DNA of 64,000 bases, taken from positions 1 to 64,000 of the IMG/VR virus record IMGVR_UViG_3300034073_003944. One strand, written 5' to 3'. The notes under the pieces were generated by a model that worked only from the letters and a program-made list of their open reading frames with translations, was not told the DNA's origin and did no database searches. Within the stretch, counting starts at the first letter, position 1. Every line of letters starts with the position of its first letter. The translations under genes were made by a program, and so were the position numbers. Below are positions 1 to 64,000 of this stretch, piece after piece. This DNA comes from a virus.

Positions 1-9
1 GAGTTCACA

Positions 10-288
10 ATGCATTATATTGATGCGTTACATACAAAAGAAAAGAAAGACATGATGGTCGGCATGTACAATCAAATACATAAAATACAAATAGATGTAT
101 TAGAACAAAATCCACAGATTGCTGACTATAATAATCTTACAATGTCCGAAAACTTTTTAAGATACATGGGCGGTGATCCAAGTCTAATTCAAAGATTTGT
201 TAATTTCAGAAAATCAAAATGGCCTAATGATACTTGGACAAGTCAGATCAAACATCTTTGGCCTCAACCATTCTATCCAGCATTGTAA
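10..288 (+). CDS. Hypothetical protein, possibly the 3' part of a longer gene
   Basis: I do not recognise this 92-residue protein. The reading frame is open back to the window edge (three more codons), so the first Met may be internal and the gene may start outside the window. It is polar and predicted soluble, with several Trp and Pro residues near the C-terminus (WPNDTW, HLWPQPFYP). The next gene starts about 45 bases after its stop. Confidence 0.5.
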   Translation: MHYIDALHTKEKKDMMVGMYNQIHKIQIDVLEQNPQIADYNNLTMSENFLRYMGGDPSLIQRFVNFRKSKWPNDTWTSQIKHLWPQPFYPAL

Positions 289-332
289 AAAGTATTGACA
301 CGGTTGAAACATTGTTGTATAGTTTATCTAAT

Positions 333-617
333 ATGACAAAGCCAATTAATGTTTCAACCGATATCAAAATCAACATCAAGGGTAATGAGTTCACGCTTTC
401 AAAAGATGAAGCAAGTCAACTGATTACATCACTCAAGCGTGAACTTAATGTTTTAGACTATGATGCACAGTCTGTACCACAATATCCAATTAGTCCGTGG
501 CCGGATTGCTCTACATTAGCTTATAGGAATGATCCAGCTTGGACTAAGCAAATCAATACAGATAATCCTGTTAGCATAAATGGTGTACATACAAACACTT
601 ATACATTTAATGCATAA
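333..617 (+). CDS. Hypothetical protein, paralogue of the gene at 1630
   Basis: About 94 residues starting MTKPINV. I chose the ATG in the context TCTAATATG because it avoids overlap with the previous gene; an in-frame ATG lies upstream at 234. Residues 8-40 (IKINIKGNEFTLSKDEASQL) align with the same part of the protein at 1630 (INVKINDVEYALTSGEANAL). The two are therefore tandem paralogues with a shared N-terminal module (beta strand then helix) and divergent Pro/Asn-rich tails. No function recognised. Confidence 0.6.
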   Translation: MTKPINVSTDIKINIKGNEFTLSKDEASQLITSLKRELNVLDYDAQSVPQYPISPWPDCSTLAYRNDPAWTKQINTDNPVSINGVHTNTYTFNA

Positions 618-619
618 TT

Positions 620-874
620 ATGACATTATTTAGTAGAATGAGTAAGGATGTTGAACCTTATAAGAAGTTTGAGGTAGAACTAAATCTTCCACATATTTGT
701 TGTACTAACAAACCTTCTCGTAAAGAAGATTGTTGGATGGAAACGGAAGATTATAGAAATGTTGTGATGTTATTTGAAACGGGTATTCGTTATGTTTCTT
801 CTAAGGGATATTTCTTTTTTAGCTTGTCAATATTTGGATTTGGGTTTAGCATAGTGAGACAAAATGAATACTGA
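620..874 (+). CDS. Hypothetical 84-residue protein
   Basis: Unrecognised. It has a polar N-terminal half with a Cys pair (HICC) and a hydrophobic C-terminal stretch, YFFFSLSIFGFGFSIV, that may be one membrane segment. It starts two bases after the previous stop and overlaps the next start by 11 bases, so it is probably co-transcribed and translationally coupled. Confidence 0.5.
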   Translation: MTLFSRMSKDVEPYKKFEVELNLPHICCTNKPSRKEDCWMETEDYRNVVMLFETGIRYVSSKGYFFFSLSIFGFGFSIVRQNEY

Positions 875-1211
875 TTTTATGTTTCGGGTATGGGATGTTG
901 TCAACAAGTGTTATGTTGATAGCAAGCAAAATATTTTAGTTATTGATAGTAATGGTTATTTGCTTATCAATGAGATGCCAGTAGATGATGATAAGTATAT
1001 TATAGAGAAGTGTACTGGATACAAGTGTGTTGACGGCAACTATTTGTATGAAGGAGATTATGTTGAATGGAAATTAGGTTTGAAGATGGTACAGGCACGA
1101 ATTTTGTTTCAACATTTTTGTTTTTGGGTGTATGAAATTAGGGGTGGGTGTATGTTATTTAGTCAACAACAGTATAAGTTGATTGGTAACAAAAATACTA
1201 ACCCTATTTGA
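864..1211 (+). CDS. YopX-family protein (copy 1)
   Basis: 115 residues. It begins MNTDFMFRVWD, the FRVWD opening typical of YopX proteins, and has a degenerate middle block (CTGYKCVDGNYLYEGDYVEW) matching the family's YTGLKDKNGKEIYEGDIV segment. YopX proteins are common small phage proteins of unknown biochemical role. This is the most divergent of five copies: the central GLKDKNG is lost. No Shine-Dalgarno site is visible. Confidence 0.8.
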   Translation: MNTDFMFRVWDVVNKCYVDSKQNILVIDSNGYLLINEMPVDDDKYIIEKCTGYKCVDGNYLYEGDYVEWKLGLKMVQARILFQHFCFWVYEIRGGCMLFSQQQYKLIGNKNTNPI

Positions 1212-1239
1212 TTGACCGTTTACAATTATATGGTATGAT
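1212..1239 (+). promoter_or_regulatory. Sigma70-type promoter
   Basis: TTGACC (-35) and TATGAT (-10) are separated by 16 bases, with TGG directly before the -10. The ATG at 1246 is six bases after the -10, so the transcript could start at or next to the start codon and be leaderless. Confidence 0.7.
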
Positions 1240-1245
1240 GTAATT

Positions 1246-1617
1246 ATGATTAAAGTTGTTATAAATGCAAAATATGGTGGATTTGGATTGAGTCACGAAG
1301 CTATTATGCGATATGCTGAGCTTAAGGGATTGAAGATAGTGACTGAGGGTGTTAGGTATGATAGTATGACTGGCAAACCTATATATAGTAATTACTATAT
1401 TGACAGTGTGAAGGAGGAGAACTATTTTAGTGTATATGATTTTGAAGATAGGACTGACGCAGTACTTGTACAGGTTGTAGAGGAATTGGGTGAATTGGCT
1501 AATGGACCGCATGCCAAGCTTAAGGTGGTAGAGATACCTGATGATGTGGAATGTTGGAAAATTGAAGAGTATGATGGATGGGAAAGTGTGCATGAATGTC
1601 ATAGGGTGTTTAACTGA
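1246..1617 (+). CDS. Conserved phage hypothetical protein (KYGGFGLS family)
   Basis: 123 residues opening MIKVVINAKYGGFGLSHEA. The opening KVVIN..YGGFGLS recurs in hypothetical proteins of many tailed phages; the function is not known to me. The middle and end are acidic (VVEELGELANG, EIPDDVECWKIEEYDG), consistent with a small soluble protein. It has its own sigma70-type promoter immediately upstream, so it may be an early gene expressed separately from the YopX gene before it. Confidence 0.7.
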   Translation: MIKVVINAKYGGFGLSHEAIMRYAELKGLKIVTEGVRYDSMTGKPIYSNYYIDSVKEENYFSVYDFEDRTDAVLVQVVEELGELANGPHAKLKVVEIPDDVECWKIEEYDGWESVHECHRVFN

Positions 1618-1629
1618 TTTATATAAATT

Positions 1630-2010
1630 ATGAATATGAATAATATTAAAGTGACGCAAACAATTAATGTAAAGATTAATGATGTTGAATATGCATTAAC
1701 ATCCGGTGAAGCAAATGCATTATATAATGCGTTGGGTACTGTTTTGAATTTACATAAGCCATTGAGTATTCCGGATAAATATCCTATATATACTCCGTAT
1801 GATATTTGGCGTGGTATTCCGCCTGTGACTTCTACTGAAACTCCTCCTATGAATCTTTGTTCTAATGGAGAAACAGGCACTCCTCCTATCAATCAGTATA
1901 GTTGGAATAATGCTACTGCTGAAGAACGAAAAGAACGCCATGACAGGGGTCTTTTTGCAAATAATCTTCCTCCTACAGGTTTTCCCAATCATATGTGTAC
2001 AAATCATTGA
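1630..2010 (+). CDS. Hypothetical protein, paralogue of the gene at 333
   Basis: 126 residues (MNMNNIKVTQTINV). The first 40 residues share a beta-strand/helix module with the protein at 333. The remainder is Pro/Thr/Asn-rich (TPYDIWRGIPPVTSTETPP) and probably extended. Unknown function; the paired copies suggest local duplication. Confidence 0.6.
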   Translation: MNMNNIKVTQTINVKINDVEYALTSGEANALYNALGTVLNLHKPLSIPDKYPIYTPYDIWRGIPPVTSTETPPMNLCSNGETGTPPINQYSWNNATAEERKERHDRGLFANNLPPTGFPNHMCTNH

Positions 2011-2018
2011 TTATCAAT

Positions 2019-2240
2019 ATGAAAGCGACATTAGAGTATAATTTACCGGAGGAACAAGATTTATATATTGGCGCTTGTCAAGGTGTAAATATAAAGAATG
2101 TTGTGCGTGATATTGACAATGAGATGCGAAATTGGTTAAAGCATGGCCATTCATTTAAGAGTGCTGATGAAGCGCTTGAAAAAGTGAGACAGATGTTGTA
2201 TGATGATTTGAATCGTTATGGTATAAATTTGCATGAGTAA
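2019..2240 (+). CDS. Conserved small phage protein (MKATLEYNLPEE family)
   Basis: 73 residues. The start MKATLEYNLPEEQ matches a small protein I recall in many phages (a helix-rich protein with a GMRxxxKHG-like turn, here MRNWLKHGHSF). I chose the ATG at 2019 over an upstream in-frame start that overlaps the preceding gene. The stop overlaps the next start (GCATGAGTAA), implying coupling. Role unknown. Confidence 0.65.
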   Translation: MKATLEYNLPEEQDLYIGACQGVNIKNVVRDIDNEMRNWLKHGHSFKSADEALEKVRQMLYDDLNRYGINLHE

Positions 2241-2589
2241 TTTTGTATTTAGAATTTGGGATAAACAATCTCAAAAATATGTAATGACCGGCGCACTTTA
2301 TGGTTGTGAAGGTGTTGCCGGTTTATCCACTTATTTCAATCGTAAAACACATATTGTACAACAATTTAGTGGATTGACTGATGTAAATGGTGAGAAGATT
2401 TTTGAAGGCGATGTATTAAAATATGGAACTAAGTTGGGCATTGTTAATTTTAGTTATGGCTGTTTTTATGTTGAAAATGTTGCATTGAACGAGTATATTT
2501 GCAGTGAAATTTCTGCTTCAATGGATTATCCGTGGATTGAATTAGAAAAATTTGGTAATGTATTAGAACATCCTGAATTGATTAAATGA
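2233..2589 (+). CDS. YopX-family protein (copy 2)
   Basis: 118 residues. It begins MSNFVFRIWDKQSQKYV and contains QQFSGLTDVNGEKIFEGDVLKYG, the family's central block, then a beta-rich tail ending LEKFGNVLEHPEL (matching IGNIFENPEL). It overlaps the genes on both sides by a few bases. Unknown biochemical role. Confidence 0.9.
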   Translation: MSNFVFRIWDKQSQKYVMTGALYGCEGVAGLSTYFNRKTHIVQQFSGLTDVNGEKIFEGDVLKYGTKLGIVNFSYGCFYVENVALNEYICSEISASMDYPWIELEKFGNVLEHPELIK

Positions 2590-2921
2590 ACGGTACTGAA
2601 ACAAAAGATACTTCAATTATTCCGGTTGGTGTGTATTGTTATACATGGAATGAATTACCTAGTGAAAAGAATAATTTTCGTGGTACGATTAATAAGTGTC
2701 CATATTTGAAGCGAGAAAATGTAAATGGAGTGGAATTTCCTTGGTGTGATTATCTTGAAAAGGGGGGATTTCCCAATGGTGGTAAATGGGCGGGTTGGGA
2801 AGATGAAGTTGTTGCTGAAAAAACTTTGATTGAACATTTTGGAAGTGAAGAGAAGATGAATGAAAAATTATCGTTGTCTCTTTTGTTTGACTTATGTAAG
2901 GAATGTAACATAAATGAATAA
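2586..2921 (+). CDS. Cys/Trp-containing phage hypothetical protein
   Basis: 111 residues with spaced cysteines (GVYCYTW, NKCPYLKR, FPWCDYLEKGG, LCKECN) that could bind a metal. The block CPYL...CDYLEKGGFP is reminiscent of a conserved phage hypothetical, but I cannot name it. It starts with an ATGA overlap on the YopX stop. Confidence 0.6.
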   Translation: MNGTETKDTSIIPVGVYCYTWNELPSEKNNFRGTINKCPYLKRENVNGVEFPWCDYLEKGGFPNGGKWAGWEDEVVAEKTLIEHFGSEEKMNEKLSLSLLFDLCKECNINE

Positions 2922-2941
2922 ATGAAAGTGTAATCTTTTAC

Positions 2942-2970
2942 TTGACTTGTTATAAAGTGTGTGGTAAAGT
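2942..2970 (+). promoter_or_regulatory. Sigma70-type promoter (repeat copy 1)
   Basis: TTGACT, a 17-base spacer ending GTGTGG, then TAAAGT; the next ATG is nine bases later. The stretch TTGTTATAAAGTGTG is repeated almost exactly before the gene at 7012, so this is a duplicated promoter cassette. Confidence 0.7.
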
Positions 2971-2979
2971 GTTATAACA

Positions 2980-3201
2980 ATGAAACGGGGACCAACAAAA
3001 AATACACTAGCATTTAGAGCTTTAATGTCTGCTGAAGAAGAGCAGCGTAAATTGACACTTGAGGAAGCTATCTTAATTCAAGGTAGTCGTGATTATTCAC
3101 GGTTTAGCATTGGAGGCGATATTCTTACTCCTGACGAGCTGATTGAATATCAATACCAACGAATGCTTGAGAAAAACGCTCGTAAACAACAAACGAATTA
3201 A
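2980..3201 (+). CDS. Hypothetical 73-residue protein
   Basis: MKRGPTKNTLAFRALMS then a charged helix-rich body (EEEQRKLTLEEAILIQG). No recognised domain. It is the first gene after the duplicated sigma70-type promoter. Confidence 0.55.
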   Translation: MKRGPTKNTLAFRALMSAEEEQRKLTLEEAILIQGSRDYSRFSIGGDILTPDELIEYQYQRMLEKNARKQQTN

Positions 3202-3203
3202 AT

Positions 3204-3437
3204 ATGAAATCATTTAACAAACCGTTTTTACAATTATTGGAGATTGTAACTGATAAAGAACGCAGCAATGTTTTAACCGCAGAAAAAACTGTGGATATTA
3301 TAGAACGAGACAACAGTGTTATTACAGGTTTTGTTGTAACCGACAAATATGGTGATGTAGGCATCATTGATAAAGGTGCGGTAAAATGGATTGGCAAACA
3401 AGAATTCTTTGTTATGATGCAAGAAAAAACTAATTAG
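3204..3437 (+). CDS. Hypothetical 77-residue protein
   Basis: Short soluble protein (MKSFNKPFLQLLEIVTDKERS) with a beta-rich middle (VITGFVVTDKYGDVGIIDKGAVKWIG). Start context AAATATG, no Shine-Dalgarno. Unrecognised; same transcription unit as 2980. Confidence 0.55.
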   Translation: MKSFNKPFLQLLEIVTDKERSNVLTAEKTVDIIERDNSVITGFVVTDKYGDVGIIDKGAVKWIGKQEFFVMMQEKTN

Positions 3438-3460
3438 AAAGTTAAATGATATTGTAACTT

Positions 3461-3850
3461 ATGAGTGACCGTTTTAAATTTCGTATTTATTCTTTTCTAG
3501 AGAAGTCTTTCTACTTTTTCTCTATTGGAGATGGTGAAGATGGTTATCCTCAAGGACTTGCTGGTGGTGTTAGTGAAATACAACAATATACAGGCTTAAA
3601 AGATAAAAATGGTAAAGACATTTATGAAGGTGATATTGTTAAAACGCTAGACAAAGACGCTATATCAGCAATATTCGTTAATTATACAGTGTATACCCGT
3701 GGTGTTATTACATGGTTACGCGAGGGATTTTGTATTTCTCAACCATATATTGGTAGCAACGAATTGCACAATTATACTCACTGTGATTGTTGTGACTGTG
3801 ATTTGGAGATCATTGGCAATATATTTGAGAACAAAGAATTATTAAGTTAA
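3461..3850 (+). CDS. YopX-family protein (copy 3)
   Basis: 129 residues. MSDRFKFRIYSFLEKSF opening, canonical QQYTGLKDKNGKDIYEGDIV block at about residues 43-65, and C-terminal LEIIGNIFENKELL. A Cys-rich insert (HCDCCDCDLEI) before the C-terminal motif is unusual among the copies here. The central block is nearly identical in DNA to that of the copy at 4064, indicating recent duplication or conversion. Confidence 0.92.
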   Translation: MSDRFKFRIYSFLEKSFYFFSIGDGEDGYPQGLAGGVSEIQQYTGLKDKNGKDIYEGDIVKTLDKDAISAIFVNYTVYTRGVITWLREGFCISQPYIGSNELHNYTHCDCCDCDLEIIGNIFENKELLS

Positions 3851-3851
3851 T

Positions 3852-4067
3852 ATGAATAAAAGTGTTACTGAATTGTGTGCCGATTATCCCAATTTGGCAG
3901 AATATATTGTTCAATTGGAGAAACGAGAAAATAAACTTCTTAGAATTTTATATATGATTCGTAGTGGGAATGCTCCCCTATATGACTCTGATGATGCTAT
4001 TAATTTTCAAAACGAAGTGGATGATATACTTGACCCGTGGATTAGAAAAAATATTAATAAAGTATGA
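3852..4067 (+). CDS. Hypothetical 71-residue helical protein
   Basis: MNKSVTELCADYPNLAEYIVQLEKRENKLLRILYMI suggests an amphipathic helix or short coiled coil, followed by an acidic tail. It sits between two YopX genes and overlaps the second by four bases. Unrecognised. Confidence 0.55.
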   Translation: MNKSVTELCADYPNLAEYIVQLEKRENKLLRILYMIRSGNAPLYDSDDAINFQNEVDDILDPWIRKNINKV

Positions 4068-4492
4068 ATAACCGATTTAAATTTAGAGTGTGGGATAAAA
4101 TAAATAATTCATTCTTTATCAATGAAGAAACTAAGGATGTATATTTTGATATATGGCAATGGACAGATAAAATGTCAACTTGCTTAAAATATCCAATAGA
4201 AGACTGTATTTTTCAACAATATACAGGCTTAAAAGATAAAAATGGTAAAGAAATTTACGAAGGTGATATTATTCGCGGAATGTTTGATTTTGGACCTGCT
4301 GGTTTCACGGAAGAAATTCTACCTATAAATTGGCATAGTGAAAAAGGTTATCAATGGGAATATTGGCAGTTAATAACAATTGAAGTTGTGGGTAATATTT
4401 TTCAATATCCATGTAAACCCGACCATAATGGTGAATGTATTATTTGCGATTGTTGGTTGATAGATTGTCCGATTTTGAATAAAAGTAAATAA
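4064..4492 (+). CDS. YopX-family protein (copy 4)
   Basis: 142 residues. MNNRFKFRVWDKINNSF, then QQYTGLKDKNGKEIYEGDII, and IEVVGNIFQYP near the end. It has an extra C-terminal tail with four cysteines (CIICDCWLIDCP) not present in most copies. It overlaps the previous stop as ATGA. Confidence 0.92.
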   Translation: MNNRFKFRVWDKINNSFFINEETKDVYFDIWQWTDKMSTCLKYPIEDCIFQQYTGLKDKNGKEIYEGDIIRGMFDFGPAGFTEEILPINWHSEKGYQWEYWQLITIEVVGNIFQYPCKPDHNGECIICDCWLIDCPILNKSK

Positions 4493-4494
4493 TT

Positions 4495-4767
4495 ATGAAA
4501 TATAAAGTTACATATTATGATTATGATACTGATTCAACGATAACTAAAAATTGTATTGATATTGATTATAATACTATTGATAAAACTTTTAGTTTTTATC
4601 CAGTAGACGACCCTCCTCGTATTTATAGATCTGTTGTTATTGACCATCCAGTAGTTAGTATTTATCAAAATGATCGTGGGCTTAGAATTACTGTAGATGG
4701 TTATCAATGTATAAAATCAGGTGGCTATTGGAAAACAAAAACAATTATTGAAAGTGCGGATAAATAA
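4495..4767 (+). CDS. Hypothetical 90-residue protein
   Basis: Beta-rich, Tyr/Asp-rich protein (MKYKVTYYDYDTDSTI) with no recognised motif. It starts two bases after the YopX stop in an AATTATG context without a Shine-Dalgarno site. Confidence 0.55.
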   Translation: MKYKVTYYDYDTDSTITKNCIDIDYNTIDKTFSFYPVDDPPRIYRSVVIDHPVVSIYQNDRGLRITVDGYQCIKSGGYWKTKTIIESADK

Positions 4768-4769
4768 CT

Positions 4770-5006
4770 ATGAGTGCATTTAAGTATAAAAAAGTAAAAG
4801 ATTATAAAGTTGAAGTACGAACCAAAACCAATGTTAGTATTGCAAGTATAGAACGAGATGTTGATGGTTATTTTTATTTTTGGATGGATGAAAGTATTAA
4901 TGGAGCTTGGACTTCAAATACTTTAAGAGAAATTGCAAATAAACTTGACGAACTCAACAAAGAGTGGGATACTACTATTAAAAGAGAATTCTCCGGGGAA
5001 AAATGA
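4770..5006 (+). CDS. Hypothetical 78-residue protein
   Basis: MSAFKYKKVKDYKVEVRTK with a C-terminal helix (TLREIANKLDELNKEW). Unrecognised. Overlaps the next gene by four bases. Confidence 0.55.
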   Translation: MSAFKYKKVKDYKVEVRTKTNVSIASIERDVDGYFYFWMDESINGAWTSNTLREIANKLDELNKEWDTTIKREFSGEK

Positions 5007-5197
5007 ATAAACAATCAAACGCTATATTTTATTTAATTCTAACATTTATAATTGGATTTCTAACCACTTACATTATTACAAATGATGGAAAAGTAGTTAC
5101 AATAGATAATTGCCAATATATCAAAACCTTTGGTGGAAGAGGTTTCTCATTAACCCATAAAGGTAATTGTACAAACAATATTCATCAAAACAAATGA
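5003..5197 (+). CDS. Small membrane-anchored protein
   Basis: 64 residues with one N-terminal hydrophobic segment (residues 8-27, IFYLILTFIIGFLTTYIIT), then a short polar tail with two Cys. Likely a type II single-pass inner-membrane protein. The stop overlaps the next ATG (ATGA). Confidence 0.55.
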   Translation: MNKQSNAIFYLILTFIIGFLTTYIITNDGKVVTIDNCQYIKTFGGRGFSLTHKGNCTNNIHQNK

Positions 5198-5400
5198 ATA
5201 GAAAAGACTTTATAAAATCATTATTTGGTGTACCCGCTTTAATTTTAGCAAACAATACATCAAATATTTCTAGTAACAATACTGTTGCAAAAGATGTAGT
5301 ATTTTATAATAAATTAAGTCTTGATTTAAAAGGGAATATTGGATTGGGTCCCAATCCGTCTTCTTATCCACTACATGTATATTATCCTAATGAAAACTAA
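5194..5400 (+). CDS. Small exported-like protein carrying a fibre-type motif
   Basis: 68 residues from the ATG that overlaps the previous stop. The N-terminus MNRKDFIKSLFGVPALILA looks like a signal peptide. The C-terminal half, LKGNIGLGPNPSSYPLHVY, matches the GNIGIGTTSPxxxLxV module repeated in the fibre proteins at 39720 and 43751. It could be a displaced fibre module or a small secreted relative. Function unknown. Confidence 0.5.
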   Translation: MNRKDFIKSLFGVPALILANNTSNISSNNTVAKDVVFYNKLSLDLKGNIGLGPNPSSYPLHVYYPNEN

Positions 5401-5401
5401 T

Positions 5402-5623
5402 ATGACTACAAAGTATTTAAGTGTATATCCTGAATGGCATTGTAGAAGAAATGGAGGAGGATTATTTTTAGGAATAAGGATAATGTTTCCCCGCACTATT
5501 TGGCGCAATGATGCTTTAGGAATTGATGACACTTATAAAGCAATTACTTTGCAGTTAGGATTGATATTGTTTACTTTGCGCTTTGATTTAAAATATAATT
5601 ACAAAAACATTACCGCTCAATAA
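5402..5623 (+). CDS. Hypothetical 73-residue protein
   Basis: MTTKYLSVYPEWHCRRNGGGLFLGIRIMFPRTIW; a Gly/aromatic-rich start and a hydrophobic C-terminal third (LQLGLILFTLRFDL) that may contact membrane. The start is taken at the AATATGAC site. Unrecognised. Confidence 0.5.
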   Translation: MTTKYLSVYPEWHCRRNGGGLFLGIRIMFPRTIWRNDALGIDDTYKAITLQLGLILFTLRFDLKYNYKNITAQ

Positions 5624-5624
5624 T

Positions 5625-5966
5625 ATGACTAAATTGTATGTTAAATTAACTGCCAAACCTGATACTTGGTTTAAGGCCGGAACAGAAGTGTTTGATTATG
5701 ATGAATATGGCAAACGAATTACGCTTGAGTCATACCACGAATGGCTTAAATCTAAATCCATCTTAGTAAGAGGTATTCATATCTATGAAAATGGCGTTGA
5801 AGCTGAAGACGGTGAATTGTGCCGTATTGATGAATTTGATATTGAACTAACAGATAGTGAACGAGATATTCCGTGGCCTAAGCCATTAGATCCTCCAACT
5901 ACTACTGCTGATGCAGAAGCCAGACAAAGAAGGTTTGAAGAGAATATCAGGCATATTCAAGGATAA
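5625..5966 (+). CDS. Hypothetical 113-residue protein
   Basis: Soluble acidic protein. MTKLYVKLTAKPDTWFKAGTEVF resembles phage proteins that open with a beta-hairpin around WFKAGTEVF. The C-terminus is a charged helix (TADAEARQRRFEENIRHI). No assigned function; no Shine-Dalgarno (CAATAATATG). Confidence 0.55.
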   Translation: MTKLYVKLTAKPDTWFKAGTEVFDYDEYGKRITLESYHEWLKSKSILVRGIHIYENGVEAEDGELCRIDEFDIELTDSERDIPWPKPLDPPTTTADAEARQRRFEENIRHIQG

Positions 5967-5971
5967 ACTAA

Positions 5972-6322
5972 ATGACTGATAACCGCACATATTATTATGA
6001 CATAAATGGTAAGATGGAGCCAGACTATGAAAGTATGGCGGCTTATTTATTGGATGAAGGTGTATTGTTTGTAACATCAGCAATTGATAGATGTAATCAA
6101 AAAGAGTGTTTGGGATTGTATATTTTAATCAATGATTACTTTGTTCCCGCTTCAGATGCTGAGTCTGTTACTTATGATGAATTGCCAAAACTATTTGAGA
6201 TGTATAAAGAAAAACAATGGAATGGTGTGAGTAAATTTGTAGCAGATAAACGAGGTATTCCAGATCTTTCTTGGCGAGATAAAAATAGCGCATTTCAGAA
6301 AAAACTTGGGAATGATAAATAA
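5972..6322 (+). CDS. Hypothetical 116-residue protein
   Basis: Unrecognised acidic protein (MTDNRTYYYDINGKMEPDYES). It mixes strand-forming segments (LGLYILINDYFVPAS) with a helical C-terminus. Last gene before an AT-rich gap containing ATATTTATA. Confidence 0.5.
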   Translation: MTDNRTYYYDINGKMEPDYESMAAYLLDEGVLFVTSAIDRCNQKECLGLYILINDYFVPASDAESVTYDELPKLFEMYKEKQWNGVSKFVADKRGIPDLSWRDKNSAFQKKLGNDK

Positions 6323-6360
6323 TTTAGTCATAGTGGTTATAGTCTATATTTATAGAATAT

Positions 6361-6942
6361 ATGATTAAGTTGACGGATATATTTAAAGAAATTATTGATT
6401 ATGAATTTGTTTTGTGTAATAATAATCAATCATTGAATGAATCTCCTGTAAGAGTTAATAGTATACCCACTGAATTATTTGCTAGTAATGGTTCAAATTA
6501 TGAATATACCAAATACATCATAGAGAATGGAAAGTTGGTGGGTAATTATAAAGATTATAAAATATATCAGTTAGTTATTAACAATGAAATTATTGATATA
6601 TTTATATATAACGAATTGGCTTACATATATTTCAAATATAAGTTAAATAATAATATTATACAAGAAATAACAATATGGCAAAATCCATTAACATTAGGAT
6701 TGTTTAGAGATGTAATGTTTAATTACTATTTAGATAAGTTTGACGGCGTAATATCAGATGCAGTTCATTCAGTCAGTGGAGAAAATTATTGGAAAAAACT
6801 ACTAAATAAAGCAAAAGAATCCGGTTTCAAAATATCTGTATTAAGAGACAATTCAGTCAAAATTCCAATTGCCAATATCAATGATTTAGATAAATATAGA
6901 CACTCAACATTATACAAATTTGTTATAGAAAAATCCAAATAA
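6361..6942 (+). CDS. Hypothetical 193-residue protein
   Basis: MIKLTDIFKEIIDYEF, AT-rich coding with many Asn/Ile. The last third (SGENYWKKLLNKAKESGFKISVLRDN) suggests an alpha/beta domain, and the length and order faintly recall an acyltransferase-like fold, but no P-loop or GNAT motif is visible, so I leave it unassigned. The start lies 7 bases after TATTTATA. Confidence 0.55.
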   Translation: MIKLTDIFKEIIDYEFVLCNNNQSLNESPVRVNSIPTELFASNGSNYEYTKYIIENGKLVGNYKDYKIYQLVINNEIIDIFIYNELAYIYFKYKLNNNIIQEITIWQNPLTLGLFRDVMFNYYLDKFDGVISDAVHSVSGENYWKKLLNKAKESGFKISVLRDNSVKIPIANINDLDKYRHSTLYKFVIEKSK

Positions 6943-6960
6943 AATTTTGCAAAAAAACTA

Positions 6961-7002
6961 TTGACTTTGTTATAAAGTGTGGGGTAAAGTGTGGGGTAAA
7001 GT
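6961..7002 (+). promoter_or_regulatory. Sigma70-type promoter (repeat copy 2) with duplicated -10 region
   Basis: TTGACT followed by TTATAAAGTGTGGGG and TAAAGT, with a direct tandem duplication of GTGTGGGGTAAA giving a second TAAAGT at 6997. It is near-identical to the promoter at 2942. The YopX start codon is nine bases after the second -10. Confidence 0.7.
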
Positions 7003-7011
7003 GAAGTTAAT

Positions 7012-7410
7012 ATGAATAACAATTTAAAATTTAGAATTTATATTCCAGAATATAAAAGATTTGAGTATTTTGATTTGAATAATTTTGAGTTCTCGGATTT
7101 GAGTAAGTTTCATTATTCAGATAGAAATTTACATAGTAAAGAATATCCAATTCAACAATATGCAGTCTTGAATGATAAAAATGGTATACCGATTTACGAG
7201 GGTGACATACTATCTACCTATATGAATGATGTAGATACAAACAAAAAAGGTGTTGTAACCCGTGCTATTAGTGGTGCCTATACTTGTATATACAATTACA
7301 TTCCTAGTGACGAAGACAAATCAAAACTATTTACCCATTTTGTAATCAGTGTCGCCCACGAATCTGTTGTAGTTGGAAATATATTTGAAGATGCCGAACT
7401 ATCAAAGTAA
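7012..7410 (+). CDS. YopX-family protein (copy 5)
   Basis: 132 residues. MNNNLKFRIYIPEYKRF opening, QQYAVLNDKNGIPIYEGDIL central block and VVVGNIFEDAEL C-terminal motif. The GLKDKNG core is altered to VLNDKNG. Promoter directly upstream; no Shine-Dalgarno. Confidence 0.9.
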   Translation: MNNNLKFRIYIPEYKRFEYFDLNNFEFSDLSKFHYSDRNLHSKEYPIQQYAVLNDKNGIPIYEGDILSTYMNDVDTNKKGVVTRAISGAYTCIYNYIPSDEDKSKLFTHFVISVAHESVVVGNIFEDAELSK

Positions 7411-7411
7411 T

Positions 7412-7708
7412 ATGAATACTGATGAAATAATTGAAACATTGAGGCTGTTAAACAATAGATTACTTCAAATTGAGGAATATGTTAAAAAGCAAACGGAAAT
7501 TCCAAAGAAGAATCTAAAGTCTCTAGAACAACATAATAAAGAATCATTAAGTAATTTTACCGCAATCAATCATCTCAACTCTGGCTTTGCTTGTCCAAAG
7601 TGTGGTGAAGAAATGTATTATTCTAATCCCGGTGTAGTACTAGCTTCATATCCTCCTAAACGAAATGTTCGCTGTAACAATTGCAGTCATATGGATTATG
7701 TATACTAA
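7412..7708 (+). CDS. Coiled-coil/zinc-ribbon protein
   Basis: 98 residues from the AATATG start. The N-terminal half is a helix (IIETLRLLNNRLLQIEEYVKKQ). The C-terminal half is a four-Cys zinc ribbon (CPKCGEEMYY...RNVRCNNCSH). Such proteins often bind nucleic acid or act as adaptors; no partner is evident. Confidence 0.6.
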   Translation: MNTDEIIETLRLLNNRLLQIEEYVKKQTEIPKKNLKSLEQHNKESLSNFTAINHLNSGFACPKCGEEMYYSNPGVVLASYPPKRNVRCNNCSHMDYVY

Positions 7709-7719
7709 TATTTTATAAT

Positions 7720-8046
7720 ATGATAAATTTATTTAAAAAAGAACAAAAAGCTAATGATCAAACTGTTGTCTGTAAAAACACTTCATACAATATAGCGTTA
7801 TTGATAAATTATCGCAAGTGGAATTGTGAAGATAGAATGTCAACCTATAAAACTTTTCGTGATGGACTACTCACAACTGAAGAAGTGGATAAATCTAAAA
7901 AAGAATTTCAAGCAGTCATTCAAGATATTCATAACCAATTAAAAGATACAGCTAGTGAATATATTAGCATATACAATAATACTCTGTTAATTCATAGAAA
8001 TAACTTTGTTGACGCGGGTGTATATGTAGAAATTATTAATAATTAA
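7720..8046 (+). CDS. Hypothetical 108-residue protein
   Basis: MINLFKKEQKANDQTVVCKNT; mostly helical with polar residues (KKEFQAVIQDIHNQLKDTASEY). I chose the ATG after TTTATAATA rather than an upstream start inside the zinc-ribbon gene. Unrecognised. Confidence 0.55.
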   Translation: MINLFKKEQKANDQTVVCKNTSYNIALLINYRKWNCEDRMSTYKTFRDGLLTTEEVDKSKKEFQAVIQDIHNQLKDTASEYISIYNNTLLIHRNNFVDAGVYVEIINN

Positions 8047-8202
8047 ATGGAAACTCAACCTAATCTAATAGATATGTTACGAGACATTCGTAAAATTTAC
8101 GAACAAATGCTTCTTGAAAATCAAGAACTTAAACTCAAAGTAACAGAACTAGAAACTAAATTATCAAATTATGATAATAACATTCACAGGACAACCCAAT
8201 AG
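8047..8202 (+). CDS. Short coiled-coil protein
   Basis: 51 residues, METQPNLIDMLRDIRKIYEQ followed by a heptad-rich helix (LLENQELKLKVTELETKL). It starts directly at the end of the previous gene and overlaps the kinase-like gene by 32 bases. A small oligomerising or scaffold-like peptide is plausible; nothing specific is recognised. Confidence 0.55.
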   Translation: METQPNLIDMLRDIRKIYEQMLLENQELKLKVTELETKLSNYDNNIHRTTQ

Positions 8203-8608
8203 TGGCAAAACCACTCTCAGCCAACAACTTACAGAATACCTCAAATTAAAAGGTCATACAGTAAATTGGATTGACGGTGATAACCTCCGTGAAATGGTCA
8301 AAAACTTTGATTACTCAGAAAGAGGTCGTAAACGAAATATTGAAACAGCATACTCAATCGCTAAACTTTATAACAAAACAACTAATTATGTTGTCGTATC
8401 ACTCGTATCGCCATTCAAATATCTACGAGAAAACCTAAAAAGTGATGCGTCAATCATAACAAAAGAAATATACCTACACTGTTCACGATTCAGAGAAGGT
8501 AAAATGGTTTCCTACTACGAACCGCCAACAAATAATTGCTTGACTATAGACACAGATAAGTCTAATATACCAGAATCACTAAAGCTAATCATAGATTATA
8601 TCAGTTAA
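8171..8608 (+). CDS. APS-kinase-like protein (CysC family)
   Basis: 145 residues. Walker A GQPNSGKTT at residues 7-15. NWIDGDNLREMV (33-44) and YSERGRKRNIETAYSIAKL (48-66) match the APS-kinase signatures DGDNxR and FSxxDRxENIRR. CysC phosphorylates adenylyl sulfate to PAPS, the sulfate donor. It is shorter than the usual roughly 180 residues: the lid and C-terminal part are reduced, so another small-molecule kinase is possible. A sulfotransferase in this window (24563) would consume PAPS. Confidence 0.75.
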   Translation: MIITFTGQPNSGKTTLSQQLTEYLKLKGHTVNWIDGDNLREMVKNFDYSERGRKRNIETAYSIAKLYNKTTNYVVVSLVSPFKYLRENLKSDASIITKEIYLHCSRFREGKMVSYYEPPTNNCLTIDTDKSNIPESLKLIIDYIS

Positions 8609-8611
8609 ATT

Positions 8612-8761
8612 GTGAAGAAATATGTAATGGAAGTTAATTTGCCTGTTGAAGTGTCTACCGAAGAAGCTGAAAAGCTCAAGGTACATCTTCAAGAATATTT
8701 GCGTAAACAAAACGATAAGATAAATGTTAAATTAATTACCGTCATAACCAATGACAAATGA
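8612..8761 (+). CDS. Hypothetical 49-residue protein
   Basis: With the GTG at 8612 it reads MKKYVMEVNLPVEVSTEEAE; an ATG at 8627 would give 44 residues. It has a charged helix (EEAEKLKVHLQEYLRKQNDK) flanked by strands (INVKLITVI). The last codon overlaps the next ATG. Unrecognised. Confidence 0.5.
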   Translation: MKKYVMEVNLPVEVSTEEAEKLKVHLQEYLRKQNDKINVKLITVITNDK

Positions 8762-8955
8762 ACACTCATGTTCCATATGCCATTAAATACAAATATCCAC
8801 AATTTGAATTTAGAGGTAAACCAAAAATTATAAAAGATAGAACCATCATAGAAGCATATAACCCTACAACCGATATGAAGTTTCATTACAGTTTTGAAGA
8901 AGATTTCTTTTGGTTTGTTGGACAAATACCCGATTATAAATTGCCTAAGTTATGA
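8758..8955 (+). CDS. Hypothetical 65-residue protein
   Basis: MNTHVPYAIKYKYPQFEFRG, aromatic-rich and beta-like. It overlaps both neighbours by four bases, suggesting translational coupling. Unrecognised. Confidence 0.5.
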   Translation: MNTHVPYAIKYKYPQFEFRGKPKIIKDRTIIEAYNPTTDMKFHYSFEEDFFWFVGQIPDYKLPKL

Positions 8956-9299
8956 ACGAACCTACTTTTGACAAAGACGGTTATCCCACAGAGGATACTA
9001 TTAATAAAATTTCCACTTGGAAGATTGCAAATAAACAAGATTTACTTGATTTGGTTGACTTTGCAAATCGTGCTTATCATAGTCACTATGGTAGTTGGTA
9101 TATTATTGATGATTATAAAAAGTTGGAACCCTTTCATATTGAACCATTTAAAGCGCTTATTGTAAATACAGGCGGATGGAGTGGTAATGAAGAAATTATT
9201 GTTGCACTTGAGATGAACCATGTATTTTGGTCACTTGCAAGTGTAGCACAATTTAGAGGGGGAACATATATATTTACATTGGATGTACTAAATACTTAA
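8952..9299 (+). CDS. Hypothetical phage protein
   Basis: 115 residues. MNEPTFDKDGYPTEDTINKISTWKI, a pattern (PTFDxxGYPTxETLxxIxxW) I recall in several phage hypothetical proteins, followed by WYIIDDYKKLEPF and a Gly-rich GGWSGNEEIIVAL segment. Function unknown. Confidence 0.6.
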   Translation: MNEPTFDKDGYPTEDTINKISTWKIANKQDLLDLVDFANRAYHSHYGSWYIIDDYKKLEPFHIEPFKALIVNTGGWSGNEEIIVALEMNHVFWSLASVAQFRGGTYIFTLDVLNT

Positions 9300-9314
9300 T
9301 ATTTATTATTAACT

Positions 9315-10091
9315 ATGTTTTCTTATATAATATCTTTATTTAAACGGTTACGATCTTCAAATAAAAATAAGGTTGATCAAATACTTTCACAAAATTCAAA
9401 TGTCAAATCCGGATCTGTAGTTATTTTAGTACCGGTTGCACATCATATTGAACCCGCTGTAGATGATGCCTTGAGAAAGTTGGAATCGTTTGGATATACA
9501 GTTTGGCGTAAATATGGTTGGTCAGCAATTGATCAGGGCAGATGTGCTATGGCACAAGAGGCTTTGGATCGAGGATTTGAACATTTATTTTGGATTGATG
9601 CGGATGTTGCTTTTTGGCCGTATGATGTGGAAAAGATTATCAATCATAAACTTCAATTTGTAAGTGCTCCATATAGTGTTAAAGGATGGCCTGTATTAAC
9701 TACACAATTTAAAGATAAAAATGTTAAATTAGGCGAAACTGGTGGTTTATATGAAGTAAACTATGCTGCTACTGGGTTTATGTATACACATCGTAGTGTA
9801 TATGAAAAGATGGCTAAAGAACTAAAGATGGAAAAGGTAAAGATTTGGGGTGGTCAATATAATGTATATCCATATTTTTTCCCAATCTTAATTGACGGAG
9901 AATACCTTGGTGAGGACTTTGCTTTTTGTCATAGAGTAAAACAAATAGGTATACCATTATACAGCGATACGCGTGTCAAATTATCTCACATAGGAAAATA
10001 TTCATATAGTTATGAATTTCTCAATTCAGGAGTCAAAGAAGAGCCAACTAGTGTAGATTATGTTCAAAATGAAGATTTAAAGTTTAGTTAA
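9315..10091 (+). CDS. GT-A type glycosyltransferase
   Basis: 258 residues. FWIDADVAF (residues 93-100) supplies the DxD metal/nucleotide-sugar motif after a helix with QGRCAMAQEALDRGFEHL. The C-terminal block (GEYLGEDFAFCHRVKQIG) fits the acidic catalytic-loop region, followed by a conserved SHIGKY. It resembles the genes at 11118 and 23751. It may modify host surface sugars, virion proteins or DNA; no substrate can be assigned. The short N-terminal hydrophobic stretch (FSYIISLF) is not a convincing signal. Confidence 0.75.
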   Translation: MFSYIISLFKRLRSSNKNKVDQILSQNSNVKSGSVVILVPVAHHIEPAVDDALRKLESFGYTVWRKYGWSAIDQGRCAMAQEALDRGFEHLFWIDADVAFWPYDVEKIINHKLQFVSAPYSVKGWPVLTTQFKDKNVKLGETGGLYEVNYAATGFMYTHRSVYEKMAKELKMEKVKIWGGQYNVYPYFFPILIDGEYLGEDFAFCHRVKQIGIPLYSDTRVKLSHIGKYSYSYEFLNSGVKEEPTSVDYVQNEDLKFS

Positions 10092-10097
10092 AATGTT

Positions 10098-10205
10098 ATG
10101 AGACACGAAACTAAAATAAAATTAGCATTAGCTGGTTTTATTTCCTTTTTTTTAATTAACTTGTATGTAATTATTAGACAACTGGTTACATACATATTTA
10201 GTTAA
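10098..10205 (+). CDS. Single-pass membrane peptide
   Basis: 35 residues, MRHETKIKLALAGFISFFLINL then YVIIRQLVTYIFS. Nearly all hydrophobic after a basic N-terminus, so one membrane helix. Unrecognised; the small size leaves room for doubt. Confidence 0.4.
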   Translation: MRHETKIKLALAGFISFFLINLYVIIRQLVTYIFS

Positions 10206-10210
10206 TAAAA

Positions 10211-10465
10211 ATGAAGTCATATAAACATCAATTTACAGATTGTACATTAACGGGTTATACAAATAAAACCCAATTTTATTCGTTTAAAGAACATCCCGAA
10301 ATGATTCCTACATTTCCAAGCAGACAAGTGCTTGAAGATATAAAGTCAAGTAAAATTGCTGGTGTTACTATTATTAAGTGTGGAAGATTTGGTGGTAATT
10401 GTGACAGTTTTAATGAAAAATGCATTGAACTTAGGAAAAACGAATTGACTGTTCAAAAATTATAA
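10211..10465 (+). CDS. Hypothetical 84-residue protein
   Basis: MKSYKHQFTDCTLTGYTNKT, with three Cys and a Gly-rich loop (KCGRFGGNCDSFNEKC). Unrecognised; immediately upstream of thyX. Confidence 0.5.
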   Translation: MKSYKHQFTDCTLTGYTNKTQFYSFKEHPEMIPTFPSRQVLEDIKSSKIAGVTIIKCGRFGGNCDSFNEKCIELRKNELTVQKL

Positions 10466-10479
10466 GTTAATATTTTATT

Positions 10480-11121
10480 ATGAATGTAAAACTTGTTGCG
10501 GTAACTTCACCGAAAATTGAGGGACTTAACAGTGCAGAAGATATTGTGTCTTATTGTGCAAGAGTCAGTAATCCATCAAATCAGATGAATACTGAAACTG
10601 CTCCGAGACTTCTTAAATATTTAATCAAACATCAACATTGGAGTCCATTTGAAATGGCAAGTGTTACAGTTGAAATTGTCACAAGTAGAGCAATTGCAGC
10701 ACAAATTCTAAGACACAGATCGTTCGCATTTCAAGAGTTCAGTCAACGATATAGTGTAGCTACAAAACTTGAAGACATTCAGTGGCGTCTACAAGGCAAA
10801 ACCAATAGACAAGTCGGCGATGCTGAAGTTGATTTGTCACCTGAAAAAATGGAATTGGTAAACAATGCACTAAATTCAAGTCTAACAGCATATGACGCTT
10901 TGATTGAAGCCGGTGTTGCTAAAGAGTGTGCTAGAATGGTATTGCCATTGACTACTCAAACCACAATGTATATGACTGGTACGCTTCGTAGTTGGATTCA
11001 TTATATTGAACTGAGAGCAAAAGAAGATACGCAGAAAGAACATAGAGAAATTGCTGTGGGTATCAAAAATATATTCATTAAGGAATTTCCAGTTATCAGC
11101 GAAGCTTTGAGTTGGACATGA
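10480..11121 (+). CDS. thyX: Flavin-dependent thymidylate synthase
   Basis: 213 residues, the usual ThyX length. The signature RHR-X7-S is present as RHRSFAFQEFSQR at residues 78-90. ThyX makes dTMP from dUMP using methylene-tetrahydrofolate, FAD and NADPH, feeding phage DNA synthesis. The C-terminus has the expected Arg-containing block (LRSWIHYIELRAKEDTQKEH). The stop overlaps the ATG of the next gene. Confidence 0.96.
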   Translation: MNVKLVAVTSPKIEGLNSAEDIVSYCARVSNPSNQMNTETAPRLLKYLIKHQHWSPFEMASVTVEIVTSRAIAAQILRHRSFAFQEFSQRYSVATKLEDIQWRLQGKTNRQVGDAEVDLSPEKMELVNNALNSSLTAYDALIEAGVAKECARMVLPLTTQTTMYMTGTLRSWIHYIELRAKEDTQKEHREIAVGIKNIFIKEFPVISEALSWT

Positions 11122-11852
11122 AAGTATATCTACCTATAATTTGTTATAACAGAATGGTACACTCACAATTTATGATGAGTGTAATGGAAACTATTTTCAA
11201 TACACAAAAGAAAGGTGTATCATTCTTAATTGATAACATTTATTTTGAAAGTTTAATTGCAAGAGCTAGAAATGCAGTTGCTTCTAATTTCATAAATAAG
11301 ACCAACTGTGATTATATGATGTTTATTGATAGTGATATATCATTTACAGCCGATGATTTTCTTAAACTTCTTGAAAGTGATAAACCACTGATTTCAGGAT
11401 TATATCCCAAAAAATATATATCCACTTCAAAAGTTAAAGCTCTAGCATCTAAATCTACGATAACGAATAACTTTGAAGAGTTATGTACAGATTTTGCTAC
11501 TGAGATTAGATTTAAGAAAGATCTAAAAAATATAGAAGAAGTAAAATATGCAGCTACGGGATTTATGTTGATTAAACGAGAAGTATTTAATCAAATAAAG
11601 AATAAGTTTCCGGAAGTAACTTATAAAAATGATATTGATGGTTATTCAGAATACGGCGAAGATCAGTATAATTTTTTTCCATGTCAAGTAAATCCTGAAA
11701 CAAAAAAGTACGAAAGCGAAGACTATGGTTTTTGTAACTTATATAGAAAAGCTGGTGGTACTATATATGCAAGAACCGATTGTAATTTGACTCACTATGG
11801 ATGGAAAGGTTACAAAGGCAACATGTTGGAACAAAATAAAATCTTTACATGA
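11118..11852 (+). CDS. GT-A type glycosyltransferase (second copy)
   Basis: 244 residues from the ATG overlapping the thyX stop. MMFIDSDISF (residues 67-76) is the DxD region, preceded by SLIARARNAVASNF. EVKYAATGFMLIKREVF and ESEDYGFCNLYRKAGG parallel the glycosyltransferase at 9315 and the one at 23751 (SLIQRARNDYF, FFIDSDIGW). Three related enzymes in one window suggest a glycan-assembly role. Substrate unknown. Confidence 0.75.
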   Translation: MKVYLPIICYNRMVHSQFMMSVMETIFNTQKKGVSFLIDNIYFESLIARARNAVASNFINKTNCDYMMFIDSDISFTADDFLKLLESDKPLISGLYPKKYISTSKVKALASKSTITNNFEELCTDFATEIRFKKDLKNIEEVKYAATGFMLIKREVFNQIKNKFPEVTYKNDIDGYSEYGEDQYNFFPCQVNPETKKYESEDYGFCNLYRKAGGTIYARTDCNLTHYGWKGYKGNMLEQNKIFT

Positions 11853-12037
11853 AGAAGTATAAATATAGAGTAAAAATTCACAATGTAGAGTCAACCGACG
11901 AATTGGAAAAAATCATGAATGAATATGGTTCCGAGGGAGTTCGTGTGACTAAGGTAGATTTTATTGAATCTAAGATAATTAATGGTAGACAAACTGCTAG
12001 ATATACATTATACTTAGAAGAGAAAATCAAAGAATGA
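11849..12037 (+). CDS. Small basic protein, DUF4177-like
   Basis: 62 residues. KYKYRVKIHNVESTDELEKIMNEYGSEGVRVTKV resembles the strand-helix-strand pattern of DUF4177 (xYxxxELExxLNxxGxEGW), but without the final Trp. It overlaps both neighbours by four bases. Confidence 0.5.
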   Translation: MKKYKYRVKIHNVESTDELEKIMNEYGSEGVRVTKVDFIESKIINGRQTARYTLYLEEKIKE

Positions 12038-12420
12038 ATAAAGAAAAATATTATCTATTTCTGGATGACATTAGAAATCCAGAAGATGTGACTTGGGTAT
12101 CATTGCCTAAAACTGAGTGGATTGTTGTACGAAATTATAAAGATTTTCGTAATGCTATTACAACCAAAGGCATACCAAGTTTTGTTGCTTATGACCATGA
12201 TTTGTGTAATCAACACTATCAACCTGTTAAAGCATTAAACCAACGCAACATAGATTATAACAAATATGTTGAAAAGACCGGATATGAGTGTTGCAAGTTT
12301 TTGGTAAATGAATGTATGAAAAGAGTCATTAAACATCCTGATTTTGCAGTTCACAGCATGAATCCAGTTGGTGCAAAAAATATTATTAGTTATGTGGAAT
12401 CGTATAATAACAGTTTCTGA
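12034..12420 (+). CDS. Cyclic-phosphate-processing receiver-domain protein
   Basis: 128 residues. LFLDDIRNPED near the N-terminus, SFVAYDHDL in the middle and AVHSMNPVGAKNI at the end match the receiver-like cPPR family, which keeps the acidic pocket of response regulators and is proposed to act on cyclic phosphate ends in RNA repair. The RNA ligase at 17767 and the phosphoesterase at 15664 make an RNA-repair context plausible. The function is predicted only. Confidence 0.7.
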   Translation: MNKEKYYLFLDDIRNPEDVTWVSLPKTEWIVVRNYKDFRNAITTKGIPSFVAYDHDLCNQHYQPVKALNQRNIDYNKYVEKTGYECCKFLVNECMKRVIKHPDFAVHSMNPVGAKNIISYVESYNNSF

Positions 12421-12613
12421 TCGTATTATTGTAAATATATACAGTATACTACCAACGACAATATTATTGTTTATAGTATATTGGGCAATTGCTGCGCAAG
12501 TATTTGCATTCAGACATCCTTGGGCTACTAAAACAGAACAATTCTTGTATACAAAAGAAGCGTTGTTATTTAGAACTGTATCCTATAAAGAGATGAGAGA
12601 TTCATATAAATGA
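12392..12613 (+). CDS. Small membrane protein
   Basis: 73 residues from MWNRIITVSDRI. One clear membrane helix (IYSILPTTILLFIVYWAIAA), then a polar tail. It overlaps the preceding gene by 29 bases and the next by four. Unrecognised. Confidence 0.45.
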   Translation: MWNRIITVSDRIIVNIYSILPTTILLFIVYWAIAAQVFAFRHPWATKTEQFLYTKEALLFRTVSYKEMRDSYK

Positions 12614-12954
12614 AATTACTAATTGGTATAGTATTATTAATATTTGTTTATATAATAGCTTGGCATCAATTATATGGTCAGTTTGTAGATAATTTTTATA
12701 AAAAGTATCAATTATACTTAATACTGTTAAGTGTGCCTTGTACATGGATATCAATATATGCTATTAGGTACATCACTGAACATTTTGAAGGTGAGATGTG
12801 GCCAAATAGAATATTGACATTCAGTATTGGTATAATAATGTTTACAATATTGACAACTATTTATTTCAATGAGAGGATTAATCTAAAAACAATAACCTTA
12901 ATTGGTTTGAGTGGATTAATTGTTTTATTACAAGTTTTTTGGAAATATGAATAA
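12610..12954 (+). CDS. Multi-pass membrane protein
   Basis: 114 residues with about four hydrophobic helices: LLIGIVLLIFVYIIAW, LYLILLSVPCTWISIYAI, ILTFSIGIIMFTILTTIYF and TITLIGLSGLIVLLQVFW. No family recognised. It could be a phage inner-membrane protein. Confidence 0.55.
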   Translation: MKLLIGIVLLIFVYIIAWHQLYGQFVDNFYKKYQLYLILLSVPCTWISIYAIRYITEHFEGEMWPNRILTFSIGIIMFTILTTIYFNERINLKTITLIGLSGLIVLLQVFWKYE

Positions 12955-13141
12955 TACAATAATTAAAACAGATAATGATTTTGAGGTCACGCCGTTTGAA
13001 AAATGTATAGTTTGTGAGAAAGAAACAACTGTACCTAAAAATCTTGATATAAATTATAGAGACAACTATATCGAGGGTGCGGGTCAACTTTGTAAAACTT
13101 GTTATGATAATGTAGATAATAGAAAATATATAAAACTATGA
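12947..13141 (+). CDS. Small four-Cys zinc-binding protein
   Basis: 64 residues. Two CxxC pairs (KCIVCEKE and LCKTCYDN) spaced by about 30 residues form a likely zinc ribbon. It overlaps the previous gene by eight bases. Role unknown. Confidence 0.55.
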   Translation: MNNTIIKTDNDFEVTPFEKCIVCEKETTVPKNLDINYRDNYIEGAGQLCKTCYDNVDNRKYIKL

Positions 13142-13539
13142 GTGAATTAATTAAACCAAATGCTTTTGTATTTAAAGCACTAATTGAAAACGAATATAAA
13201 TTGTGTCTCTGTCCTAGAGTTGATGGACAATGGAATGAAAAAGACATAGTTTTTATTAAAGATGAAAATGCTGCTAAAATGTTTGATGATGTACTTGACA
13301 ATATTTTATTCAGCATTTTGTTTGTAGGTTATGAAGAAGATCCTACGGGTGTAGGTGGTATTAAAATATTAAATACTAATTCTAAATTTATGAGAAGTGA
13401 TAAAGATACTTCACAAAATCTTTATCAACGAGGAATATTTTTTAGTACAGTAGAGAAAGGATATCAACAATTCTATGAGCAATCAGAATCAAGCCGGGAA
13501 GGGCAGCAAGCCACGTCCGGTGAACAAGAATCAGTATAA
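13138..13539 (+). CDS. Hypothetical 133-residue protein
   Basis: MSELIKPNAFVFKALIENEYK; alpha/beta-like body and a low-complexity polar tail (SESSREGQQATSGEQESV) that is overlapped in another frame by the next gene. Unrecognised. Confidence 0.55.
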   Translation: MSELIKPNAFVFKALIENEYKLCLCPRVDGQWNEKDIVFIKDENAAKMFDDVLDNILFSILFVGYEEDPTGVGGIKILNTNSKFMRSDKDTSQNLYQRGIFFSTVEKGYQQFYEQSESSREGQQATSGEQESV

Positions 13540-13624
13540 TAAAAACTTTGATTCAATTAACTGGGGAAAACCTAAGACAAAAGATAAAGAGTTAGAAAGT
13601 AGAATCAAAGCTCACGAACAATAA
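13475..13624 (+). CDS. Small conserved phage protein (GKGSKPRPxN...NxFDxINWGK)
   Basis: 49 residues, overlapping the end of the previous gene by 65 bases in another frame. The sequence GKGSKPRPVNKNQYNKNF then DSINWGK matches a short protein I recall in many tailed phages. It stops six bases before the terminator hairpin, so it closes the left-hand transcription unit. Function unknown. Confidence 0.7.
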   Translation: MSNQNQAGKGSKPRPVNKNQYNKNFDSINWGKPKTKDKELESRIKAHEQ

Positions 13625-13629
13625 ATAAA

Positions 13630-13658
13630 CCGCCAACAATTAAGTTGGCGGTCTTTTT
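13630..13658. terminator. Intrinsic terminator between converging operons
   Basis: CCGCCAAC, a six-base loop, GTTGGCGG, then TCTTTTT on the + strand. It ends the left + strand operon. The reverse strand has a T-rich but weaker tract, so it may also serve amtB. Confidence 0.9.
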
Positions 13659-13675
13659 GTTATTATATATGTTAA

Positions 13676-15624
<1,949 letters not shown>

Positions 15625-15653
15625 TTGACAATATTTAAAAGATGTGATATAGT
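15625..15653 (+). promoter_or_regulatory. Strong sigma70-type promoter
   Basis: Consensus TTGACA, exactly 17 bases, TATAGT; the ATG of the phosphoesterase is ten bases downstream. It supports the start at 15664 over an upstream in-frame start that would span the promoter. Confidence 0.85.
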
Positions 15654-15663
15654 TATACAAACC

Positions 15664-16434
15664 ATGAAAATTGATTCCAAAGATAAAAAGATTTTGATAT
15701 TCTCAGATCCTCATCAAGAAATTGATAAGGTTGATGATATCATTAAACATGAAGCTGCTGATATCAACATTTGTTTGGGTGATTGGTTTGATAGTTTTTA
15801 TAAAGACTATGATAGTGATTATAAAGCAACCGCTGATTATCTATTGAAATATCTTGATACTAGAAACTCACATACTTGTTTTGGTAATCACGATGTTCAC
15901 TACTTGTTCAATAGTGATGTTGCTAAATGTAGTGGTTACGAAGACCGTAAGTACTTTGCTATAGATGATGTAATTGGTAGATATAGAAAGTCTGTACAAG
16001 ATTATTTTAAATGGTATTTTGTAATTGACGATTATTTGTGTACACATGCTGGTATACATCCAAATTACATACCTTCAACTGCAAAAAATAATGATGACAT
16101 AATCAATTATATAGACAGTGAATGTGAACGGGCTACACTTGCGGCGAGAACTAATGACTATCATTGGTTTTTTAAGGCTGGTAGAGCAAGAGGCGGATTT
16201 GCCAGATATGGTGGTATTGTATGGTTAGACTTTGATAGAGAGTTTGAACCTATTGAGGATTTAAAACAAATCGTTGGTCATACACACAGAAGAAGTAAAG
16301 GTATTGAACAACATCATACAGAAGGATTCAGTGATCTGACAGAAGCTAATAACCTGTGTATTGATTGTAATGTAAATCAATGGCTTACAATTACAAACGG
16401 TAAGATGGAGATAAAAAGTTATAAAGATTTGTAA
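15664..16434 (+). CDS. Calcineurin-like metallophosphoesterase
   Basis: 256 residues. The ordered metal-binding motifs are all present: FSDPHQE (residues 13-19), LGDWFDS (38-44), FGNHDVHY (73-80), a His in YLCTHAGIH and GHTHRR near the C-terminus. It hydrolyses phosphoesters; the class includes Ser/Thr phosphatases, diadenosine-polyphosphate hydrolases and 2',3'-cyclic phosphodiesterases. With the RNA ligase nearby a nucleic-acid-end role is possible, but not shown. Confidence 0.85.
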   Translation: MKIDSKDKKILIFSDPHQEIDKVDDIIKHEAADINICLGDWFDSFYKDYDSDYKATADYLLKYLDTRNSHTCFGNHDVHYLFNSDVAKCSGYEDRKYFAIDDVIGRYRKSVQDYFKWYFVIDDYLCTHAGIHPNYIPSTAKNNDDIINYIDSECERATLAARTNDYHWFFKAGRARGGFARYGGIVWLDFDREFEPIEDLKQIVGHTHRRSKGIEQHHTEGFSDLTEANNLCIDCNVNQWLTITNGKMEIKSYKDL

Positions 16435-16497
16435 CATCTGTGTGAACTACACAATAGTATCTTTACTTTAAAATAAGTTTATGATATTTTATAGTGT

Positions 16498-16686
16498 ATG
16501 ATTGATATACGCTGTAATTATTGTGACACAGTTGCTTCTATAAAGAATGGTTATATTCGTATGCAATGTCATTGTTGTGATGAAAACCGTATTATACCAT
16601 TAACTGACCATGTAAATTATGATCAACACAATGATTATTTATATTCCATGATGAGTGATGATTTTGTATATAACGAGGAGAAGTGA
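16498..16686 (+). CDS. Small zinc-ribbon protein
   Basis: 62 residues: two cysteine knuckles (RCNYCDTV and MQCHCCDEN) about 18 residues apart, then an acidic tail. Possibly a nucleic-acid or protein-binding adaptor. Unrecognised. Confidence 0.55.
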   Translation: MIDIRCNYCDTVASIKNGYIRMQCHCCDENRIIPLTDHVNYDQHNDYLYSMMSDDFVYNEEK

Positions 16687-16719
16687 CACTACTTATATTA
16701 AAGAGAAAGGTTTATTAAT

Positions 16720-16947
16720 ATGCCAGGTCCAATTTATTTAGGTATCAAAACACAAAATCCAGCATTAGGTATTACCAGCACAAATCCGGGTATTGCAAAC
16801 GGAATGGCAGCTGCACAACAAATGGCTCAAGCTCAACAACAACCTCAACCAGAACAAACACAAGGTAGATGGAATCAAGGTCAAGGTGTTCCGGTTATTG
16901 AAGTGCCATGGCACAAGGCTACGCCTGATATGAAAAATATCAAATAA
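16720..16947 (+). CDS. Gln/Pro-rich hypothetical protein
   Basis: 75 residues. MPGPIYLGIKTQNPALGITS, then a Gln/Ala/Pro-rich linker (MAAAQQMAQAQQQPQPEQTQ) and a hydrophobic/charged end. A structural or linker protein is possible. It is followed by an intrinsic terminator. Confidence 0.55.
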   Translation: MPGPIYLGIKTQNPALGITSTNPGIANGMAAAQQMAQAQQQPQPEQTQGRWNQGQGVPVIEVPWHKATPDMKNIK

Positions 16948-16969
16948 TATTGACTTACACTACAGTATG

Positions 16970-16997
16970 CCCTATACTCAAAGTATAGGGTTTTTTT
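16970..16997 (+). terminator. Intrinsic terminator
   Basis: CCCTATACT, a three-base loop, AGTATAGGG, then seven T. The following ATG at 16998 begins right after the T-tract, so the downstream gene depends on read-through or a promoter inside this gene pair. Confidence 0.9.
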
Positions 16998-17576
16998 ATG
17001 CATCATTATCAACTTGAATTTGAGTTTAGAACAAAAGAAGAAAGAGAAAAAGATTACATAGACGCAATGTCTAAGATAAAGGATATTGACCTTAACTTTT
17101 ATAGAATAAACAAATTTATGGATGAATTGCTTGACAATATTCCATATGGTTGGCGAATCTATCATAAGACTCATCACATTAAATCGTGGATTGTATCAAT
17201 TTATCAAAAACTTCGTTATGGAGTAAGTAATAAAGAATGTTGGAATCTAGATCAAACTATCACCAAGTTTATTTTACCAAGATTAAAACATTTCAAGAAA
17301 GTAAATGTACATTCACATCCAGCAAATTTGACAGAGGAAAAGTGGGATGCCATATTAGACGAAATTATTTGGACATTTGAATATTTAAATGATCCTGACA
17401 AATTTAATCCATTTCCATATTCATGTGCGATTCTTACATCAAGTAGAGTTTCCGGTAAAACTGAGAAACAAAAACAAGATTGGAAAAATTATGTAAATAA
17501 GTCTCTAGGACTAGAAGAACGAAAGAAAAAGGGTTTACAGTTATTTGCCGAATATTACGAAAATCTTTGGGATTGA
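16998..17576 (+). CDS. Conserved phage hypothetical protein
   Basis: 192 residues. The block CWNLDQTITKFILPRLKHFK followed by LTEEKWDAILDEIIWTFEYL matches a protein I recall in many tailed phages (xWxLDxTxAxFILPRLKxFK...W...LDxMIxAFE). Helical, soluble, unknown function. The stop codon overlaps the -35 of the next promoter. Confidence 0.7.
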   Translation: MHHYQLEFEFRTKEEREKDYIDAMSKIKDIDLNFYRINKFMDELLDNIPYGWRIYHKTHHIKSWIVSIYQKLRYGVSNKECWNLDQTITKFILPRLKHFKKVNVHSHPANLTEEKWDAILDEIIWTFEYLNDPDKFNPFPYSCAILTSSRVSGKTEKQKQDWKNYVNKSLGLEERKKKGLQLFAEYYENLWD

Positions 17577-17600
17577 CATATTATAATTTTGTGGTATACT
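17573..17600 (+). promoter_or_regulatory. Strong sigma70-type promoter
   Basis: Consensus TTGACA, 16 bases ending GTGG, TATACT. The ATG at 17607 is at the expected transcription start, implying a leaderless transcript. It drives the membrane peptide and RNA ligase genes. Confidence 0.85.
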
Positions 17601-17606
17601 TTTAAT

Positions 17607-17777
17607 ATGAAGACTGAATATTGGCTTTTTATACTTACACTGTCGTATCTAATAAACACTTGTTTGGGTTGTTATTTTGTTTTTAACAACAGCAAATTTT
17701 TAGGTTATTTACATGCTGCTATAGCATCGGTGTCTGCTGGTATTTGGTTTTATATGAGGAGTATGTATGGATCGTAA
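17607..17777 (+). CDS. Small two-helix membrane protein
   Basis: 56 residues, MKTEYWLFILTLSYLINTCL then a second hydrophobic segment (FLGYLHAAIASVSAGIWFYM). Unrecognised; overlaps the RNA ligase start by 11 bases. The start is set by the promoter position. Confidence 0.5.
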   Translation: MKTEYWLFILTLSYLINTCLGCYFVFNNSKFLGYLHAAIASVSAGIWFYMRSMYGS

Positions 17778-18774
17778 GTTAGCCTCTATTCGTAAGATTG
17801 AAGAAATCAAGCCTATTCAAGGCGCTGATAAGATTTGTGTCTATCGTGTAGGCGGATGGTGGGTTGTTGACACTGTAAATAAGTACAACGTTGGCGACTT
17901 GGTTGTTTATTATGAGATTGACAGCTTTCTTCCTATTAAGCCTGAATTTGAGTTTCTTCGTAAGAATAGTTACAAGAAAATGCCTAATGGCGATGATGGA
18001 TTTAGACTCAAGACTATCAAGTTGCGCGGTCAACTTAGTCAAGGTCTTCTTACCAAGATTCCAGATACTATTGTAAATCCTAAAGAGGGCGATGATATTA
18101 CTGAAATACTTGGTATTGTTAAGTATGAACCACCGATTCCTGCACAACTTGCTGGACTTGTAAAGGGTTTATTTCCGTCATTTATTCCAAAGACCGATGA
18201 AATTCGTGTACAGAACTTTGAATCTGATACAGGTTTAAATGTTTATGGATCAATAGTTTACATTACTGAAAAACTTGATGGTACAAGTTTTACTTGTTAC
18301 TTCAATAAAGGTGAATTCGGTGTTTGTAGCCGTAATCTTGAATTGAAAGAAACCGCTGAAAATACTCATTGGTCTGTTGCCAATAAGATGAAACTTCGTG
18401 AGAAGTTGAGTGCTTTGGGTAGAAATATAGCTCTACAAGGTGAATTATGTGGTACGGGTATTCAAAAGAATATGTATCGTTTCAATGATCAACGGGTGTA
18501 TTTCTTTACAGCTTATGACATTGATAATGGTAGTAGATTACACTTTGAAGAACTTAAAGAACTTATTTCTAATTTAGAACTTGAAATGGTACCTATACTA
18601 GATGATTTGTATAGACTTCCTTCTGAAAATCTTGTAGAGAAGATGCTTGCTTATGCTGATGGCAAGAGTTTCTTTAATAACACTGTTGACCGTGAAGGTG
18701 TAGTGATTCGTGGATTGATGGTGGATTTTAGCTTCAAGGCTATTAGTAACAATTTCTTGTTGAAAAATGACTGA
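17767..18774 (+). CDS. ATP-dependent RNA ligase (DRB0094/Rnl5-like)
   Basis: 335 residues. An N-terminal OB-like domain (residues 1-150) precedes the nucleotidyltransferase domain. Motif I is EKLDGTS with Lys169, followed by motif III-like LQGELCG (223-229), motif IV EGVVIR (310-315) and motif V FSFKAIS (321-327). The N-terminal OB order fits the Deinococcus DRB0094-type ligase, which seals 3'-OH/5'-PO4 RNA nicks. It probably repairs tRNA or mRNA cut by host nucleases. An intrinsic terminator follows. Confidence 0.9.
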   Translation: MDRKLASIRKIEEIKPIQGADKICVYRVGGWWVVDTVNKYNVGDLVVYYEIDSFLPIKPEFEFLRKNSYKKMPNGDDGFRLKTIKLRGQLSQGLLTKIPDTIVNPKEGDDITEILGIVKYEPPIPAQLAGLVKGLFPSFIPKTDEIRVQNFESDTGLNVYGSIVYITEKLDGTSFTCYFNKGEFGVCSRNLELKETAENTHWSVANKMKLREKLSALGRNIALQGELCGTGIQKNMYRFNDQRVYFFTAYDIDNGSRLHFEELKELISNLELEMVPILDDLYRLPSENLVEKMLAYADGKSFFNNTVDREGVVIRGLMVDFSFKAISNNFLLKND

Positions 18775-18787
18775 AGAACTTGTACAT

Positions 18788-18814
18788 AGGGGAGTTTACG
18801 ACTCCTCTTTTTTT
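18788..18814 (+). terminator. Intrinsic terminator after the RNA ligase gene
   Basis: AGGGGAGT, a five-base loop, ACTCCTCT and a T-tract of about seven. It lies inside a possible longer reading frame, which argues that the downstream gene starts at 18815, directly after the T-tract. Confidence 0.8.
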
Positions 18815-19030
18815 ATGAAAGAACTAGTTACAAATGAGAACAATGAATGCTTGAGCGTTCGTTGTGATTTTTATCAGACATGTAAGAAGAATCGTGTGTC
18901 AAAGTTTTATAATACCAAGAGAAAGTTCTTGCCATTGGTAGAGAAAAACATTTGTTTTAGCTTTGACAGCGGAAAACGAAGTGATCTACCTGATAATGCT
19001 TACCCAAAAAAATTCGTTGACTTTCTATAA
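18815..19030 (+). CDS. Hypothetical 71-residue protein
   Basis: MKELVTNENNECLSVRCDFY, with four Cys (ECLSVRC, TCKK, ICFSF) and basic residues. An in-frame ATG at 18767 exists, but the terminator lies between. Unrecognised. Confidence 0.5.
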   Translation: MKELVTNENNECLSVRCDFYQTCKKNRVSKFYNTKRKFLPLVEKNICFSFDSGKRSDLPDNAYPKKFVDFL

Positions 19031-19052
19031 ATGCATGATAGGATTATAGTAT

Positions 19053-20150
19053 ATGAAGTTACCTATTCTTTATTCTCGTACAAATACTGGTGCTGTTCAA
19101 ACTTGGACCGTTGAAGTTGTAGGCGATAAGTATCGCACTTTTTTCGGCCAGATTGATGGTATCATACAAAGTACCGAATGGACCTTTGTTGAAGCCAAGA
19201 ATGTTGGTAAGAAAAATGCCACGACGGGCGAACAACAAGCACTGAAGGAAGCCAATGCTCTTTGGAAGAAGAAGAAAGAGAGCGGTTATTTTGATGACAT
19301 CGGTAATATTGATAATGATATCTTTACGGAACCTATGCTCGCTAAGAGTTATGATGACTATAAGGATGAAATTAAGTATCCGGTCTATAGTCAACCTAAG
19401 CTAGATGGTATCCGGTGTATTATTAAAAAGAATGGTATGTGGAGTAGGAATGGTAAACCAATCATTTCAGCTCCTCATGTACTGGAGGCTCTTAAGGACT
19501 TTTTTAATAAGTTCCCCACCGCAATTCTTGATGGTGAACTTTATTGTGATAAGTTAGCTAACGATTTCAATAAGATTTGTAGCTTGGTTAAGAAGACTGT
19601 TCCTACAAAGGAAGACCTTATTGAAAGTGCTAAAACTATTCAGTATTGGGTTTATGATTGGATTTTACCGGATGATTTCGGTGAACGGTCACATCAGATC
19701 AATGTCAATATTTTAAGTAATAATATTATTCGTAAGGTACCTACTCATAGAGTTGATACACTTAATCAGCTTGATGATCTTTATGAAAAGTATATTGTTG
19801 AAGGATATGAGGGTCAGATGGTTCGTCTTGATAATGTTTATGAAAACAAGCGTAGTAAGAATTTGCTTAAGCGTAAGGAGTTTCAAGACAGTGAATACAA
19901 GATTATTGATATTGTAGAGGGTGAAGGCAATAGGTCTGGTATGGCTGGATATATGGTATTTAGGAATCACAAGGATATTCTGTTCCATAGTAATATTAAA
20001 GGAGATCGTGAATATTTGAAGGAACTGCTTAAGAACAAAAAGAAGTACATTGGTAAGATGGCTACAATTAAGTACTTTAATTTGACGCCTGGTGAGGAAA
20101 TACCCAGATTCCCTTTTGTAATTAATATTGACCGTGAAAGTTATGAATGA
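19053..20150 (+). CDS. ATP-dependent DNA ligase
   Basis: 365 residues. Residues 1-85 form a WGR-like N-terminal region (TWTVEVVGDKYRTFFGQIDG). The adenylation domain has the nucleophile K116 in SQPKLDGIR, LDGELYCD (motif III) and EGYEGQMVR (motif IV), and the C-terminal OB domain ends with KMATIKYFNLTPG. It seals nicks during phage DNA replication. A short AGGA precedes the start. Confidence 0.92.
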   Translation: MKLPILYSRTNTGAVQTWTVEVVGDKYRTFFGQIDGIIQSTEWTFVEAKNVGKKNATTGEQQALKEANALWKKKKESGYFDDIGNIDNDIFTEPMLAKSYDDYKDEIKYPVYSQPKLDGIRCIIKKNGMWSRNGKPIISAPHVLEALKDFFNKFPTAILDGELYCDKLANDFNKICSLVKKTVPTKEDLIESAKTIQYWVYDWILPDDFGERSHQINVNILSNNIIRKVPTHRVDTLNQLDDLYEKYIVEGYEGQMVRLDNVYENKRSKNLLKRKEFQDSEYKIIDIVEGEGNRSGMAGYMVFRNHKDILFHSNIKGDREYLKELLKNKKKYIGKMATIKYFNLTPGEEIPRFPFVINIDRESYE

Positions 20151-20334
20151 TAAGATACACACTAGTAAGATCGTACTTGAAATTGAATGGGTTGAACATC
20201 CACATCAACTAAACAATCCGGCTCAGTGGGATTGGAACAGAATTAAGAGTGATTTGGATTTGAAACGAGTTAAATTTATTGGTACATACACACAAGGATT
20301 GCCTGAGAAGGCAGCAAATTGGATTGATAATTAA
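20143..20334 (+). CDS. Hypothetical 63-residue protein
   Basis: MNDKIHTSKIVLEIEWVEHP, from the ATG overlapping the ligase stop; soluble, Trp-rich. Unrecognised. Confidence 0.5.
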   Translation: MNDKIHTSKIVLEIEWVEHPHQLNNPAQWDWNRIKSDLDLKRVKFIGTYTQGLPEKAANWIDN

Positions 20335-20337
20335 AAT

Positions 20338-20523
20338 ATGATTAAAGACAATACAAAAGTTGTAGAGTGGTTGAAAAATCAAATTGATAAAAAGTTTGCT
20401 AAAGATCTTGATTATAAAGAGATCAAGGTCTACTATAGTTGTGACCGTCCACATCCAGATTTGATTGTGGAATGTAAAACAAATAATGATGATCTAAACA
20501 TTATTAGATTTTTGGTTGTATGA
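20338..20523 (+). CDS. Hypothetical 61-residue protein
   Basis: MIKDNTKVVEWLKNQIDKKF, a helix then strands (EIKVYYSCDRPHPDLIVEC). Unrecognised. Overlaps the next gene as ATGA. Confidence 0.5.
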   Translation: MIKDNTKVVEWLKNQIDKKFAKDLDYKEIKVYYSCDRPHPDLIVECKTNNDDLNIIRFLVV

Positions 20524-20606
20524 ACATTCTGAATTTGTTTCACACAATATTGTTAGTTACACTGTTGGTGATTTTGGTCACAGTATTTTTTGATAATGAG
20601 GATTAA
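20520..20606 (+). CDS. 28-residue membrane peptide
   Basis: MNILNLFHTILLVTLLVILV, then TVFFDNED: a single hydrophobic helix with an acidic tail. It starts on the stop of the previous gene and ends two bases before the next start. Its size leaves doubt, but the tight packing supports it. Confidence 0.4.
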   Translation: MNILNLFHTILLVTLLVILVTVFFDNED

Positions 20607-20608
20607 TT

Positions 20609-20833
20609 ATGTTCAATAGTTCAGAAAGATTAGAGAGGATACGAGATTTTATTAAGTGTCAAAAAACTATAAACACTGTTCAAAAACAAATGGGCGGTAA
20701 TACAAATTATAGTGATCTAATCTATAATGATATTGAATGGGCATGTAAAGAAATTGAAGAACTTAAATTGGAGATTGCAAGAACAAACAGTGTTGTAAAA
20801 GTTGGTAAATTTTCAGCAAAAAAGATTCTATGA
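20609..20833 (+). CDS. Hypothetical 74-residue helical protein
   Basis: MFNSSERLERIRDFIKCQKT, mostly helical (WACKEIEELKLEIARTN). GAGGA 8-12 bases before the ATG is one of the few Shine-Dalgarno-like sites here. Unrecognised. Confidence 0.5.
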   Translation: MFNSSERLERIRDFIKCQKTINTVQKQMGGNTNYSDLIYNDIEWACKEIEELKLEIARTNSVVKVGKFSAKKIL

Positions 20834-21042
20834 AGTCATTAATATTTAGTGTTGTACTAATTACAGTTGCTTATGCCAGTACAATTGCAGAACCTATAAA
20901 GGTATATTTTGTGGTATCTAGTAGGTCAGGCGATCGTACAATTGAACGGGTATATCTTCTAAAAGAAAATGCTGAAAAATATTGTAATATGTACAAAGAT
21001 AGTCATAATTATTCAATAGAAGAACATAAACTTAGTGAATAA
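20830..21042 (+). CDS. Small exported protein
   Basis: 70 residues. MKSLIFSVVLITVAYASTIA is a typical signal peptide with cleavage likely after AYA or TIA; the mature part is about 50 residues, charged, with one Cys. Probably periplasmic; unknown function. Confidence 0.5.
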   Translation: MKSLIFSVVLITVAYASTIAEPIKVYFVVSSRSGDRTIERVYLLKENAEKYCNMYKDSHNYSIEEHKLSE

Positions 21043-21077
21043 ATTTTTTTAAAAATTGAGAAAGGCTAACTAAATAG

Positions 21078-21275
21078 ATGGAAACTCAGATAGACTCTAT
21101 CATTAAAAATTATTGTAAGAAACTTAAAAAACTTGATAAAACTAAAAGTATACCTTATCTAGTAAAAGACATAGATAAACTCATATATGACATGTACTAT
21201 GAATTACATGCTTTGAGAGGTGTTACTAAGTTAGCCGAATCTGTTGAAACACCTAAAAAAGGTCATTGTTGTTGA
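21078..21275 (+). CDS. Hypothetical 65-residue helical protein
   Basis: METQIDSIIKNYCKKLKKLD, with C-terminal GHCC. GAGAAAGG lies 15 bases upstream. Unrecognised. Confidence 0.5.
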   Translation: METQIDSIIKNYCKKLKKLDKTKSIPYLVKDIDKLIYDMYYELHALRGVTKLAESVETPKKGHCC

Positions 21276-21278
21276 TTT

Positions 21279-21557
21279 ATGAAAAAGAAAAATGTTTTGT
21301 GTACAAACATCACACTGGATAAGTGTCCCGACTGTAAAGTTGACGCGGGTAAAAAACATAAAAAGAATTGTGATGTAGAACGTTGCAGTGTATGTGGTTC
21401 ACAATATATCAGTTGTGGATGTGAAAATCATGATAAACAGTTTTCATATTGGACAGGTTTTTGGCCCGGAGAGCTAGAAGCGAGAGCGTTAAATATGGAT
21501 TTGAACTCTCTATATACGACGGGCATGCATAAAATATTTTTTACAAAACCCAAATAA
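21279..21557 (+). CDS. Zinc-ribbon protein of a family also found in bacteria
   Basis: 92 residues. KCPDCKVDAGKKHKKNCDVERCSVCG, then SCGCENHD and FSYWTGFWPGELEARAL, match a small conserved Cys-rich protein I recall from several bacterial groups (CPDCGV.PG..H..GCDVERCSVCG...CGC..HD..W.G.WPG). Seven or more Cys probably bind zinc. Role unknown; possibly host-derived. Confidence 0.65.
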   Translation: MKKKNVLCTNITLDKCPDCKVDAGKKHKKNCDVERCSVCGSQYISCGCENHDKQFSYWTGFWPGELEARALNMDLNSLYTTGMHKIFFTKPK

Positions 21558-21560
21558 TTT

Positions 21561-21821
21561 ATGGCAAAGAAAATTACAGAACATCTTGAACTAATAGCGC
21601 AACGAGTACCGCCCGGTGATAAATGGCGACTTGTGAATGATACTCGTAAAATTATACACAATTCACTCACAGAAGCTTTAGAAGCTTATTTTATGGAAAC
21701 TAAGTTTAAAGGTGAATATAGATTGGCACCGTTGGATAGTAAACTATATGTGATTAAATCAGTTGAAGAAGAAATCATTCCCGAAATAAAGAACTTCAAT
21801 ATTTACGGTGATCCTATTTAA
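21561..21821 (+). CDS. Hypothetical 86-residue protein
   Basis: MAKKITEHLELIAQRVPPGD, alpha/beta mix, soluble. Unrecognised; its last base is the first base of the next start codon. Confidence 0.5.
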   Translation: MAKKITEHLELIAQRVPPGDKWRLVNDTRKIIHNSLTEALEAYFMETKFKGEYRLAPLDSKLYVIKSVEEEIIPEIKNFNIYGDPI

Positions 21822-22453
21822 TGTTTTATAATATTGTACAAATAGGTGCTTTTGTAGGTAATGACGATGTATATAAAATAATCATCAATGAACCTAATAT
21901 AAATGCTTTGTTAATTGAACCCGTACCGTGGTACTTTGATAAGTTAAAACAGAATTATGTTAACATACCCAATCCAAACCGTATATCATTTGATAATAGT
22001 GTTATACATACTTATGACGGTGAATGTACATTTCATTGTATGAAAGAGGTTGAGTATGAATTTAATTATAATACCGACAAAAATTGGGGTCCAGAAATAA
22101 GCGGCGTAAATCTAGAACTAATTAAAGAACACGAACAATATTTAAATAATCAACACTTTCAATACGAAACACTTAATTTAAAGTGTATAACTTCATTAAG
22201 CTTAATAAACAAGTATAATATAACAGATATAGAGTTTCTTAAGATTGATGCTGAAGGATTGGATTATGATTTGATCACTAATTGGCCATTTGACAAAGTA
22301 AAACCTAAATATCTTAAGTTTGAACACTGTCATTTAGACGGTCATATCAATAGGAATAGTTCAGCTAATACATTGAATTTATTTCTAAATAATAGAGGTT
22401 ATAAGTTCCTCAAGGATGAAGGTATAGATAGGGTATATACAAGAATTTTTTAA
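21821..22453 (+). CDS. FkbM-type SAM-dependent methyltransferase
   Basis: 210 residues. VQIGAFVGNDDV (residues 6-17) is a degenerate SAM-binding loop, ALLIEPVPWYFDKLKQNY has the acidic second motif, and EFLKIDAEGLDYDLI matches the FkbM signature. FkbM enzymes O-methylate sugars and small molecules. With glycosyltransferases and a sulfotransferase on the facing strand, it may cap glycans. Confidence 0.8.
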   Translation: MFYNIVQIGAFVGNDDVYKIIINEPNINALLIEPVPWYFDKLKQNYVNIPNPNRISFDNSVIHTYDGECTFHCMKEVEYEFNYNTDKNWGPEISGVNLELIKEHEQYLNNQHFQYETLNLKCITSLSLINKYNITDIEFLKIDAEGLDYDLITNWPFDKVKPKYLKFEHCHLDGHINRNSSANTLNLFLNNRGYKFLKDEGIDRVYTRIF

Positions 22454-22510
22454 TACATTTACCCGTTTAATATTATATTTATATGTAAATAACAATATAG
22501 ATATAATATT

Positions 22511-22789
22511 ATGCCATTATCAAGTTCACAATATCCAGAAGTAGAATTGCCATCTCCGGTAATTACACAACAACAAGTAACATCCAGTGCTTATCAAATC
22601 ACCGATGTAAACGACAATCCTGTACAAAAAACAGTTGTTGCAAGAGTAACTGTAGGACCAGGTGCAATTAATTTCTTCACCGTATGGAGTGGAGAATCAT
22701 ACGATCAAATCGGTCAATGGACCGACAGTGATCTTGTAACTGCTGTAACTCCTTTGGTACAAGCAGCTTATCCACCAGTTACACCTTAA
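22511..22789 (+). CDS. Hypothetical 92-residue protein
   Basis: MPLSSSQYPEVELPSPVITQ, beta-rich with no charged helices (VARVTVGPGAINFFTVWSGE). It ends face to face with the - strand glycosyltransferase, overlapping by four bases. Its composition is like a virion accessory protein, but this is a guess. Confidence 0.5.
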   Translation: MPLSSSQYPEVELPSPVITQQQVTSSAYQITDVNDNPVQKTVVARVTVGPGAINFFTVWSGESYDQIGQWTDSDLVTAVTPLVQAAYPPVTP

Positions 22790-23754
22790 TCATTAAACAA
22801 TTTCAACCATTGTGCTGATACTACATCAGCACAATATTTTTTTGCATCTACACTACATTTTCTTTGTGTTGTTACATCACTAAAGAATTGTTTAATATCA
22901 TTTGTAACTGTATCGCTGTTCAATACTTCTTTTAAAGCACCATAACCATTAGTACAATAGATGTAAGGTGTGGCTTTGAGTATTTCTGCTAATACAGCAC
23001 TTACACAAAATGTTTCGGTCATAACATTGACATAAAACATGCCTTCCGATCTAGCTAATAGATCTACCACTTGTTTAAATGTAAGCGTATTCAAATAATT
23101 TACGCTATAGTTTGCTATACTAATATCATTCCGGGGATTGTCATAACCAGGCAAACAAACATTCAATGATTTATTTTTAAGTGACGGACTTTTATCCTTA
23201 AGATACATCCAATATTGTAATGTATAACCATAACCTTTCATCAAACTACTAGCATATACAAAATCTGATTTATTTTGTGGTAATTGATAATCATATACCC
23301 ACTGTGGAATCATAAAGTTTATAATATGTTTATTCCAATCGGATGGATATTGATCATTACTATATTTGCTTAGTGTGACTAACTTACATTTACCACTATC
23401 AATTAATTCATAGTAAGGTAGATTTTGTGGACTATTATTATCAGTCACCCAATGATAACAGTTCTTATGTTTGATTCTGCGTGGAATAATGCTATTACGA
23501 AGTAATATCAAATGATTACACTTAAATTGATATTGTTGAACGCTTACATTAGGCAAATAAAGTACACCGTTATATTCTTTTTCAACGGTTGTATTGTTTA
23601 AACAAATTACTTTCTTACCCAATTTAGCAAACTCTTCAAGCAAAAATATTGCTTGCGATTCACTGCCACCCATGCCTTTAGTCAATAAATCCTCACCTGT
23701 ATAAGGAACGCATACAGTGTCAAATAGTATTATATCAGCAAATAGTTCGTTCAT
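22786..23754 (-). CDS. GT-B type glycosyltransferase
   Basis: 322 residues. KGMGGSESQAIFLLEEFAKLGKKV (residues 27-50) is the N-terminal Gly-rich region of GT4-type enzymes, and ETFCVSAVLAEILKATPYIY matches their E-x7-E donor-site helix. It is the last gene of the long - strand late region, after another glycosyltransferase and a sulfotransferase, overlapping by four bases. Likely builds a glycan on virion or host polymer. Confidence 0.8.
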   Translation of the reverse strand: MNELFADIILFDTVCVPYTGEDLLTKGMGGSESQAIFLLEEFAKLGKKVICLNNTTVEKEYNGVLYLPNVSVQQYQFKCNHLILLRNSIIPRRIKHKNCYHWVTDNNSPQNLPYYELIDSGKCKLVTLSKYSNDQYPSDWNKHIINFMIPQWVYDYQLPQNKSDFVYASSLMKGYGYTLQYWMYLKDKSPSLKNKSLNVCLPGYDNPRNDISIANYSVNYLNTLTFKQVVDLLARSEGMFYVNVMTETFCVSAVLAEILKATPYIYCTNGYGALKEVLNSDTVTNDIKQFFSDVTTQRKCSVDAKKYCADVVSAQWLKLFND

Positions 23755-24566
23755 AACACTTTAAACATATCGTCATCTACAGTTTGTTGTGATGTTGGTG
23801 TTACAAAGTATTTGGATAATACTTCATTTTTAGTTGGTTGTTGAACTACACCTTGATTTTCAAACTTGGTTTTCCAATCAGCCAACCATTTTCTTACATC
23901 GCCCGTATAAGATTTATTACCTACATGTACCAAATCAATGTTTGTATCTAAAAACACTTTACCACCCATTTGTTGCCACTTGAATCCCATGATGATATCT
24001 TCACTTACAAAGTGATTATTTGCATTAATTGTACATGCACAAATATTCTTAGTTAATTCAGGAGCGCCTTCTTTTTCAGATACATAAAATTCATTTTCAT
24101 TTTCAAATAACTGTTTAACACAATTCTTTGATAACTTCAAGAAACCACATCCTAATCCATTTACTTCAAGTATACCGTTGTCGTCAGGTACTATATTGAA
24201 ATTACTCGCATTTTCTCCAAGTGCTTTAAAAGCATACAATTCTTCATCGTCATTCTTTTTACGATATGTACCACCAATCATATCTTTATCACTTAGAACT
24301 AACTTTACAAAATCAGATGGGTTCCAACCAATATCGCTGTCAATAAAGAACAATACATCCACAGCACTTTGATAAGCTACTCTAAAATAATCATTTCTAG
24401 CTCTTTGTATCAAACTATCAAAACAAAGAAAGTATGGTAAAACTTTGATGTTGTTTTGTTCACAGAGTGGTATGGTATTGATTAGACTGTCCATGAAACG
24501 GACATCAAATCTACCATCATAACTTGGTGCTGCTAGTAAAACTGTAATAGGTTTATTTTCGTTCAT
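23751..24566 (-). CDS. GT-A type glycosyltransferase (third copy)
   Basis: 271 residues. VLFFIDSDIGW (residues 71-81) gives the DxD motif after SLIQRARNDYF, followed by GGTYRKK. HFVSEDIIMGFKWQQMGGKVF is the catalytic-side block, and NIDLVHVGNKSY is a His motif shared with the enzymes at 9315 and 11118. Overlaps both neighbours by four bases. Confidence 0.78.
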   Translation of the reverse strand: MNENKPITVLLAAPSYDGRFDVRFMDSLINTIPLCEQNNIKVLPYFLCFDSLIQRARNDYFRVAYQSAVDVLFFIDSDIGWNPSDFVKLVLSDKDMIGGTYRKKNDDEELYAFKALGENASNFNIVPDDNGILEVNGLGCGFLKLSKNCVKQLFENENEFYVSEKEGAPELTKNICACTINANNHFVSEDIIMGFKWQQMGGKVFLDTNIDLVHVGNKSYTGDVRKWLADWKTKFENQGVVQQPTKNEVLSKYFVTPTSQQTVDDDMFKVL

Positions 24567-25387
24567 ATGTTGTAATTAAAAGCTTTATAAAACCAATTGT
24601 ATTTTTCTGTAATATAGTTGCAGTTGTGTCTGCCCAATACACTAAGATAATCTTCGGGTACCTGTTCAATTTTATTTCTTATTAAGTGATCGCCAAATGG
24701 TCTATAGAAGACATCATTTTCTTTGGTAAATTGAGCTATATTATTGAAATCGTGTTGGTAATATGGTATTTCAAGATAGTTGTATATTTTTCTTACTTCT
24801 TGTTCTGGATTTGCACTGAAGTCTTCAAACTTTATGAATAAGCACTTCTGTGCAATCTTTCTTACTATAACATCATATATCACATCAATAGGAGCACATA
24901 GTGGTGGTGCTACATTTAGATACATATCTACTCTTTTATCTACAGTAGTACCTTTCATTTCATTCCAGTTTTGCATGCCAGCGTCTAGGTGTTGATTGTC
25001 TCTAAACTTCTTTTCTAGACTGCTTACGATACTTCTTAGATCTCGTATCATTATGATAACTTTTGGATTGGGATCAAACCAATTTACGAAATCATATGTT
25101 ACACTCCAACCTCTACACTTATCTACAACATATTTTCTGTCAGTAACATTATTATAAAAACCATATAAAGCACTTTTACAAAATCCTTTGAATCCATTGT
25201 CCATGATCTTACTATCTTGTGCTTTGAATTCTATTGCGTTTGTATAGTTATTTTTTGCATTGAGCAATAGATCACAAAGACCGCTTGTTGGACTGCCGTA
25301 TATGTCTGGATTTTGAGCAAGCAAATTTTGCACGAGAGTTGAACCTGCGCGAGGCATGCTACTTTGGAAAAACACTTTTTCTACCAT
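24563..25387 (-). CDS. Sulfotransferase
   Basis: 274 residues. FFQSSMPRAGSTLVQNLLAQ (residues 6-25) is the 5'-phosphosulfate loop, with R13/G15/S16/T17, and IIMIRDLRSIVSSLEKKF (111-128) is the 3'-phosphate motif. CLFIKFEDFSANPEQEVRKIYNYLEIPY is the standard C-terminal helix region. It transfers sulfate from PAPS to an alcohol or amine, often on sugars or tyrosine. The CysC-like kinase at 8171 could supply PAPS. Directly upstream of two glycosyltransferases. Confidence 0.88.
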   Translation of the reverse strand: MVEKVFFQSSMPRAGSTLVQNLLAQNPDIYGSPTSGLCDLLLNAKNNYTNAIEFKAQDSKIMDNGFKGFCKSALYGFYNNVTDRKYVVDKCRGWSVTYDFVNWFDPNPKVIIMIRDLRSIVSSLEKKFRDNQHLDAGMQNWNEMKGTTVDKRVDMYLNVAPPLCAPIDVIYDVIVRKIAQKCLFIKFEDFSANPEQEVRKIYNYLEIPYYQHDFNNIAQFTKENDVFYRPFGDHLIRNKIEQVPEDYLSVLGRHNCNYITEKYNWFYKAFNYNI

Positions 25388-25430
25388 ATGATTATAACTA
25401 TTTTTAAGCGGTTAAAATCTATTTTTATAT

Positions 25431-25847
25431 TTAACTCAAATTATTTGCGTCAATGAATATTTGATCAATTTGTTGACTCGTTAATCCTAACTCTGTACCT
25501 ATTTGTATAATAAGTGGATGATTTCTTTCTACTTGATTACCATACTCCCATTGTTGTACAGCTACTATTTTTTCAGTTCCTGTCAAATTATCTATCATTG
25601 ATTGTACATCATCAAATAAACCCATTATTTGTAGTTGTGCTCTTAATGACCAATTTGGAATGATTTGTGGTACAGGTGTTATTATTTGATTAATTACCCA
25701 TTGACAATCTTGCCATATACAATTCTGTGTTGCTGGATCGTATTGTGGTTGTGGAGTTTCTACCCAACCTTTTCTTGTCAATGTTTCTATAACGGCAGGA
25801 TCAGTTTCAGTTCTTAATTGACAATCGTATGTTAAAAATGTAATCAT
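25431..25847 (-). CDS. Tail-fibre-region hypothetical protein
   Basis: 138 residues. Trp/Gln-rich centre (NWSLRAQLQIMGLFDDVQSM) and an end (HPLIIQIGTELGLTSQQIDQ) resembling small proteins coded beside tail fibres in other phages. It might be a fibre chaperone or tip component; not assigned. Confidence 0.55.
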   Translation of the reverse strand: MITFLTYDCQLRTETDPAVIETLTRKGWVETPQPQYDPATQNCIWQDCQWVINQIITPVPQIIPNWSLRAQLQIMGLFDDVQSMIDNLTGTEKIVAVQQWEYGNQVERNHPLIIQIGTELGLTSQQIDQIFIDANNLS

Positions 25848-25869
25848 ATCTTTATTTAAATATTATTTT

Positions 25870-26586
25870 TCAAGAACAAGCAATTTTAAAAGTAAAAGCT
25901 GCCGACTTTTCATATCGTTTTCTTAAATCAACGGAAATAGATCCAAATACAGCAATATAACAAATACTTACCATTCCATACCAATTTTGACCCGTGCCAT
26001 GCCATCCTAGTCTATGTGTTAAATTTGTACCAGCGTTACCATTCCTTATTGTTGATGACAAAATATTTGGAACGCCAACCGATATGTTACCGGCAGTTAC
26101 ACCTGTATATCTACCATTTATGTTAACATCAGTTACGTTATTTGATGAGGAGTCTTGCATTTCTATTGCAGCAAATGGTTGAGTTGTTGTGAGAAATGTA
26201 TTTGTATAATAAGATAAAAATCCCTGACGAGGAAATCTAGTAACAAAACCATCAGTTGCTATGATTACATCAATAGTAATATGTACATAATTTGGAGATC
26301 TATTTAATTTACCAACTATAACATATGATTGATCAGCAGTTGTAGTTATTCCACTAGTACTTGTTAAAATAGTGTTAGTACCATTAAAATCTACCGCTGG
26401 ATTTCCGTTAATAAGTCTACTATAATATGTTGGTCTAACTGTTGCTTCGGTAAAATCAGTTGTTGTAGCTCTATTTGACCATGTTGTTAAAGCACTACCA
26501 TTACTTACTCCGGTTATAAATCTTGAATCTAGAACTATAATAGCACCTGAAGATTTTGCGTTTAAATGTCTATTTCTTCTATGCAT
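25870..26586 (-). CDS. ConA/LamG-like jelly-roll protein
   Basis: 238 residues. Beta-rich with GAIIVLDSRF, PAVDFNGTNTIL, SYVIVGKLNR and a C-terminal ISVDLRKRYEKSAA, the layout of a concanavalin-like lectin domain. It is less similar to the four other LamG-type genes in this window than they are to each other. A receptor-binding or virion decoration role is likely. Confidence 0.6.
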   Translation of the reverse strand: MHRRNRHLNAKSSGAIIVLDSRFITGVSNGSALTTWSNRATTTDFTEATVRPTYYSRLINGNPAVDFNGTNTILTSTSGITTTADQSYVIVGKLNRSPNYVHITIDVIIATDGFVTRFPRQGFLSYYTNTFLTTTQPFAAIEMQDSSSNNVTDVNINGRYTGVTAGNISVGVPNILSSTIRNGNAGTNLTHRLGWHGTGQNWYGMVSICYIAVFGSISVDLRKRYEKSAAFTFKIACS

Positions 26587-26592
26587 ATATTA

Positions 26593-29500
26593 TTACGCTG
26601 TTGTATAAGTTATTTCTACGCCTAATAATCTAGCGTCTACAGCTAAAGTATCACTTGCATTCGTCGCATCTCTATAAATTTCAAATATAATTGGTTTACT
26701 ATTAGCCAATGAACCGCTTATTGTAATTGCACTTGTTGCCGGACTTATGTGCATATCATATGCTTTAAGCAATGTATCTGTAGCTGTTTGACCTGTACCC
26801 AGATTGCCTGTAGAATTAAGTGTATCATCATCCGAATAGATTCTACCTCTTAATCCCCAAACAACTGCGCCTGAACCACCGTTGGCTGACCAATAGAATT
26901 TGCCTGTTACTGTACTGGAACCATTCCAATTATTTGGAAGTACTCGCATTACTTGTACATATTCAATTATACCTGCGTCAAAATCTAGAGTATCATAATT
27001 TACTCTAGCACTGCCTGTTAATTCTGTGCTATTTACACCGGACCCACTGAATGATCTTGGAATCATTTCGCCTGCACCTATCCAAATGTTTGAACTATTT
27101 GGAACAGTTTTCCATACAGTTTTTGTGCCTGTTGTATAAAGTACACTACCACTTGTACCAGCACTATTATTACCATCATAATAAGCACCGTTTAGTCTCA
27201 TACTACCCGATACTTGCAATTTTTGTGATGGTTTATTTGTACCTATACCTACTCTACTACCGCTTATAACGAAGTCATTGGCATTGTATTTACCCATGAA
27301 TATTCTATCATCACTCCAAACATCTACTACAGGCAGACCACTTACATCATTTACAGTGAATAGTGAACCTGACAATGTATCTGTAACATTGAAGAGTGTA
27401 CCTGTACCACCATCTGTTCTTAATACGCTTAAATTACTACCGCTTCTATATACTTGTAATTTAGCGGATAAGCTACCGGATACGCCTATACCTACGAAGC
27501 TACCGGTACTATGTTGCAATCCTTGACCAAAGGCACTACCACTTGCGAATATCAAGTTAGCTATATTTAATTGATTACTACCAGCAGGTTTTCCTGCGTC
27601 AATATTGTGTCCTATTATTATATTACTGTTGCCTGTCGTTATATTATCACCAGCATCAACGCCTACAGCTATATTTCGTTGACCACTTGTTAATGTACCT
27701 AAAGCGCCGTAACCGAATGCGTTGTTATCATTACCGGTCGTATTATTTACTAAAGAATTATATCCAAATGCACTATTAGCAATACCAATTGTATTAGCTT
27801 GTAATGCTTGATGTCCGAAAGCACTATTTTGTATACCCGTTGTATTACTTGCTAACGCTAAATAACCGAAAGCATTATTGTTATTGGTAGTATTATTTAG
27901 TAATGCATAGGCACCAAAAGCATTACTACGATTGCCGGATGAGTTATTATTTAACGCTTTATTACCAAATGCTGTATTAGCACCACCCGTTTTATTTAAT
28001 CTCAATGCGAAATAACCAAATGCACTGTTTAATCTACCACTTGTATTTTGGTAGAGTGCTTGATTTCCAAATGCACTATTTCTATTTCCAGTTGTATTAC
28101 TTGCTAAAGCATAATTACCGAAAGCATTATTATTATTTGTTATGTTATTATAAAGCGCTTTATAACCAAATGAATTATTAGCACTTCCACTTATATTTTT
28201 AAATCCAGACAGTCTTCCAAAACCATTATTACTTGATCCTAATACATTACTTGCAAGTGCTAAATGACCAAAAGCACTATTAATATTACCCGTTATATTA
28301 GCAATTAAACTACCATATCCAAACGCACTGTTTCTGGTTCCAATTGTATTGTTCTTTAATGCTAGATGACCAAACGCTGAATTTATACCAGTTGTATTAC
28401 TTGCTAATGCTCTATAACCGAAAGCATTATTATTATTTGTAGTATTATTCTTTAATGCTTCATAACCAAATGCACTGTTAAAATTACCGACTAAATTTGC
28501 TCTTAAAGCGTTTGTACCAAATGCACTATTTCTTGTACCACTTGTATTAAATATAGAAGCGTAATGACCAAATGCATTGTTGTCAACACCTGTTGTATTA
28601 TTAAGAAGAGCACTGTTACCAAATGCATTGTTTCTTACACCTGTTGTATTAACTTTTAATGATTGATAACCAAAAGCACTGTTAAAATTACCTATTGTAT
28701 TACTTGCTAATGCTTGATGACCAAATGCACTGTTTTTATAACCAGTTGTATTGCTTGCTAGAGCAAAGTAACCGAAAGCATTGTTATTGTTAGTGGTATT
28801 TGCTCTGAGAGCATACATACCAAATGCATTATTATTATTTCCAGCAGTATTTAATCTGAGAGCAGATAAGCCTATTGAATTATTATTATTACCCGTTAAA
28901 TTATCAAATTGTGATGCTCCACCTATAGCAATATTATATAATCCGGATGTGTGTTTATTTAAAGCATAAGCACCGAAAGCAGTATTATACCTACCAGTCG
29001 TGTTACTTGCTAACGCTCTGTGACCAAATGCACTATTATTATCTCCGGTTATATTATTTTGTAATGCTTGATGACCAAATGCACTATTAGCAGTACCAGT
29101 TGTATTGCTTGCTAATGCTCTATAACCAAATGCGTTATTATTGTTTGTGGTGTTATTATATAATGCTTGATGACCAAACGCATTATTTCTTACACCGATT
29201 TGATTACTTGTTAATGCTAAGTGACCGAACGCATTATTTTGTGTACCTGTAGTATTACTACCTAAAGCTTTATAACCAAATGCGTTATTGTTATCACCCG
29301 TTGTATTTACAACAAGACTCAACTCGCCGAATGCGTTGTTTCTAGAACCAATCGTGTTATCTCTTAAAGCAGCTAAACCAAAAGCATTGTTTCTTACACC
29401 CGCCGTATTATTTGTTAAAGCGGCATAACCAAATGCACTATTTCGGGTACCGATTGTATTGTCTTGTAACGCATAATTACCAAATGCTGTATTATATCTA

Positions 29501-32500
29501 CCACTTGTATTACTTGCTAATGCAAAACTACCAAATGCACTATTATTTGCAGCTGTATTAGTATAGAGTGCTTTATAACCGAAAGCACTGTTACTACTGC
29601 TTATTGTATTCGCGTTAAGTGCTCTATGTCCAAATGCACTATTTCTTTGACCGGTAGTATTATTTTTTAACGCGTAGTAACCGAATGCGTTATTATTGCT
29701 TGTAGTATTGTTATATAAAGCAGCGGTACCAACAGCATTATTATTATTACCTACAGTATTATTTTGTAAAGCCGATCTACCTATTGCAATATTATTACGA
29801 CCAGTTGTATTAAATCTTAAAGCAGCTACGCCAAATGCATTATTTTGATAACCAAATGTGTTGCTTGCTAATGCTAATATACCAAATGCATTGTTATTAT
29901 TACCAGTAGTATTGCTTATTAAAGCTTTATAACCAAAAGCACTATTACCAGCACCAGTCGTATTATTTTGTAATGTTAAATGACCAAAGGCACTGTTTTG
30001 TACACCAGTAGTATTGCTTGCTAGAGCATAACTACCAAATGCATTGTTAGCATTTGTCGTATTACTACTTAAAGCACTTCTACCAAATGCGTTATTATTA
30101 CTACCAATTGTATTATCTGTTAAAGCTCTTCTGCCAAATCCATTGTTATTTATACCGGAAATATTATCTCTCAAAGCCCAATCACCAAAAGCATTGTTGC
30201 TGTCACCAATTGTATTGTTTTGTAAAGCACCATTACCAAATCCGTTGTTTAGTATACCAGTAGTATTATTTTGTAAAACACCATTACCAAATGCATTGTT
30301 GTTTCTTCCGATCGTATTATTTCTTAATGCGGCATAACCAAATGCATTGTTTTGTGTACCGGTTGTATTTGATCTTAAAGCAAATGCACCGAATGCACTA
30401 TTTCCTCCCGCTATATTCGTATATAGTGCTCCATAACCGAATGCACTGTTACTACTGCTTATTGTATTAGCTTGTAATGCTCTATGACCAAAAGCGCTGT
30501 TACGATATCCTGTTGTATTACTTCTCAAAGCATAAGCACCAAACGCATTATTATTATTCGTAGTATTATTTTGTAAAGCTACATTACCAAATGCGTTGTT
30601 ATTGTTACCTATACTATTACTATTTAAAGCACCATTGCCAAATGCATTATTATATTGACCACTTGTATTATTTGTTAAAGCTTGTGTACCAAACGCGTTA
30701 TTTCTTGTACCCGTTGTATTATTTACTAAAGCTCTATCACCAAAAGCATTATTTCTAACACCGATTGTATTACTTGCTAGAGATTGATAACCAAATGCAC
30801 TATTTTGTACACCGGTTGTATTATTTTGTAATGCTTGATGACCAAAAGCACTATTAGCAGTACCAGTTGTATTGCTTGCTAAAGCATAAAATCCGAAAGC
30901 ATTATTATTGTTTGTGGTATTTGCTTGTAAAGCATTTCTACCAAAAGCATTGTTACTACCACCGGTTTGATTTGATGCTAATGCTAATGTACCAAAAGCA
31001 TTATTATTAGCAGCGTCAACAATATTATGACCGGCTCTATAACCAAATGCATTGTTATTGTTACCAATAGTAACACTATATAATGTTCTATAACCAAATC
31101 CACTGTTATTTACACCGGTTGTATTAAATCTTAATGTATTTACACCAAACGCATTATTTCTCGCACCTATCGTATTACTTTGTAATGCATTTATTCCGAA
31201 AGCATTATTATTACTACCTACAGTATTTTTATACAGTGCATAATGACCGAACGCTGCATTTTGTACACCACTTGTACTATTTCTAAGTGCTGAATTACCA
31301 AATGCGTTATTGACTATACCCGTGGTATTACTTGCTAAAGCTAAATAACCGAAAGCATTATTTCCAAAACCAATTGTATTGTTTTGCAATGCTTTATGAC
31401 CGAAAGCACTATTAACATTACCAGTTGTATTACTTGCTAATGACAAGTGACCGAAAGCACTGTTACCATGACCTGTTGTATTATTTGTTAATGACTTATA
31501 ACCAAAAGCATTATTGTTGTTGGTTGTATTAGCTACTAAAGCATAAAATCCAAAGGCATTGTTATTATTACCCGATACATTATTTACTAAAGTTTGTGAA
31601 CCAACTGCTGTGTTGCCATTACCAACTGTATTTGTTACCAAAGCGAAATTGCCTAGAGCTGTATTTTTTATACCAATGGTATTTGCATATAAAGCTCCTC
31701 GTCCAAATGCGATATTGTTGTTACCCGATGTATTTAGTCTTAAAGCATGACTTCCAAATGCACTGTTCCAATATCCGGTTGTATTAAGTTGTAATGCTAA
31801 ATATCCAAATGCAGCATTTTCATATCCGGTTATATTATTTGCTAATGCTAAACTACCAAATGCACTGTTACTATATCCTCTATTTGTATAAAGTGCTAAA
31901 TAACCGAAAGCACTGTTACTGCCACTGATTGTATTTGCATTAAGTGCTCTGTGACCAAATGCACTATTTTTAGTTCCGGTTGTATTGCTTCGGAGAGCCA
32001 TATAACCAAACGCGTTATTATTACTCGTTGTATTATTATATAATGCTTGAAAGCCTACAGCGTTATTATTATTACCAATTGTATTATTAGTTAAAGCACT
32101 TCTTCCTACAGCAACATTTCTAATACCACTTGTATTAAATACTAAAGCGTTTGTACCTAATGCTGTATTATTTGTTCCCGTTGAATTTTGTTGTAATGCT
32201 TGAAGACCTACAGCAACATTATAATTACCGAATGTATTAAACATTAAAGCCGCTTGACCAAATGCACTGTTAAAATTACCGGTAGTATTACTAGCTAAAG
32301 CTATGTCACCGAATGCACTGTTTTGTTTACCTCTATTTGTATATAGTGCTTTATAACCAAATGCACTGTTACTGCTACTAATTGTATTAGCTTGTAACGC
32401 TCTATGACCAAATGCACTGTTTCTATGTCCGGTTGTGTTACTTGCTAATGCAAAATTACCGAAAGCGTTATTACCACTTGTTGTATTATTTAAAAGAGTT

Positions 32501-34887
32501 TGATAACCGAATGCATTATTATTGTCACCAACTAAATTATTATTTAGAGATTGCATTCCAAATGCATTATTTAATACACCGGTTGTGTTACTAAATAATG
32601 CATTTAATCCTACAGCAGTATTTCGCCCTCCGGTTGTATTGTTAAATAAAGCTGCACTTCCTATTGCTACATTATATTTGCCGAATGTATTTTTATATAA
32701 AGTAGTGCTCCCAAATGCGACATTAGCTCTGCCTGTAGTATTATTTTTTAACGATTGATTGCCGAATGCGCTATTAGAATCTCCTTTGTTCGTATAAAGT
32801 GATTTATAACCGAAAGCGCTATTACTACCACTGATAGTATTTGCTCTTAATGCTTGATGACCGAAAGCACTGTTTTGTGCACCAGTTGTATTGCTTGCTA
32901 AAGCCAAATAGCCAAAAGCATTATTGTTACTAGTTGAATTATTTCTTAAAGCATAAAAACCGAATGCATTATTTCTATTAACAGGCGTACCCAATCCTAA
33001 AGCACCAACACCAACAGAAACATTGTTAATACCTGATGTATTAGAATATAAAGAACCTACACCAACAGCTGTATTTGACGCTCCTGTAGTATTTTTATTT
33101 AAAGCATTATTACCAAACGCACTATTATTTGTACCAATCGTATTAAACATTAACGATTTATAACCAAACGCACTATTACCACCACCTGTTGTATTTTTAT
33201 TTAAAGCATAATAACCAAATGCATTATTATTATTACCTATTGTATTATTATTTAAAGCGCCGTATCCAAATGCATTATTTTTATAACCCGAAATATTACT
33301 TGTAAGAGCTAAATTACCAAATGCATTGTTATAATTACCACTTGTATTATTCTTCAGTGATTGATTACCGAAAGCATTGTTAGATATACCAGTTGTATTG
33401 CTTGCTAGAGCAAGATAACCGAATGCACTGTTAAAATTACCTATTGTATTATTCTTCAATGCTTGAAGACCAAATGCACTATTAGCTACACCTGTTGTAT
33501 TACTTGCTAAAGCATAACTACCAAAAGCACTATTATTATTTGTAAGATTATTATACAAAGCATAAATACCGAATGCGTTATTACGAAACCCCGATACATT
33601 TTTAGTTAATGATTTTGCACCAAATGCTGTATTTGAACCGCCTGTACGATTGAGTCTTAATGCGAAATAACCGAATCCGCTATTGAAAGTACCACTTGTA
33701 TTTTGATATAATGTTTGATGGCCAAATGCAGAATTAACTGCGCCTGTTGTATTACTTGCTAGTGCTAAATAACCGAAAGCATTATTACTGTCACCTGTGT
33801 GTTTACTTAAAGCGTAAAATCCAAATGCATTGTTTCTATTACCAATTAAATTATATTGTAAAGCATTTCCACCAAATGCATTATTTCTAACGCCACTCGT
33901 ATTTCTTCTTAAAGCACCAACGCCAAATGCACTATTAACATTACCAGTTGTATTGCTTGCTAAAGCTATATAACCAAAAGCGCTATTACCTTGACCAATC
34001 GTATTATTTAGTAATGTTTTGTGGCCAAATGCACTGTTGCTTATTCCAGTTGTATTGCTTGCTAACGCTAGATAACCGAAAGCATTATTAGCATTTGTAG
34101 TGTTGTTTAGTAAAGCACCGTGCCCAAATGCGTTGTTATTATTACCTCCTAAATTAGCTTGTAATGTATCAACTCCGAATGCGTTATTGTTTACTCCAGT
34201 TACATTTACTTTTAATGCATAAGCACCGAAAGCGTTGTTAAAATTTGCATTGGAACTTGCTAATGCTGCGGATCCAAATGCTGAATTTAAAATACCAGAT
34301 GTATTTGTTATCAAACTTTGATGTCCCACAGCAGTATTTGCATAACCTGTAGTATTACCACTTAATGCTTGTCTACCAACTGCGGTATTTGCATAACCTG
34401 TAGTATTGTTATACATTGCATAACTACCGAAAGCACTATTACTATTACCAGTTGTATTGTTGTATAGAGTGCCTCTACCAAATGCTGTATTTAATGTACC
34501 ACCTGTATTAAAATTTAAAGCACCAGCGCCTACAGCAGTATTGCTTATTACAACACCACCACCTCTACCAACTCCTATACCTTGAATTACAGCAGATTGA
34601 CTTACATATAAATTTCCTTGTACTGATAATTTAGAACCGGGACTTGTTGTACCTATGCCGATATTACCACCGGTTTCATACATTACGCTATTGCCAATAG
34701 AATTGGCAGCCGTAAACTTAGGAATATAATTTGTTGTACCCGCTATATTTGTGGTTACTATACTACCACTGAAGCTTCCCGTAAAACTTTTCGCTTCTAC
34801 ACTGTTCTCAAACCTTACAAAGCTACTGCTTACAGTGATATTACCGCTGCTTGTTATAAAGCTATTTTTTATTTGAATTTTAGCCAT
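26593..34887 (-). CDS. Giant repeat tail-fibre protein
   Basis: About 2,764 residues from MAKIQIKNSF; a TTG start 12 bases upstream is possible. The N-terminal 115 residues have a FTGSFSGS strand block and one GGNIGIGTTSPGSKLSV module. Roughly 135 copies of a 17-residue repeat (N-[NS]-AFGxxAL-xxNTTG) follow, then about 330 residues with two more GIGT-like modules and a beta-rich C-terminal domain that probably trimerises or binds receptor. The repeat resembles YadA-head-like left-handed beta-rolls, so a long trimeric rod is expected. ATATTTATA lies 14-22 bases upstream. Confidence 0.85.
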   Translation of the reverse strand: MAKIQIKNSFITSSGNITVSSSFVRFENSVEAKSFTGSFSGSIVTTNIAGTTNYIPKFTAANSIGNSVMYETGGNIGIGTTSPGSKLSVQGNLYVSQSAVIQGIGVGRGGGVVISNTAVGAGALNFNTGGTLNTAFGRGTLYNNTTGNSNSAFGSYAMYNNTTGYANTAVGRQALSGNTTGYANTAVGHQSLITNTSGILNSAFGSAALASSNANFNNAFGAYALKVNVTGVNNNAFGVDTLQANLGGNNNNAFGHGALLNNTTNANNAFGYLALASNTTGISNSAFGHKTLLNNTIGQGNSAFGYIALASNTTGNVNSAFGVGALRRNTSGVRNNAFGGNALQYNLIGNRNNAFGFYALSKHTGDSNNAFGYLALASNTTGAVNSAFGHQTLYQNTSGTFNSGFGYFALRLNRTGGSNTAFGAKSLTKNVSGFRNNAFGIYALYNNLTNNNSAFGSYALASNTTGVANSAFGLQALKNNTIGNFNSAFGYLALASNTTGISNNAFGNQSLKNNTSGNYNNAFGNLALTSNISGYKNNAFGYGALNNNTIGNNNNAFGYYALNKNTTGGGNSAFGYKSLMFNTIGTNNSAFGNNALNKNTTGASNTAVGVGSLYSNTSGINNVSVGVGALGLGTPVNRNNAFGFYALRNNSTSNNNAFGYLALASNTTGAQNSAFGHQALRANTISGSNSAFGYKSLYTNKGDSNSAFGNQSLKNNTTGRANVAFGSTTLYKNTFGKYNVAIGSAALFNNTTGGRNTAVGLNALFSNTTGVLNNAFGMQSLNNNLVGDNNNAFGYQTLLNNTTSGNNAFGNFALASNTTGHRNSAFGHRALQANTISSSNSAFGYKALYTNRGKQNSAFGDIALASNTTGNFNSAFGQAALMFNTFGNYNVAVGLQALQQNSTGTNNTALGTNALVFNTSGIRNVAVGRSALTNNTIGNNNNAVGFQALYNNTTSNNNAFGYMALRSNTTGTKNSAFGHRALNANTISGSNSAFGYLALYTNRGYSNSAFGSLALANNITGYENAAFGYLALQLNTTGYWNSAFGSHALRLNTSGNNNIAFGRGALYANTIGIKNTALGNFALVTNTVGNGNTAVGSQTLVNNVSGNNNNAFGFYALVANTTNNNNAFGYKSLTNNTTGHGNSAFGHLSLASNTTGNVNSAFGHKALQNNTIGFGNNAFGYLALASNTTGIVNNAFGNSALRNSTSGVQNAAFGHYALYKNTVGSNNNAFGINALQSNTIGARNNAFGVNTLRFNTTGVNNSGFGYRTLYSVTIGNNNNAFGYRAGHNIVDAANNNAFGTLALASNQTGGSNNAFGRNALQANTTNNNNAFGFYALASNTTGTANSAFGHQALQNNTTGVQNSAFGYQSLASNTIGVRNNAFGDRALVNNTTGTRNNAFGTQALTNNTSGQYNNAFGNGALNSNSIGNNNNAFGNVALQNNTTNNNNAFGAYALRSNTTGYRNSAFGHRALQANTISSSNSAFGYGALYTNIAGGNSAFGAFALRSNTTGTQNNAFGYAALRNNTIGRNNNAFGNGVLQNNTTGILNNGFGNGALQNNTIGDSNNAFGDWALRDNISGINNNGFGRRALTDNTIGSNNNAFGRSALSSNTTNANNAFGSYALASNTTGVQNSAFGHLTLQNNTTGAGNSAFGYKALISNTTGNNNNAFGILALASNTFGYQNNAFGVAALRFNTTGRNNIAIGRSALQNNTVGNNNNAVGTAALYNNTTSNNNAFGYYALKNNTTGQRNSAFGHRALNANTISSSNSAFGYKALYTNTAANNSAFGSFALASNTSGRYNTAFGNYALQDNTIGTRNSAFGYAALTNNTAGVRNNAFGLAALRDNTIGSRNNAFGELSLVVNTTGDNNNAFGYKALGSNTTGTQNNAFGHLALTSNQIGVRNNAFGHQALYNNTTNNNNAFGYRALASNTTGTANSAFGHQALQNNITGDNNSAFGHRALASNTTGRYNTAFGAYALNKHTSGLYNIAIGGASQFDNLTGNNNNSIGLSALRLNTAGNNNNAFGMYALRANTTNNNNAFGYFALASNTTGYKNSAFGHQALASNTIGNFNSAFGYQSLKVNTTGVRNNAFGNSALLNNTTGVDNNAFGHYASIFNTSGTRNSAFGTNALRANLVGNFNSAFGYEALKNNTTNNNNAFGYRALASNTTGINSAFGHLALKNNTIGTRNSAFGYGSLIANITGNINSAFGHLALASNVLGSSNNGFGRLSGFKNISGSANNSFGYKALYNNITNNNNAFGNYALASNTTGNRNSAFGNQALYQNTSGRLNSAFGYFALRLNKTGGANTAFGNKALNNNSSGNRSNAFGAYALLNNTTNNNNAFGYLALASNTTGIQNSAFGHQALQANTIGIANSAFGYNSLVNNTTGNDNNAFGYGALGTLTSGQRNIAVGVDAGDNITTGNSNIIIGHNIDAGKPAGSNQLNIANLIFASGSAFGQGLQHSTGSFVGIGVSGSLSAKLQVYRSGSNLSVLRTDGGTGTLFNVTDTLSGSLFTVNDVSGLPVVDVWSDDRIFMGKYNANDFVISGSRVGIGTNKPSQKLQVSGSMRLNGAYYDGNNSAGTSGSVLYTTGTKTVWKTVPNSSNIWIGAGEMIPRSFSGSGVNSTELTGSARVNYDTLDFDAGIIEYVQVMRVLPNNWNGSSTVTGKFYWSANGGSGAVVWGLRGRIYSDDDTLNSTGNLGTGQTATDTLLKAYDMHISPATSAITISGSLANSKPIIFEIYRDATNASDTLAVDARLLGVEITYTTA
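27600..34540 (-). repeat. Coding 51-bp tandem repeat array (NNAFGYxALxxNTTG)
   Basis: About 6.9 kb of imperfect 51-bp units with occasional 48-bp units. A larger pattern is visible: blocks containing ANTISxSNSAFGY then LYTN recur near 29600, 30450, 31915, 32365 and 32825, so groups of units were copied together. Confidence 0.9.
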
Positions 34888-34912
34888 AAATGTAGTCAAT
34901 TATAAATATTAA

Positions 34913-37900
34913 CTACATTTTTCTTATCATCGCTTTTATAATATAACTTTCACCTTCACCAGCTTCCAACGCTTGAGCTATAACTTTACCAAATAAATCC
35001 TTCTTGAATATAGATCCTCGTTTTACAGCCTTACCATGACCCTTTTTCTTGCTGGTAACTATATAATCACCTATTTCTACCTTGCCAGTTACTAATATAG
35101 GTTCAGCACCCAATACGATAGGTTCATCTCTACCATTTTTAGCTACACCCATTACCAATTCATCTTCATCAATTTCACAAGGCGCACATCCATTGTACTT
35201 CCATACAACAATTGTACCGGTAGCCAATTGAGCTAAATCTCTAGTTCTTAAATTAGCTTCTAATATACCACCTACAGTGGTTTGTACGACATATATATCA
35301 CTAAATCTATTGCTTGGACCACCTAAAGCATATACACCATCACCTACAGGAGCAATACTACCACTTACTTGTAATCTAAATGATGGACTTGTTGTACCTA
35401 TACCAACATTACCGTTACTATCAACATTAACTCTTCTATTACCTTGACCGTCGGCAAGTATGATGTTGTTAGCTAATGTTGCACTTAAACTTGTTACATT
35501 CGCACCGAGAATTGTATTATAATTACCCGTGGTAATTCCTCTACCTGTATTAAATCCGAGTATTGTATTTGTTCTACCAGTTGTTACATCATAACCAGAT
35601 GATTGACCTACCGCGGTATTTTCCAAACCAGTTGTAGTACTTCTTAATGAATAAGCACCAAATGAACTGTTGTCAGCACCTGTAGTTTGACTAAACAAAG
35701 CTTCTCTACCGAAAGCACTATTTTTTGAACCTATTGTATTGTTTTGTAAAGTGGTATGACCGAAAGCACTATTATTTGTTCCGGTTGTATTGCTTGCTAA
35801 TGCTAAATAACCAAATGAATTGTTATTGTTTGTGGTGTTATTATACAGAGCTTTTAATCCAAAAGCGTTGTTATTACTACCTATTGTGTTAAGCTGTAAT
35901 GTTTGATGACCGAATGCGGCGTTATTTACACCCGATGTATTACTTCTTAAAGCATAATAACCGAAAGCATTATTATTTGCACCGGTAGTATTATTTCTTA
36001 AAACACTTGAACCAAATGCATTGTTTTTAGCACCCGTACTATTTGTATACAATGCTCTAAAACCAAATGCATTATTATTTCCACCTGTAGCTGCGCCTAG
36101 AGCAGAACCTCTTAAAGCTTCTGTACCAAATGCGTTGTTAGCTGCACCCGCTGTATTATTATACAGTGTTCTAAATCCGAAAGCATTATTTGAACCCGCG
36201 TTGATATTTTTCAAAGATCCATAACCAAATGCGCAAATATTGTTAACACTTCCTGATTGATACATCGCAAATGCACCAAAAGCACTATTATTGAGTCCAC
36301 CGCTTCTTCTTTGAAACGCTCTGTAACCAAATGCACTGTTACCATAACCGGTTGTATTACTTGCTAATGCAACATGTCCAAATGCACTGTTTCTAAACCC
36401 GGTTGTATTACTTGCTAGTGTTTGATGACCAAATGCACTGTTATTTACGCCGGTTGTATTAGCAGTTAAAGATTGATATCCGAAAGCATTGTTGTTATTT
36501 GTAGTATTATTTCTCAAAGCATTTCTACCGAATGCGTTGTTGTTACTACCGATTAAATTTTCGGTTAAAGCTGCAGATCCAAAAGCTGTATTTAAAGTAC
36601 CGGAAGTATTTTTGCTTAATGCATATGCGCCAAAAGCGCTATTTCTTATACCCGTTGTATTGCTTATTAATGCATTATGACCAAATGCACTATTATAATT
36701 ACCAAATGTATTATTATTTAATGCTCTATGACCAAATGCACTATTAAATGTACCAGTTGTATTGTTCGCTAATGCCGAATAACCGAAAGCATTATTATTG
36801 TCTGTTGTATTATTATAGAGAGCTTTAAATCCAAATCCATTATTATTGTTACCAATAGTATATGATAGTGCTCTGTAACCAAATGCATTATTATAATTAC
36901 CATTACCACCCGTGGATAAAGCCTTATATCCAAAAACATTATTGCCAGTACCACCACCGCCATATAACGCATAATTGCCAAATGCGTTATTTTTAATGTT
37001 ACCAGCCCCACCTTTTATAGCACTAAATCCAAACGCATTATTATGTTCGCCATTTTGATTGTTATTTAAAGTAAAATTACCAAATGCATTATTTTTTTGA
37101 CCGGATGAATTATATTGTAAAGCATAATAACCAAATGCATTATTATGATCGCTTTGATTGCTATACAAAGCACTTACACCAAATGCATTGTTGTTTAGGC
37201 CAATAAGATTTCTATTTAAAGCACTAAATCCAAAAGCACAATTATTTCTACCACTAGTATTGCTGGCTAATGCTAAATCACCAAATGCACTGTTTTTATA
37301 ACCAGTTGTATTATTTATAAATGCACTATTACCTACAACTGTATTAGTAACTATATCACCACCACCTCTACCGATTCTTACACCATCAATTATGCTAGTT
37401 GCACTGCTACCACTAACATGGAAAATTGCTGCTGGAGATGTAGTACCAATACCAATTCTACTACCACTTTCAAATATAGGCGTTACAGTATCACCTATAG
37501 TAGTACTACTTGTAAATTTAACAATTGTATTGGTTGTACCACTTACAGCTACACTTGTACCACTCGTACCAGCACTGCCAGATGTACCTGAACTACCAGA
37601 TGAACCGCTTGTACCTGATGATCCGGAAGATCCACTTGTACCGCTGCTGCCAGATGTACCTGAACTTCCACTCGTACCTGATGATCCGGATGAACCACTT
37701 GTACCTGATGATCCGGAAGATCCGCTTGTACCAGATGAACCACTTGTACCGCTGCTGCCAGATGTACCTGAACTTCCACTAGTACCCGACGATCCGGATG
37801 AACCACTCGTACCACTACTACCACTTGTACCACTCGTACCACTACTACCACTTGTACCGCTGCTACCAGATGATCCATTTTCACCACTTGTTCCACTTGA

Positions 37901-38911
37901 ACCAGATGTTCCGCTTGTACCGGAAGATCCAGATGAACCACTGCTACCAGATGATCCACTGCTACCGGAACTACCACTTGTACCACTGCTGCCAGATGAT
38001 CCATTTTCACCACTTGTTCCACTTGATCCGGATGTTCCACTTGATCCGGAAGAACCACTACTTCCACTTGATCCGGATGTACCACTTGATCCACTACTAC
38101 CACTAGTACCATTTTCACCACTGCTGCCTGATGTACCACTTGAACCACTAGAACCGGATGTTCCACTTGATCCGGAAGAACCACTACTTCCACTTGTACC
38201 ACTTTCACCACTACTACCACTACTACCATTTTCACCCGATGTACCGCTGGTACCATTACTACCTGTAACTTGTCTTAAACCACCTCTTGTGGCTAATGCG
38301 TATCCACTTATAGGACTTATGAATGTAAATCTTGCGTGGTTATTATCTAATAATGTGGTTGTAGATGGTAAGATATATTGATCTGAAGTATTGAATGCTT
38401 GTACAATTACTTCTTTTGCACCTAAACTATGTGTAAAGTTCCATACACTTTGATTTGTAAAACTTTGTACGATACTATTACCGAAATTGGTTGCGTAACT
38501 TGATGAATATGTGAATAGTGCCCAACTACTTGTTATAGGGTAAGTGCTACCCGTAGTGAGTGTTGTACCACCACTACTAGCATTTAATGCATAACTTGCT
38601 GTAAGTGCCCAACTACTTGTTATGGGATACAAGCTACCAGTATTTAATGTAGTTCCACCATTTAAAGCATATATAGCCCAACTCGCTGTAATTGGATATG
38701 TACTACCTGTATATAAGGTACCGCCTATTGTTCTTTTACCTACATTATTATTACCGTCCAGTGTTAAAAACTCTGTATTTGAAGAAACTGTGGGTATATT
38801 GGTTAATTTAACACGGGAAGATGTAACTCCCAACAATACATTCAATGATCCGGATAAAAAAAGTGATCCTGTGACTGTTGGATTTAATATTTGCGGTGAG
38901 TCTATTTTCAT
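34913..38911 (-). CDS. Composite tail-fibre protein (collagen-like plus AFG repeats)
   Basis: 1,332 residues. The N-terminal region has three copies of the TGSxYPITxSWAL module, then a sandwich-like domain (VWNFTHSLGAKEVIVQAF). A GSSGTSG collagen-like array follows (about residues 218-450), then about 36 AFG 17-residue repeats and one GNVGIGTTSP module. The end (ELVMGVAKNG, PILVTGKVEIGDYIVTS, KVIAQALEAGEGESYIIKA) resembles the C-terminal fold found on many fibre proteins. Probably a trimeric fibre with a rod and tip. Confidence 0.85.
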   Translation of the reverse strand: MKIDSPQILNPTVTGSLFLSGSLNVLLGVTSSRVKLTNIPTVSSNTEFLTLDGNNNVGKRTIGGTLYTGSTYPITASWAIYALNGGTTLNTGSLYPITSSWALTASYALNASSGGTTLTTGSTYPITSSWALFTYSSSYATNFGNSIVQSFTNQSVWNFTHSLGAKEVIVQAFNTSDQYILPSTTTLLDNNHARFTFISPISGYALATRGGLRQVTGSNGTSGTSGENGSSGSSGESGTSGSSGSSGSSGTSGSSGSSGTSGSSGENGTSGSSGSSGTSGSSGSSGSSGSSGTSGSSGTSGENGSSGSSGTSGSSGSSGSSGSSGSSGSSGTSGTSGSSGTSGENGSSGSSGTSGSSGTSGTSGSSGTSGSSGSSGTSGSSGTSGSSGTSGSSGTSGSSGSSGTSGSSGSSGTSGSSGTSGSSGTSGSSGSSGTSGSSGSSGTSGSAGTSGTSVAVSGTTNTIVKFTSSTTIGDTVTPIFESGSRIGIGTTSPAAIFHVSGSSATSIIDGVRIGRGGGDIVTNTVVGNSAFINNTTGYKNSAFGDLALASNTSGRNNCAFGFSALNRNLIGLNNNAFGVSALYSNQSDHNNAFGYYALQYNSSGQKNNAFGNFTLNNNQNGEHNNAFGFSAIKGGAGNIKNNAFGNYALYGGGGTGNNVFGYKALSTGGNGNYNNAFGYRALSYTIGNNNNGFGFKALYNNTTDNNNAFGYSALANNTTGTFNSAFGHRALNNNTFGNYNSAFGHNALISNTTGIRNSAFGAYALSKNTSGTLNTAFGSAALTENLIGSNNNAFGRNALRNNTTNNNNAFGYQSLTANTTGVNNSAFGHQTLASNTTGFRNSAFGHVALASNTTGYGNSAFGYRAFQRRSGGLNNSAFGAFAMYQSGSVNNICAFGYGSLKNINAGSNNAFGFRTLYNNTAGAANNAFGTEALRGSALGAATGGNNNAFGFRALYTNSTGAKNNAFGSSVLRNNTTGANNNAFGYYALRSNTSGVNNAAFGHQTLQLNTIGSNNNAFGLKALYNNTTNNNNSFGYLALASNTTGTNNSAFGHTTLQNNTIGSKNSAFGREALFSQTTGADNSSFGAYSLRSTTTGLENTAVGQSSGYDVTTGRTNTILGFNTGRGITTGNYNTILGANVTSLSATLANNIILADGQGNRRVNVDSNGNVGIGTTSPSFRLQVSGSIAPVGDGVYALGGPSNRFSDIYVVQTTVGGILEANLRTRDLAQLATGTIVVWKYNGCAPCEIDEDELVMGVAKNGRDEPIVLGAEPILVTGKVEIGDYIVTSKKKGHGKAVKRGSIFKKDLFGKVIAQALEAGEGESYIIKAMIRKM
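35480..37350 (-). repeat. Second AFG 51-bp repeat array
   Basis: About 36 units of the same 17-residue repeat as in the giant fibre gene, with more irregular units (GGAGNIKNNAFG, GGTGNNVFG). Shared units between adjacent genes suggest recombination or gene conversion. Confidence 0.85.
37560..38260 (-). repeat. Collagen-like GSSGTSG coding array (1)
   Basis: Continuous Gly-X-Y triplets made only of Ser, Thr and a few Glu-Asn (GENGSSG), about 230 residues. Gly at every third position fits a triple-helical rod. The reverse strand carries a long open frame with no independent support. Confidence 0.9.
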
Positions 38912-38988
38912 CTGTTATATAAATAGTAACTATAAATATTCAATAACCAATCTTATTATTGATATTCTTTATAACAATTCATTTATTA

Positions 38989-39714
38989 TTACAATCCAAA
39001 TCTAGTTTTAACCGCGGAATAATTTTGTGAAATTTCTGTCGATGTTAATTCTCTATTATATAGTTGAAACGAATAAATAGTACCTTTGAAATAAACTTGT
39101 CCAGACGTTCCAAATGCTAGACGCATTTGTTGTCCATTAACATTCAACATTGTTCCATTAAAAAAAGTAGCTGAATTTTCTAAATTATTGTTAATATATA
39201 TTTTAGCAGTCGCAGTTGTTGTATTATTAAATGTAGCTGAAACCATAACATTTGTACCAAAATTAATACTTGTTGTTCCAAATAGTTGATAAAAAGTACC
39301 ACCAGCAGTTTTTGCGGCAAATTCAAGTTTTTGTGTTCCACCACCATTATTGAATTGAAAATAAGGAACAATTGGATTTCCGCTTGCATCACAAATAGCA
39401 AAAAAAGGAATGCTTCCCAAAGCATACGACATGTTTAACCAAACACAACAACTAAAACCATTAAGATTTAAATTATTAGAACTAACTGTACCAACACTTA
39501 TATAATCATTAGTACCATCAAAAACTATACCGCCACCGTTACTTGCATTAAACGATGGACCGTTAGTCAAAGTTCCATTGTTACTTTTACCACTTAAATC
39601 TGTCCAAGTTGTTGCACCACCTTGTGCATAAGATCTTAATTGTGCAGCATCATAGTTAATCAACAATCCACTTGTTACTATTTGTATACCACTTGCTGTT
39701 GCTCCTCTATACAT
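38989..39714 (-). CDS. LamG-type protein (1)
   Basis: 241 residues. SGLLINYDAAQLRSY near the N-terminus, GGIVFDGTNDYISVGT, and the ending LYNRELTSTEISQNYSAVKTRFG define the LamG/ConA jelly-roll layout shared by the proteins at 53488, 54702 and 55705. Such domains bind sugars. Likely a decorating or receptor-binding virion protein. Confidence 0.75.
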   Translation of the reverse strand: MYRGATASGIQIVTSGLLINYDAAQLRSYAQGGATTWTDLSGKSNNGTLTNGPSFNASNGGGIVFDGTNDYISVGTVSSNNLNLNGFSCCVWLNMSYALGSIPFFAICDASGNPIVPYFQFNNGGGTQKLEFAAKTAGGTFYQLFGTTSINFGTNVMVSATFNNTTTATAKIYINNNLENSATFFNGTMLNVNGQQMRLAFGTSGQVYFKGTIYSFQLYNRELTSTEISQNYSAVKTRFGL

Positions 39715-39719
39715 AAAAT

Positions 39720-42700
39720 TTACGCGCTTAAGTTACCAAACATATACCATTCATTGGTACCTACTTTAACCAAACTTGCTACACCATATCTAGCATTTAT
39801 TTTATACCAGTTGTTTGCTGTTCTTAATTGAACACCGCCACCTGAACTACCTGTTATTGTGGTTTGACCTGCACCATATTGTACAATATCTACTTTGGTA
39901 CCTACTTTGAATGCTACTTGTGCATTTGTGGGTACATTCACCGTATTAGCTGTAGCTACATTCATTTCAATAAGTTTACTTGCATCTGAAAGTGACATTG
40001 TATAGTTACCTGTTCTTCTATTGAATGTTGCATAATCTGTAAGTGAACCGCTTACTTCTAATTTAGATGATGGATTTGTTGTACCTATACCAATTTTACT
40101 TCCGGTTTCAAATATAATACTATTACCTACAGCTGTTGTACTTGTAAATTTAGCGACATAGTTGGTTGTACCTGATACTGTACCACTTCCACCACCGCCT
40201 GCGCTAGCGAGTGCGTATGAAGCGGTACCAAAGAATCTGCCTTTACCATTGGTTGTAAACATGTTACTACCAGATACTCTAGTAGCATATAAACTACCAT
40301 TCACTTCTAATGGATAAGCAGGACTCGTCGTTCCTATACCTACATTACCATTGCTAATTATAGACAATTTATAAGAATTGTTAGTATATAGATGTAATGG
40401 ATTAGCTCCTATTGTACCCACTTCAAATGTTGTTGATGAAGCTAATATACTACCAATTCTCGTACCAGATACACCCATATCAAAATAAGGACTTTGACCT
40501 GTGTTTGAATTGATTTCAATACCGGCACTTGAACCTGATATACCTAAAACTTTACCGTAATTTCTAGCAAAAATATCAGGACTACTTGTACCTATACCTA
40601 CATTACCACCAAACACTTTATTAAATGATGTTTGTAAACTATCTTCGGATATACTTGTTGCAAATGTTGTAATAGATCCACTATCAAATGTAGAATACCG
40701 GCTATTACCAAAAACATCGGTTTGTATAGTCCAATTGCTATCTTGCAAATAACCATCATCACCATTTAGTTCAATATAAAGATTTCCAGCAGTTGCACTA
40801 GAAGCAGATACATACGAATTTACAACGACATTACCAACTTTTTCAACGGTTGTTAAATTAGTATTAAAATTATATGTATAACCTGAATATCCAACATAAT
40901 CTAAATAATTTACACCCGAAGCATTATCTGCCATTGCTATGGCTTTTACTTTAACAATAAAATCAGCACCGGCACCTGCTTTTGTAAACGGTATAGTTAT
41001 TCTTATAGGATTATTTGTAGTTACAGTATTGACTTTACTATAAATAATTGTTGAATCTAAAGTCATCAATCCAGCAACATGTAATTTGTTTTTTGGACTT
41101 GTTGTTCCTATACCTATATTACCATCACTTTTAATATATAACATCGCTGCGGTTGTTTCAGCGTCGGCAGAAAATCTTATATTACTTGTTCCACCATAAC
41201 CGGTTTTTATATTCAAATCGTTATCAGATCCATGATTAACACTATTATAATATCCATACCACCCTTTAAATGTACCGGATGCATTCATTAAACCTAAATG
41301 AGCATTTACACCCTTTATGTTAATTGTACCTACAGATCCCGCACCAGTACCTACAACTTGAAGTAAAGTACTTGGACTACTTGTACCTATACCAACATTA
41401 CCATCACTGGCAACCCTCATTTTTTCAGTACCATTAGTTCCCATCGTCATAATGTTTGAAGCGTTTAATACCAAATTATTACCCATTCTAATTTGAGTAT
41501 TTGTGACGGGCCCTTGAATTGTACTTTCGTCTTCTGATAATTTTATTGCAGCTACTCCACCGGAATTTGATTGAACTATATGTAATTTAGCACTCGGACT
41601 TGTTGTGCCTATACCAACACTACTACCTGTAAGAGTCATTACTATAGTACTCGCATTACCAGTATAGAAATTTAATCCTCTATCAGCACTACCAATCGTT
41701 TGTATATATGACATCTTGGTAGTATCAGAACCCATTTCAACAGAATAAGAATTACTACTATTACCAGATATTCGTATAGCTTTTTGACCAGCACCATATA
41801 TTTGAAGACCACCACCAGCTATAGTTGGACTTGTTGTACCTATACCTATATTACCGCCTGTTGTTGATGTTAAATTAATATTACCACTTCCATTATAAAT
41901 GTATAGAGTTTCATCACTCGCAAACCTAATTGCTGCACCATCATGTTGTCCTATCCAAAATTCTCTGCCTAGAGTTGTGATTAATGCCGATCCACCAGCA
42001 ACTGACGCTGCATTATAAGAACCACCTCCGATTGATGGTATATATCTGATATAGCTAGTATTATCTTCTACAGTCAAAGCAAATAAATCACTTATTACAG
42101 TTCCCGTATATACATTTAATTTAGCAGCAGGACCTGTTGTACCTATACCTACATTGCCATCAGCAGCAATTCTTAACCTTTCACTACAAGTTCCACCGGA
42201 TGTAGTGTAAAACTTCATATGACTTGGTGCACCACTTGCAGTAGATGAACTTACTACCAAAAAGGCACTTCCAGTCAAATTATTTGGCGCGCCATTTAAT
42301 GGTCCCAGTGTACCAATATTACCAAATGCTATAGTATTGTTACCATTAGCAGCATTTGCAACGAACAAATTACCTTTTAAATCTAATTTTGTAGCAGGAC
42401 TTGTTGTACCTATACCAACATTACCACCACTAGTAACGCGTAACTTTTCACTAAATGTTCCCGATGAATTTGCTGTATGTATTCTAAATGTGCCACTTTC
42501 GTCACCTGCCGTACTATTTTCTTTTACACCATCAATTGCAACGAAATGTGCTACAGCACTATTAGAAGTTTTGTATCCCTTGAACAGTATTGCACCACCA
42601 ACATTTGTAGTAGCATTTGCTGTATCTCTCAATACCAATGTACCAGCGTTTGTGGATGAATAAGTTTTTCCAGTTGCACCTACTACATCCAAAATACATT

Positions 42701-43736
42701 CAGGACTTGTTGTGCCTATACCTACATTACCATCACTTTTTATACGAACTCTTTCTGATAAATTTGTTTGAATTGATATAAAACCTGTATCATTATTTAC
42801 TAAATAAAAATCTGTGCTATATTTTTGTATATAAGAATTACCGTTACTATTTCTTAAAGCGCATATAGCATCACTAGGACCATACATTTCAATCAAAGCA
42901 CGATTACTTACGGGATATATAAGTGATGTTGTACCTACACCTATATTACCCATAAATAATGCTGCGGGTACTGTAGCTGATCCAGTAATGTGCAATTTAG
43001 CTATGGGACTACTTGTGCCTATACCTACATTGCCACCACCTAAAACGGTCATTACGGTAACATTATTACTACTTCCTCTGAAAATTGTTGCTCCGTCATT
43101 GGCTGTGGTTATATAATTTGAACCAGCATTTAAATAATTTAAATGTGTAATGTAAGCAGCTGCAGAACTTATTCGTACTTCTCCTGAACTTACTTCCAAT
43201 TTAGCAGCGGGACTACTTGTGCCTATACCTACATTACCATTTGTATCAATTCTAGCTTTTTCAGTTGCATTTGTTTGAAAAGCCAAAGATTTACTAGACA
43301 AACCGCCTACAATTGCTACATTAGTATCCCATGTTAAATAACCATAATTTGCACCCGATCCCCAATACATTACACCATCGCCTGTCAAAACAAATTGACT
43401 AATACCACTTCCTAGTATCCTAAATCCGTCACTTGTAGATGAAGCCACTACTTCTAATTTGTAAGCAGGACTTGTTGTGCCTATACCGATATTACCACTG
43501 TTGTCATAAATTACACTATTACCTAAATTTGAGGTAGAAGTGAATTTGGGAACATAATTTGTGGTACCGGAAATATTTTTGACACTACCGCTTAAACTGC
43601 CAGTGAAGCTGGCAGCTTTGAGAGTACCTGTATAAGTTAGATTGCTGCCTGTTAGCATCAATCTTTGTTGGGTATTGCTACCGTCTTGGAATGTTATTAG
43701 TTTACTTCCGGGCGTTATTACGATATCATTTGGCAT
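39720..43736 (-). CDS. Tail-fibre protein with many GNVGIGTTSP modules
   Basis: 1,338 residues. After an N-terminal FTGSLSGSVKN block there are about 17-20 copies of a module ending DGNVGIGTTSPxxKLxV, separated by 30-150 residue inserts that differ between copies. The C-terminus has MSLSDASKLIEMNVATANTV and FKVGTKVDIVQYGAG, a small beta-domain found at the ends of other fibre proteins. No peptidase S74-like catalytic end is obvious. A long segmented beta-fibre is likely. TATTTATA lies four bases before the ATG. Confidence 0.85.
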   Translation of the reverse strand: MPNDIVITPGSKLITFQDGSNTQQRLMLTGSNLTYTGTLKAASFTGSLSGSVKNISGTTNYVPKFTSTSNLGNSVIYDNSGNIGIGTTSPAYKLEVVASSTSDGFRILGSGISQFVLTGDGVMYWGSGANYGYLTWDTNVAIVGGLSSKSLAFQTNATEKARIDTNGNVGIGTSSPAAKLEVSSGEVRISSAAAYITHLNYLNAGSNYITTANDGATIFRGSSNNVTVMTVLGGGNVGIGTSSPIAKLHITGSATVPAALFMGNIGVGTTSLIYPVSNRALIEMYGPSDAICALRNSNGNSYIQKYSTDFYLVNNDTGFISIQTNLSERVRIKSDGNVGIGTTSPECILDVVGATGKTYSSTNAGTLVLRDTANATTNVGGAILFKGYKTSNSAVAHFVAIDGVKENSTAGDESGTFRIHTANSSGTFSEKLRVTSGGNVGIGTTSPATKLDLKGNLFVANAANGNNTIAFGNIGTLGPLNGAPNNLTGSAFLVVSSSTASGAPSHMKFYTTSGGTCSERLRIAADGNVGIGTTGPAAKLNVYTGTVISDLFALTVEDNTSYIRYIPSIGGGSYNAASVAGGSALITTLGREFWIGQHDGAAIRFASDETLYIYNGSGNINLTSTTGGNIGIGTTSPTIAGGGLQIYGAGQKAIRISGNSSNSYSVEMGSDTTKMSYIQTIGSADRGLNFYTGNASTIVMTLTGSSVGIGTTSPSAKLHIVQSNSGGVAAIKLSEDESTIQGPVTNTQIRMGNNLVLNASNIMTMGTNGTEKMRVASDGNVGIGTSSPSTLLQVVGTGAGSVGTINIKGVNAHLGLMNASGTFKGWYGYYNSVNHGSDNDLNIKTGYGGTSNIRFSADAETTAAMLYIKSDGNIGIGTTSPKNKLHVAGLMTLDSTIIYSKVNTVTTNNPIRITIPFTKAGAGADFIVKVKAIAMADNASGVNYLDYVGYSGYTYNFNTNLTTVEKVGNVVVNSYVSASSATAGNLYIELNGDDGYLQDSNWTIQTDVFGNSRYSTFDSGSITTFATSISEDSLQTSFNKVFGGNVGIGTSSPDIFARNYGKVLGISGSSAGIEINSNTGQSPYFDMGVSGTRIGSILASSTTFEVGTIGANPLHLYTNNSYKLSIISNGNVGIGTTSPAYPLEVNGSLYATRVSGSNMFTTNGKGRFFGTASYALASAGGGGSGTVSGTTNYVAKFTSTTAVGNSIIFETGSKIGIGTTNPSSKLEVSGSLTDYATFNRRTGNYTMSLSDASKLIEMNVATANTVNVPTNAQVAFKVGTKVDIVQYGAGQTTITGSSGGGVQLRTANNWYKINARYGVASLVKVGTNEWYMFGNLSA

Positions 43737-43750
43737 ATATTATAAATATT

Positions 43751-46700
43751 TTATAATTCGGGTACAAGTTTAGGTATATCTTTTCTTTCAGCGACTACAT
43801 AATAGTAACAATTTATTGGGGTATTATTGTTATTATTTATTAAGATAGTATTATCACTTATATTTTCTACATAAAGTTCTTGATAAGATTTTATTGGCGT
43901 CAATGTCACTGTTATAGTATCACTATGTACTAAATAAGGCCAATAATCAGGTAGTTCTATAACATTATTATTTTCTAATTTACCACGCACAAATACTGTA
44001 TGCTCAGGCGACTCAGTTACACCATGTACAAGCCACTTGACACTCTTAGCAGGATCAGGATGCTTAATCACGAAACTCTTCGTCGTAGCACCAAAACTAC
44101 CACTCACTTGTAATCTGTAGCCAGGAGCACTAGTGCCAATACCTACACTGCCATTACCTTTAACAACCAATAAACTGTTGCCCGAATGATCTTCAACAGA
44201 TAAAGCATAGTTTGATGAATGTTCTCTTATTCTTACACCAGCAGATGAAGCAGAAACATTTGCAGCGGTTAAATTGTTTAATCTTTCAAATAATCCTACA
44301 TTGGCTTTGCCAGGACTACCATTGGCTTCTACAACATAACATACAGGAGTAGTTGCACTAGCAGCATTTCTATATAATTTAAGTATTGAAGCATTGGACG
44401 ATCCACTCACTTCAAGTCTGCCAGTAGGACTTGTTGTGCCTATACCAACATTTCCTCCATTAGGATTTAACAACAAAGGATAATTAGCAGATAAACTTGT
44501 TTCGTCGGTAGATTGTAACCACGCACCGGCGCCACCGCTTCGTATACCAATATCTAGTACAGCATTATCATTTGTATTACTAATTCTAATTATGCCATTT
44601 TGAGAAGTACCCGTTGTTGCTGGATTTCCAACAGCCCCGTCTATATGAAATTTTTGAACGGGACTACTTGTACCTATACCTACATTACCATTTTCTTGTA
44701 CTCTGAATAATTCTGTACCAGATTTTACTGCATTATTTTGTACAATAAATGCTTTATTTGTATCATTATCATTACTATCAATACTTACATAAACATTTCC
44801 GGCACTTGATAGATACAAACTATTATTAGACGATGCATCTTGAGCAACAGTAAGATCATAACTGTTATCTCTCTTTAGATAAATAAATTGATTAGCTGCA
44901 TCATTTCCAAAATAAAGTTCACCGGCCAAAGCAGTTGATGCGAGTAATGCTGAACCAGAAACTACACTTAATTTTTGTGTAGGCGATGTTGTGCCTATAC
45001 CTACATTGCCGGTACGAATTATAGTTAATGCATTAATAGATCCTTCTTCGTAACGAATTATAAATTCACCATTGCTACTTGGATCTGCATTGCGAATAGA
45101 CCAACGATAACCCGTATTTGATCCTAATGTTAATTTTGGATCATAAGTTGCATCACCTAATAAAACTAAATTACTATTATAAAAAGTTGAATCTATTCCG
45201 CCTCTTATTCTAGTACTGCCTACCACTTCCAATTTAGCAGCAGGACTTGTTGTGCCTATACCTATATTACCAGCACTATTAACCCGCATTTTTTCGGTAG
45301 CACCTGTAATGTCTTTTATTATAAAATTAGTACCTAAAAAAATATAATCGGCAGCATAAGAATAAAAATCATTATAACCCGGACTTCCACCTCTATTAAA
45401 AGATTGAATAAAGTTTGATCCAATTTCTATATTTTGTGTACTACCATTACTTATTACTAATTTCTCTTGAGGGTTTGTTGTTCCTACACCTACATTACCA
45501 CTACTATTGATACGCATTTTTTCAGCCGGATTTGATGGATGTTCCCGGGTAAAAAATCTCAAGTAAGTACTTACATTTCCAGATGTTGAGTTTTCTTTTC
45601 CACCATGTATTATTGCGCCTGTATTAAGATCAACACCGTTATATAAATTGCCAAATGAAATACCACCACCAATATCAGTTGCTACGGTACTTGTTGAGTC
45701 AACGCTTAGTATATTTGATGGATAAACCGAACTAAATAAAGTACCGTTAACATGTAATTTTTGACCGGGACTTGTTGTGCCAATACCAACATTACCATTG
45801 CTGCCAGTAATACGCATTCTTTCAGTACCATTAAATCCAAATAAAATACTACCAGCATCATTTCTTATCACGAAATCATTTGTATTTCCACCAGCGGCGC
45901 CTAAATAATTACCACCAACACCAATTACAGCTTTGCTTGAACCTGCTTTCTTAAAATTAATCTTAGGACCGGCAGTAGAAGGATTATCAGCACTTGCTGC
46001 TATATCCAATAATTCAGCAGGACTACTTGTACCAATACCAACATTACTGCCGTTATCATATATAACACTGTCACCCAATTTATTTCCAGCAGTTGCTTTT
46101 GGTACATAATTGGTTGTTAAATCAACATTATTATTTGGACCGGTTATTAGTTTATTTTGACTATTTGTTGCGGTACTACCACTTACAAAGAAATAATTAC
46201 CAAAACTGTCCCACAATATGCTACTTTTAGCCGTACTACCACTGTCATTCATTTCTATACCAGCATAACGCTTATAAGGACTTAAAGCGTTAAGTGTAAT
46301 GATATTATCACCAATTACAACTTTGCTGCTGGTAATATAAACATAACTAGCACTCAATATTGTACTAGCACCGGTTACACTCAAATTACCATTTACAGTT
46401 AATGTAGTACCATCAAATGTCAAATTACTCTCTACAGTAGCACTACTGCCAAATCCATTGTAAGTTACAACACCATTATTTGTAGATCCAGTCAGTGCCA
46501 ATGTACCATTCACTCCACTCGTACCAGCACTTCCACTTGAACCTGATGTACCTGAACTACCAGATGAACCAGTTGAACCAGACGACCCAGATGATCCTGA
46601 TGTACCACTTGAACCACTTGTACCGGAACTACCACTTGTACCAGATGAACCTGATGTACCCGAACTACCGGATGATCCTGATGTACCACTTGAACCACTT

Positions 46701-48205
46701 GTACCGGAACTACCACTTGTACCAGCAGAACCGCTTGTACCGGAACTACCGCTTGATCCACTACTACCAGATGATCCCGATGTTCCACTTGATCCACTTG
46801 TACCGGATTCACCGCTGCTACCAGATGAACCACTACTACCAGATGATCCCGATGTACCACTTGATCCACTACTACCGGATGATCCTGATGTACCACTTGA
46901 ACCACTTGTACCGGATTCACCGCTGCTACCAGATGAACCACTACTACCAGATGATCCCGATGTACCACTTGAACCACTTGTACCAGATTCACCGCTTGAT
47001 CCACTACTACCGGATGATCCTGATGTACCACTTGAACCACTTGTACCGGATTCACCGCTGCTACCAGATGAACCACTACTACCAGATGATCCCGATGTTC
47101 CACTTGATCCACTCGTACCGGATTCACCGCTGCTACCAGATGAACCACTACTACCAGATGATCCCGATGTTCCACTTGAACCACTTGTACCGGAACTACC
47201 GCTTGATCCACTACTACCAGATGATCCCGATGTTCCACTTGAACCACTTGTACCGGAACTACCGCTTGATCCACTACTACCAGATGATCCCGATGTTCCA
47301 CTTGATCCACTCGTACCGGAACTACCGCTTGATCCACTACTACCAGATGATCCCGATGTTCCACTTGATCCACTCGTACCGGATGATCCTGATGTACCAC
47401 TTGAACCAGAACTTCCGCTGGTACCACTCGTACCACTTGAACCTGCTGGAGTTGCTGTAGACTTATAAATGTTACCGGTTGAATCGTCTACAGTTAAATA
47501 ATATCCCGTTGCATTCGTACTCAATGATGTTAATTGAGCATTGCTCGCCGTTACATAACCACTTATTAATGTATTCTGACCAATCGTCACTACTATACCA
47601 TCGTCACTTATACTGCTATTATTTATTTGATTACCAGCAACAGCTTTAGGAATATAATTTACAGTCAAATTACTAACATTATCCGGACCCAAAATCAACT
47701 TGTTCTGACTATTTGTTGCGGTACTACCACTTATAAAAAAATAATTGCCTAAACTATCCCATAATATGCTACTCTTAGCACTGCTTCCACTGTCATACAT
47801 CTCCATACCAGCATAACGCTTATATGGACTATAAGCATTAAGTGTAATAATGTTATCACCAATTACAACCTGACTGCTTGTAAAATATATGTAACTAGCA
47901 CTTACCGAAGTCAATGTACCATTTACAAATAAATTTCCATTGATTATAGCTCCACTAGCAGTAATATTACCGCCTTTTAAATTTGAAACAATATAAGAAT
48001 AACTGCTTGAAATTGAATTGTTACTCCAACTACTTGTTATGGGATAAGTACTGCCTGTATATATTTTTGTACCACCACTACCAGCATTCAACGCAAAACT
48101 TGCGGTAATTGCTTTACTAGCAGTAGCATACATTATATTTTTGCTAAAGAAGCTACTAGAAAGATGTAGTGATCCGGATACAAATATTGGGCCGTAAATG
48201 TTCAT
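43751..48205 (-). CDS. Composite tail-fibre protein (collagen-like plus GIGT modules)
   Basis: 1,484 residues. The N-terminal region has one TYPITSSW module and a YIYFTSSQVVIGDNIITL domain that is repeated after the collagen array (YVYITSSKVVIGDNIITL), so the GSSG array of about 310 residues was inserted between duplicated domains. About ten GNVGIGTTSP modules follow, then a distinctive C-terminal domain (SFVIKHPDPAKSVKWLVHGVTESPEHTVF) found in other fibre tips. Likely a trimeric long fibre. Confidence 0.87.
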   Translation of the reverse strand: MNIYGPIFVSGSLHLSSSFFSKNIMYATASKAITASFALNAGSGGTKIYTGSTYPITSSWSNNSISSSYSYIVSNLKGGNITASGAIINGNLFVNGTLTSVSASYIYFTSSQVVIGDNIITLNAYSPYKRYAGMEMYDSGSSAKSSILWDSLGNYFFISGSTATNSQNKLILGPDNVSNLTVNYIPKAVAGNQINNSSISDDGIVVTIGQNTLISGYVTASNAQLTSLSTNATGYYLTVDDSTGNIYKSTATPAGSSGTSGTSGSSGSSGTSGSSGTSGSSGTSGSSGSSGSSGSSGTSGSSGTSGSSGSSGSSGSSGTSGSSGTSGSSGSSGSSGSSGTSGSSGTSGSSGSSGSSGSSGESGTSGSSGTSGSSGSSGSSGSSGESGTSGSSGTSGSSGSSGSSGESGTSGSSGTSGSSGSSGSSGSSGESGTSGSSGTSGSSGSSGSSGTSGSSGSSGSSGSSGESGTSGSSGTSGSSGSSGSSGSSGTSGSAGTSGSSGTSGSSGTSGSSGSSGTSGSSGTSGSSGTSGSSGTSGSSGSSGSTGSSGSSGTSGSSGSAGTSGVNGTLALTGSTNNGVVTYNGFGSSATVESNLTFDGTTLTVNGNLSVTGASTILSASYVYITSSKVVIGDNIITLNALSPYKRYAGIEMNDSGSTAKSSILWDSFGNYFFVSGSTATNSQNKLITGPNNNVDLTTNYVPKATAGNKLGDSVIYDNGSNVGIGTSSPAELLDIAASADNPSTAGPKINFKKAGSSKAVIGVGGNYLGAAGGNTNDFVIRNDAGSILFGFNGTERMRITGSNGNVGIGTTSPGQKLHVNGTLFSSVYPSNILSVDSTSTVATDIGGGISFGNLYNGVDLNTGAIIHGGKENSTSGNVSTYLRFFTREHPSNPAEKMRINSSGNVGVGTTNPQEKLVISNGSTQNIEIGSNFIQSFNRGGSPGYNDFYSYAADYIFLGTNFIIKDITGATEKMRVNSAGNIGIGTTSPAAKLEVVGSTRIRGGIDSTFYNSNLVLLGDATYDPKLTLGSNTGYRWSIRNADPSSNGEFIIRYEEGSINALTIIRTGNVGIGTTSPTQKLSVVSGSALLASTALAGELYFGNDAANQFIYLKRDNSYDLTVAQDASSNNSLYLSSAGNVYVSIDSNDNDTNKAFIVQNNAVKSGTELFRVQENGNVGIGTSSPVQKFHIDGAVGNPATTGTSQNGIIRISNTNDNAVLDIGIRSGGAGAWLQSTDETSLSANYPLLLNPNGGNVGIGTTSPTGRLEVSGSSNASILKLYRNAASATTPVCYVVEANGSPGKANVGLFERLNNLTAANVSASSAGVRIREHSSNYALSVEDHSGNSLLVVKGNGSVGIGTSAPGYRLQVSGSFGATTKSFVIKHPDPAKSVKWLVHGVTESPEHTVFVRGKLENNNVIELPDYWPYLVHSDTITVTLTPIKSYQELYVENISDNTILINNNNNTPINCYYYVVAERKDIPKLVPEL
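46500..47450 (-). repeat. Collagen-like GSSGTSG coding array (2)
   Basis: About 310 residues of Gly-X-Y, containing a higher-order unit SSGSSGESGTSGSSGTSG repeated several times. The DNA is nearly free of synonymous scrambling in places, indicating recent tandem expansion. Confidence 0.9.
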
Positions 48206-48286
48206 ATAGTTACTACTGCTAAGTACACTATATAATTATAATAAACATAACCAATTGTAATGGATTAATTTTAACGATATTAATAC

Positions 48287-49147
48287 TCAAGAAACCGTGA
48301 CAATTCCAAAATAATCACTGCCACCCGTCGCCGGTTTACAATAAATAAAAATACAATCATTAGCACTAATACTTAAACCACTAAATGTATAGGTTTGTAC
48401 AGTATATTGTGTAACCGTTTTAGTTTGTGAAACTCCTTGAATTGTTGCGGTAGAGAAATCAGATCCATTTGATGATTTATATACCGCTATTTCAGTACTA
48501 TTGCTCGCAACACCATTTTGTCTTATATAAACATTAACCGTTGACAAACCAGATGCGGGAATCAAAAATGCCGAATCAGCAACAGTGCTGGCAGAAGCAT
48601 CAGATGTTCTTGTAAACGCATTAAAATAAAATGCATTGGCATTGCTTCTATTAGCACCAACTACTATACGAACAACAGATGTAGCAGATATAGGCGATGT
48701 ACCACTTGTTCCACTACTACCAGTTGCGCCACTTGTACCGGCACTACCACTACTACCGGATGTACCACTTGAACCACTCGTACCACTAGACCCACTACTA
48801 CCATTTTGACCACTAGTACCACTTGAACCGTTTTGTCCACTACTACCAGATGAACCATCTTGACCACTTGTACCACTGCTACCTGTTTGACCGCTAGTAC
48901 CACTACTTCCACCAGTACCTGTGTTACCACTACTTCCACTACTACCAGATGTACCCGAACCACCTCCGCCTCCACCACCTACCGTTTTTTGTACAGTACC
49001 ATCAGAGGTTATTGTAAGATATGTTGTATTGGATGGATTTGTTACAAGATTTGTTAATTTGATATATGAAGATGTTAATGAACTATCTACAACAACTTTA
49101 CCTATTGCTGTACTACTTACCAATAATGTTGGTTCATATATCTTCAT
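48287..49147 (-). CDS. Short collagen-like fibre protein
   Basis: 286 residues. The N-terminal block (LTNLVTNPSNTTYLTITSDG) is shared with other fibre N-termini. Residues 58-155 form a Gly-X-Y array richer in Gln/Asp than the others (SGQDGSSG, SGQNGSSG). The C-terminal 130 residues are a beta-sandwich (TVNVYIRQNGVASNSTEIAV). Probably a short trimeric spike or fibre. TATTTATA lies six bases before the ATG. Confidence 0.78.
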   Translation of the reverse strand: MKIYEPTLLVSSTAIGKVVVDSSLTSSYIKLTNLVTNPSNTTYLTITSDGTVQKTVGGGGGGGSGTSGSSGSSGNTGTGGSSGTSGQTGSSGTSGQDGSSGSSGQNGSSGTSGQNGSSGSSGTSGSSGTSGSSGSAGTSGATGSSGTSGTSPISATSVVRIVVGANRSNANAFYFNAFTRTSDASASTVADSAFLIPASGLSTVNVYIRQNGVASNSTEIAVYKSSNGSDFSTATIQGVSQTKTVTQYTVQTYTFSGLSISANDCIFIYCKPATGGSDYFGIVTVS

Positions 49148-49161
49148 TTGTTATATAAATA

Positions 49162-50394
49162 TTATGTTAGTTCTCTAACTATCAAAGATGGATATACCGT
49201 GTAAGTATTATCTATGGTTTTTATACCAACCGCTAATATATCACTCGTATTATCTATTTTTCTACCCAAACCATAATATGGATCCAATACAATCATTTGT
49301 GCTACACTGTTAGCTGCTGTACCCGCAAAATATCCAGTAGCTATTACTGTGCCGGGATTCGTTATAACATTACCGGCTGCAACCACACCAACTTGCGTAA
49401 CCACAGATCCACTTGCATTATTGTATGTTACATCATTTGTTACAGTCGGATTTACTAACAATTCCCATCTACCAGCAAAAGTACTACTGTTACCAGGCTT
49501 TATCAACAAATCCAATTGTTCAGGTATAATTTGAGCACACTTGGATGTACTACTATTATATCTTAAAAATAATATTGCATCATATTCCGATGCACCAATT
49601 GTAGCACCGTTGTTACTAGTAACTACAACTCTTTTACCTGTATTATCAAAACCACCTTCACTTATAACAGTACTACAAACTTGCGTCATCAAACTACCGG
49701 TTGTAGTATTTTTGTGGGTACTCATTTCATATCTTACAGGCAAATTAGGATTTCTCAAGTAAACGGTTTCTAAACTATTGTAATTTGTTATTTCATGTAC
49801 ATATATCAACGCACCTTTTTGTACAACACCATATCTTATTCTACCTATACCCAACCATTCATAGTCCATCATGAAAATTTGTGCTTTATTTGTATCCAAT
49901 ATATTTGCACTAGGACCGCTGCCATTCATTTTATCTAAATTCCAATTACTTTGACTTATGAATGTATCTGTTCTTACACCATTGATAGTTTTTCTAAGCA
50001 CCACACCAAAACTACTACCACTCATTTGGAAAAAGTATCCGTTATCATCATCAAAACTACCAAAACTTTTCTTTATACCATCTACTCTGTTACCGAATTT
50101 GCCTGTACAAATAATTTGTTGAGATTTTCCCGGTTGATATACAAATATTCTTTTAGTTTGTTTTATTGCTCTACTACCACTTGTTGAAGTTACTTTGAAT
50201 GTACTATCAGCACTACCACTATTCCATGTCACGGTAGCGCCTGTTGTAGTTTTGATATCAAAGTAGAAGCTACCACTGTCTACTACTTGTTTACTATCAA
50301 ACAGAGTAGTTGGTTGACTTACACGCCATTTACCGAATGCGTCTATACTTGGACTATCGGCTGCTAATATTCTTGTTTTTTCAAAGTATGACAT
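49162..50394 (-). CDS. Conserved phage structural protein
   Basis: 410 residues. SPSIDAFGKWRVSQPTTLFD near the start, KRIFVYQPGKSQQIICTGKF, GSFDDDNGYFFQMSG, NWNLDKMNGSGPSANILDTN and YEWLGIGRIRYGVV match a well-conserved protein I recall from many large phages, coded near tail or baseplate genes. It has no assigned biochemical role that I can name. Full length and undamaged. Confidence 0.8.
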   Translation of the reverse strand: MSYFEKTRILAADSPSIDAFGKWRVSQPTTLFDSKQVVDSGSFYFDIKTTTGATVTWNSGSADSTFKVTSTSGSRAIKQTKRIFVYQPGKSQQIICTGKFGNRVDGIKKSFGSFDDDNGYFFQMSGSSFGVVLRKTINGVRTDTFISQSNWNLDKMNGSGPSANILDTNKAQIFMMDYEWLGIGRIRYGVVQKGALIYVHEITNYNSLETVYLRNPNLPVRYEMSTHKNTTTGSLMTQVCSTVISEGGFDNTGKRVVVTSNNGATIGASEYDAILFLRYNSSTSKCAQIIPEQLDLLIKPGNSSTFAGRWELLVNPTVTNDVTYNNASGSVVTQVGVVAAGNVITNPGTVIATGYFAGTAANSVAQMIVLDPYYGLGRKIDNTSDILAVGIKTIDNTYTVYPSLIVRELT

Positions 50395-50397
50395 AAA

Positions 50398-51582
50398 TTA
50401 TAATATCCAATATTGGTTTGTTCCATCACTTTGCACCATCATATTTGTTCCTCTGTGACTAATACTTTGCGTCACATCATAATCTATATATGAAGCATTT
50501 GCTACAGTTACATGTACATCGTGACCAGTCTTATCTATTTTCTTTATATTATATATGTTTGTATTACCCACCGGATTTGGTAATACTACATTAAACGATC
50601 CGCTTGTAGCATCACATAATATCGTATAATCAGTGGTTCTTACAACTGTATAATTGTTATAAATTCTTCTTACGGGATAAGTTACACCGCTTACTTGTAT
50701 ATAACTACTTGTTGCTGTATAAAGTGCCCAACTACTTGTTATGGGGTATGTGCTACCGGTTTGCAATAACGAACCACTTCTTATTTTCAAACCACTTCTA
50801 CTTGCAATTGCCCATCCACTTTCACTTACGGGAAAAGTGAGCGTCACAACATTATTATTATTTAATTTTATGTTTGATGGTACAATTTGATTGTTACCAT
50901 AATCGTATGCTTGTACTAGTACAGGCAAATCATCCAAATTATGTGTAAATACCCAAGTACTACTACTAACAAATTGTTGTGCTACTGTATCGCCTGTTAA
51001 ATCACATGTACATGGCGCCCAACTAGCACTTAGTGCCCAACTACTTGTTATAGGATAGGTACTACCTGTACCTAGATAAAAACTTTGTGTTAATCTTTGT
51101 GTGACGCTATTTAAACCTCCCAACGAAGCTACTGCTGTACCACAAGTGTCACGACTAAAAGCAATTATTGCTGTATTTTCATCGTATAAATTTATTACTT
51201 CAGGTATTAACTGATTGTTATACTCATCATATGTTTGTATAACAACATATTGATTTCCCAGATTATGATTGAATGTCCAAATACTACTGCTACAAAATGA
51301 ACCGGTTACACTTGAACCCACTGGACAGTTACAATTGAGTGCGTAACTAGCTGTTAGTGCCCAACTGCTTGTTATTGGGTAAGTGCTACCTGTATTTAGT
51401 GTAGTACCGCCTGAACCTGAAGGACAGTTACAATTGAGTGCGTAACTTGCTGTAACATTTAGAAATTGAACTTGACTACCGGTGCCGTCTAATACTATGC
51501 CACTATCATAGTATTGAAGTAACTTATTATAACTCTCACATATTTTTTGTGAATTGAGGTTTTGTGATGGAAAAACCGGCAT
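50398..51582 (-). CDS. Structural protein with TYPITSSWAL modules
   Basis: 394 residues. Alternating units: a linker TLNTGSTYPITSSWALTASY and a sandwich (STWVFTHNLDDLPVLVQAYD, SIWTFNHNLGNQYVVIQTYD), twice, then a C-terminal beta-domain (IKKIDKTGHDVHVTVANASY). The same sandwich and linker occur once near the N-terminus of the fibre at 34913. Probably a baseplate-to-fibre connector or fibre base. Confidence 0.7.
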   Translation of the reverse strand: MPVFPSQNLNSQKICESYNKLLQYYDSGIVLDGTGSQVQFLNVTASYALNCNCPSGSGGTTLNTGSTYPITSSWALTASYALNCNCPVGSSVTGSFCSSSIWTFNHNLGNQYVVIQTYDEYNNQLIPEVINLYDENTAIIAFSRDTCGTAVASLGGLNSVTQRLTQSFYLGTGSTYPITSSWALSASWAPCTCDLTGDTVAQQFVSSSTWVFTHNLDDLPVLVQAYDYGNNQIVPSNIKLNNNNVVTLTFPVSESGWAIASRSGLKIRSGSLLQTGSTYPITSSWALYTATSSYIQVSGVTYPVRRIYNNYTVVRTTDYTILCDATSGSFNVVLPNPVGNTNIYNIKKIDKTGHDVHVTVANASYIDYDVTQSISHRGTNMMVQSDGTNQYWIL

Positions 51583-51597
51583 ATCATATTATATTAA

Positions 51598-52125
51598 TTA
51601 TAAACCTCTTTTAAGAATATTTTTGATAAGTTCTTTCTTTTCAGCTTTTGTTAACTTACTATTTTCACTTATCTTCTTTATTTCTTCATTAATATAACCA
51701 AGCACTATTTCCTTATCACTCAACACCTTTTCTTGTTTCTTCTTTGGTTCTTCTACAACCACTTTCTTTTTATCTTCTTTAACCTTGATTTCAATAAGTG
51801 GCTTTTGTTTGACGCTCTTAACTTCTTTGATTTCTACTTTATTATATGTTTCAAATTCCACTTCACTTTCCCATGGCGTAATCAATTGATTTTCAACGAT
51901 TACTTCCAATTTGATTTTGGCACTATCTTTTTCGGTGAAGTATTTCTTTAAACTTTTGATGGGTACACTGATACTATCTTTATCTATTTCTCCGTAGAAG
52001 ACGAGGTTTACATCGTCACTTTCAATGATTAATCTTGCACTACTATTTTTATATGAAGCGTTTTTGATACTTGCTTCACAGAGGAAAGTTTCTTCTTTGT
52101 CTAAGTATATGGTATAGGCACTCAT
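51598..52125 (-). CDS. Hypothetical phage structural/assembly protein
   Basis: 175 residues. An N-terminal beta-domain (MSAYTIYLDKEETFLCEASI, SARLIIESDDVNLVFYGEID) is followed by a Lys/Glu-rich helical tail (KVKEDKKKVVVEEPKKKQEK) ending in LTKAEKKELIKNILKRGL. The N-terminal pattern recalls a conserved protein of large myoviruses near virion genes. Not assigned. Confidence 0.6.
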   Translation of the reverse strand: MSAYTIYLDKEETFLCEASIKNASYKNSSARLIIESDDVNLVFYGEIDKDSISVPIKSLKKYFTEKDSAKIKLEVIVENQLITPWESEVEFETYNKVEIKEVKSVKQKPLIEIKVKEDKKKVVVEEPKKKQEKVLSDKEIVLGYINEEIKKISENSKLTKAEKKELIKNILKRGL

Positions 52126-52180
52126 TTTAATAAATTATAAATATAAATATATAAAAGATACTGTATTTGATTACTTAATT

Positions 52181-53053
52181 TTACTTAATTAAAGTCCAAC
52201 CTTTATGAGATTTTATATGTCCTTTCTTTAAATTAGATACTCCAGATCTAGACAATTTAAATTCAGTATAAAATTCATAAGCTGTACAAATTCGTGTTAT
52301 ATTTAAATTTGAGTTATAAAACTTGTAAATTGTTTTATCATACGATGCATTATTTTCTCCCATATATAAACCAATTCTACTATCACTTAATTTTTTCCTA
52401 ATTTCATTTGAATACTTTTTTCCTTTATTTGCAAGTCCTATTTTCCGTTTATGATCTTCGCTTAGTTTTTTTCCTTTATTAAAAATATGTAGTTTTAATT
52501 TAGCAGCAGCTGTTAGTTTTATTCCTTTATGAACTTCTGATAACTTTAATCTTATTTCTTCAGTTACTTTTCGGCCCGTATTTGCTTTACTAATTTTTTG
52601 TTTACTATACTCACTTAATTCACCACCTCGAGCGTCATAATTGAGATTGTAACTCATTTTAGATTCAACCTTAACTATATCTAAGTATTTTTGTTCTACC
52701 AATAATAATTCTTCGCTTTTGACAAGTTCTATTATTTGAAACTCAAAATTAGATTCGCCGTGTTTATTCCAAGCATTTTGTAAAAAATCATTGGGATGTT
52801 TATTTAATCGTAATACTCTTCTATGTTCATCCCATCTTTTTTGAATATTTTTAGAACTGCCTACATAATATTTTCCATCTATTTTATTAATTATCCTGTA
52901 AATCCCGCTTTTTATCGTAGTATCGTTCAAGATTTTTTCGCTTAATGTCTGTTCTGTTTCTAAGATAGTATCGCATTTGTCGTTCTCTTCTTTCTGCGAT
53001 AAGTTCTTCAATTGGCCTGTTAAGTTTTTTTCTTCCCATAAATTATTATTCAT
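52181..53053 (-). CDS. GIY-YIG homing endonuclease with NUMOD repeats
   Basis: 290 residues. SGIYRIINKIDGKYYVGSS (residues 49-67) holds the GIY...YVG motif, with Arg73 and Glu downstream (KRWDEHRR, VEQKYLD). The C-terminal half has repeated DNA-binding NUMOD3-like segments (SKANTGRKVTEEIRLKLSEV, HKRKIGLANKGKKYSNEIRK). A free-standing mobile endonuclease like SegE/F. It sits between two virion genes with no sign that it splits them. Confidence 0.92.
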   Translation of the reverse strand: MNNNLWEEKNLTGQLKNLSQKEENDKCDTILETEQTLSEKILNDTTIKSGIYRIINKIDGKYYVGSSKNIQKRWDEHRRVLRLNKHPNDFLQNAWNKHGESNFEFQIIELVKSEELLLVEQKYLDIVKVESKMSYNLNYDARGGELSEYSKQKISKANTGRKVTEEIRLKLSEVHKGIKLTAAAKLKLHIFNKGKKLSEDHKRKIGLANKGKKYSNEIRKKLSDSRIGLYMGENNASYDKTIYKFYNSNLNITRICTAYEFYTEFKLSRSGVSNLKKGHIKSHKGWTLIK

Positions 53054-53095
53054 ACTTTATAAATATAAAATGTAGAATAAAAAGTAGAAAAAATA

Positions 53096-53491
53096 TTAAG
53101 AAAGCAAGTTATTTAAATCGTTGTCACTATATCGTTTTATGTTTTTAACATCTATACCTGCTTCTGACATCGTGTTAATAATAAACTTCACATCTTCAAC
53201 TTTAACAAAAATATTTTTAGCTGGTAATTCAATTTTTTTCTTGTACTTTTTATTTGCACACTTTACATATATGTCTATTAAAATAGACCTTATTTCTTGA
53301 TTTTTTTTCTGAAAGTCTAGCAGAGCCTTTTGTTGATCCAAGTAATCCCCATAATTTCCATCTCCCCATTCCTGTGGATTGCGAGCACCACCAAATACTT
53401 CTTCTATAACAGCACCTATACACTCTGACCACTTATTGCATGTAGTGCCCCAAGTTTCACAGACATCACCAAATGTACCTGTAACACTCAT
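53096..53491 (-). CDS. Hypothetical 131-residue protein
   Basis: MSVTGTFGDVCETWGTTCNK has three Cys early; the body is helical (DYLDQQKALLDFQKKNQEIR). Its start overlaps the stop of the LamG gene at 53488. Unrecognised. Confidence 0.5.
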   Translation of the reverse strand: MSVTGTFGDVCETWGTTCNKWSECIGAVIEEVFGGARNPQEWGDGNYGDYLDQQKALLDFQKKNQEIRSILIDIYVKCANKKYKKKIELPAKNIFVKVEDVKFIINTMSEAGIDVKNIKRYSDNDLNNLLS

Positions 53492-54690
53492 ATTCCAAAT
53501 CTTGTTCTCGTAGCATTAAAGTTTTGAAGCACTTCACTGGCAGATAATGCACGGTTGTATAGTTGAAAATTAGCTATATTACCACTATGATAATATGGAC
53601 CTGGATTTGCAGAACCATCTATATTTGAACCTAAGCTAAATTTAGGACTAGATGCTACTGCTCCAGTACTTTGTGACGCTGTATTTTTTAATACTCCATT
53701 TATATAAATTTTAACATTAGTACCATCAGCGGTTACCCCAATATGATACCAAGTGTTTGTTGAAGGTACAATCCCAGAACTCACTCTTCCATAACCACTT
53801 CCAAATTCAAATACAAGTTCATCTGATACTACATTGAATCCATAAGCAAGTAATGCTAAACCGCCCGTCGGACCACCAATATCTCTGCCTATACATAACA
53901 AAAATCTATCTGAAGTTGGATCTGAAAAAGTAGCCCATACAACAAATGAAAGAGTTGTGGTAGGAGGATTTGGTATTGAAGAATTTATAACATAATCATC
54001 TACACCATCAAATGTAATAACGCCAAGATTACTGGAACCGAATACAGGAGCATTAGTGAATGTTCCATTATTATTATTTCCACTTAAATCACGAAATGTT
54101 AGATTTTTTGTTCCATTAGTCGCTCCAACTGAAGCTACATAATCCCCAGCAACCGTACCAAGAACAACTTGAGGACCCCATATGTAATATGTACAATTTC
54201 CAGTTGTATTTCTAAATTGCATTCCACGACTAGTATCACTAACAGAAGAAATATAATATGTATACCTCGTCCAAGTGGTTGTCAATGTTTGACTATAAGT
54301 CATATGACTATCATTTAAACCAAAATCTATAGTTTCACCACCACTAGCACCTCTAGCGTATACCGTAACCGTATAACCTTTGCCTGATGATAAAATAACA
54401 GAAGGATATACCGAATATAACAACCCCCAAGCTTCAGTATTATTGCAGGTTACATTGGATCCTCTTACTACTTTTATAGCTGTATTTGTACCTAATGGAT
54501 CCGTTACATCTGTTGTATTATAAGTTATATTACTTGTTGGACCACAATATCCACTCCAATTAGTGGTTAAAGTGTTTGTATAAGTCAATAAATTAGTAAC
54601 AGGTTGTCCTGTACAACTTTTTCTATTAGCAGCATCTAGATACAGTACTAAACCATTTCTTACAATATTTGGACCACGAATAAAAGCCAT
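53488..54690 (-). CDS. Two-domain LamG-type virion protein (2)
   Basis: 400 residues. GLVLYLDAANRKS opens the LamG frame. A carbohydrate-binding-like sandwich (residues 22-190, containing YTVTVYARGASGGETIDFGL) is inserted before the lectin core (GVITFDGVDDYVI...FQLYNRALSASEVLQNFNAT). The insert is absent from the shorter paralogues next door, so the protein looks like a LamG paralogue that gained a domain. Confidence 0.78.
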   Translation of the reverse strand: MAFIRGPNIVRNGLVLYLDAANRKSCTGQPVTNLLTYTNTLTTNWSGYCGPTSNITYNTTDVTDPLGTNTAIKVVRGSNVTCNNTEAWGLLYSVYPSVILSSGKGYTVTVYARGASGGETIDFGLNDSHMTYSQTLTTTWTRYTYYISSVSDTSRGMQFRNTTGNCTYYIWGPQVVLGTVAGDYVASVGATNGTKNLTFRDLSGNNNNGTFTNAPVFGSSNLGVITFDGVDDYVINSSIPNPPTTTLSFVVWATFSDPTSDRFLLCIGRDIGGPTGGLALLAYGFNVVSDELVFEFGSGYGRVSSGIVPSTNTWYHIGVTADGTNVKIYINGVLKNTASQSTGAVASSPKFSLGSNIDGSANPGPYYHSGNIANFQLYNRALSASEVLQNFNATRTRFGI

Positions 54691-54701
54691 ATATCTAATA
54701 A

Positions 54702-55397
54702 CTATATACCAAATCTGCCTCTCGTAGCATTAAAGTTTTGAAGTACTTCGGTAGCACTTAAACCCCTATTATATAATTTAACATTTGCTATATATCCATT
54801 ATGATATGTATGAAACCCAGCATAGCCAATTGTAACATTTTCATTAGACCATGCCCACGGCCCCCCCGCAGTTGCAGTTCCTATTGAAACTGCATTCAAA
54901 TATAAAACATGTGCGTCACCAGAAGTAGTAGCTACTACATGATACCATGTATTTAAACTTAATTGGGTAGTAGTAACATAAATACCAGGATCAGATCCTC
55001 CATATCTTTGCCATAAAAGATATCTATTAGGACCATAATACCAAAGTCCAAATGTTCTATTATTAGCACCACCACTACTTGATCCAGTTCCAACAATTCT
55101 TACCCAATCGCTTGGAGATGAAGATATATAAAACCAAGATTCAACCGTAATATTTGTTGTTAATTGTATGGAAGATCCTTGACCACAATTTACATAATCA
55201 TTTGTACCGTCAAAAACAATAGTGCCACGACCGTTATTACTAAAACCGGGACTATTGATTAATGTACTCGTATTACCATTATTACTTAAATCTCGCCAAG
55301 AATTACTACCACTAACATAACTTTTTCTATTAGCAGCATCTAGGTAAAGTGCCAGACCACTTGTTACGATTGATGGATTGCCTGCTATACCAGCCAT
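54702..55397 (-). CDS. LamG-type virion protein (3)
   Basis: 231 residues. SGLALYLDAANRKSYVSGSN, GTIVFDGTNDYVNCG and VKLYNRGLSATEVLQNFNAT give a complete LamG/ConA domain. Closest to the proteins at 53488 and 55705, including the invariant C-terminus NFNATRGRFG. Probably binds surface glycan. Confidence 0.78.
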   Translation of the reverse strand: MAGIAGNPSIVTSGLALYLDAANRKSYVSGSNSWRDLSNNGNTSTLINSPGFSNNGRGTIVFDGTNDYVNCGQGSSIQLTTNITVESWFYISSSPSDWVRIVGTGSSSGGANNRTFGLWYYGPNRYLLWQRYGGSDPGIYVTTTQLSLNTWYHVVATTSGDAHVLYLNAVSIGTATAGGPWAWSNENVTIGYAGFHTYHNGYIANVKLYNRGLSATEVLQNFNATRGRFGI

Positions 55398-55402
55398 AAA
55401 TA

Positions 55403-55690
55403 TTAAATTGGCATAAAGCTACCTGTATTTGTCCATTCAGGTGTGCTTAATATGGTTAATATTTCTTCGTATGTATATGGACCTTCTTTTGTGGATAAAC
55501 TACTTGTGAAATATGGAGCAACACCATCCCATTTGACGAAGGTTTTTGTGCCGTCAATACTTTTTCTTACAGTGTCTTCACTTGTTTCACATACTTTCGT
55601 AAAATCTACGAGATTAAGTTCACTTACATTAAATATAAGAAAACTTCTATCTTCGTACGGCGGTAAATTTGATGTTAGTTCTTCACTCAT
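55403..55690 (-). CDS. Small tail-region hypothetical protein
   Basis: 95 residues. The sequence (YEDRSFLIFNVSELNLVDFT, YTYEEILTILSTPEW) resembles small phage proteins next to tail genes, but I cannot name a family. It lies between two LamG paralogues. Confidence 0.55.
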   Translation of the reverse strand: MSEELTSNLPPYEDRSFLIFNVSELNLVDFTKVCETSEDTVRKSIDGTKTFVKWDGVAPYFTSSLSTKEGPYTYEEILTILSTPEWTNTGSFMPI

Positions 55691-55704
55691 ATGTTTGTAT
55701 ATAA

Positions 55705-56433
55705 CTATAATCCAAATCGTGTCTTAACTGCATTAAAATTTTGAAGCACTTCACTAGCAGATAAAGTTCTGTCATATATTAATGTTTGAGCAACTCTTCC
55801 TGTAAAAGCTCTCTCTACACCCCCTAAACTAAATCCTTTACCTATAGTAATATTATTCATTACCGCTATAAATCCAGTTGGACTGCCATATGAACCTCTT
55901 GATAATCCCGTTGAATTTCCGTTATAAAAAGTTGTTGAAGTATTTGAACTACCATTATATGTAATTCCAGCACAGTGCCAAGTATTTGCCGTTAATCCAG
56001 ATTGAACAACTGCTTGTGTATAAAATGCATCATTATTATTAGTGATGTTTGAATAAACCCATGTAAGATTTCCAGCATCATTCATTTCTAATCTCGGACC
56101 TATATTTCCTGTAGTTCCATTATACCCATAATTACAATCTATTGGATTTTCATAATTACTAACCGATGTTGGATAAAACCAAACAATTACAGAAAATGAA
56201 GCAAAAGAACCTACTAATGCTCCAGACGATGCATAATCATCGCTGCCATCAAAAACAATACTTCCTCCATTAGAACTGTTAAATGTTGTAGCTCCAAAAT
56301 TGTATAATGTACTATTATAACTAGTATTAGCTAAATTTAACCAACTATTACCACTGCCTTTATAACTTTTTTTATTAGCGGCATCTAGATAAAGTACCAG
56401 ACCACTTCTAACAATTTGCGGTCCAAAATTCAT
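55705..56433 (-). CDS. LamG-type virion protein (4)
   Basis: 242 residues. SGLVLYLDAANKKSYKGSGN, GSIVFDGSDDYASSG and the C-terminal YDRTLSASEVLQNFNAVKTR mark the same LamG family. Three of these genes lie within 3 kb and a fourth at 38989, indicating local duplication plus one distant copy. Confidence 0.78.
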   Translation of the reverse strand: MNFGPQIVRSGLVLYLDAANKKSYKGSGNSWLNLANTSYNSTLYNFGATTFNSSNGGSIVFDGSDDYASSGALVGSFASFSVIVWFYPTSVSNYENPIDCNYGYNGTTGNIGPRLEMNDAGNLTWVYSNITNNNDAFYTQAVVQSGLTANTWHCAGITYNGSSNTSTTFYNGNSTGLSRGSYGSPTGFIAVMNNITIGKGFSLGGVERAFTGRVAQTLIYDRTLSASEVLQNFNAVKTRFGL

Positions 56434-56446
56434 AACAAACTACAAA

Positions 56447-56803
56447 TTAACCCAATGAACCTGTTGTTGCCCAAGGTAATGGCAATTGTACAACAGGCGG
56501 ATTAATCAAATTATCAATTTGTGTTTGTACAGCACTTTCATATGCCAACTTTTGTTCCTCACCCATTGATGTCCATACCCATCCCAATACTTCAGCTTCA
56601 GTCAATTGTTCATATGGTATAAATGCTGATCCTGAATGAATACTCACACCATTACATCCATATACTCTACCATTATAAGTGCTTCCACTATACTCTTGAC
56701 TGCCTAAACAATCCCAGTGTACATTGAATACTACATCAATATAATTGTCATACTTTGGATAAGAATCCATACATCCTACACGCCATGTAATTGTTGCACT
56801 CAT
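56447..56803 (-). CDS. Conserved tail-region protein (DUF7936-like)
   Basis: 118 residues. ITWRVGCMDSYPKYDNYIDV with VHWDCLG, then FIPYEQLTEAEVLGWVWTSMG and YESAVQTQIDNLI, matches a small phage protein often coded near tail fibres (VhWxL...FtPYeeLTEexVigWV...ExxlxxQI). Function unknown. Confidence 0.7.
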   Translation of the reverse strand: MSATITWRVGCMDSYPKYDNYIDVVFNVHWDCLGSQEYSGSTYNGRVYGCNGVSIHSGSAFIPYEQLTEAEVLGWVWTSMGEEQKLAYESAVQTQIDNLINPPVVQLPLPWATTGSLG

Positions 56804-56821
56804 AATAATTTATATAATCCT

Positions 56822-57403
56822 TTATTTATAAATATACTTTTTAAGTATTTCCTTCAATTTTATTTCTTTAAGATTGTCACCCTCAAACTTTCTAGGTGTA
56901 CTCAAATCAACCAACTTATATTTAATCGGTAAATCTTTTATAGTTCTATATGTAGCCAATATGTTTTTGCTGCTGTCATCCACAAAGAATATATCATTAT
57001 ATCCTTCATTGTTTATCTTGTTCAATATCCAATTCGCTTTAGCCTGTGGATTGCCATCTCCTAAAGCTACTACATCTATATCCACATTAAAGTACTTCTT
57101 TATAATTTCTTTTATGTGAGGTATTGCTTCAGTGCCTCTAGCAGTCAATATCACATAAGATCTATTATCAGTACCAGCAGAAACAATCTTATAAAACCGT
57201 TTAGCTACAGGTCTTATCAATGTTGGATTTATTACTTTAGCAAATTGACTAAAATCAAAACGATCACCCGGCAGTGGTTCATACAAAGCATATTCAGCAG
57301 GTGTCATCTCTACCGTTTCACCACTTGATTTAGTTAATATAACTTTACCTTCGGTTTCAAAAATTGTATCATCAAAGTCAAAAATGCGAAGCTTCTTTAT
57401 CAT
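56822..57403 (-). CDS. HAD-superfamily phosphatase
   Basis: 193 residues. FDFDDTIFETEG (residues 8-19) is motif I, YVILTARGTE motif II, and DIFFVDDSSKN motif IV. It lacks the P-loop of polynucleotide kinase, so it resembles the phosphatase half of T4 PseT-type enzymes or a nucleotidase. It could remove 3' or 5' phosphates from nucleic-acid ends. The upstream TTG start would add only two residues; I use the ATG. Confidence 0.75.
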   Translation of the reverse strand: MIKKLRIFDFDDTIFETEGKVILTKSSGETVEMTPAEYALYEPLPGDRFDFSQFAKVINPTLIRPVAKRFYKIVSAGTDNRSYVILTARGTEAIPHIKEIIKKYFNVDIDVVALGDGNPQAKANWILNKINNEGYNDIFFVDDSSKNILATYRTIKDLPIKYKLVDLSTPRKFEGDNLKEIKLKEILKKYIYK

Positions 57404-57588
57404 ATACAATAAGTATCATCAAATTTACTCTCAACTTGTGGCTTATAATCTTTGACTCGTTCCATGACAACATCTCGTTCACCGTTTGTATAAAACATCC
57501 AGTCTCGTATTTCTTCCCAACTACGACCACAACCAATACAGATTTGTTCGTTATCTAATTTGCAAATTCTTTTGCACGGACTCTTCAT
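57400..57588 (-). CDS. DUF1289-type Cys-rich protein
   Basis: 62 residues. SPCKRICKLDNEQICIGCGRSWEEIRDW matches DUF1289 (SPCxxiCxld...CxGCxRTxxEIxxW), a small zinc- or Fe-binding domain common in Proteobacteria. Overlaps the HAD gene start by four bases. Probably a recruited bacterial gene; role unknown. Confidence 0.75.
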   Translation of the reverse strand: MKSPCKRICKLDNEQICIGCGRSWEEIRDWMFYTNGERDVVMERVKDYKPQVESKFDDTYCI

Positions 57589-57718
57589 TATCTGTATTAT
57601 ATGTTATTTTCTTTATTAATTCTTTTGATAGTTGTACTACCCTAAATAGTGATACTACACACACACCTAGTGATAATATATTTATTAGTGTTGATCCATC
57701 ATTCATATTCATATTCAT
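57551..57718 (-). CDS. Small membrane peptide
   Basis: 55 residues, MNMNMNDGSTLINILSLGVC then VVSLFRVVQL and a basic tail. It overlaps the DUF1289 gene by 38 bases and the gene upstream by four, as neighbouring genes do. One hydrophobic segment. Unrecognised. Confidence 0.4.
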   Translation of the reverse strand: MNMNMNDGSTLINILSLGVCVVSLFRVVQLSKELIKKITYNTDNEESVQKNLQIR

Positions 57719-57927
57719 ATTATTATTTTCTTACATTGTTCATATAGTATACCAACATAAAACTTAATAAATCTTATGTTGTCATTAAATGTCAAAAATA
57801 TTATGGAAATGTAAAAAGACATTTCAAACATTATTTTCGTCGTATCCTTAATCGTTAAAAGAACTTCCTTAAATTCTTTAAGAATTTCATTCAACTTTCT
57901 CAAATATTTTATTATTTCATCAGACAT
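57715..57927 (-). CDS. Hypothetical helical/membrane protein
   Basis: 70 residues from MSDEIIKYLRKLNEILKEF. A charged amphipathic helix, then a hydrophobic stretch (MFEMSFYISIIFLTF). I reject the upstream ATG at 57951 because it lies inside the terminator hairpin. Holin-like or spanin-like roles are possible but unsupported. Confidence 0.5.
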   Translation of the reverse strand: MSDEIIKYLRKLNEILKEFKEVLLTIKDTTKIMFEMSFYISIIFLTFNDNIRFIKFYVGILYEQCKKIII

Positions 57928-57933
57928 TAAATG

Positions 57934-57966
57934 ATAAAAACCTACCAGCATTCGCCAGTAGGTTTT
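57934..57966 (-). terminator. Intrinsic terminator
   Basis: On the - strand: AAAACCTAC, an internal partly paired loop, GTAGGTTTTTA. It follows the dockerin-like protein gene by about 35 bases. Confidence 0.8.
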
Positions 57967-58000
57967 CGTTAAAAGTTATTCATTGTTAACTAAAACAATA

Positions 58001-58465
58001 TTACTTTTTCTTTAACTTCTTACCCTTCTCCAAAGCAGCACCAATTGCTTTGCGTCTCTTCATCAAATACTTATCAGTACCATCCGTCTTACCATCATTG
58101 TTTACATCACTGTCTTCCTTACCAACCGGATCCATACCTTCTTCGTAACATTCTTCACAATCCAATTCAGCTAACATCTCTTCAATACTACTTTCTTCAA
58201 GAGTTTGACCAATACGATTCTTTAACATCTTACCAATTCTACCAAATAAAGCAGCGTCACCTTTGTCACCTTTTGAAGCATTCTTCTTTTCGTGTTTATC
58301 AATTTGATGTACTAAATTCTTGGTTACCTTCGTTTCAGGTTCCTTTGGTTCAACCTTCTTAGGTTCTTCCTTCTTTTCACCCTTTTTAGCTTCTTCGTAT
58401 GTGTCTTCAGCTACAACTTCTGAAAAAGCTTCACGAATTAGTTTCTTTAAATCTTCTTTGGTCAT
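58001..58465 (-). CDS. Charged protein with a dockerin/EF-hand-like motif
   Basis: 154 residues. A Lys/Glu-rich N-terminus (KKGEKKEEPKKVEPKEPE) and a C-terminal DVNNDGKTDGTDKYLMKRR, a calcium-loop (dockerin-like) repeat found in virion-associated proteins of some marine phages. AAGGAG 9-14 bases before the ATG is the strongest Shine-Dalgarno in the late region and fixes the start against an upstream in-frame ATG. Followed by a terminator. Confidence 0.65.
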   Translation of the reverse strand: MTKEDLKKLIREAFSEVVAEDTYEEAKKGEKKEEPKKVEPKEPETKVTKNLVHQIDKHEKKNASKGDKGDAALFGRIGKMLKNRIGQTLEESSIEEMLAELDCEECYEEGMDPVGKEDSDVNNDGKTDGTDKYLMKRRKAIGAALEKGKKLKKK

Positions 58466-58502
58466 ATTTGATATTCTCCTTATTATAATACTAATAAATA
58501 TA

Positions 58503-58820
58503 TCAATAGGGAATAACAATGCCCTTTTTTACAAGTTTCTCATACCACTCCCTACCCTCCCTAGTAAACCGCCCATCCCACAATAATTCATACTTGCTCT
58601 GTAACTCCTCTACCATTGCAGTACCATAACCCTTATGCCTATAATCATGCTTTATAAAGATAAACTCTATATAAACTTGCATGTCCAAAAAGTACTCCTT
58701 ATAGTACTTACAATATCCAACAAATTTATCGTCACCCAATAGATTGTCGTAAATGTTACAACAATAATCATATTGAATATCACTAGAGCCAATAAACTTA
58801 TGCTCAAATGTCAACAACAT
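58503..58820 (-). CDS. GNAT-family acetyltransferase (short)
   Basis: 105 residues. VYIEFIFIKHDYRHKGYGTAMVEEL contains the acetyl-CoA loop (R-x-K-G-Y-G-T-A) after a strand, as in GNAT motif A. It is shorter than typical GNATs (about 140-160), with the C-terminal part reduced. Substrate unknown. Confidence 0.65.
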   Translation of the reverse strand: MLLTFEHKFIGSSDIQYDYCCNIYDNLLGDDKFVGYCKYYKEYFLDMQVYIEFIFIKHDYRHKGYGTAMVEELQSKYELLWDGRFTREGREWYEKLVKKGIVIPY

Positions 58821-58857
58821 ATTTTAACCCGTCAATAGGTTAAATATAAATATCTAC

Positions 58858-59064
58858 TTATCCACTAATTACACTCTTACCACCATAATCACCCAACTCA
58901 CTCAAATCACCCTTCACCTTAAGTACCCCACCACCAACCATCTGTAACTTGCTATATCCATCCTCCTTAAACGGAAACGCCCATATAACATTATCCACAT
59001 TAACCATAATGGGTCCACTGCTACTATCATTGTTGATAATCTCAAATTTTACAAAATGTGCCAT
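58858..59064 (-). CDS. Small conserved phage protein
   Basis: 68 residues. MAHFVKFEIINNDSSSGPIM, then VNVDNVIWAF, looks like the small beta-rich protein (MAKFVKFxIxNxx...VNVxNI) coded near virion genes in other large phages. Unassigned. Confidence 0.55.
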   Translation of the reverse strand: MAHFVKFEIINNDSSSGPIMVNVDNVIWAFPFKEDGYSKLQMVGGGVLKVKGDLSELGDYGGKSVISG

Positions 59065-59091
59065 AACTTATTTGTCTTTCTATATAAAAAT

Positions 59092-59170
59092 TGGAGCGGT
59101 GTCTCGGACTTATTTATTCACCGGCCTTCTCACAGGAATGTAAGCGTGCTCCTCATGACACTAACACCGC
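59092..59170 (-). tRNA. tRNA-Gly-like (UCC), probably degenerate
   Basis: Acceptor GCGGTGT/ACACCGC with U73 and encoded CCA, the standard Gly acceptor; the D-arm GTGT...GCAC has GG. The anticodon loop has six bases (ATTCCT) with UCC. The T-loop region TGAATAAATAAGT is 13 bases, six longer than in its neighbour, and the T-stem is mismatched, so it may be inactive. Confidence 0.65.
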
Positions 59171-59179
59171 ATCAAAATC

Positions 59180-59253
59180 TGGAGCGGAATCTCGGACTTG
59201 CACCGGCCTTGTGAACTGGTAGTCCACCGTGCTCCTCATGACACTAATTCCGC
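59180..59253 (-). tRNA. tRNA-Gly-like (ACC anticodon)
   Basis: Acceptor GCGGAAT/ATTCCGC, U73, CCA; D-arm GTGT-CATGAGGA-GCAC; anticodon arm GTGGA-CTACCAG-TTCAC with ACC; T-loop TGCAAGT on a stem with two mismatched pairs. An ACC glycine anticodon is rare in bacteria. A sister of the copy at 59092: the D-arm and AAGGCCGGTG are identical. Confidence 0.7.
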
Positions 59254-59572
59254 ATTAAATCTAATAAAATAGGGAGGATTAATGATTACCTCCAAGTTTC
59301 TTAACTACGATATGTTATTCGTCCACAATCCATAAAGTTAATTACTCTCTATGTTCACGATCGATGGGACTCTTTTACCCACAACAAGCCACGATTTATC
59401 ATACGATTTTAGCTACGATCTCGTTACGCTCAAACTTAAAGTTGTACGACTTCAAATTCTCCATAGACTTACATACCATAATTATTACTTCAACCAATAT
59501 GCCATGTTTTTCAACACAACACACTGTGCGTTATACCCTAAACGAAGGTATTGTTCCGCCACTATCTTAAAT
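59254..59572. other. 319-base gap with no confident gene
   Basis: Between tRNA-Gly and a boxA-like element. On the - strand I see only a 26-codon frame, a GGAGG/CCTCC hairpin near 59273-59293 and a small ATACC/GGGTAT hairpin just after the boxA-like site. It could hold another structured RNA starting GTGGCGGAAC. Confidence 0.4.
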
Positions 59573-59584
59573 TGTTAAAGAACT
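59573..59584 (-). promoter_or_regulatory. boxA-like element
   Basis: AGTTCTTTAACA followed by ATTTAAGATAG, very close to the rRNA antitermination boxA (TGCTCTTTAACA) and its downstream AT stretch. It lies after tRNA-Leu and before the gap region. Confidence 0.6.
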
Positions 59585-59593
59585 ATCAAAAAA

Positions 59594-59681
59594 TGGTGGG
59601 CAAGGTGGGATTTGAACCCACAGCGTTTCTAATGTAAGGGATTTTAAGTCCCTCGTGTTTCTCCAGTTTCACCACTTGCCC
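59594..59681 (-). tRNA. tRNA-Leu (UAA)
   Basis: 88 bases with encoded CCA. Acceptor GGGCAAG/CTTGCCC, anticodon arm AGGGA-CTTAAAA-TCCCT, 15-base class II variable region, canonical T-arm GTGGG-TTCAAAT-CCCAC. Complete and normal. Preceded by boxA-like and promoter elements. Confidence 0.93.
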
Positions 59682-59688
59682 ATTTAAA

Positions 59689-59700
59689 TTTTAAAGAACC
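59689..59700 (-). promoter_or_regulatory. boxA-like element before tRNA-Leu
   Basis: GGTTCTTTAAAA, eight bases before the mature 5' end. Same element as before the Ile, Met and Lys tRNAs. Confidence 0.6.
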
Positions 59701-59708
59701 GTCACTTA

Positions 59709-60371
59709 CTACTTTCTTATCTTACCACAGGTTTTCTTTTCGTCAAGCGCTTTAATAAATATCAATTTCTTATTTTCGCCTGTAGGTTTGACAAACTTTT
59801 CTTTTAGTTGTTCACCTTTATCCCACTTCATACTCACACTTTTATGTGAAGGTAATCCAGCGGTTTCACCAATACATTTCCAATTATCAGCTCGATATAC
59901 AGCGCCATTGTTACCACCAGCAACAAAGGTTATTATATATTTCAAATCATCACCATATTTCTTCTTCCATTCAATTGGAGCTAATTTTCTCAACTGTTTA
60001 AGAATCATAGTTCCAGCATTTGGAATCTTTCGTTTCAAACAAAATCTCCAATTATTTGCAAAACTATTGAATACATCTTTATACTGATTCTTAGATAAAT
60101 TAACTTCAGTAAGAATATCTTTGGGTGGTGGATATACACTACTACCAATACCAATCATACCCAATAATTCTTTATCAGGTGGTGGAAATAAATCTTCGGA
60201 ACCGTCTTCAACTAAATAAACCAACCAATCAATTCTTCTACCAACACTAGAATTGGATGGTACATAACTATGATGATTTTCAATAACCTTTTTAACTAGT
60301 TTCTTTTGATCTTCTGTAACTACTAGTTCAAGTTTAATTATTGATTTGTTTTTTGATAAATCCACGCTCAT
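59709..60371 (-). CDS. DUF4338/Mom-like protein
   Basis: 220 residues from MSVDLSKNKS. SSVGRRIDWLVYL early, NNWRFCLKRKIPNAGTMILKQL (residues 106-127), then YIITFVAGGNNGAVYRADNWK and CIGETAG (145-172). These match the DUF4338 pattern (DruA of Druantia defence) and, more loosely, Mom-type acyltransferases that modify adenine in phage DNA. It overlaps the HNH gene by 38 bases. A DNA-modification or counter-defence role is possible; it could also be part of a mobile unit with the HNH enzyme. Confidence 0.6.
   Translation of the reverse strand: MSVDLSKNKSIIKLELVVTEDQKKLVKKVIENHHSYVPSNSSVGRRIDWLVYLVEDGSEDLFPPPDKELLGMIGIGSSVYPPPKDILTEVNLSKNQYKDVFNSFANNWRFCLKRKIPNAGTMILKQLRKLAPIEWKKKYGDDLKYIITFVAGGNNGAVYRADNWKCIGETAGLPSHKSVSMKWDKGEQLKEKFVKPTGENKKLIFIKALDEKKTCGKIRK
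59719..59746 (-). promoter_or_regulatory. Sigma70-type promoter for tRNA-Leu
   Basis: On the - strand TTGACG, 16 bases ending TGTGG, TAAGAT. It lies in the last codons of the DUF4338-like gene, giving the tRNA its own promoter. Confidence 0.75.
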
Positions 60372-60939
60372 CAAATATGAATCGGTTTTGATATACACTG
60401 TTACAATGATAACATTGAGGAATAGTATTGTCAATAGTAAGTGGTTTATTAGGATCCATATGTCCTTTTTCTAAACGAGTAATATCCGATGGAAATTTAA
60501 AATGTGGTTCACCTTCTTTACTACCACAACAAATACATCTGTAATTATAAGTTTTCTTCAAACCATCCCAATCAATATTACAGTCTCTACGACCTAACGA
60601 CCAATTTAAATGTGGTACCGTAAAATCACTTGCTTGATAATTACAATTCTTTTTATTACCAGACTTACTTATATTCCATCCTTTTTGTGTACTTAAATGT
60701 CTAGCTTGTTGTACATCATTAACTTCAGGATAAAAATTACGAATAAAAATAGTCAACTCACGCTTACTAACAAGTCGATCACGATGTCTATACAAATAAA
60801 CAAGTGTAAGAGCATCAATAACAAACTTATTATTCTTCTTAGAAATAAGTTTAGGCATAACAATACCCAACTTCTCAAGATGTTCCTTGTGAAGATTTAC
60901 GAGTTCTTGATATACACTATTAATTTCTTCGATAGTCAT
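60334..60939 (-). CDS. HNH endonuclease
   Basis: 201 residues. YNYRCICCGSKEGEPH and RLEKGHMDPNKPLTIDNTIP, then QCYHCNSVYQNR, give the two zinc knuckles and the central GH...D...N core of an HNH nuclease (roughly residues 128-190). The layout (ExGHMxPNxPLxxxNxIPQCxxCN) resembles type II-like HNH restriction enzymes as much as homing endonucleases. Lies beside the tRNA cluster and the DUF4338-like gene; could be a restriction-modification remnant. Confidence 0.85.
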   Translation of the reverse strand: MTIEEINSVYQELVNLHKEHLEKLGIVMPKLISKKNNKFVIDALTLVYLYRHRDRLVSKRELTIFIRNFYPEVNDVQQARHLSTQKGWNISKSGNKKNCNYQASDFTVPHLNWSLGRRDCNIDWDGLKKTYNYRCICCGSKEGEPHFKFPSDITRLEKGHMDPNKPLTIDNTIPQCYHCNSVYQNRFIFDERGFIKKQINN

Positions 60940-60944
60940 TTGTA

Positions 60945-60990
60945 TGGTGGGTATGGAGGGAGTCGAACCCCCATGCCTTTCGGCGGTTTT
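60945..60990 (-). pseudogene. 3' half of a tRNA (truncated)
   Basis: On the - strand: a variable-arm-like hairpin (GCCGAAAGGC), T-arm GGGGG-TTCGACT-CCCTC, acceptor 3' strand CATACCC, A73 and CCA. The matching 5' GGGTATG, D-arm and anticodon arm are missing; the complete tRNA (CAA) abuts it upstream. It resembles the 3' end of a class II tRNA (Ser-like). Confidence 0.7.
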
Positions 60991-60994
60991 ATAA

Positions 60995-61071
60995 TGGTAG
61001 CTAGGGTCAGATTCGAACTGACACTGGACCGATTTTGAGTCGGGTGCCTCCTGCCGTTGGGCTACCTAGCC
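60995..61071 (-). tRNA. tRNA with CAA anticodon, short variable arm
   Basis: 77 bases with CCA. Acceptor GGCTAGG/CCTAGCT (first pair G-U), D-stem GCC/GGC with GG in the loop, anticodon loop CTCAAAA (CAA), five-base variable region, T-arm GTCAG-TTCGAAT-CTGAC. CAA normally means leucine, but bacterial tRNA-Leu has a long variable arm. The anticodon stem's outermost pair is mismatched. Confidence 0.8.
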
Positions 61072-61085
61072 ATTAAAATTAAAAA

Positions 61086-61178
61086 TGGTGGTCCTGTCAG
61101 GTAACGCTCCTGATTCTTACGCTAGTCCGGCGATTAACTGTGTTATAAGCACAGCGGCTTTCTTTAAGCTACAGGACC
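61086..61178 (-). tRNA. Noncanonical tRNA-Ile (UAU)
   Basis: 93 bases with CCA. Acceptor GGTCCTG/CAGGACC, anticodon arm CTGTG-CTTATAA-CACAG (UAU). The D-arm is GCTT-AAAGA-AAGC without the usual GG, the variable region is about 24 bases and contains CGC-CGGACTA-GCG, and the T-loop is AGCGTTA on a perfect TCAGG/CCTGA stem in place of TTCRANY. All four arms pair well, so it is unlikely to be decayed. Confidence 0.75.
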
Positions 61179-61188
61179 ATTTTAAAAT

Positions 61189-61200
61189 TTTTAAAGAACT
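61189..61200 (-). promoter_or_regulatory. boxA-like element before tRNA-Ile
   Basis: AGTTCTTTAAAA, ten bases before the mature tRNA 5' end and about 20 after the promoter -10. Confidence 0.6.
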
Positions 61201-61218
61201 ATCAACTTCTATGTAATA

Positions 61219-61246
61219 ACTATACCATGTTCTTTTTAAGAGTCAA
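61219..61246 (-). promoter_or_regulatory. Sigma70-type promoter for tRNA-Ile
   Basis: - strand TTGACT, 16 bases ending CATGG, TATAGT. It lies between the divergent endonuclease gene and the tRNA. Confidence 0.8.
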
Positions 61247-61316
61247 CCGAAATTTTTGGTTTCGGGTTAAATATTTAAAATTCGATTTTTGAGTTTTATT
61301 TATATATTTATATTAT

Positions 61317-61991
61317 ATGACTTTTTTATTTACTGACAAAGATTTCGAAAATGCTAAATCACATGACAAGTTGAATCTTAAATGTAAAAATTGTAACGGA
61401 ACATTTTCTTCTACCAAGAAAGCGATTAATTTTGAATTAAAACATAAAAGAGGTAGATTACAATTTTGTACAAAAAAATGTTTTGATGATAAACAAACTA
61501 ATAAAAATCCTGTTAATTGTAAACAATGTAATAAAATAGTTTTAAAAATACCTAGTCAACTTAAAAGGTCTCCGAATACATTTTGTTCTTCTTCTTGTTC
61601 CGCAACTTATAATAATACACATAAAAAATTTGGTACTAGAAGATCTAAATTAGAAAAATGGTTGGAAGAAAAATTGATTCAGTTACATCCGAATTTAGTT
61701 TTTCACTTTAATCGTAAAGACACTATCAACGCCGAATTAGACATTTATATACCATCTTTAAAGTTAGCATTCGAGTTAAATGGAATATTTCATTACGAAC
61801 CAATATATGGAGAAGAAAAACTACATTCAACTCAAAATAATGATAAAAGAAAATTCCAAGCGTGTTTAGAACAAAAAATTGAACTTTGTATTATAGATGT
61901 TTCCAAAGAAACATATTTTAAAGAACATATATCAAAAAAATATTTAGATATTATAAATAATATAATAAATTCTAAATTGTTGAATTCTTAG
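61317..61991 (+). CDS. Zinc-finger EDxHD/Vsr-like homing endonuclease
   Basis: 224 residues. Zinc knuckles at residues 23-95 (LKCKNCNG, FCTKKC, NCKQCN, FCSSSC) precede a PD-(D/E)XK-type domain: SKLEKWLEEKL, INAELDIYIPSLKLAFELNG (138-156), IFHYEPIYGEEKL and NNDKRKFQACLEQKIELCII. This matches the EDxHD (I-Bth0305I-like) family. It lies on the + strand inside the - strand tRNA cluster, a typical place for an invading mobile endonuclease. TATTTATA is upstream of its ATG. Confidence 0.88.
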   Translation: MTFLFTDKDFENAKSHDKLNLKCKNCNGTFSSTKKAINFELKHKRGRLQFCTKKCFDDKQTNKNPVNCKQCNKIVLKIPSQLKRSPNTFCSSSCSATYNNTHKKFGTRRSKLEKWLEEKLIQLHPNLVFHFNRKDTINAELDIYIPSLKLAFELNGIFHYEPIYGEEKLHSTQNNDKRKFQACLEQKIELCIIDVSKETYFKEHISKKYLDIINNIINSKLLNS

Positions 61992-62049
61992 TTACAGATA
62001 TTAACTGTATGCAATAGTCACTGCGTGCAAGTGATTCAACTTGACTATC

Positions 62050-62124
62050 TTGCAGCTACAGGAGTCGAACCTGCTATCGCCTGGTTATGAGCCAGGAATG
62101 ATATTTCCGTTTCACTCAGCTGCG
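62050..62124 (-). tRNA. tRNA-Met (CAU) with initiator-like C1-A72
   Basis: 75 bases without encoded CCA. Acceptor CGCAGCT/AGCTGCA with a C1-A72 mismatch, the hallmark of bacterial initiators; anticodon arm CCTGG-CTCATAA-CCAGG; T-arm GCAGG-TTCGACT-CCTGT. It lacks the three G-C pairs next to the anticodon loop (here TGG/CCA), and D-stem pair 11-24 is U-A as in elongators. Mixed identity. Confidence 0.85.
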
Positions 62125-62132
62125 ATTGAAAA

Positions 62133-62144
62133 TTTAAAAGAACT
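62133..62144 (-). promoter_or_regulatory. boxA-like element before tRNA-Met
   Basis: AGTTCTTTTAAA, nine bases before the tRNA. Upstream, at about 62200, there is a TGGTATACT -10 with a weak TTGGTT -35. Confidence 0.55.
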
Positions 62145-62281
62145 AAAATTGTAAATTGGTGTTGGGTATTTTTATTGAATACTTAATTACCCAACGAATC
62201 AAGTATACCATGAACTAACCCCGCAACCAAGAAATTTTTAAGAGAATTTCCAACTCTGGGAGTTTTTGGTTATATACTCCT

Positions 62282-62325
62282 CCACCAGTCAGTTTTGAAT
62301 TTGGATGTCTGACAACCAAAAGTGG
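62282..62325 (-). other. Stem-loop after tRNA-Glu
   Basis: CCAC...GTCAG / CTGAC...GTGG pair around a 16-base loop, directly after the tRNA CCA. May protect or define the 3' end. A second hairpin, CCAA/TTGG, follows. No T-tract, so not a simple terminator. Confidence 0.45.
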
Positions 62326-62397
62326 CAGTCCTGCGGAGATTCGCACTCCGGTCTCTTGGATGAAAGCCAAGAATCCTAACTACTAGACGACAGGACC
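62323..62397 (-). tRNA. tRNA-Glu (UUC)
   Basis: 75 bases with CCA. Acceptor GGTCCTG/CAGGACT, D-arm TCGTCTAG..., anticodon arm CTTGG-CTTTCAT-CCAAG (UUC), T-arm CGGAG-TGCGAAT-CTCCG, G73. Slight oddity: T-loop TGCGAAT has G55. Preceded by AGTTCGCTTTAAA, a disrupted boxA-like site. Confidence 0.92.
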
Positions 62398-62555
62398 ATT
62401 TAAAGCGAACTGGTAACCCGATTCGGTTTTTTACGAACCGGTTTCCTACTGTCTTTAGGCGGATGATTTATGTTTTCTCTTCTCACGTCAAGCGGTTATA
62501 CAATAGACAGTGTATAACTTTTTGTCATCCTCTCTAGATAATTACCAGTTTAAAT

Positions 62556-62630
62556 TGGTAGGGCGCCACGGTAACGATCCGTGTTCTACTGGTTAAAAGC
62601 CAGTTGCTTCACCGTTAAAGCTTGCACCCC
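62556..62630 (-). tRNA. Noncanonical tRNA-Lys (UUU)
   Basis: 75 bases with CCA. Acceptor GGGGTGC/GCGCCCT, D-arm GCTT-TAACGGTG-AAGC with normal GG, anticodon arm ACTGG-CTTTTAA-CCAGT (UUU), T-stem CACGG/CCGTG perfect, but T-loop ATCGTTA: T54 and A58 are exchanged for A and T as in the Ile tRNA. Stable pairing throughout argues it is functional. Confidence 0.85.
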
Positions 62631-62638
62631 ATTAAAAA

Positions 62639-62650
62639 TGTTAAAGAACT
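62639..62650 (-). promoter_or_regulatory. boxA-like element before tRNA-Lys
   Basis: AGTTCTTTAACA, identical to the core of the element at 59573, eight bases before the tRNA 5' end. Confidence 0.65.
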
Positions 62651-62666
62651 AAACTTACAGAAACCG

Positions 62667-62790
62667 TGTAACTTTTGTATCCCTAAAGTTACAGAAAAGG
62701 GTCAGACTCACACTGAGGTGATAAGTTGTTTTTTCGTTAAACTTATAACAATCGGTTGAGTTTTTAGTTTTCGGTATCGGACTCAACTAA
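62667..62790 (-). other. Three hairpins in the tRNA-Lys leader
   Basis: Successive inverted repeats: GTAACTTT/AAAGTTAC, ATAAGTT/AACTTAT and GTTGAGT/ACTCAAC, between the promoter at 62803 and the boxA-like site. They give a long structured leader before a single tRNA; purpose unknown. Confidence 0.5.
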
Positions 62791-62802
62791 CCTTATGTAA
62801 TC

Positions 62803-62830
62803 ATCTTACCAGAACTTTTCGTTTTGTCAA
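62803..62830 (-). promoter_or_regulatory. Sigma70-type promoter for tRNA-Lys unit
   Basis: - strand TTGACA, 16 bases ending TCTGG, TAAGAT. Confidence 0.8.
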
Positions 62831-62853
62831 CCGTCTTTTTTCTTTTTCTTTTT

Positions 62854-62926
62854 GGCGATCCCCTTTGATAGAAGGTCAAGGCGATTCCTGCACACTTAGA
62901 TGCTCTGGAGGAGTGCTACTCCCGCC
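62854..62926 (-). ncRNA. tRNA-sized structured RNA candidate
   Basis: 73 bases beginning GGCGGGA and ending GATCGCC, after a promoter and a boxA-like site at the same distance as real tRNAs. The ends pair over four or five bases and inner hairpins exist (GGAGT-AGC-ACTCC, TTGA/TCAA with a seven-base loop), but I cannot place an anticodon arm. No CCA. Possibly a further aberrant tRNA or another small RNA. Confidence 0.4.
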
Positions 62927-62932
62927 ATGCTA

Positions 62933-62943
62933 GAAAAAGAACT
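62933..62943 (-). promoter_or_regulatory. boxA-like element (weak)
   Basis: AGTTCTTTTTC, the least conserved copy, about seven bases before the candidate RNA. Confidence 0.45.
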
Positions 62944-62956
62944 TACTATACTTATT

Positions 62957-62984
62957 ATCCTACCACAAACTTTTCAAAGATCAA
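62957..62984 (-). promoter_or_regulatory. Sigma70-type promoter
   Basis: - strand TTGATC, 16 bases ending TGTGG, TAGGAT; a second TATAGT lies just downstream. Serves the candidate small RNA. Confidence 0.65.
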
Positions 62985-63036
62985 GTATTTTTTGTAGTTA
63001 TAAATATATAAATGTTCAAAAAAATACTTGTAAAAA

Positions 63037-63117
63037 TGGCGCTTCGGGAGGGATTTGAACCCACATTTACATCCAATTATGCACTTAGAGCTTAGAAGAC
63101 TCCGCCATTACCGAAGC
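63037..63117 (-). tRNA. Aberrant tRNA-Arg (UCU), D-arm missing
   Basis: 81 bases with CCA. Acceptor GCTTCGG/CCGAAGC is perfect, G73. Best anticodon arm GGAGT-CTTCTAA-GCTCT (UCU) starts only seven bases after the acceptor, so there is no D-arm. The region before the T-arm is 22 bases and contains TGCA-TAATTGGA-TGTA, a D-arm-like hairpin with GG in the wrong place. T-loop TTCAAAT is canonical; one T-stem mismatch. Confidence 0.65.
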
Positions 63118-63134
63118 ACGATCACTTATTGAAA

Positions 63135-63464
63135 TTACTGCTTATCCTTCTTTAGTTCATCTTGTACTGACTTACCCAGTTCTGTCAAGCCAAAAAGTGG
63201 CTCTCCATTCTTATCATAACCAACAATCTGTACAAGTCCTTGCTTGACAAGATCATCCACAGTTTCCTTAACCTCCATAAGAGAAGCCTCTTCATAGATT
63301 TCATTGGCTTCAGCTTCGTCACAACCAGTTTCCTTCATAATGTACTCAATGGCAGATTGTCGTTCACACTGCTTATCCAGCTCATCTACATTAAGATTTG
63401 CGCAATGGTTAAGCACTTGATCAATTGTACCGGTAAACATACCACCGTGTTCAGAAAATTCCAT
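63135..63464 (-). CDS. Hypothetical 109-residue acidic protein
   Basis: The C-terminal part (ETVDDLVKQGLVQIVGYDKN, GEPLFGLTELGKSV) looks like a winged-helix end, suggesting DNA binding or a regulator. The N-terminal part is acidic and helical (GCDEAEANEIYEEASLMEVK). Not assigned. Downstream of the gene at 63484 by about 20 bases and probably in the same transcript. Confidence 0.6.
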   Translation of the reverse strand: MEFSEHGGMFTGTIDQVLNHCANLNVDELDKQCERQSAIEYIMKETGCDEAEANEIYEEASLMEVKETVDDLVKQGLVQIVGYDKNGEPLFGLTELGKSVQDELKKDKQ

Positions 63465-63483
63465 AGTATTATTTAATTAATAA

Positions 63484-63792
63484 TTAGACACTAAGATTGA
63501 AATCGTAGCTAGTTTCATCAGTATGCTGCTTGTAGTACCTACGGGCACGATTTGACATGTGATGAAGAACCTTGTTGACATTGTGAGGAACCCTAACATT
63601 AGGCCCCCAACCAAACTCAGCACGACCGAAAGCAATGTCATAAGCACGATGCTTATCAAACTTATCGCCAGCGGTGGTGTTGGTATAACTCCAACCTAGG
63701 CGAATTTGGTTATTGATAACGGTTGCGACGACGAGACCACGAGCATTACCCTTACGATCACGAACGAACTGAGACAGACTAGTATCCTTCAT
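63484..63792 (-). CDS. Conserved phage hypothetical protein
   Basis: 102 residues. SQFVRDRKGNARGLVVATVI, IRLGWSYTNTTAGDKFDKHR and YDIAFGRAEFG match a small basic protein I recall from many large phages (QFxRDRxGxxxGxxxA...xGWSxCNxxxGDxFxKxxGxxIAxxRA). Function unknown. Confidence 0.7.
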   Translation of the reverse strand: MKDTSLSQFVRDRKGNARGLVVATVINNQIRLGWSYTNTTAGDKFDKHRAYDIAFGRAEFGWGPNVRVPHNVNKVLHHMSNRARRYYKQHTDETSYDFNLSV

Positions 63793-63840
63793 ATTTAGTT
63801 TTTTGTTTTTTGGTTTAGATTGTGTACCGACGATAAAACC

Positions 63841-63868
63841 ACTATACCATACCTTTATAGAAAGTCAA
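63841..63868 (-). promoter_or_regulatory. Sigma70-type promoter
   Basis: - strand TTGACT, 16 bases ending TATGG, TATAGT, about 50 bases before the ATG at 63792. Typical of the phage promoters in this window. Confidence 0.8.
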
Positions 63869-64000
63869 GCGGGTATTTTGAAGGAATATAGTTTTTATAT
63901 ATTGAATATAGATTTTAGCTTAGATTCTACTGTATAGAACCAATCTGTATTATTTGAAGGTGTGGTTGGAATTTTACTTAAAAGTATTTTCGTACTATAT

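Follow-up and report, generated by a model that had tools for sequence, protein, structure and literature searches.

Fibre gene A, at 26593-34887 on the minus strand, likely specifies a fibre carried on the virions of a tailed phage, with a predicted anchoring N-terminus, a solenoid shaft, and a host-binding tip. This reading draws on its sequence and on structure models. The gene lies in the window, a stretch of 64,000 nucleotides that belongs to a 173-kb tailed-phage record. The open reading frame runs from an ATG at 34887 to a stop at 26593, and an in-frame TTG is present four codons upstream of the ATG. The gene can be divided as follows.

26593-34887, minus strand: fibre gene A, 2764 amino acids, composed of an N-terminal region, a 137-unit AFG array, a neck, and a predicted jelly-roll tip.
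34543-34887, minus strand: N-terminal non-repeat region and array cap, amino acids 1-115, AGTTNYIPKF..NIGIGTTSP..GRGGG.
27625-34542, minus strand: AFG array, amino acids 116-2421, an unbroken run of 137 units predicted to form a beta-solenoid shaft.
27100-27624, minus strand: neck between the array and the tip, carrying a VGIGTNKPSQKLQVSG motif read from the sequence.
26596-27099, minus strand: C-terminal tip, 168 amino acids, modelled as a jelly roll that resembles CBM6/22/35 folds.

The 137 consecutive units were located by a unit-profile scan and have the consensus N-[NST]-A-F-G-x-x-A-L-x-x-N-T-T-G-x-x. Successive units are spaced by 17 residues in 113 cases and by 16 residues in the other 23, with no other spacing. 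Positions N1, A3, G5, L9, and N12 are each conserved in at least 87% of units, and an N-x-S/T triplet is present at unit position 12 in 85 of the 137. Shuffled copies of the protein yield a mean of 1.5 units and a maximum of 5. The original prediction of about 135 repeats was thus close, and its almost 7 kb of a single repeat type agrees with an array of 6.9 kb. The N-terminal region and cap (amino acids 1-115) are common to many viral fibres.

The shaft was modelled with AlphaFold2 from 76 aligned segments, each 14 coils long, taken from the window and related loci. The model is a regular beta-solenoid with two short strands per coil, a mean pLDDT of 90, and a pTM of 0.85; a single kind of repeat makes up the whole input, and only two of the five models exceed a pLDDT of 85. 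Because repeat-only modelling of a single chain can look too regular, the model is taken as support and not as proof. It has 85 significant matches in a viral structure library, including the putative proximal tail fibre of phage P-SSM2, Caudovirales chaperone-domain proteins, and giant-virus proteins.

Sequence relatives point the same way. Gene A matches PHROGs 23837 and 6002 (E = 0 for both) and 4636 (E = 5.5e-247). Its PHROG matches include virion structural and tail spike families, and the profile match spans the repeats. The AFG repeat also occurs in annotated tail fibres or spikes of phages P-SSM2, SPO1, and HTVC112P, in giant viruses, and in Bacteroidota. Collagen stretches before the array and a Peptidase_S74 fibre chaperone after it are found among relatives. 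The prediction of a fibre protein with a repetitive beta-solenoid is supported by the model together with the tail fibre and tail spike annotations of relatives. Phage fibres of this kind are already known; gene A is a very large example, among the longest, with a fold that has no solved structure. No Pfam family describes the AFG repeat, and no paper describing it was found in the open-access literature, the scope of the search, subscription papers lying outside it. As a separate observation, five Bacteroidota genome contigs (L128, L131, L133, L134, and L139) carry AFG arrays, some with ends resembling S74 or secreted proteins.

The C-terminal region of gene A, used as a lone query, found no relatives in viral contigs. 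A search with an alignment that included two distant tips placed relatives in 61 viral loci. In the fibres examined, these relatives form the extreme C-terminus, ending within about 14 residues of it, and follow varied shafts. The 168-residue tip is modelled as a jelly roll (pLDDT 89, pTM 0.87) whose PDB neighbours include Eph ligand-binding domains, CBM35, CBM6, CBM22, CBM11, and a K2-2 tailspike. A modular C-terminal tip is supported by its sharing among fibres with other shafts and by its predicted fold. Because the model resembles carbohydrate-binding modules, the tip is a putative host-binding domain, for which a surface glycan is the most likely ligand. No Pfam match, to Peptidase_S74 or any other family, was found in amino acids 2421-2764. 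In this gene A is unlike most long-array relatives; the chaperone is present in L046, L095, and L088.

Taken as a fibre, the protein would be anchored or joined to the particle by its N-terminal 115 residues. The 137 coils of 16-17 residues would pile up as a stiff beta-solenoid shaft, in which three chains probably run in parallel, and the jelly roll would form the tip. Beta-strand spacing is usually 0.48 nm, and with that rise assumed per coil the shaft would measure about 66 nm. The predicted very long rod needs to be qualified by this figure.

Attachment to the tail is more likely than attachment to the head, judging from the annotated relatives. The gene order around gene A does not separate the two. 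A head fibre would be a capsid-attached whisker that binds loosely to surfaces or to glycans in the medium. The head and packaging category takes in two of the PHROGs that match, and the array gene of the related contig G001 follows a probable capsid and portal block, although the roles of these proteins are assigned without a PHROG match. The annotated relatives, however, are mostly named tail fibres or tail spikes, and in other contigs tail, baseplate, and tail fibre families are represented among the genes that lie upstream of arrays. A head fibre is therefore considered unlikely, and a tail fibre is preferred.

The units of gene A have a higher-order pattern. Similarity between units peaks at lags of 18, 17, and 9, the highest value having p = 0.0004 when unit order is permuted. 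The 16-residue units are also distributed more regularly along the array than expected by chance (p = 0.003). An ANTIS..SNSAFGY..LYTN cassette is present five times, at units 32-35, 41-44, 50-53, 79-82, and 96-99. Successive copies are 453, 453, 1467, and 858 bp apart. Five copies had been predicted at spacings near 450 bp and multiples of it; the number and two of the spacings agree, but neither of the remaining spacings is an exact multiple. Much the same cassette is found in L010 and L090, which are different viral contigs, and it is therefore old or exchanged.

At the DNA level the array is diverged. The best pair of 450-nucleotide blocks is 73% identical, and the longest exact repeat is 35 nucleotides. 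Where residues are identical between units, synonymous codon identity is 1.04 times the expectation from codon usage. Agreement this near to chance, together with the diverged blocks, indicates that recent duplication neither produced the array nor remodelled it.

Array lengths were compared among the fetched array ORFs, a sample biased by the searches, in which the median array has 24 units. Three distinct arrays are longer than that of gene A, with 186, 163, and 157 units. Near-identical contigs have equal unit counts: 186 in two, 39 in four, and matching counts of 30, 20, 19, 16, 9, and 7. The argument from equal counts is weakened by the possibility that a single sample was assembled more than once and gave rise to some of these contigs. 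Contigs L092 and L095 have 186 and 157 units, despite 93-98% identity over the genes before the fibre. Few blocks of the two arrays correspond (for example, units 139-157 and 59-77, at 95% identity), and their C-termini differ. The differences in unit number and ends in this pair indicate that arrays have been exchanged over longer times.

These data bear on the proposal that the array is a contingency device, in which rapid change of repeat number by slippage or homologous recombination tunes the reach of the fibre. The higher-order pattern and the variation in unit number between related phages are in its favour. Against it, long identical repeats are absent, synonymous sites are near saturation, and near-identical contigs share their counts, with the caveat given above. 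We consider such a device improbable. The predicted change of length by ongoing recombination is unsupported in gene A, given its codon identity, its best block pair, and the equal counts. On longer timescales, unit number does vary among relatives, and these are mosaic. In the preferred reading, array length would be inherited stably in the short term, whereas in the long term related phages would alter it by exchanging blocks and ends.

The original prediction also likened the repeat to a YadA head, and a related reading is that a trimeric autotransporter-type adhesin of the YadA family was captured by a phage. The AFG repeat has a similar rhythm of Asn, Gly, and hydrophobic positions, and two YadA-type heads (BoaA 3s6l and CbpF 9gh4) appear with a ryegrass ice-binding protein among the weak PDB fold matches of the shaft, which we take to be mostly left-handed solenoid families. 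None of the fold matches is significant (best E at least 0.045, TM at most 0.31). Neither the array sequence nor a profile made from it matched any PDB sequence, and Pfam YadA_head reached one of the 76 array segments, at E = 0.26. The coil of YadA-type heads has about 14 residues, whereas the AFG unit has 17. No outer-membrane anchor was found at the C-terminus of gene A, where the predicted jelly-roll tip lies instead. The likeness to YadA is not established, and capture of such an adhesin is very unlikely. That the array is an assembly artefact, joining short reads from several loci, is scarcely credible even for a metagenomic record with repeats that are hard to assemble, since the DNA differences between units suffice for read placement, the frame is open across 8.3 kb, and two assemblies of a relative's 186-unit array agree at 100% identity.

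At least four large fibre genes, gene A among them, are grouped together here. The neighbours of gene A are listed below.

34913-38911, minus strand: companion fibre B, 1332 amino acids, with a collagen-like stretch, 35 AFG units, and a C-terminal domain.
39720-48205, minus strand: two further fibre genes of 1338 and 1484 amino acids with NIGIGTTSP motifs, the second also collagen-like.
25870-26586, minus strand: small protein directly downstream of gene A, 238 amino acids, no family match.
25431-25847, minus strand: 138-amino-acid protein, phrog_6034.
22786-25387, minus strand: a sulfotransferase gene and a pair of putative glycosyltransferase-like genes.

Fibre B adjoins gene A, and its 35 AFG units had not been part of the original prediction. 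Its C-terminal domain has no clear Pfam family. The phrog_6034 protein is, by its position, a possible fibre assembly helper. Two stretches of the window (42111-42428 and 35385-35636) have 84-88% DNA identity to fibre genes of viral contigs L091 and L012, which suggests exchange of fibre pieces. A GIY-YIG-like protein, recognised by sequence motifs, is located at 52181-53053 (minus strand) inside the structural gene block.

The sulfotransferase and glycosyltransferase-like cassette recurs beside AFG fibres in four other contigs, L088, L089, L091, and G002, at 45-74% identity. L177 is also listed for this arrangement, and the carrier phages are otherwise dissimilar. The candidate capsid and portal proteins of G001, a close relative of G002, were not found in this genome, so close kinship does not explain the shared fibre module. 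Linkage of the sulfotransferase to AFG arrays as a general rule was rejected; most of its homologues stand without an array nearby. For this reason, modification of the fibre by the neighbouring enzymes is a guess, and decoration of the Asn-Thr-Thr rows of the shaft by the sulfotransferase and glycosyltransferases is speculative.

The phage genome encodes a T4-like DNA polymerase, a clamp loader, a ribonucleotide reductase, and a tape measure. The polymerase is nearest to that of Microcystis phage Mel-JY01 (44%), in which no AFG match was found. At 13676-15468 (minus strand) of the window, an ammonium transporter gene (PF00909) overlaps by 4 nucleotides a gene for a 112-amino-acid PII nitrogen regulator, whose best match in the PDB has E = 6e-50. 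This amtB-glnK pair is possibly host-derived. The rest of the genome (L142-L144) contains many sugar-nucleotide and glycosyltransferase-like genes, judged from N-terminal sequences, and these suggest a large glycan pathway. A further gene (L141:3471-4259, minus strand) has a prepilin-type N-terminus. N-termini of this kind are common in Verrucomicrobiota and their relatives, and the gene is a possible hint of the host.

Among the single-chain fibre shafts seen here, the one made of the AFG repeat in gene A is one of the longest. The repeat recurs in phages, giant viruses, and bacteria, yet it lacks both a Pfam model and a solved structure. Naming the repeat and fixing its geometry would make fibre length readable from sequence. 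The 186- and 157-unit pair is a concrete case of exchange of shaft and ends in otherwise closely related phages. More tentatively, the AFG solenoid may be an unclassified shaft family of phages, giant viruses, and bacteria, whose long arrays act as platforms for swapping coil blocks and tips; this wider reading is doubtful. If it is true, closely related phages would change reach and receptor together.

Among known systems, the tail spike and putative T4-like proximal tail fibre of Prochlorococcus phage P-SSM2 (PSSM2_298, Q58M57) shares the 17-residue repeat (tblastn 32%) and matches the fold of the shaft (TM 0.82). Tail genes surround it, and 26 units were found compared with 137 in gene A. 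The tail spike gp2.52 of Bacillus phage SPO1 has the same repeat type, but its reading frame, roughly 490 residues long, holds only about 8 units, and its host is Gram-positive. The putative tail fibre gp48 of Pelagibacter phage HTVC112P also has the repeat, in 28 units, with a glycosyltransferase gene directly downstream. The long-array contigs L092/L093 (186), L046 (163), and L095 (157) share the repeat, the length class, and the cap motif before the array; they differ in the collagen stretch that precedes the array, in their C-termini, and in the S74 chaperone of L046 and L095. The S74 and FhaB-like proteins of Tupanvirus and Bodo saltans virus belong to eukaryotic viruses and carry other domains, although the Tupanvirus solenoid reaches a TM of 0.94 over a segment. 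YadA-type heads resemble the AFG array in their stacked coils and conserved Asn, Gly, and hydrophobic positions, but differ in their shorter coil and have no detectable sequence match or significant fold match to it.
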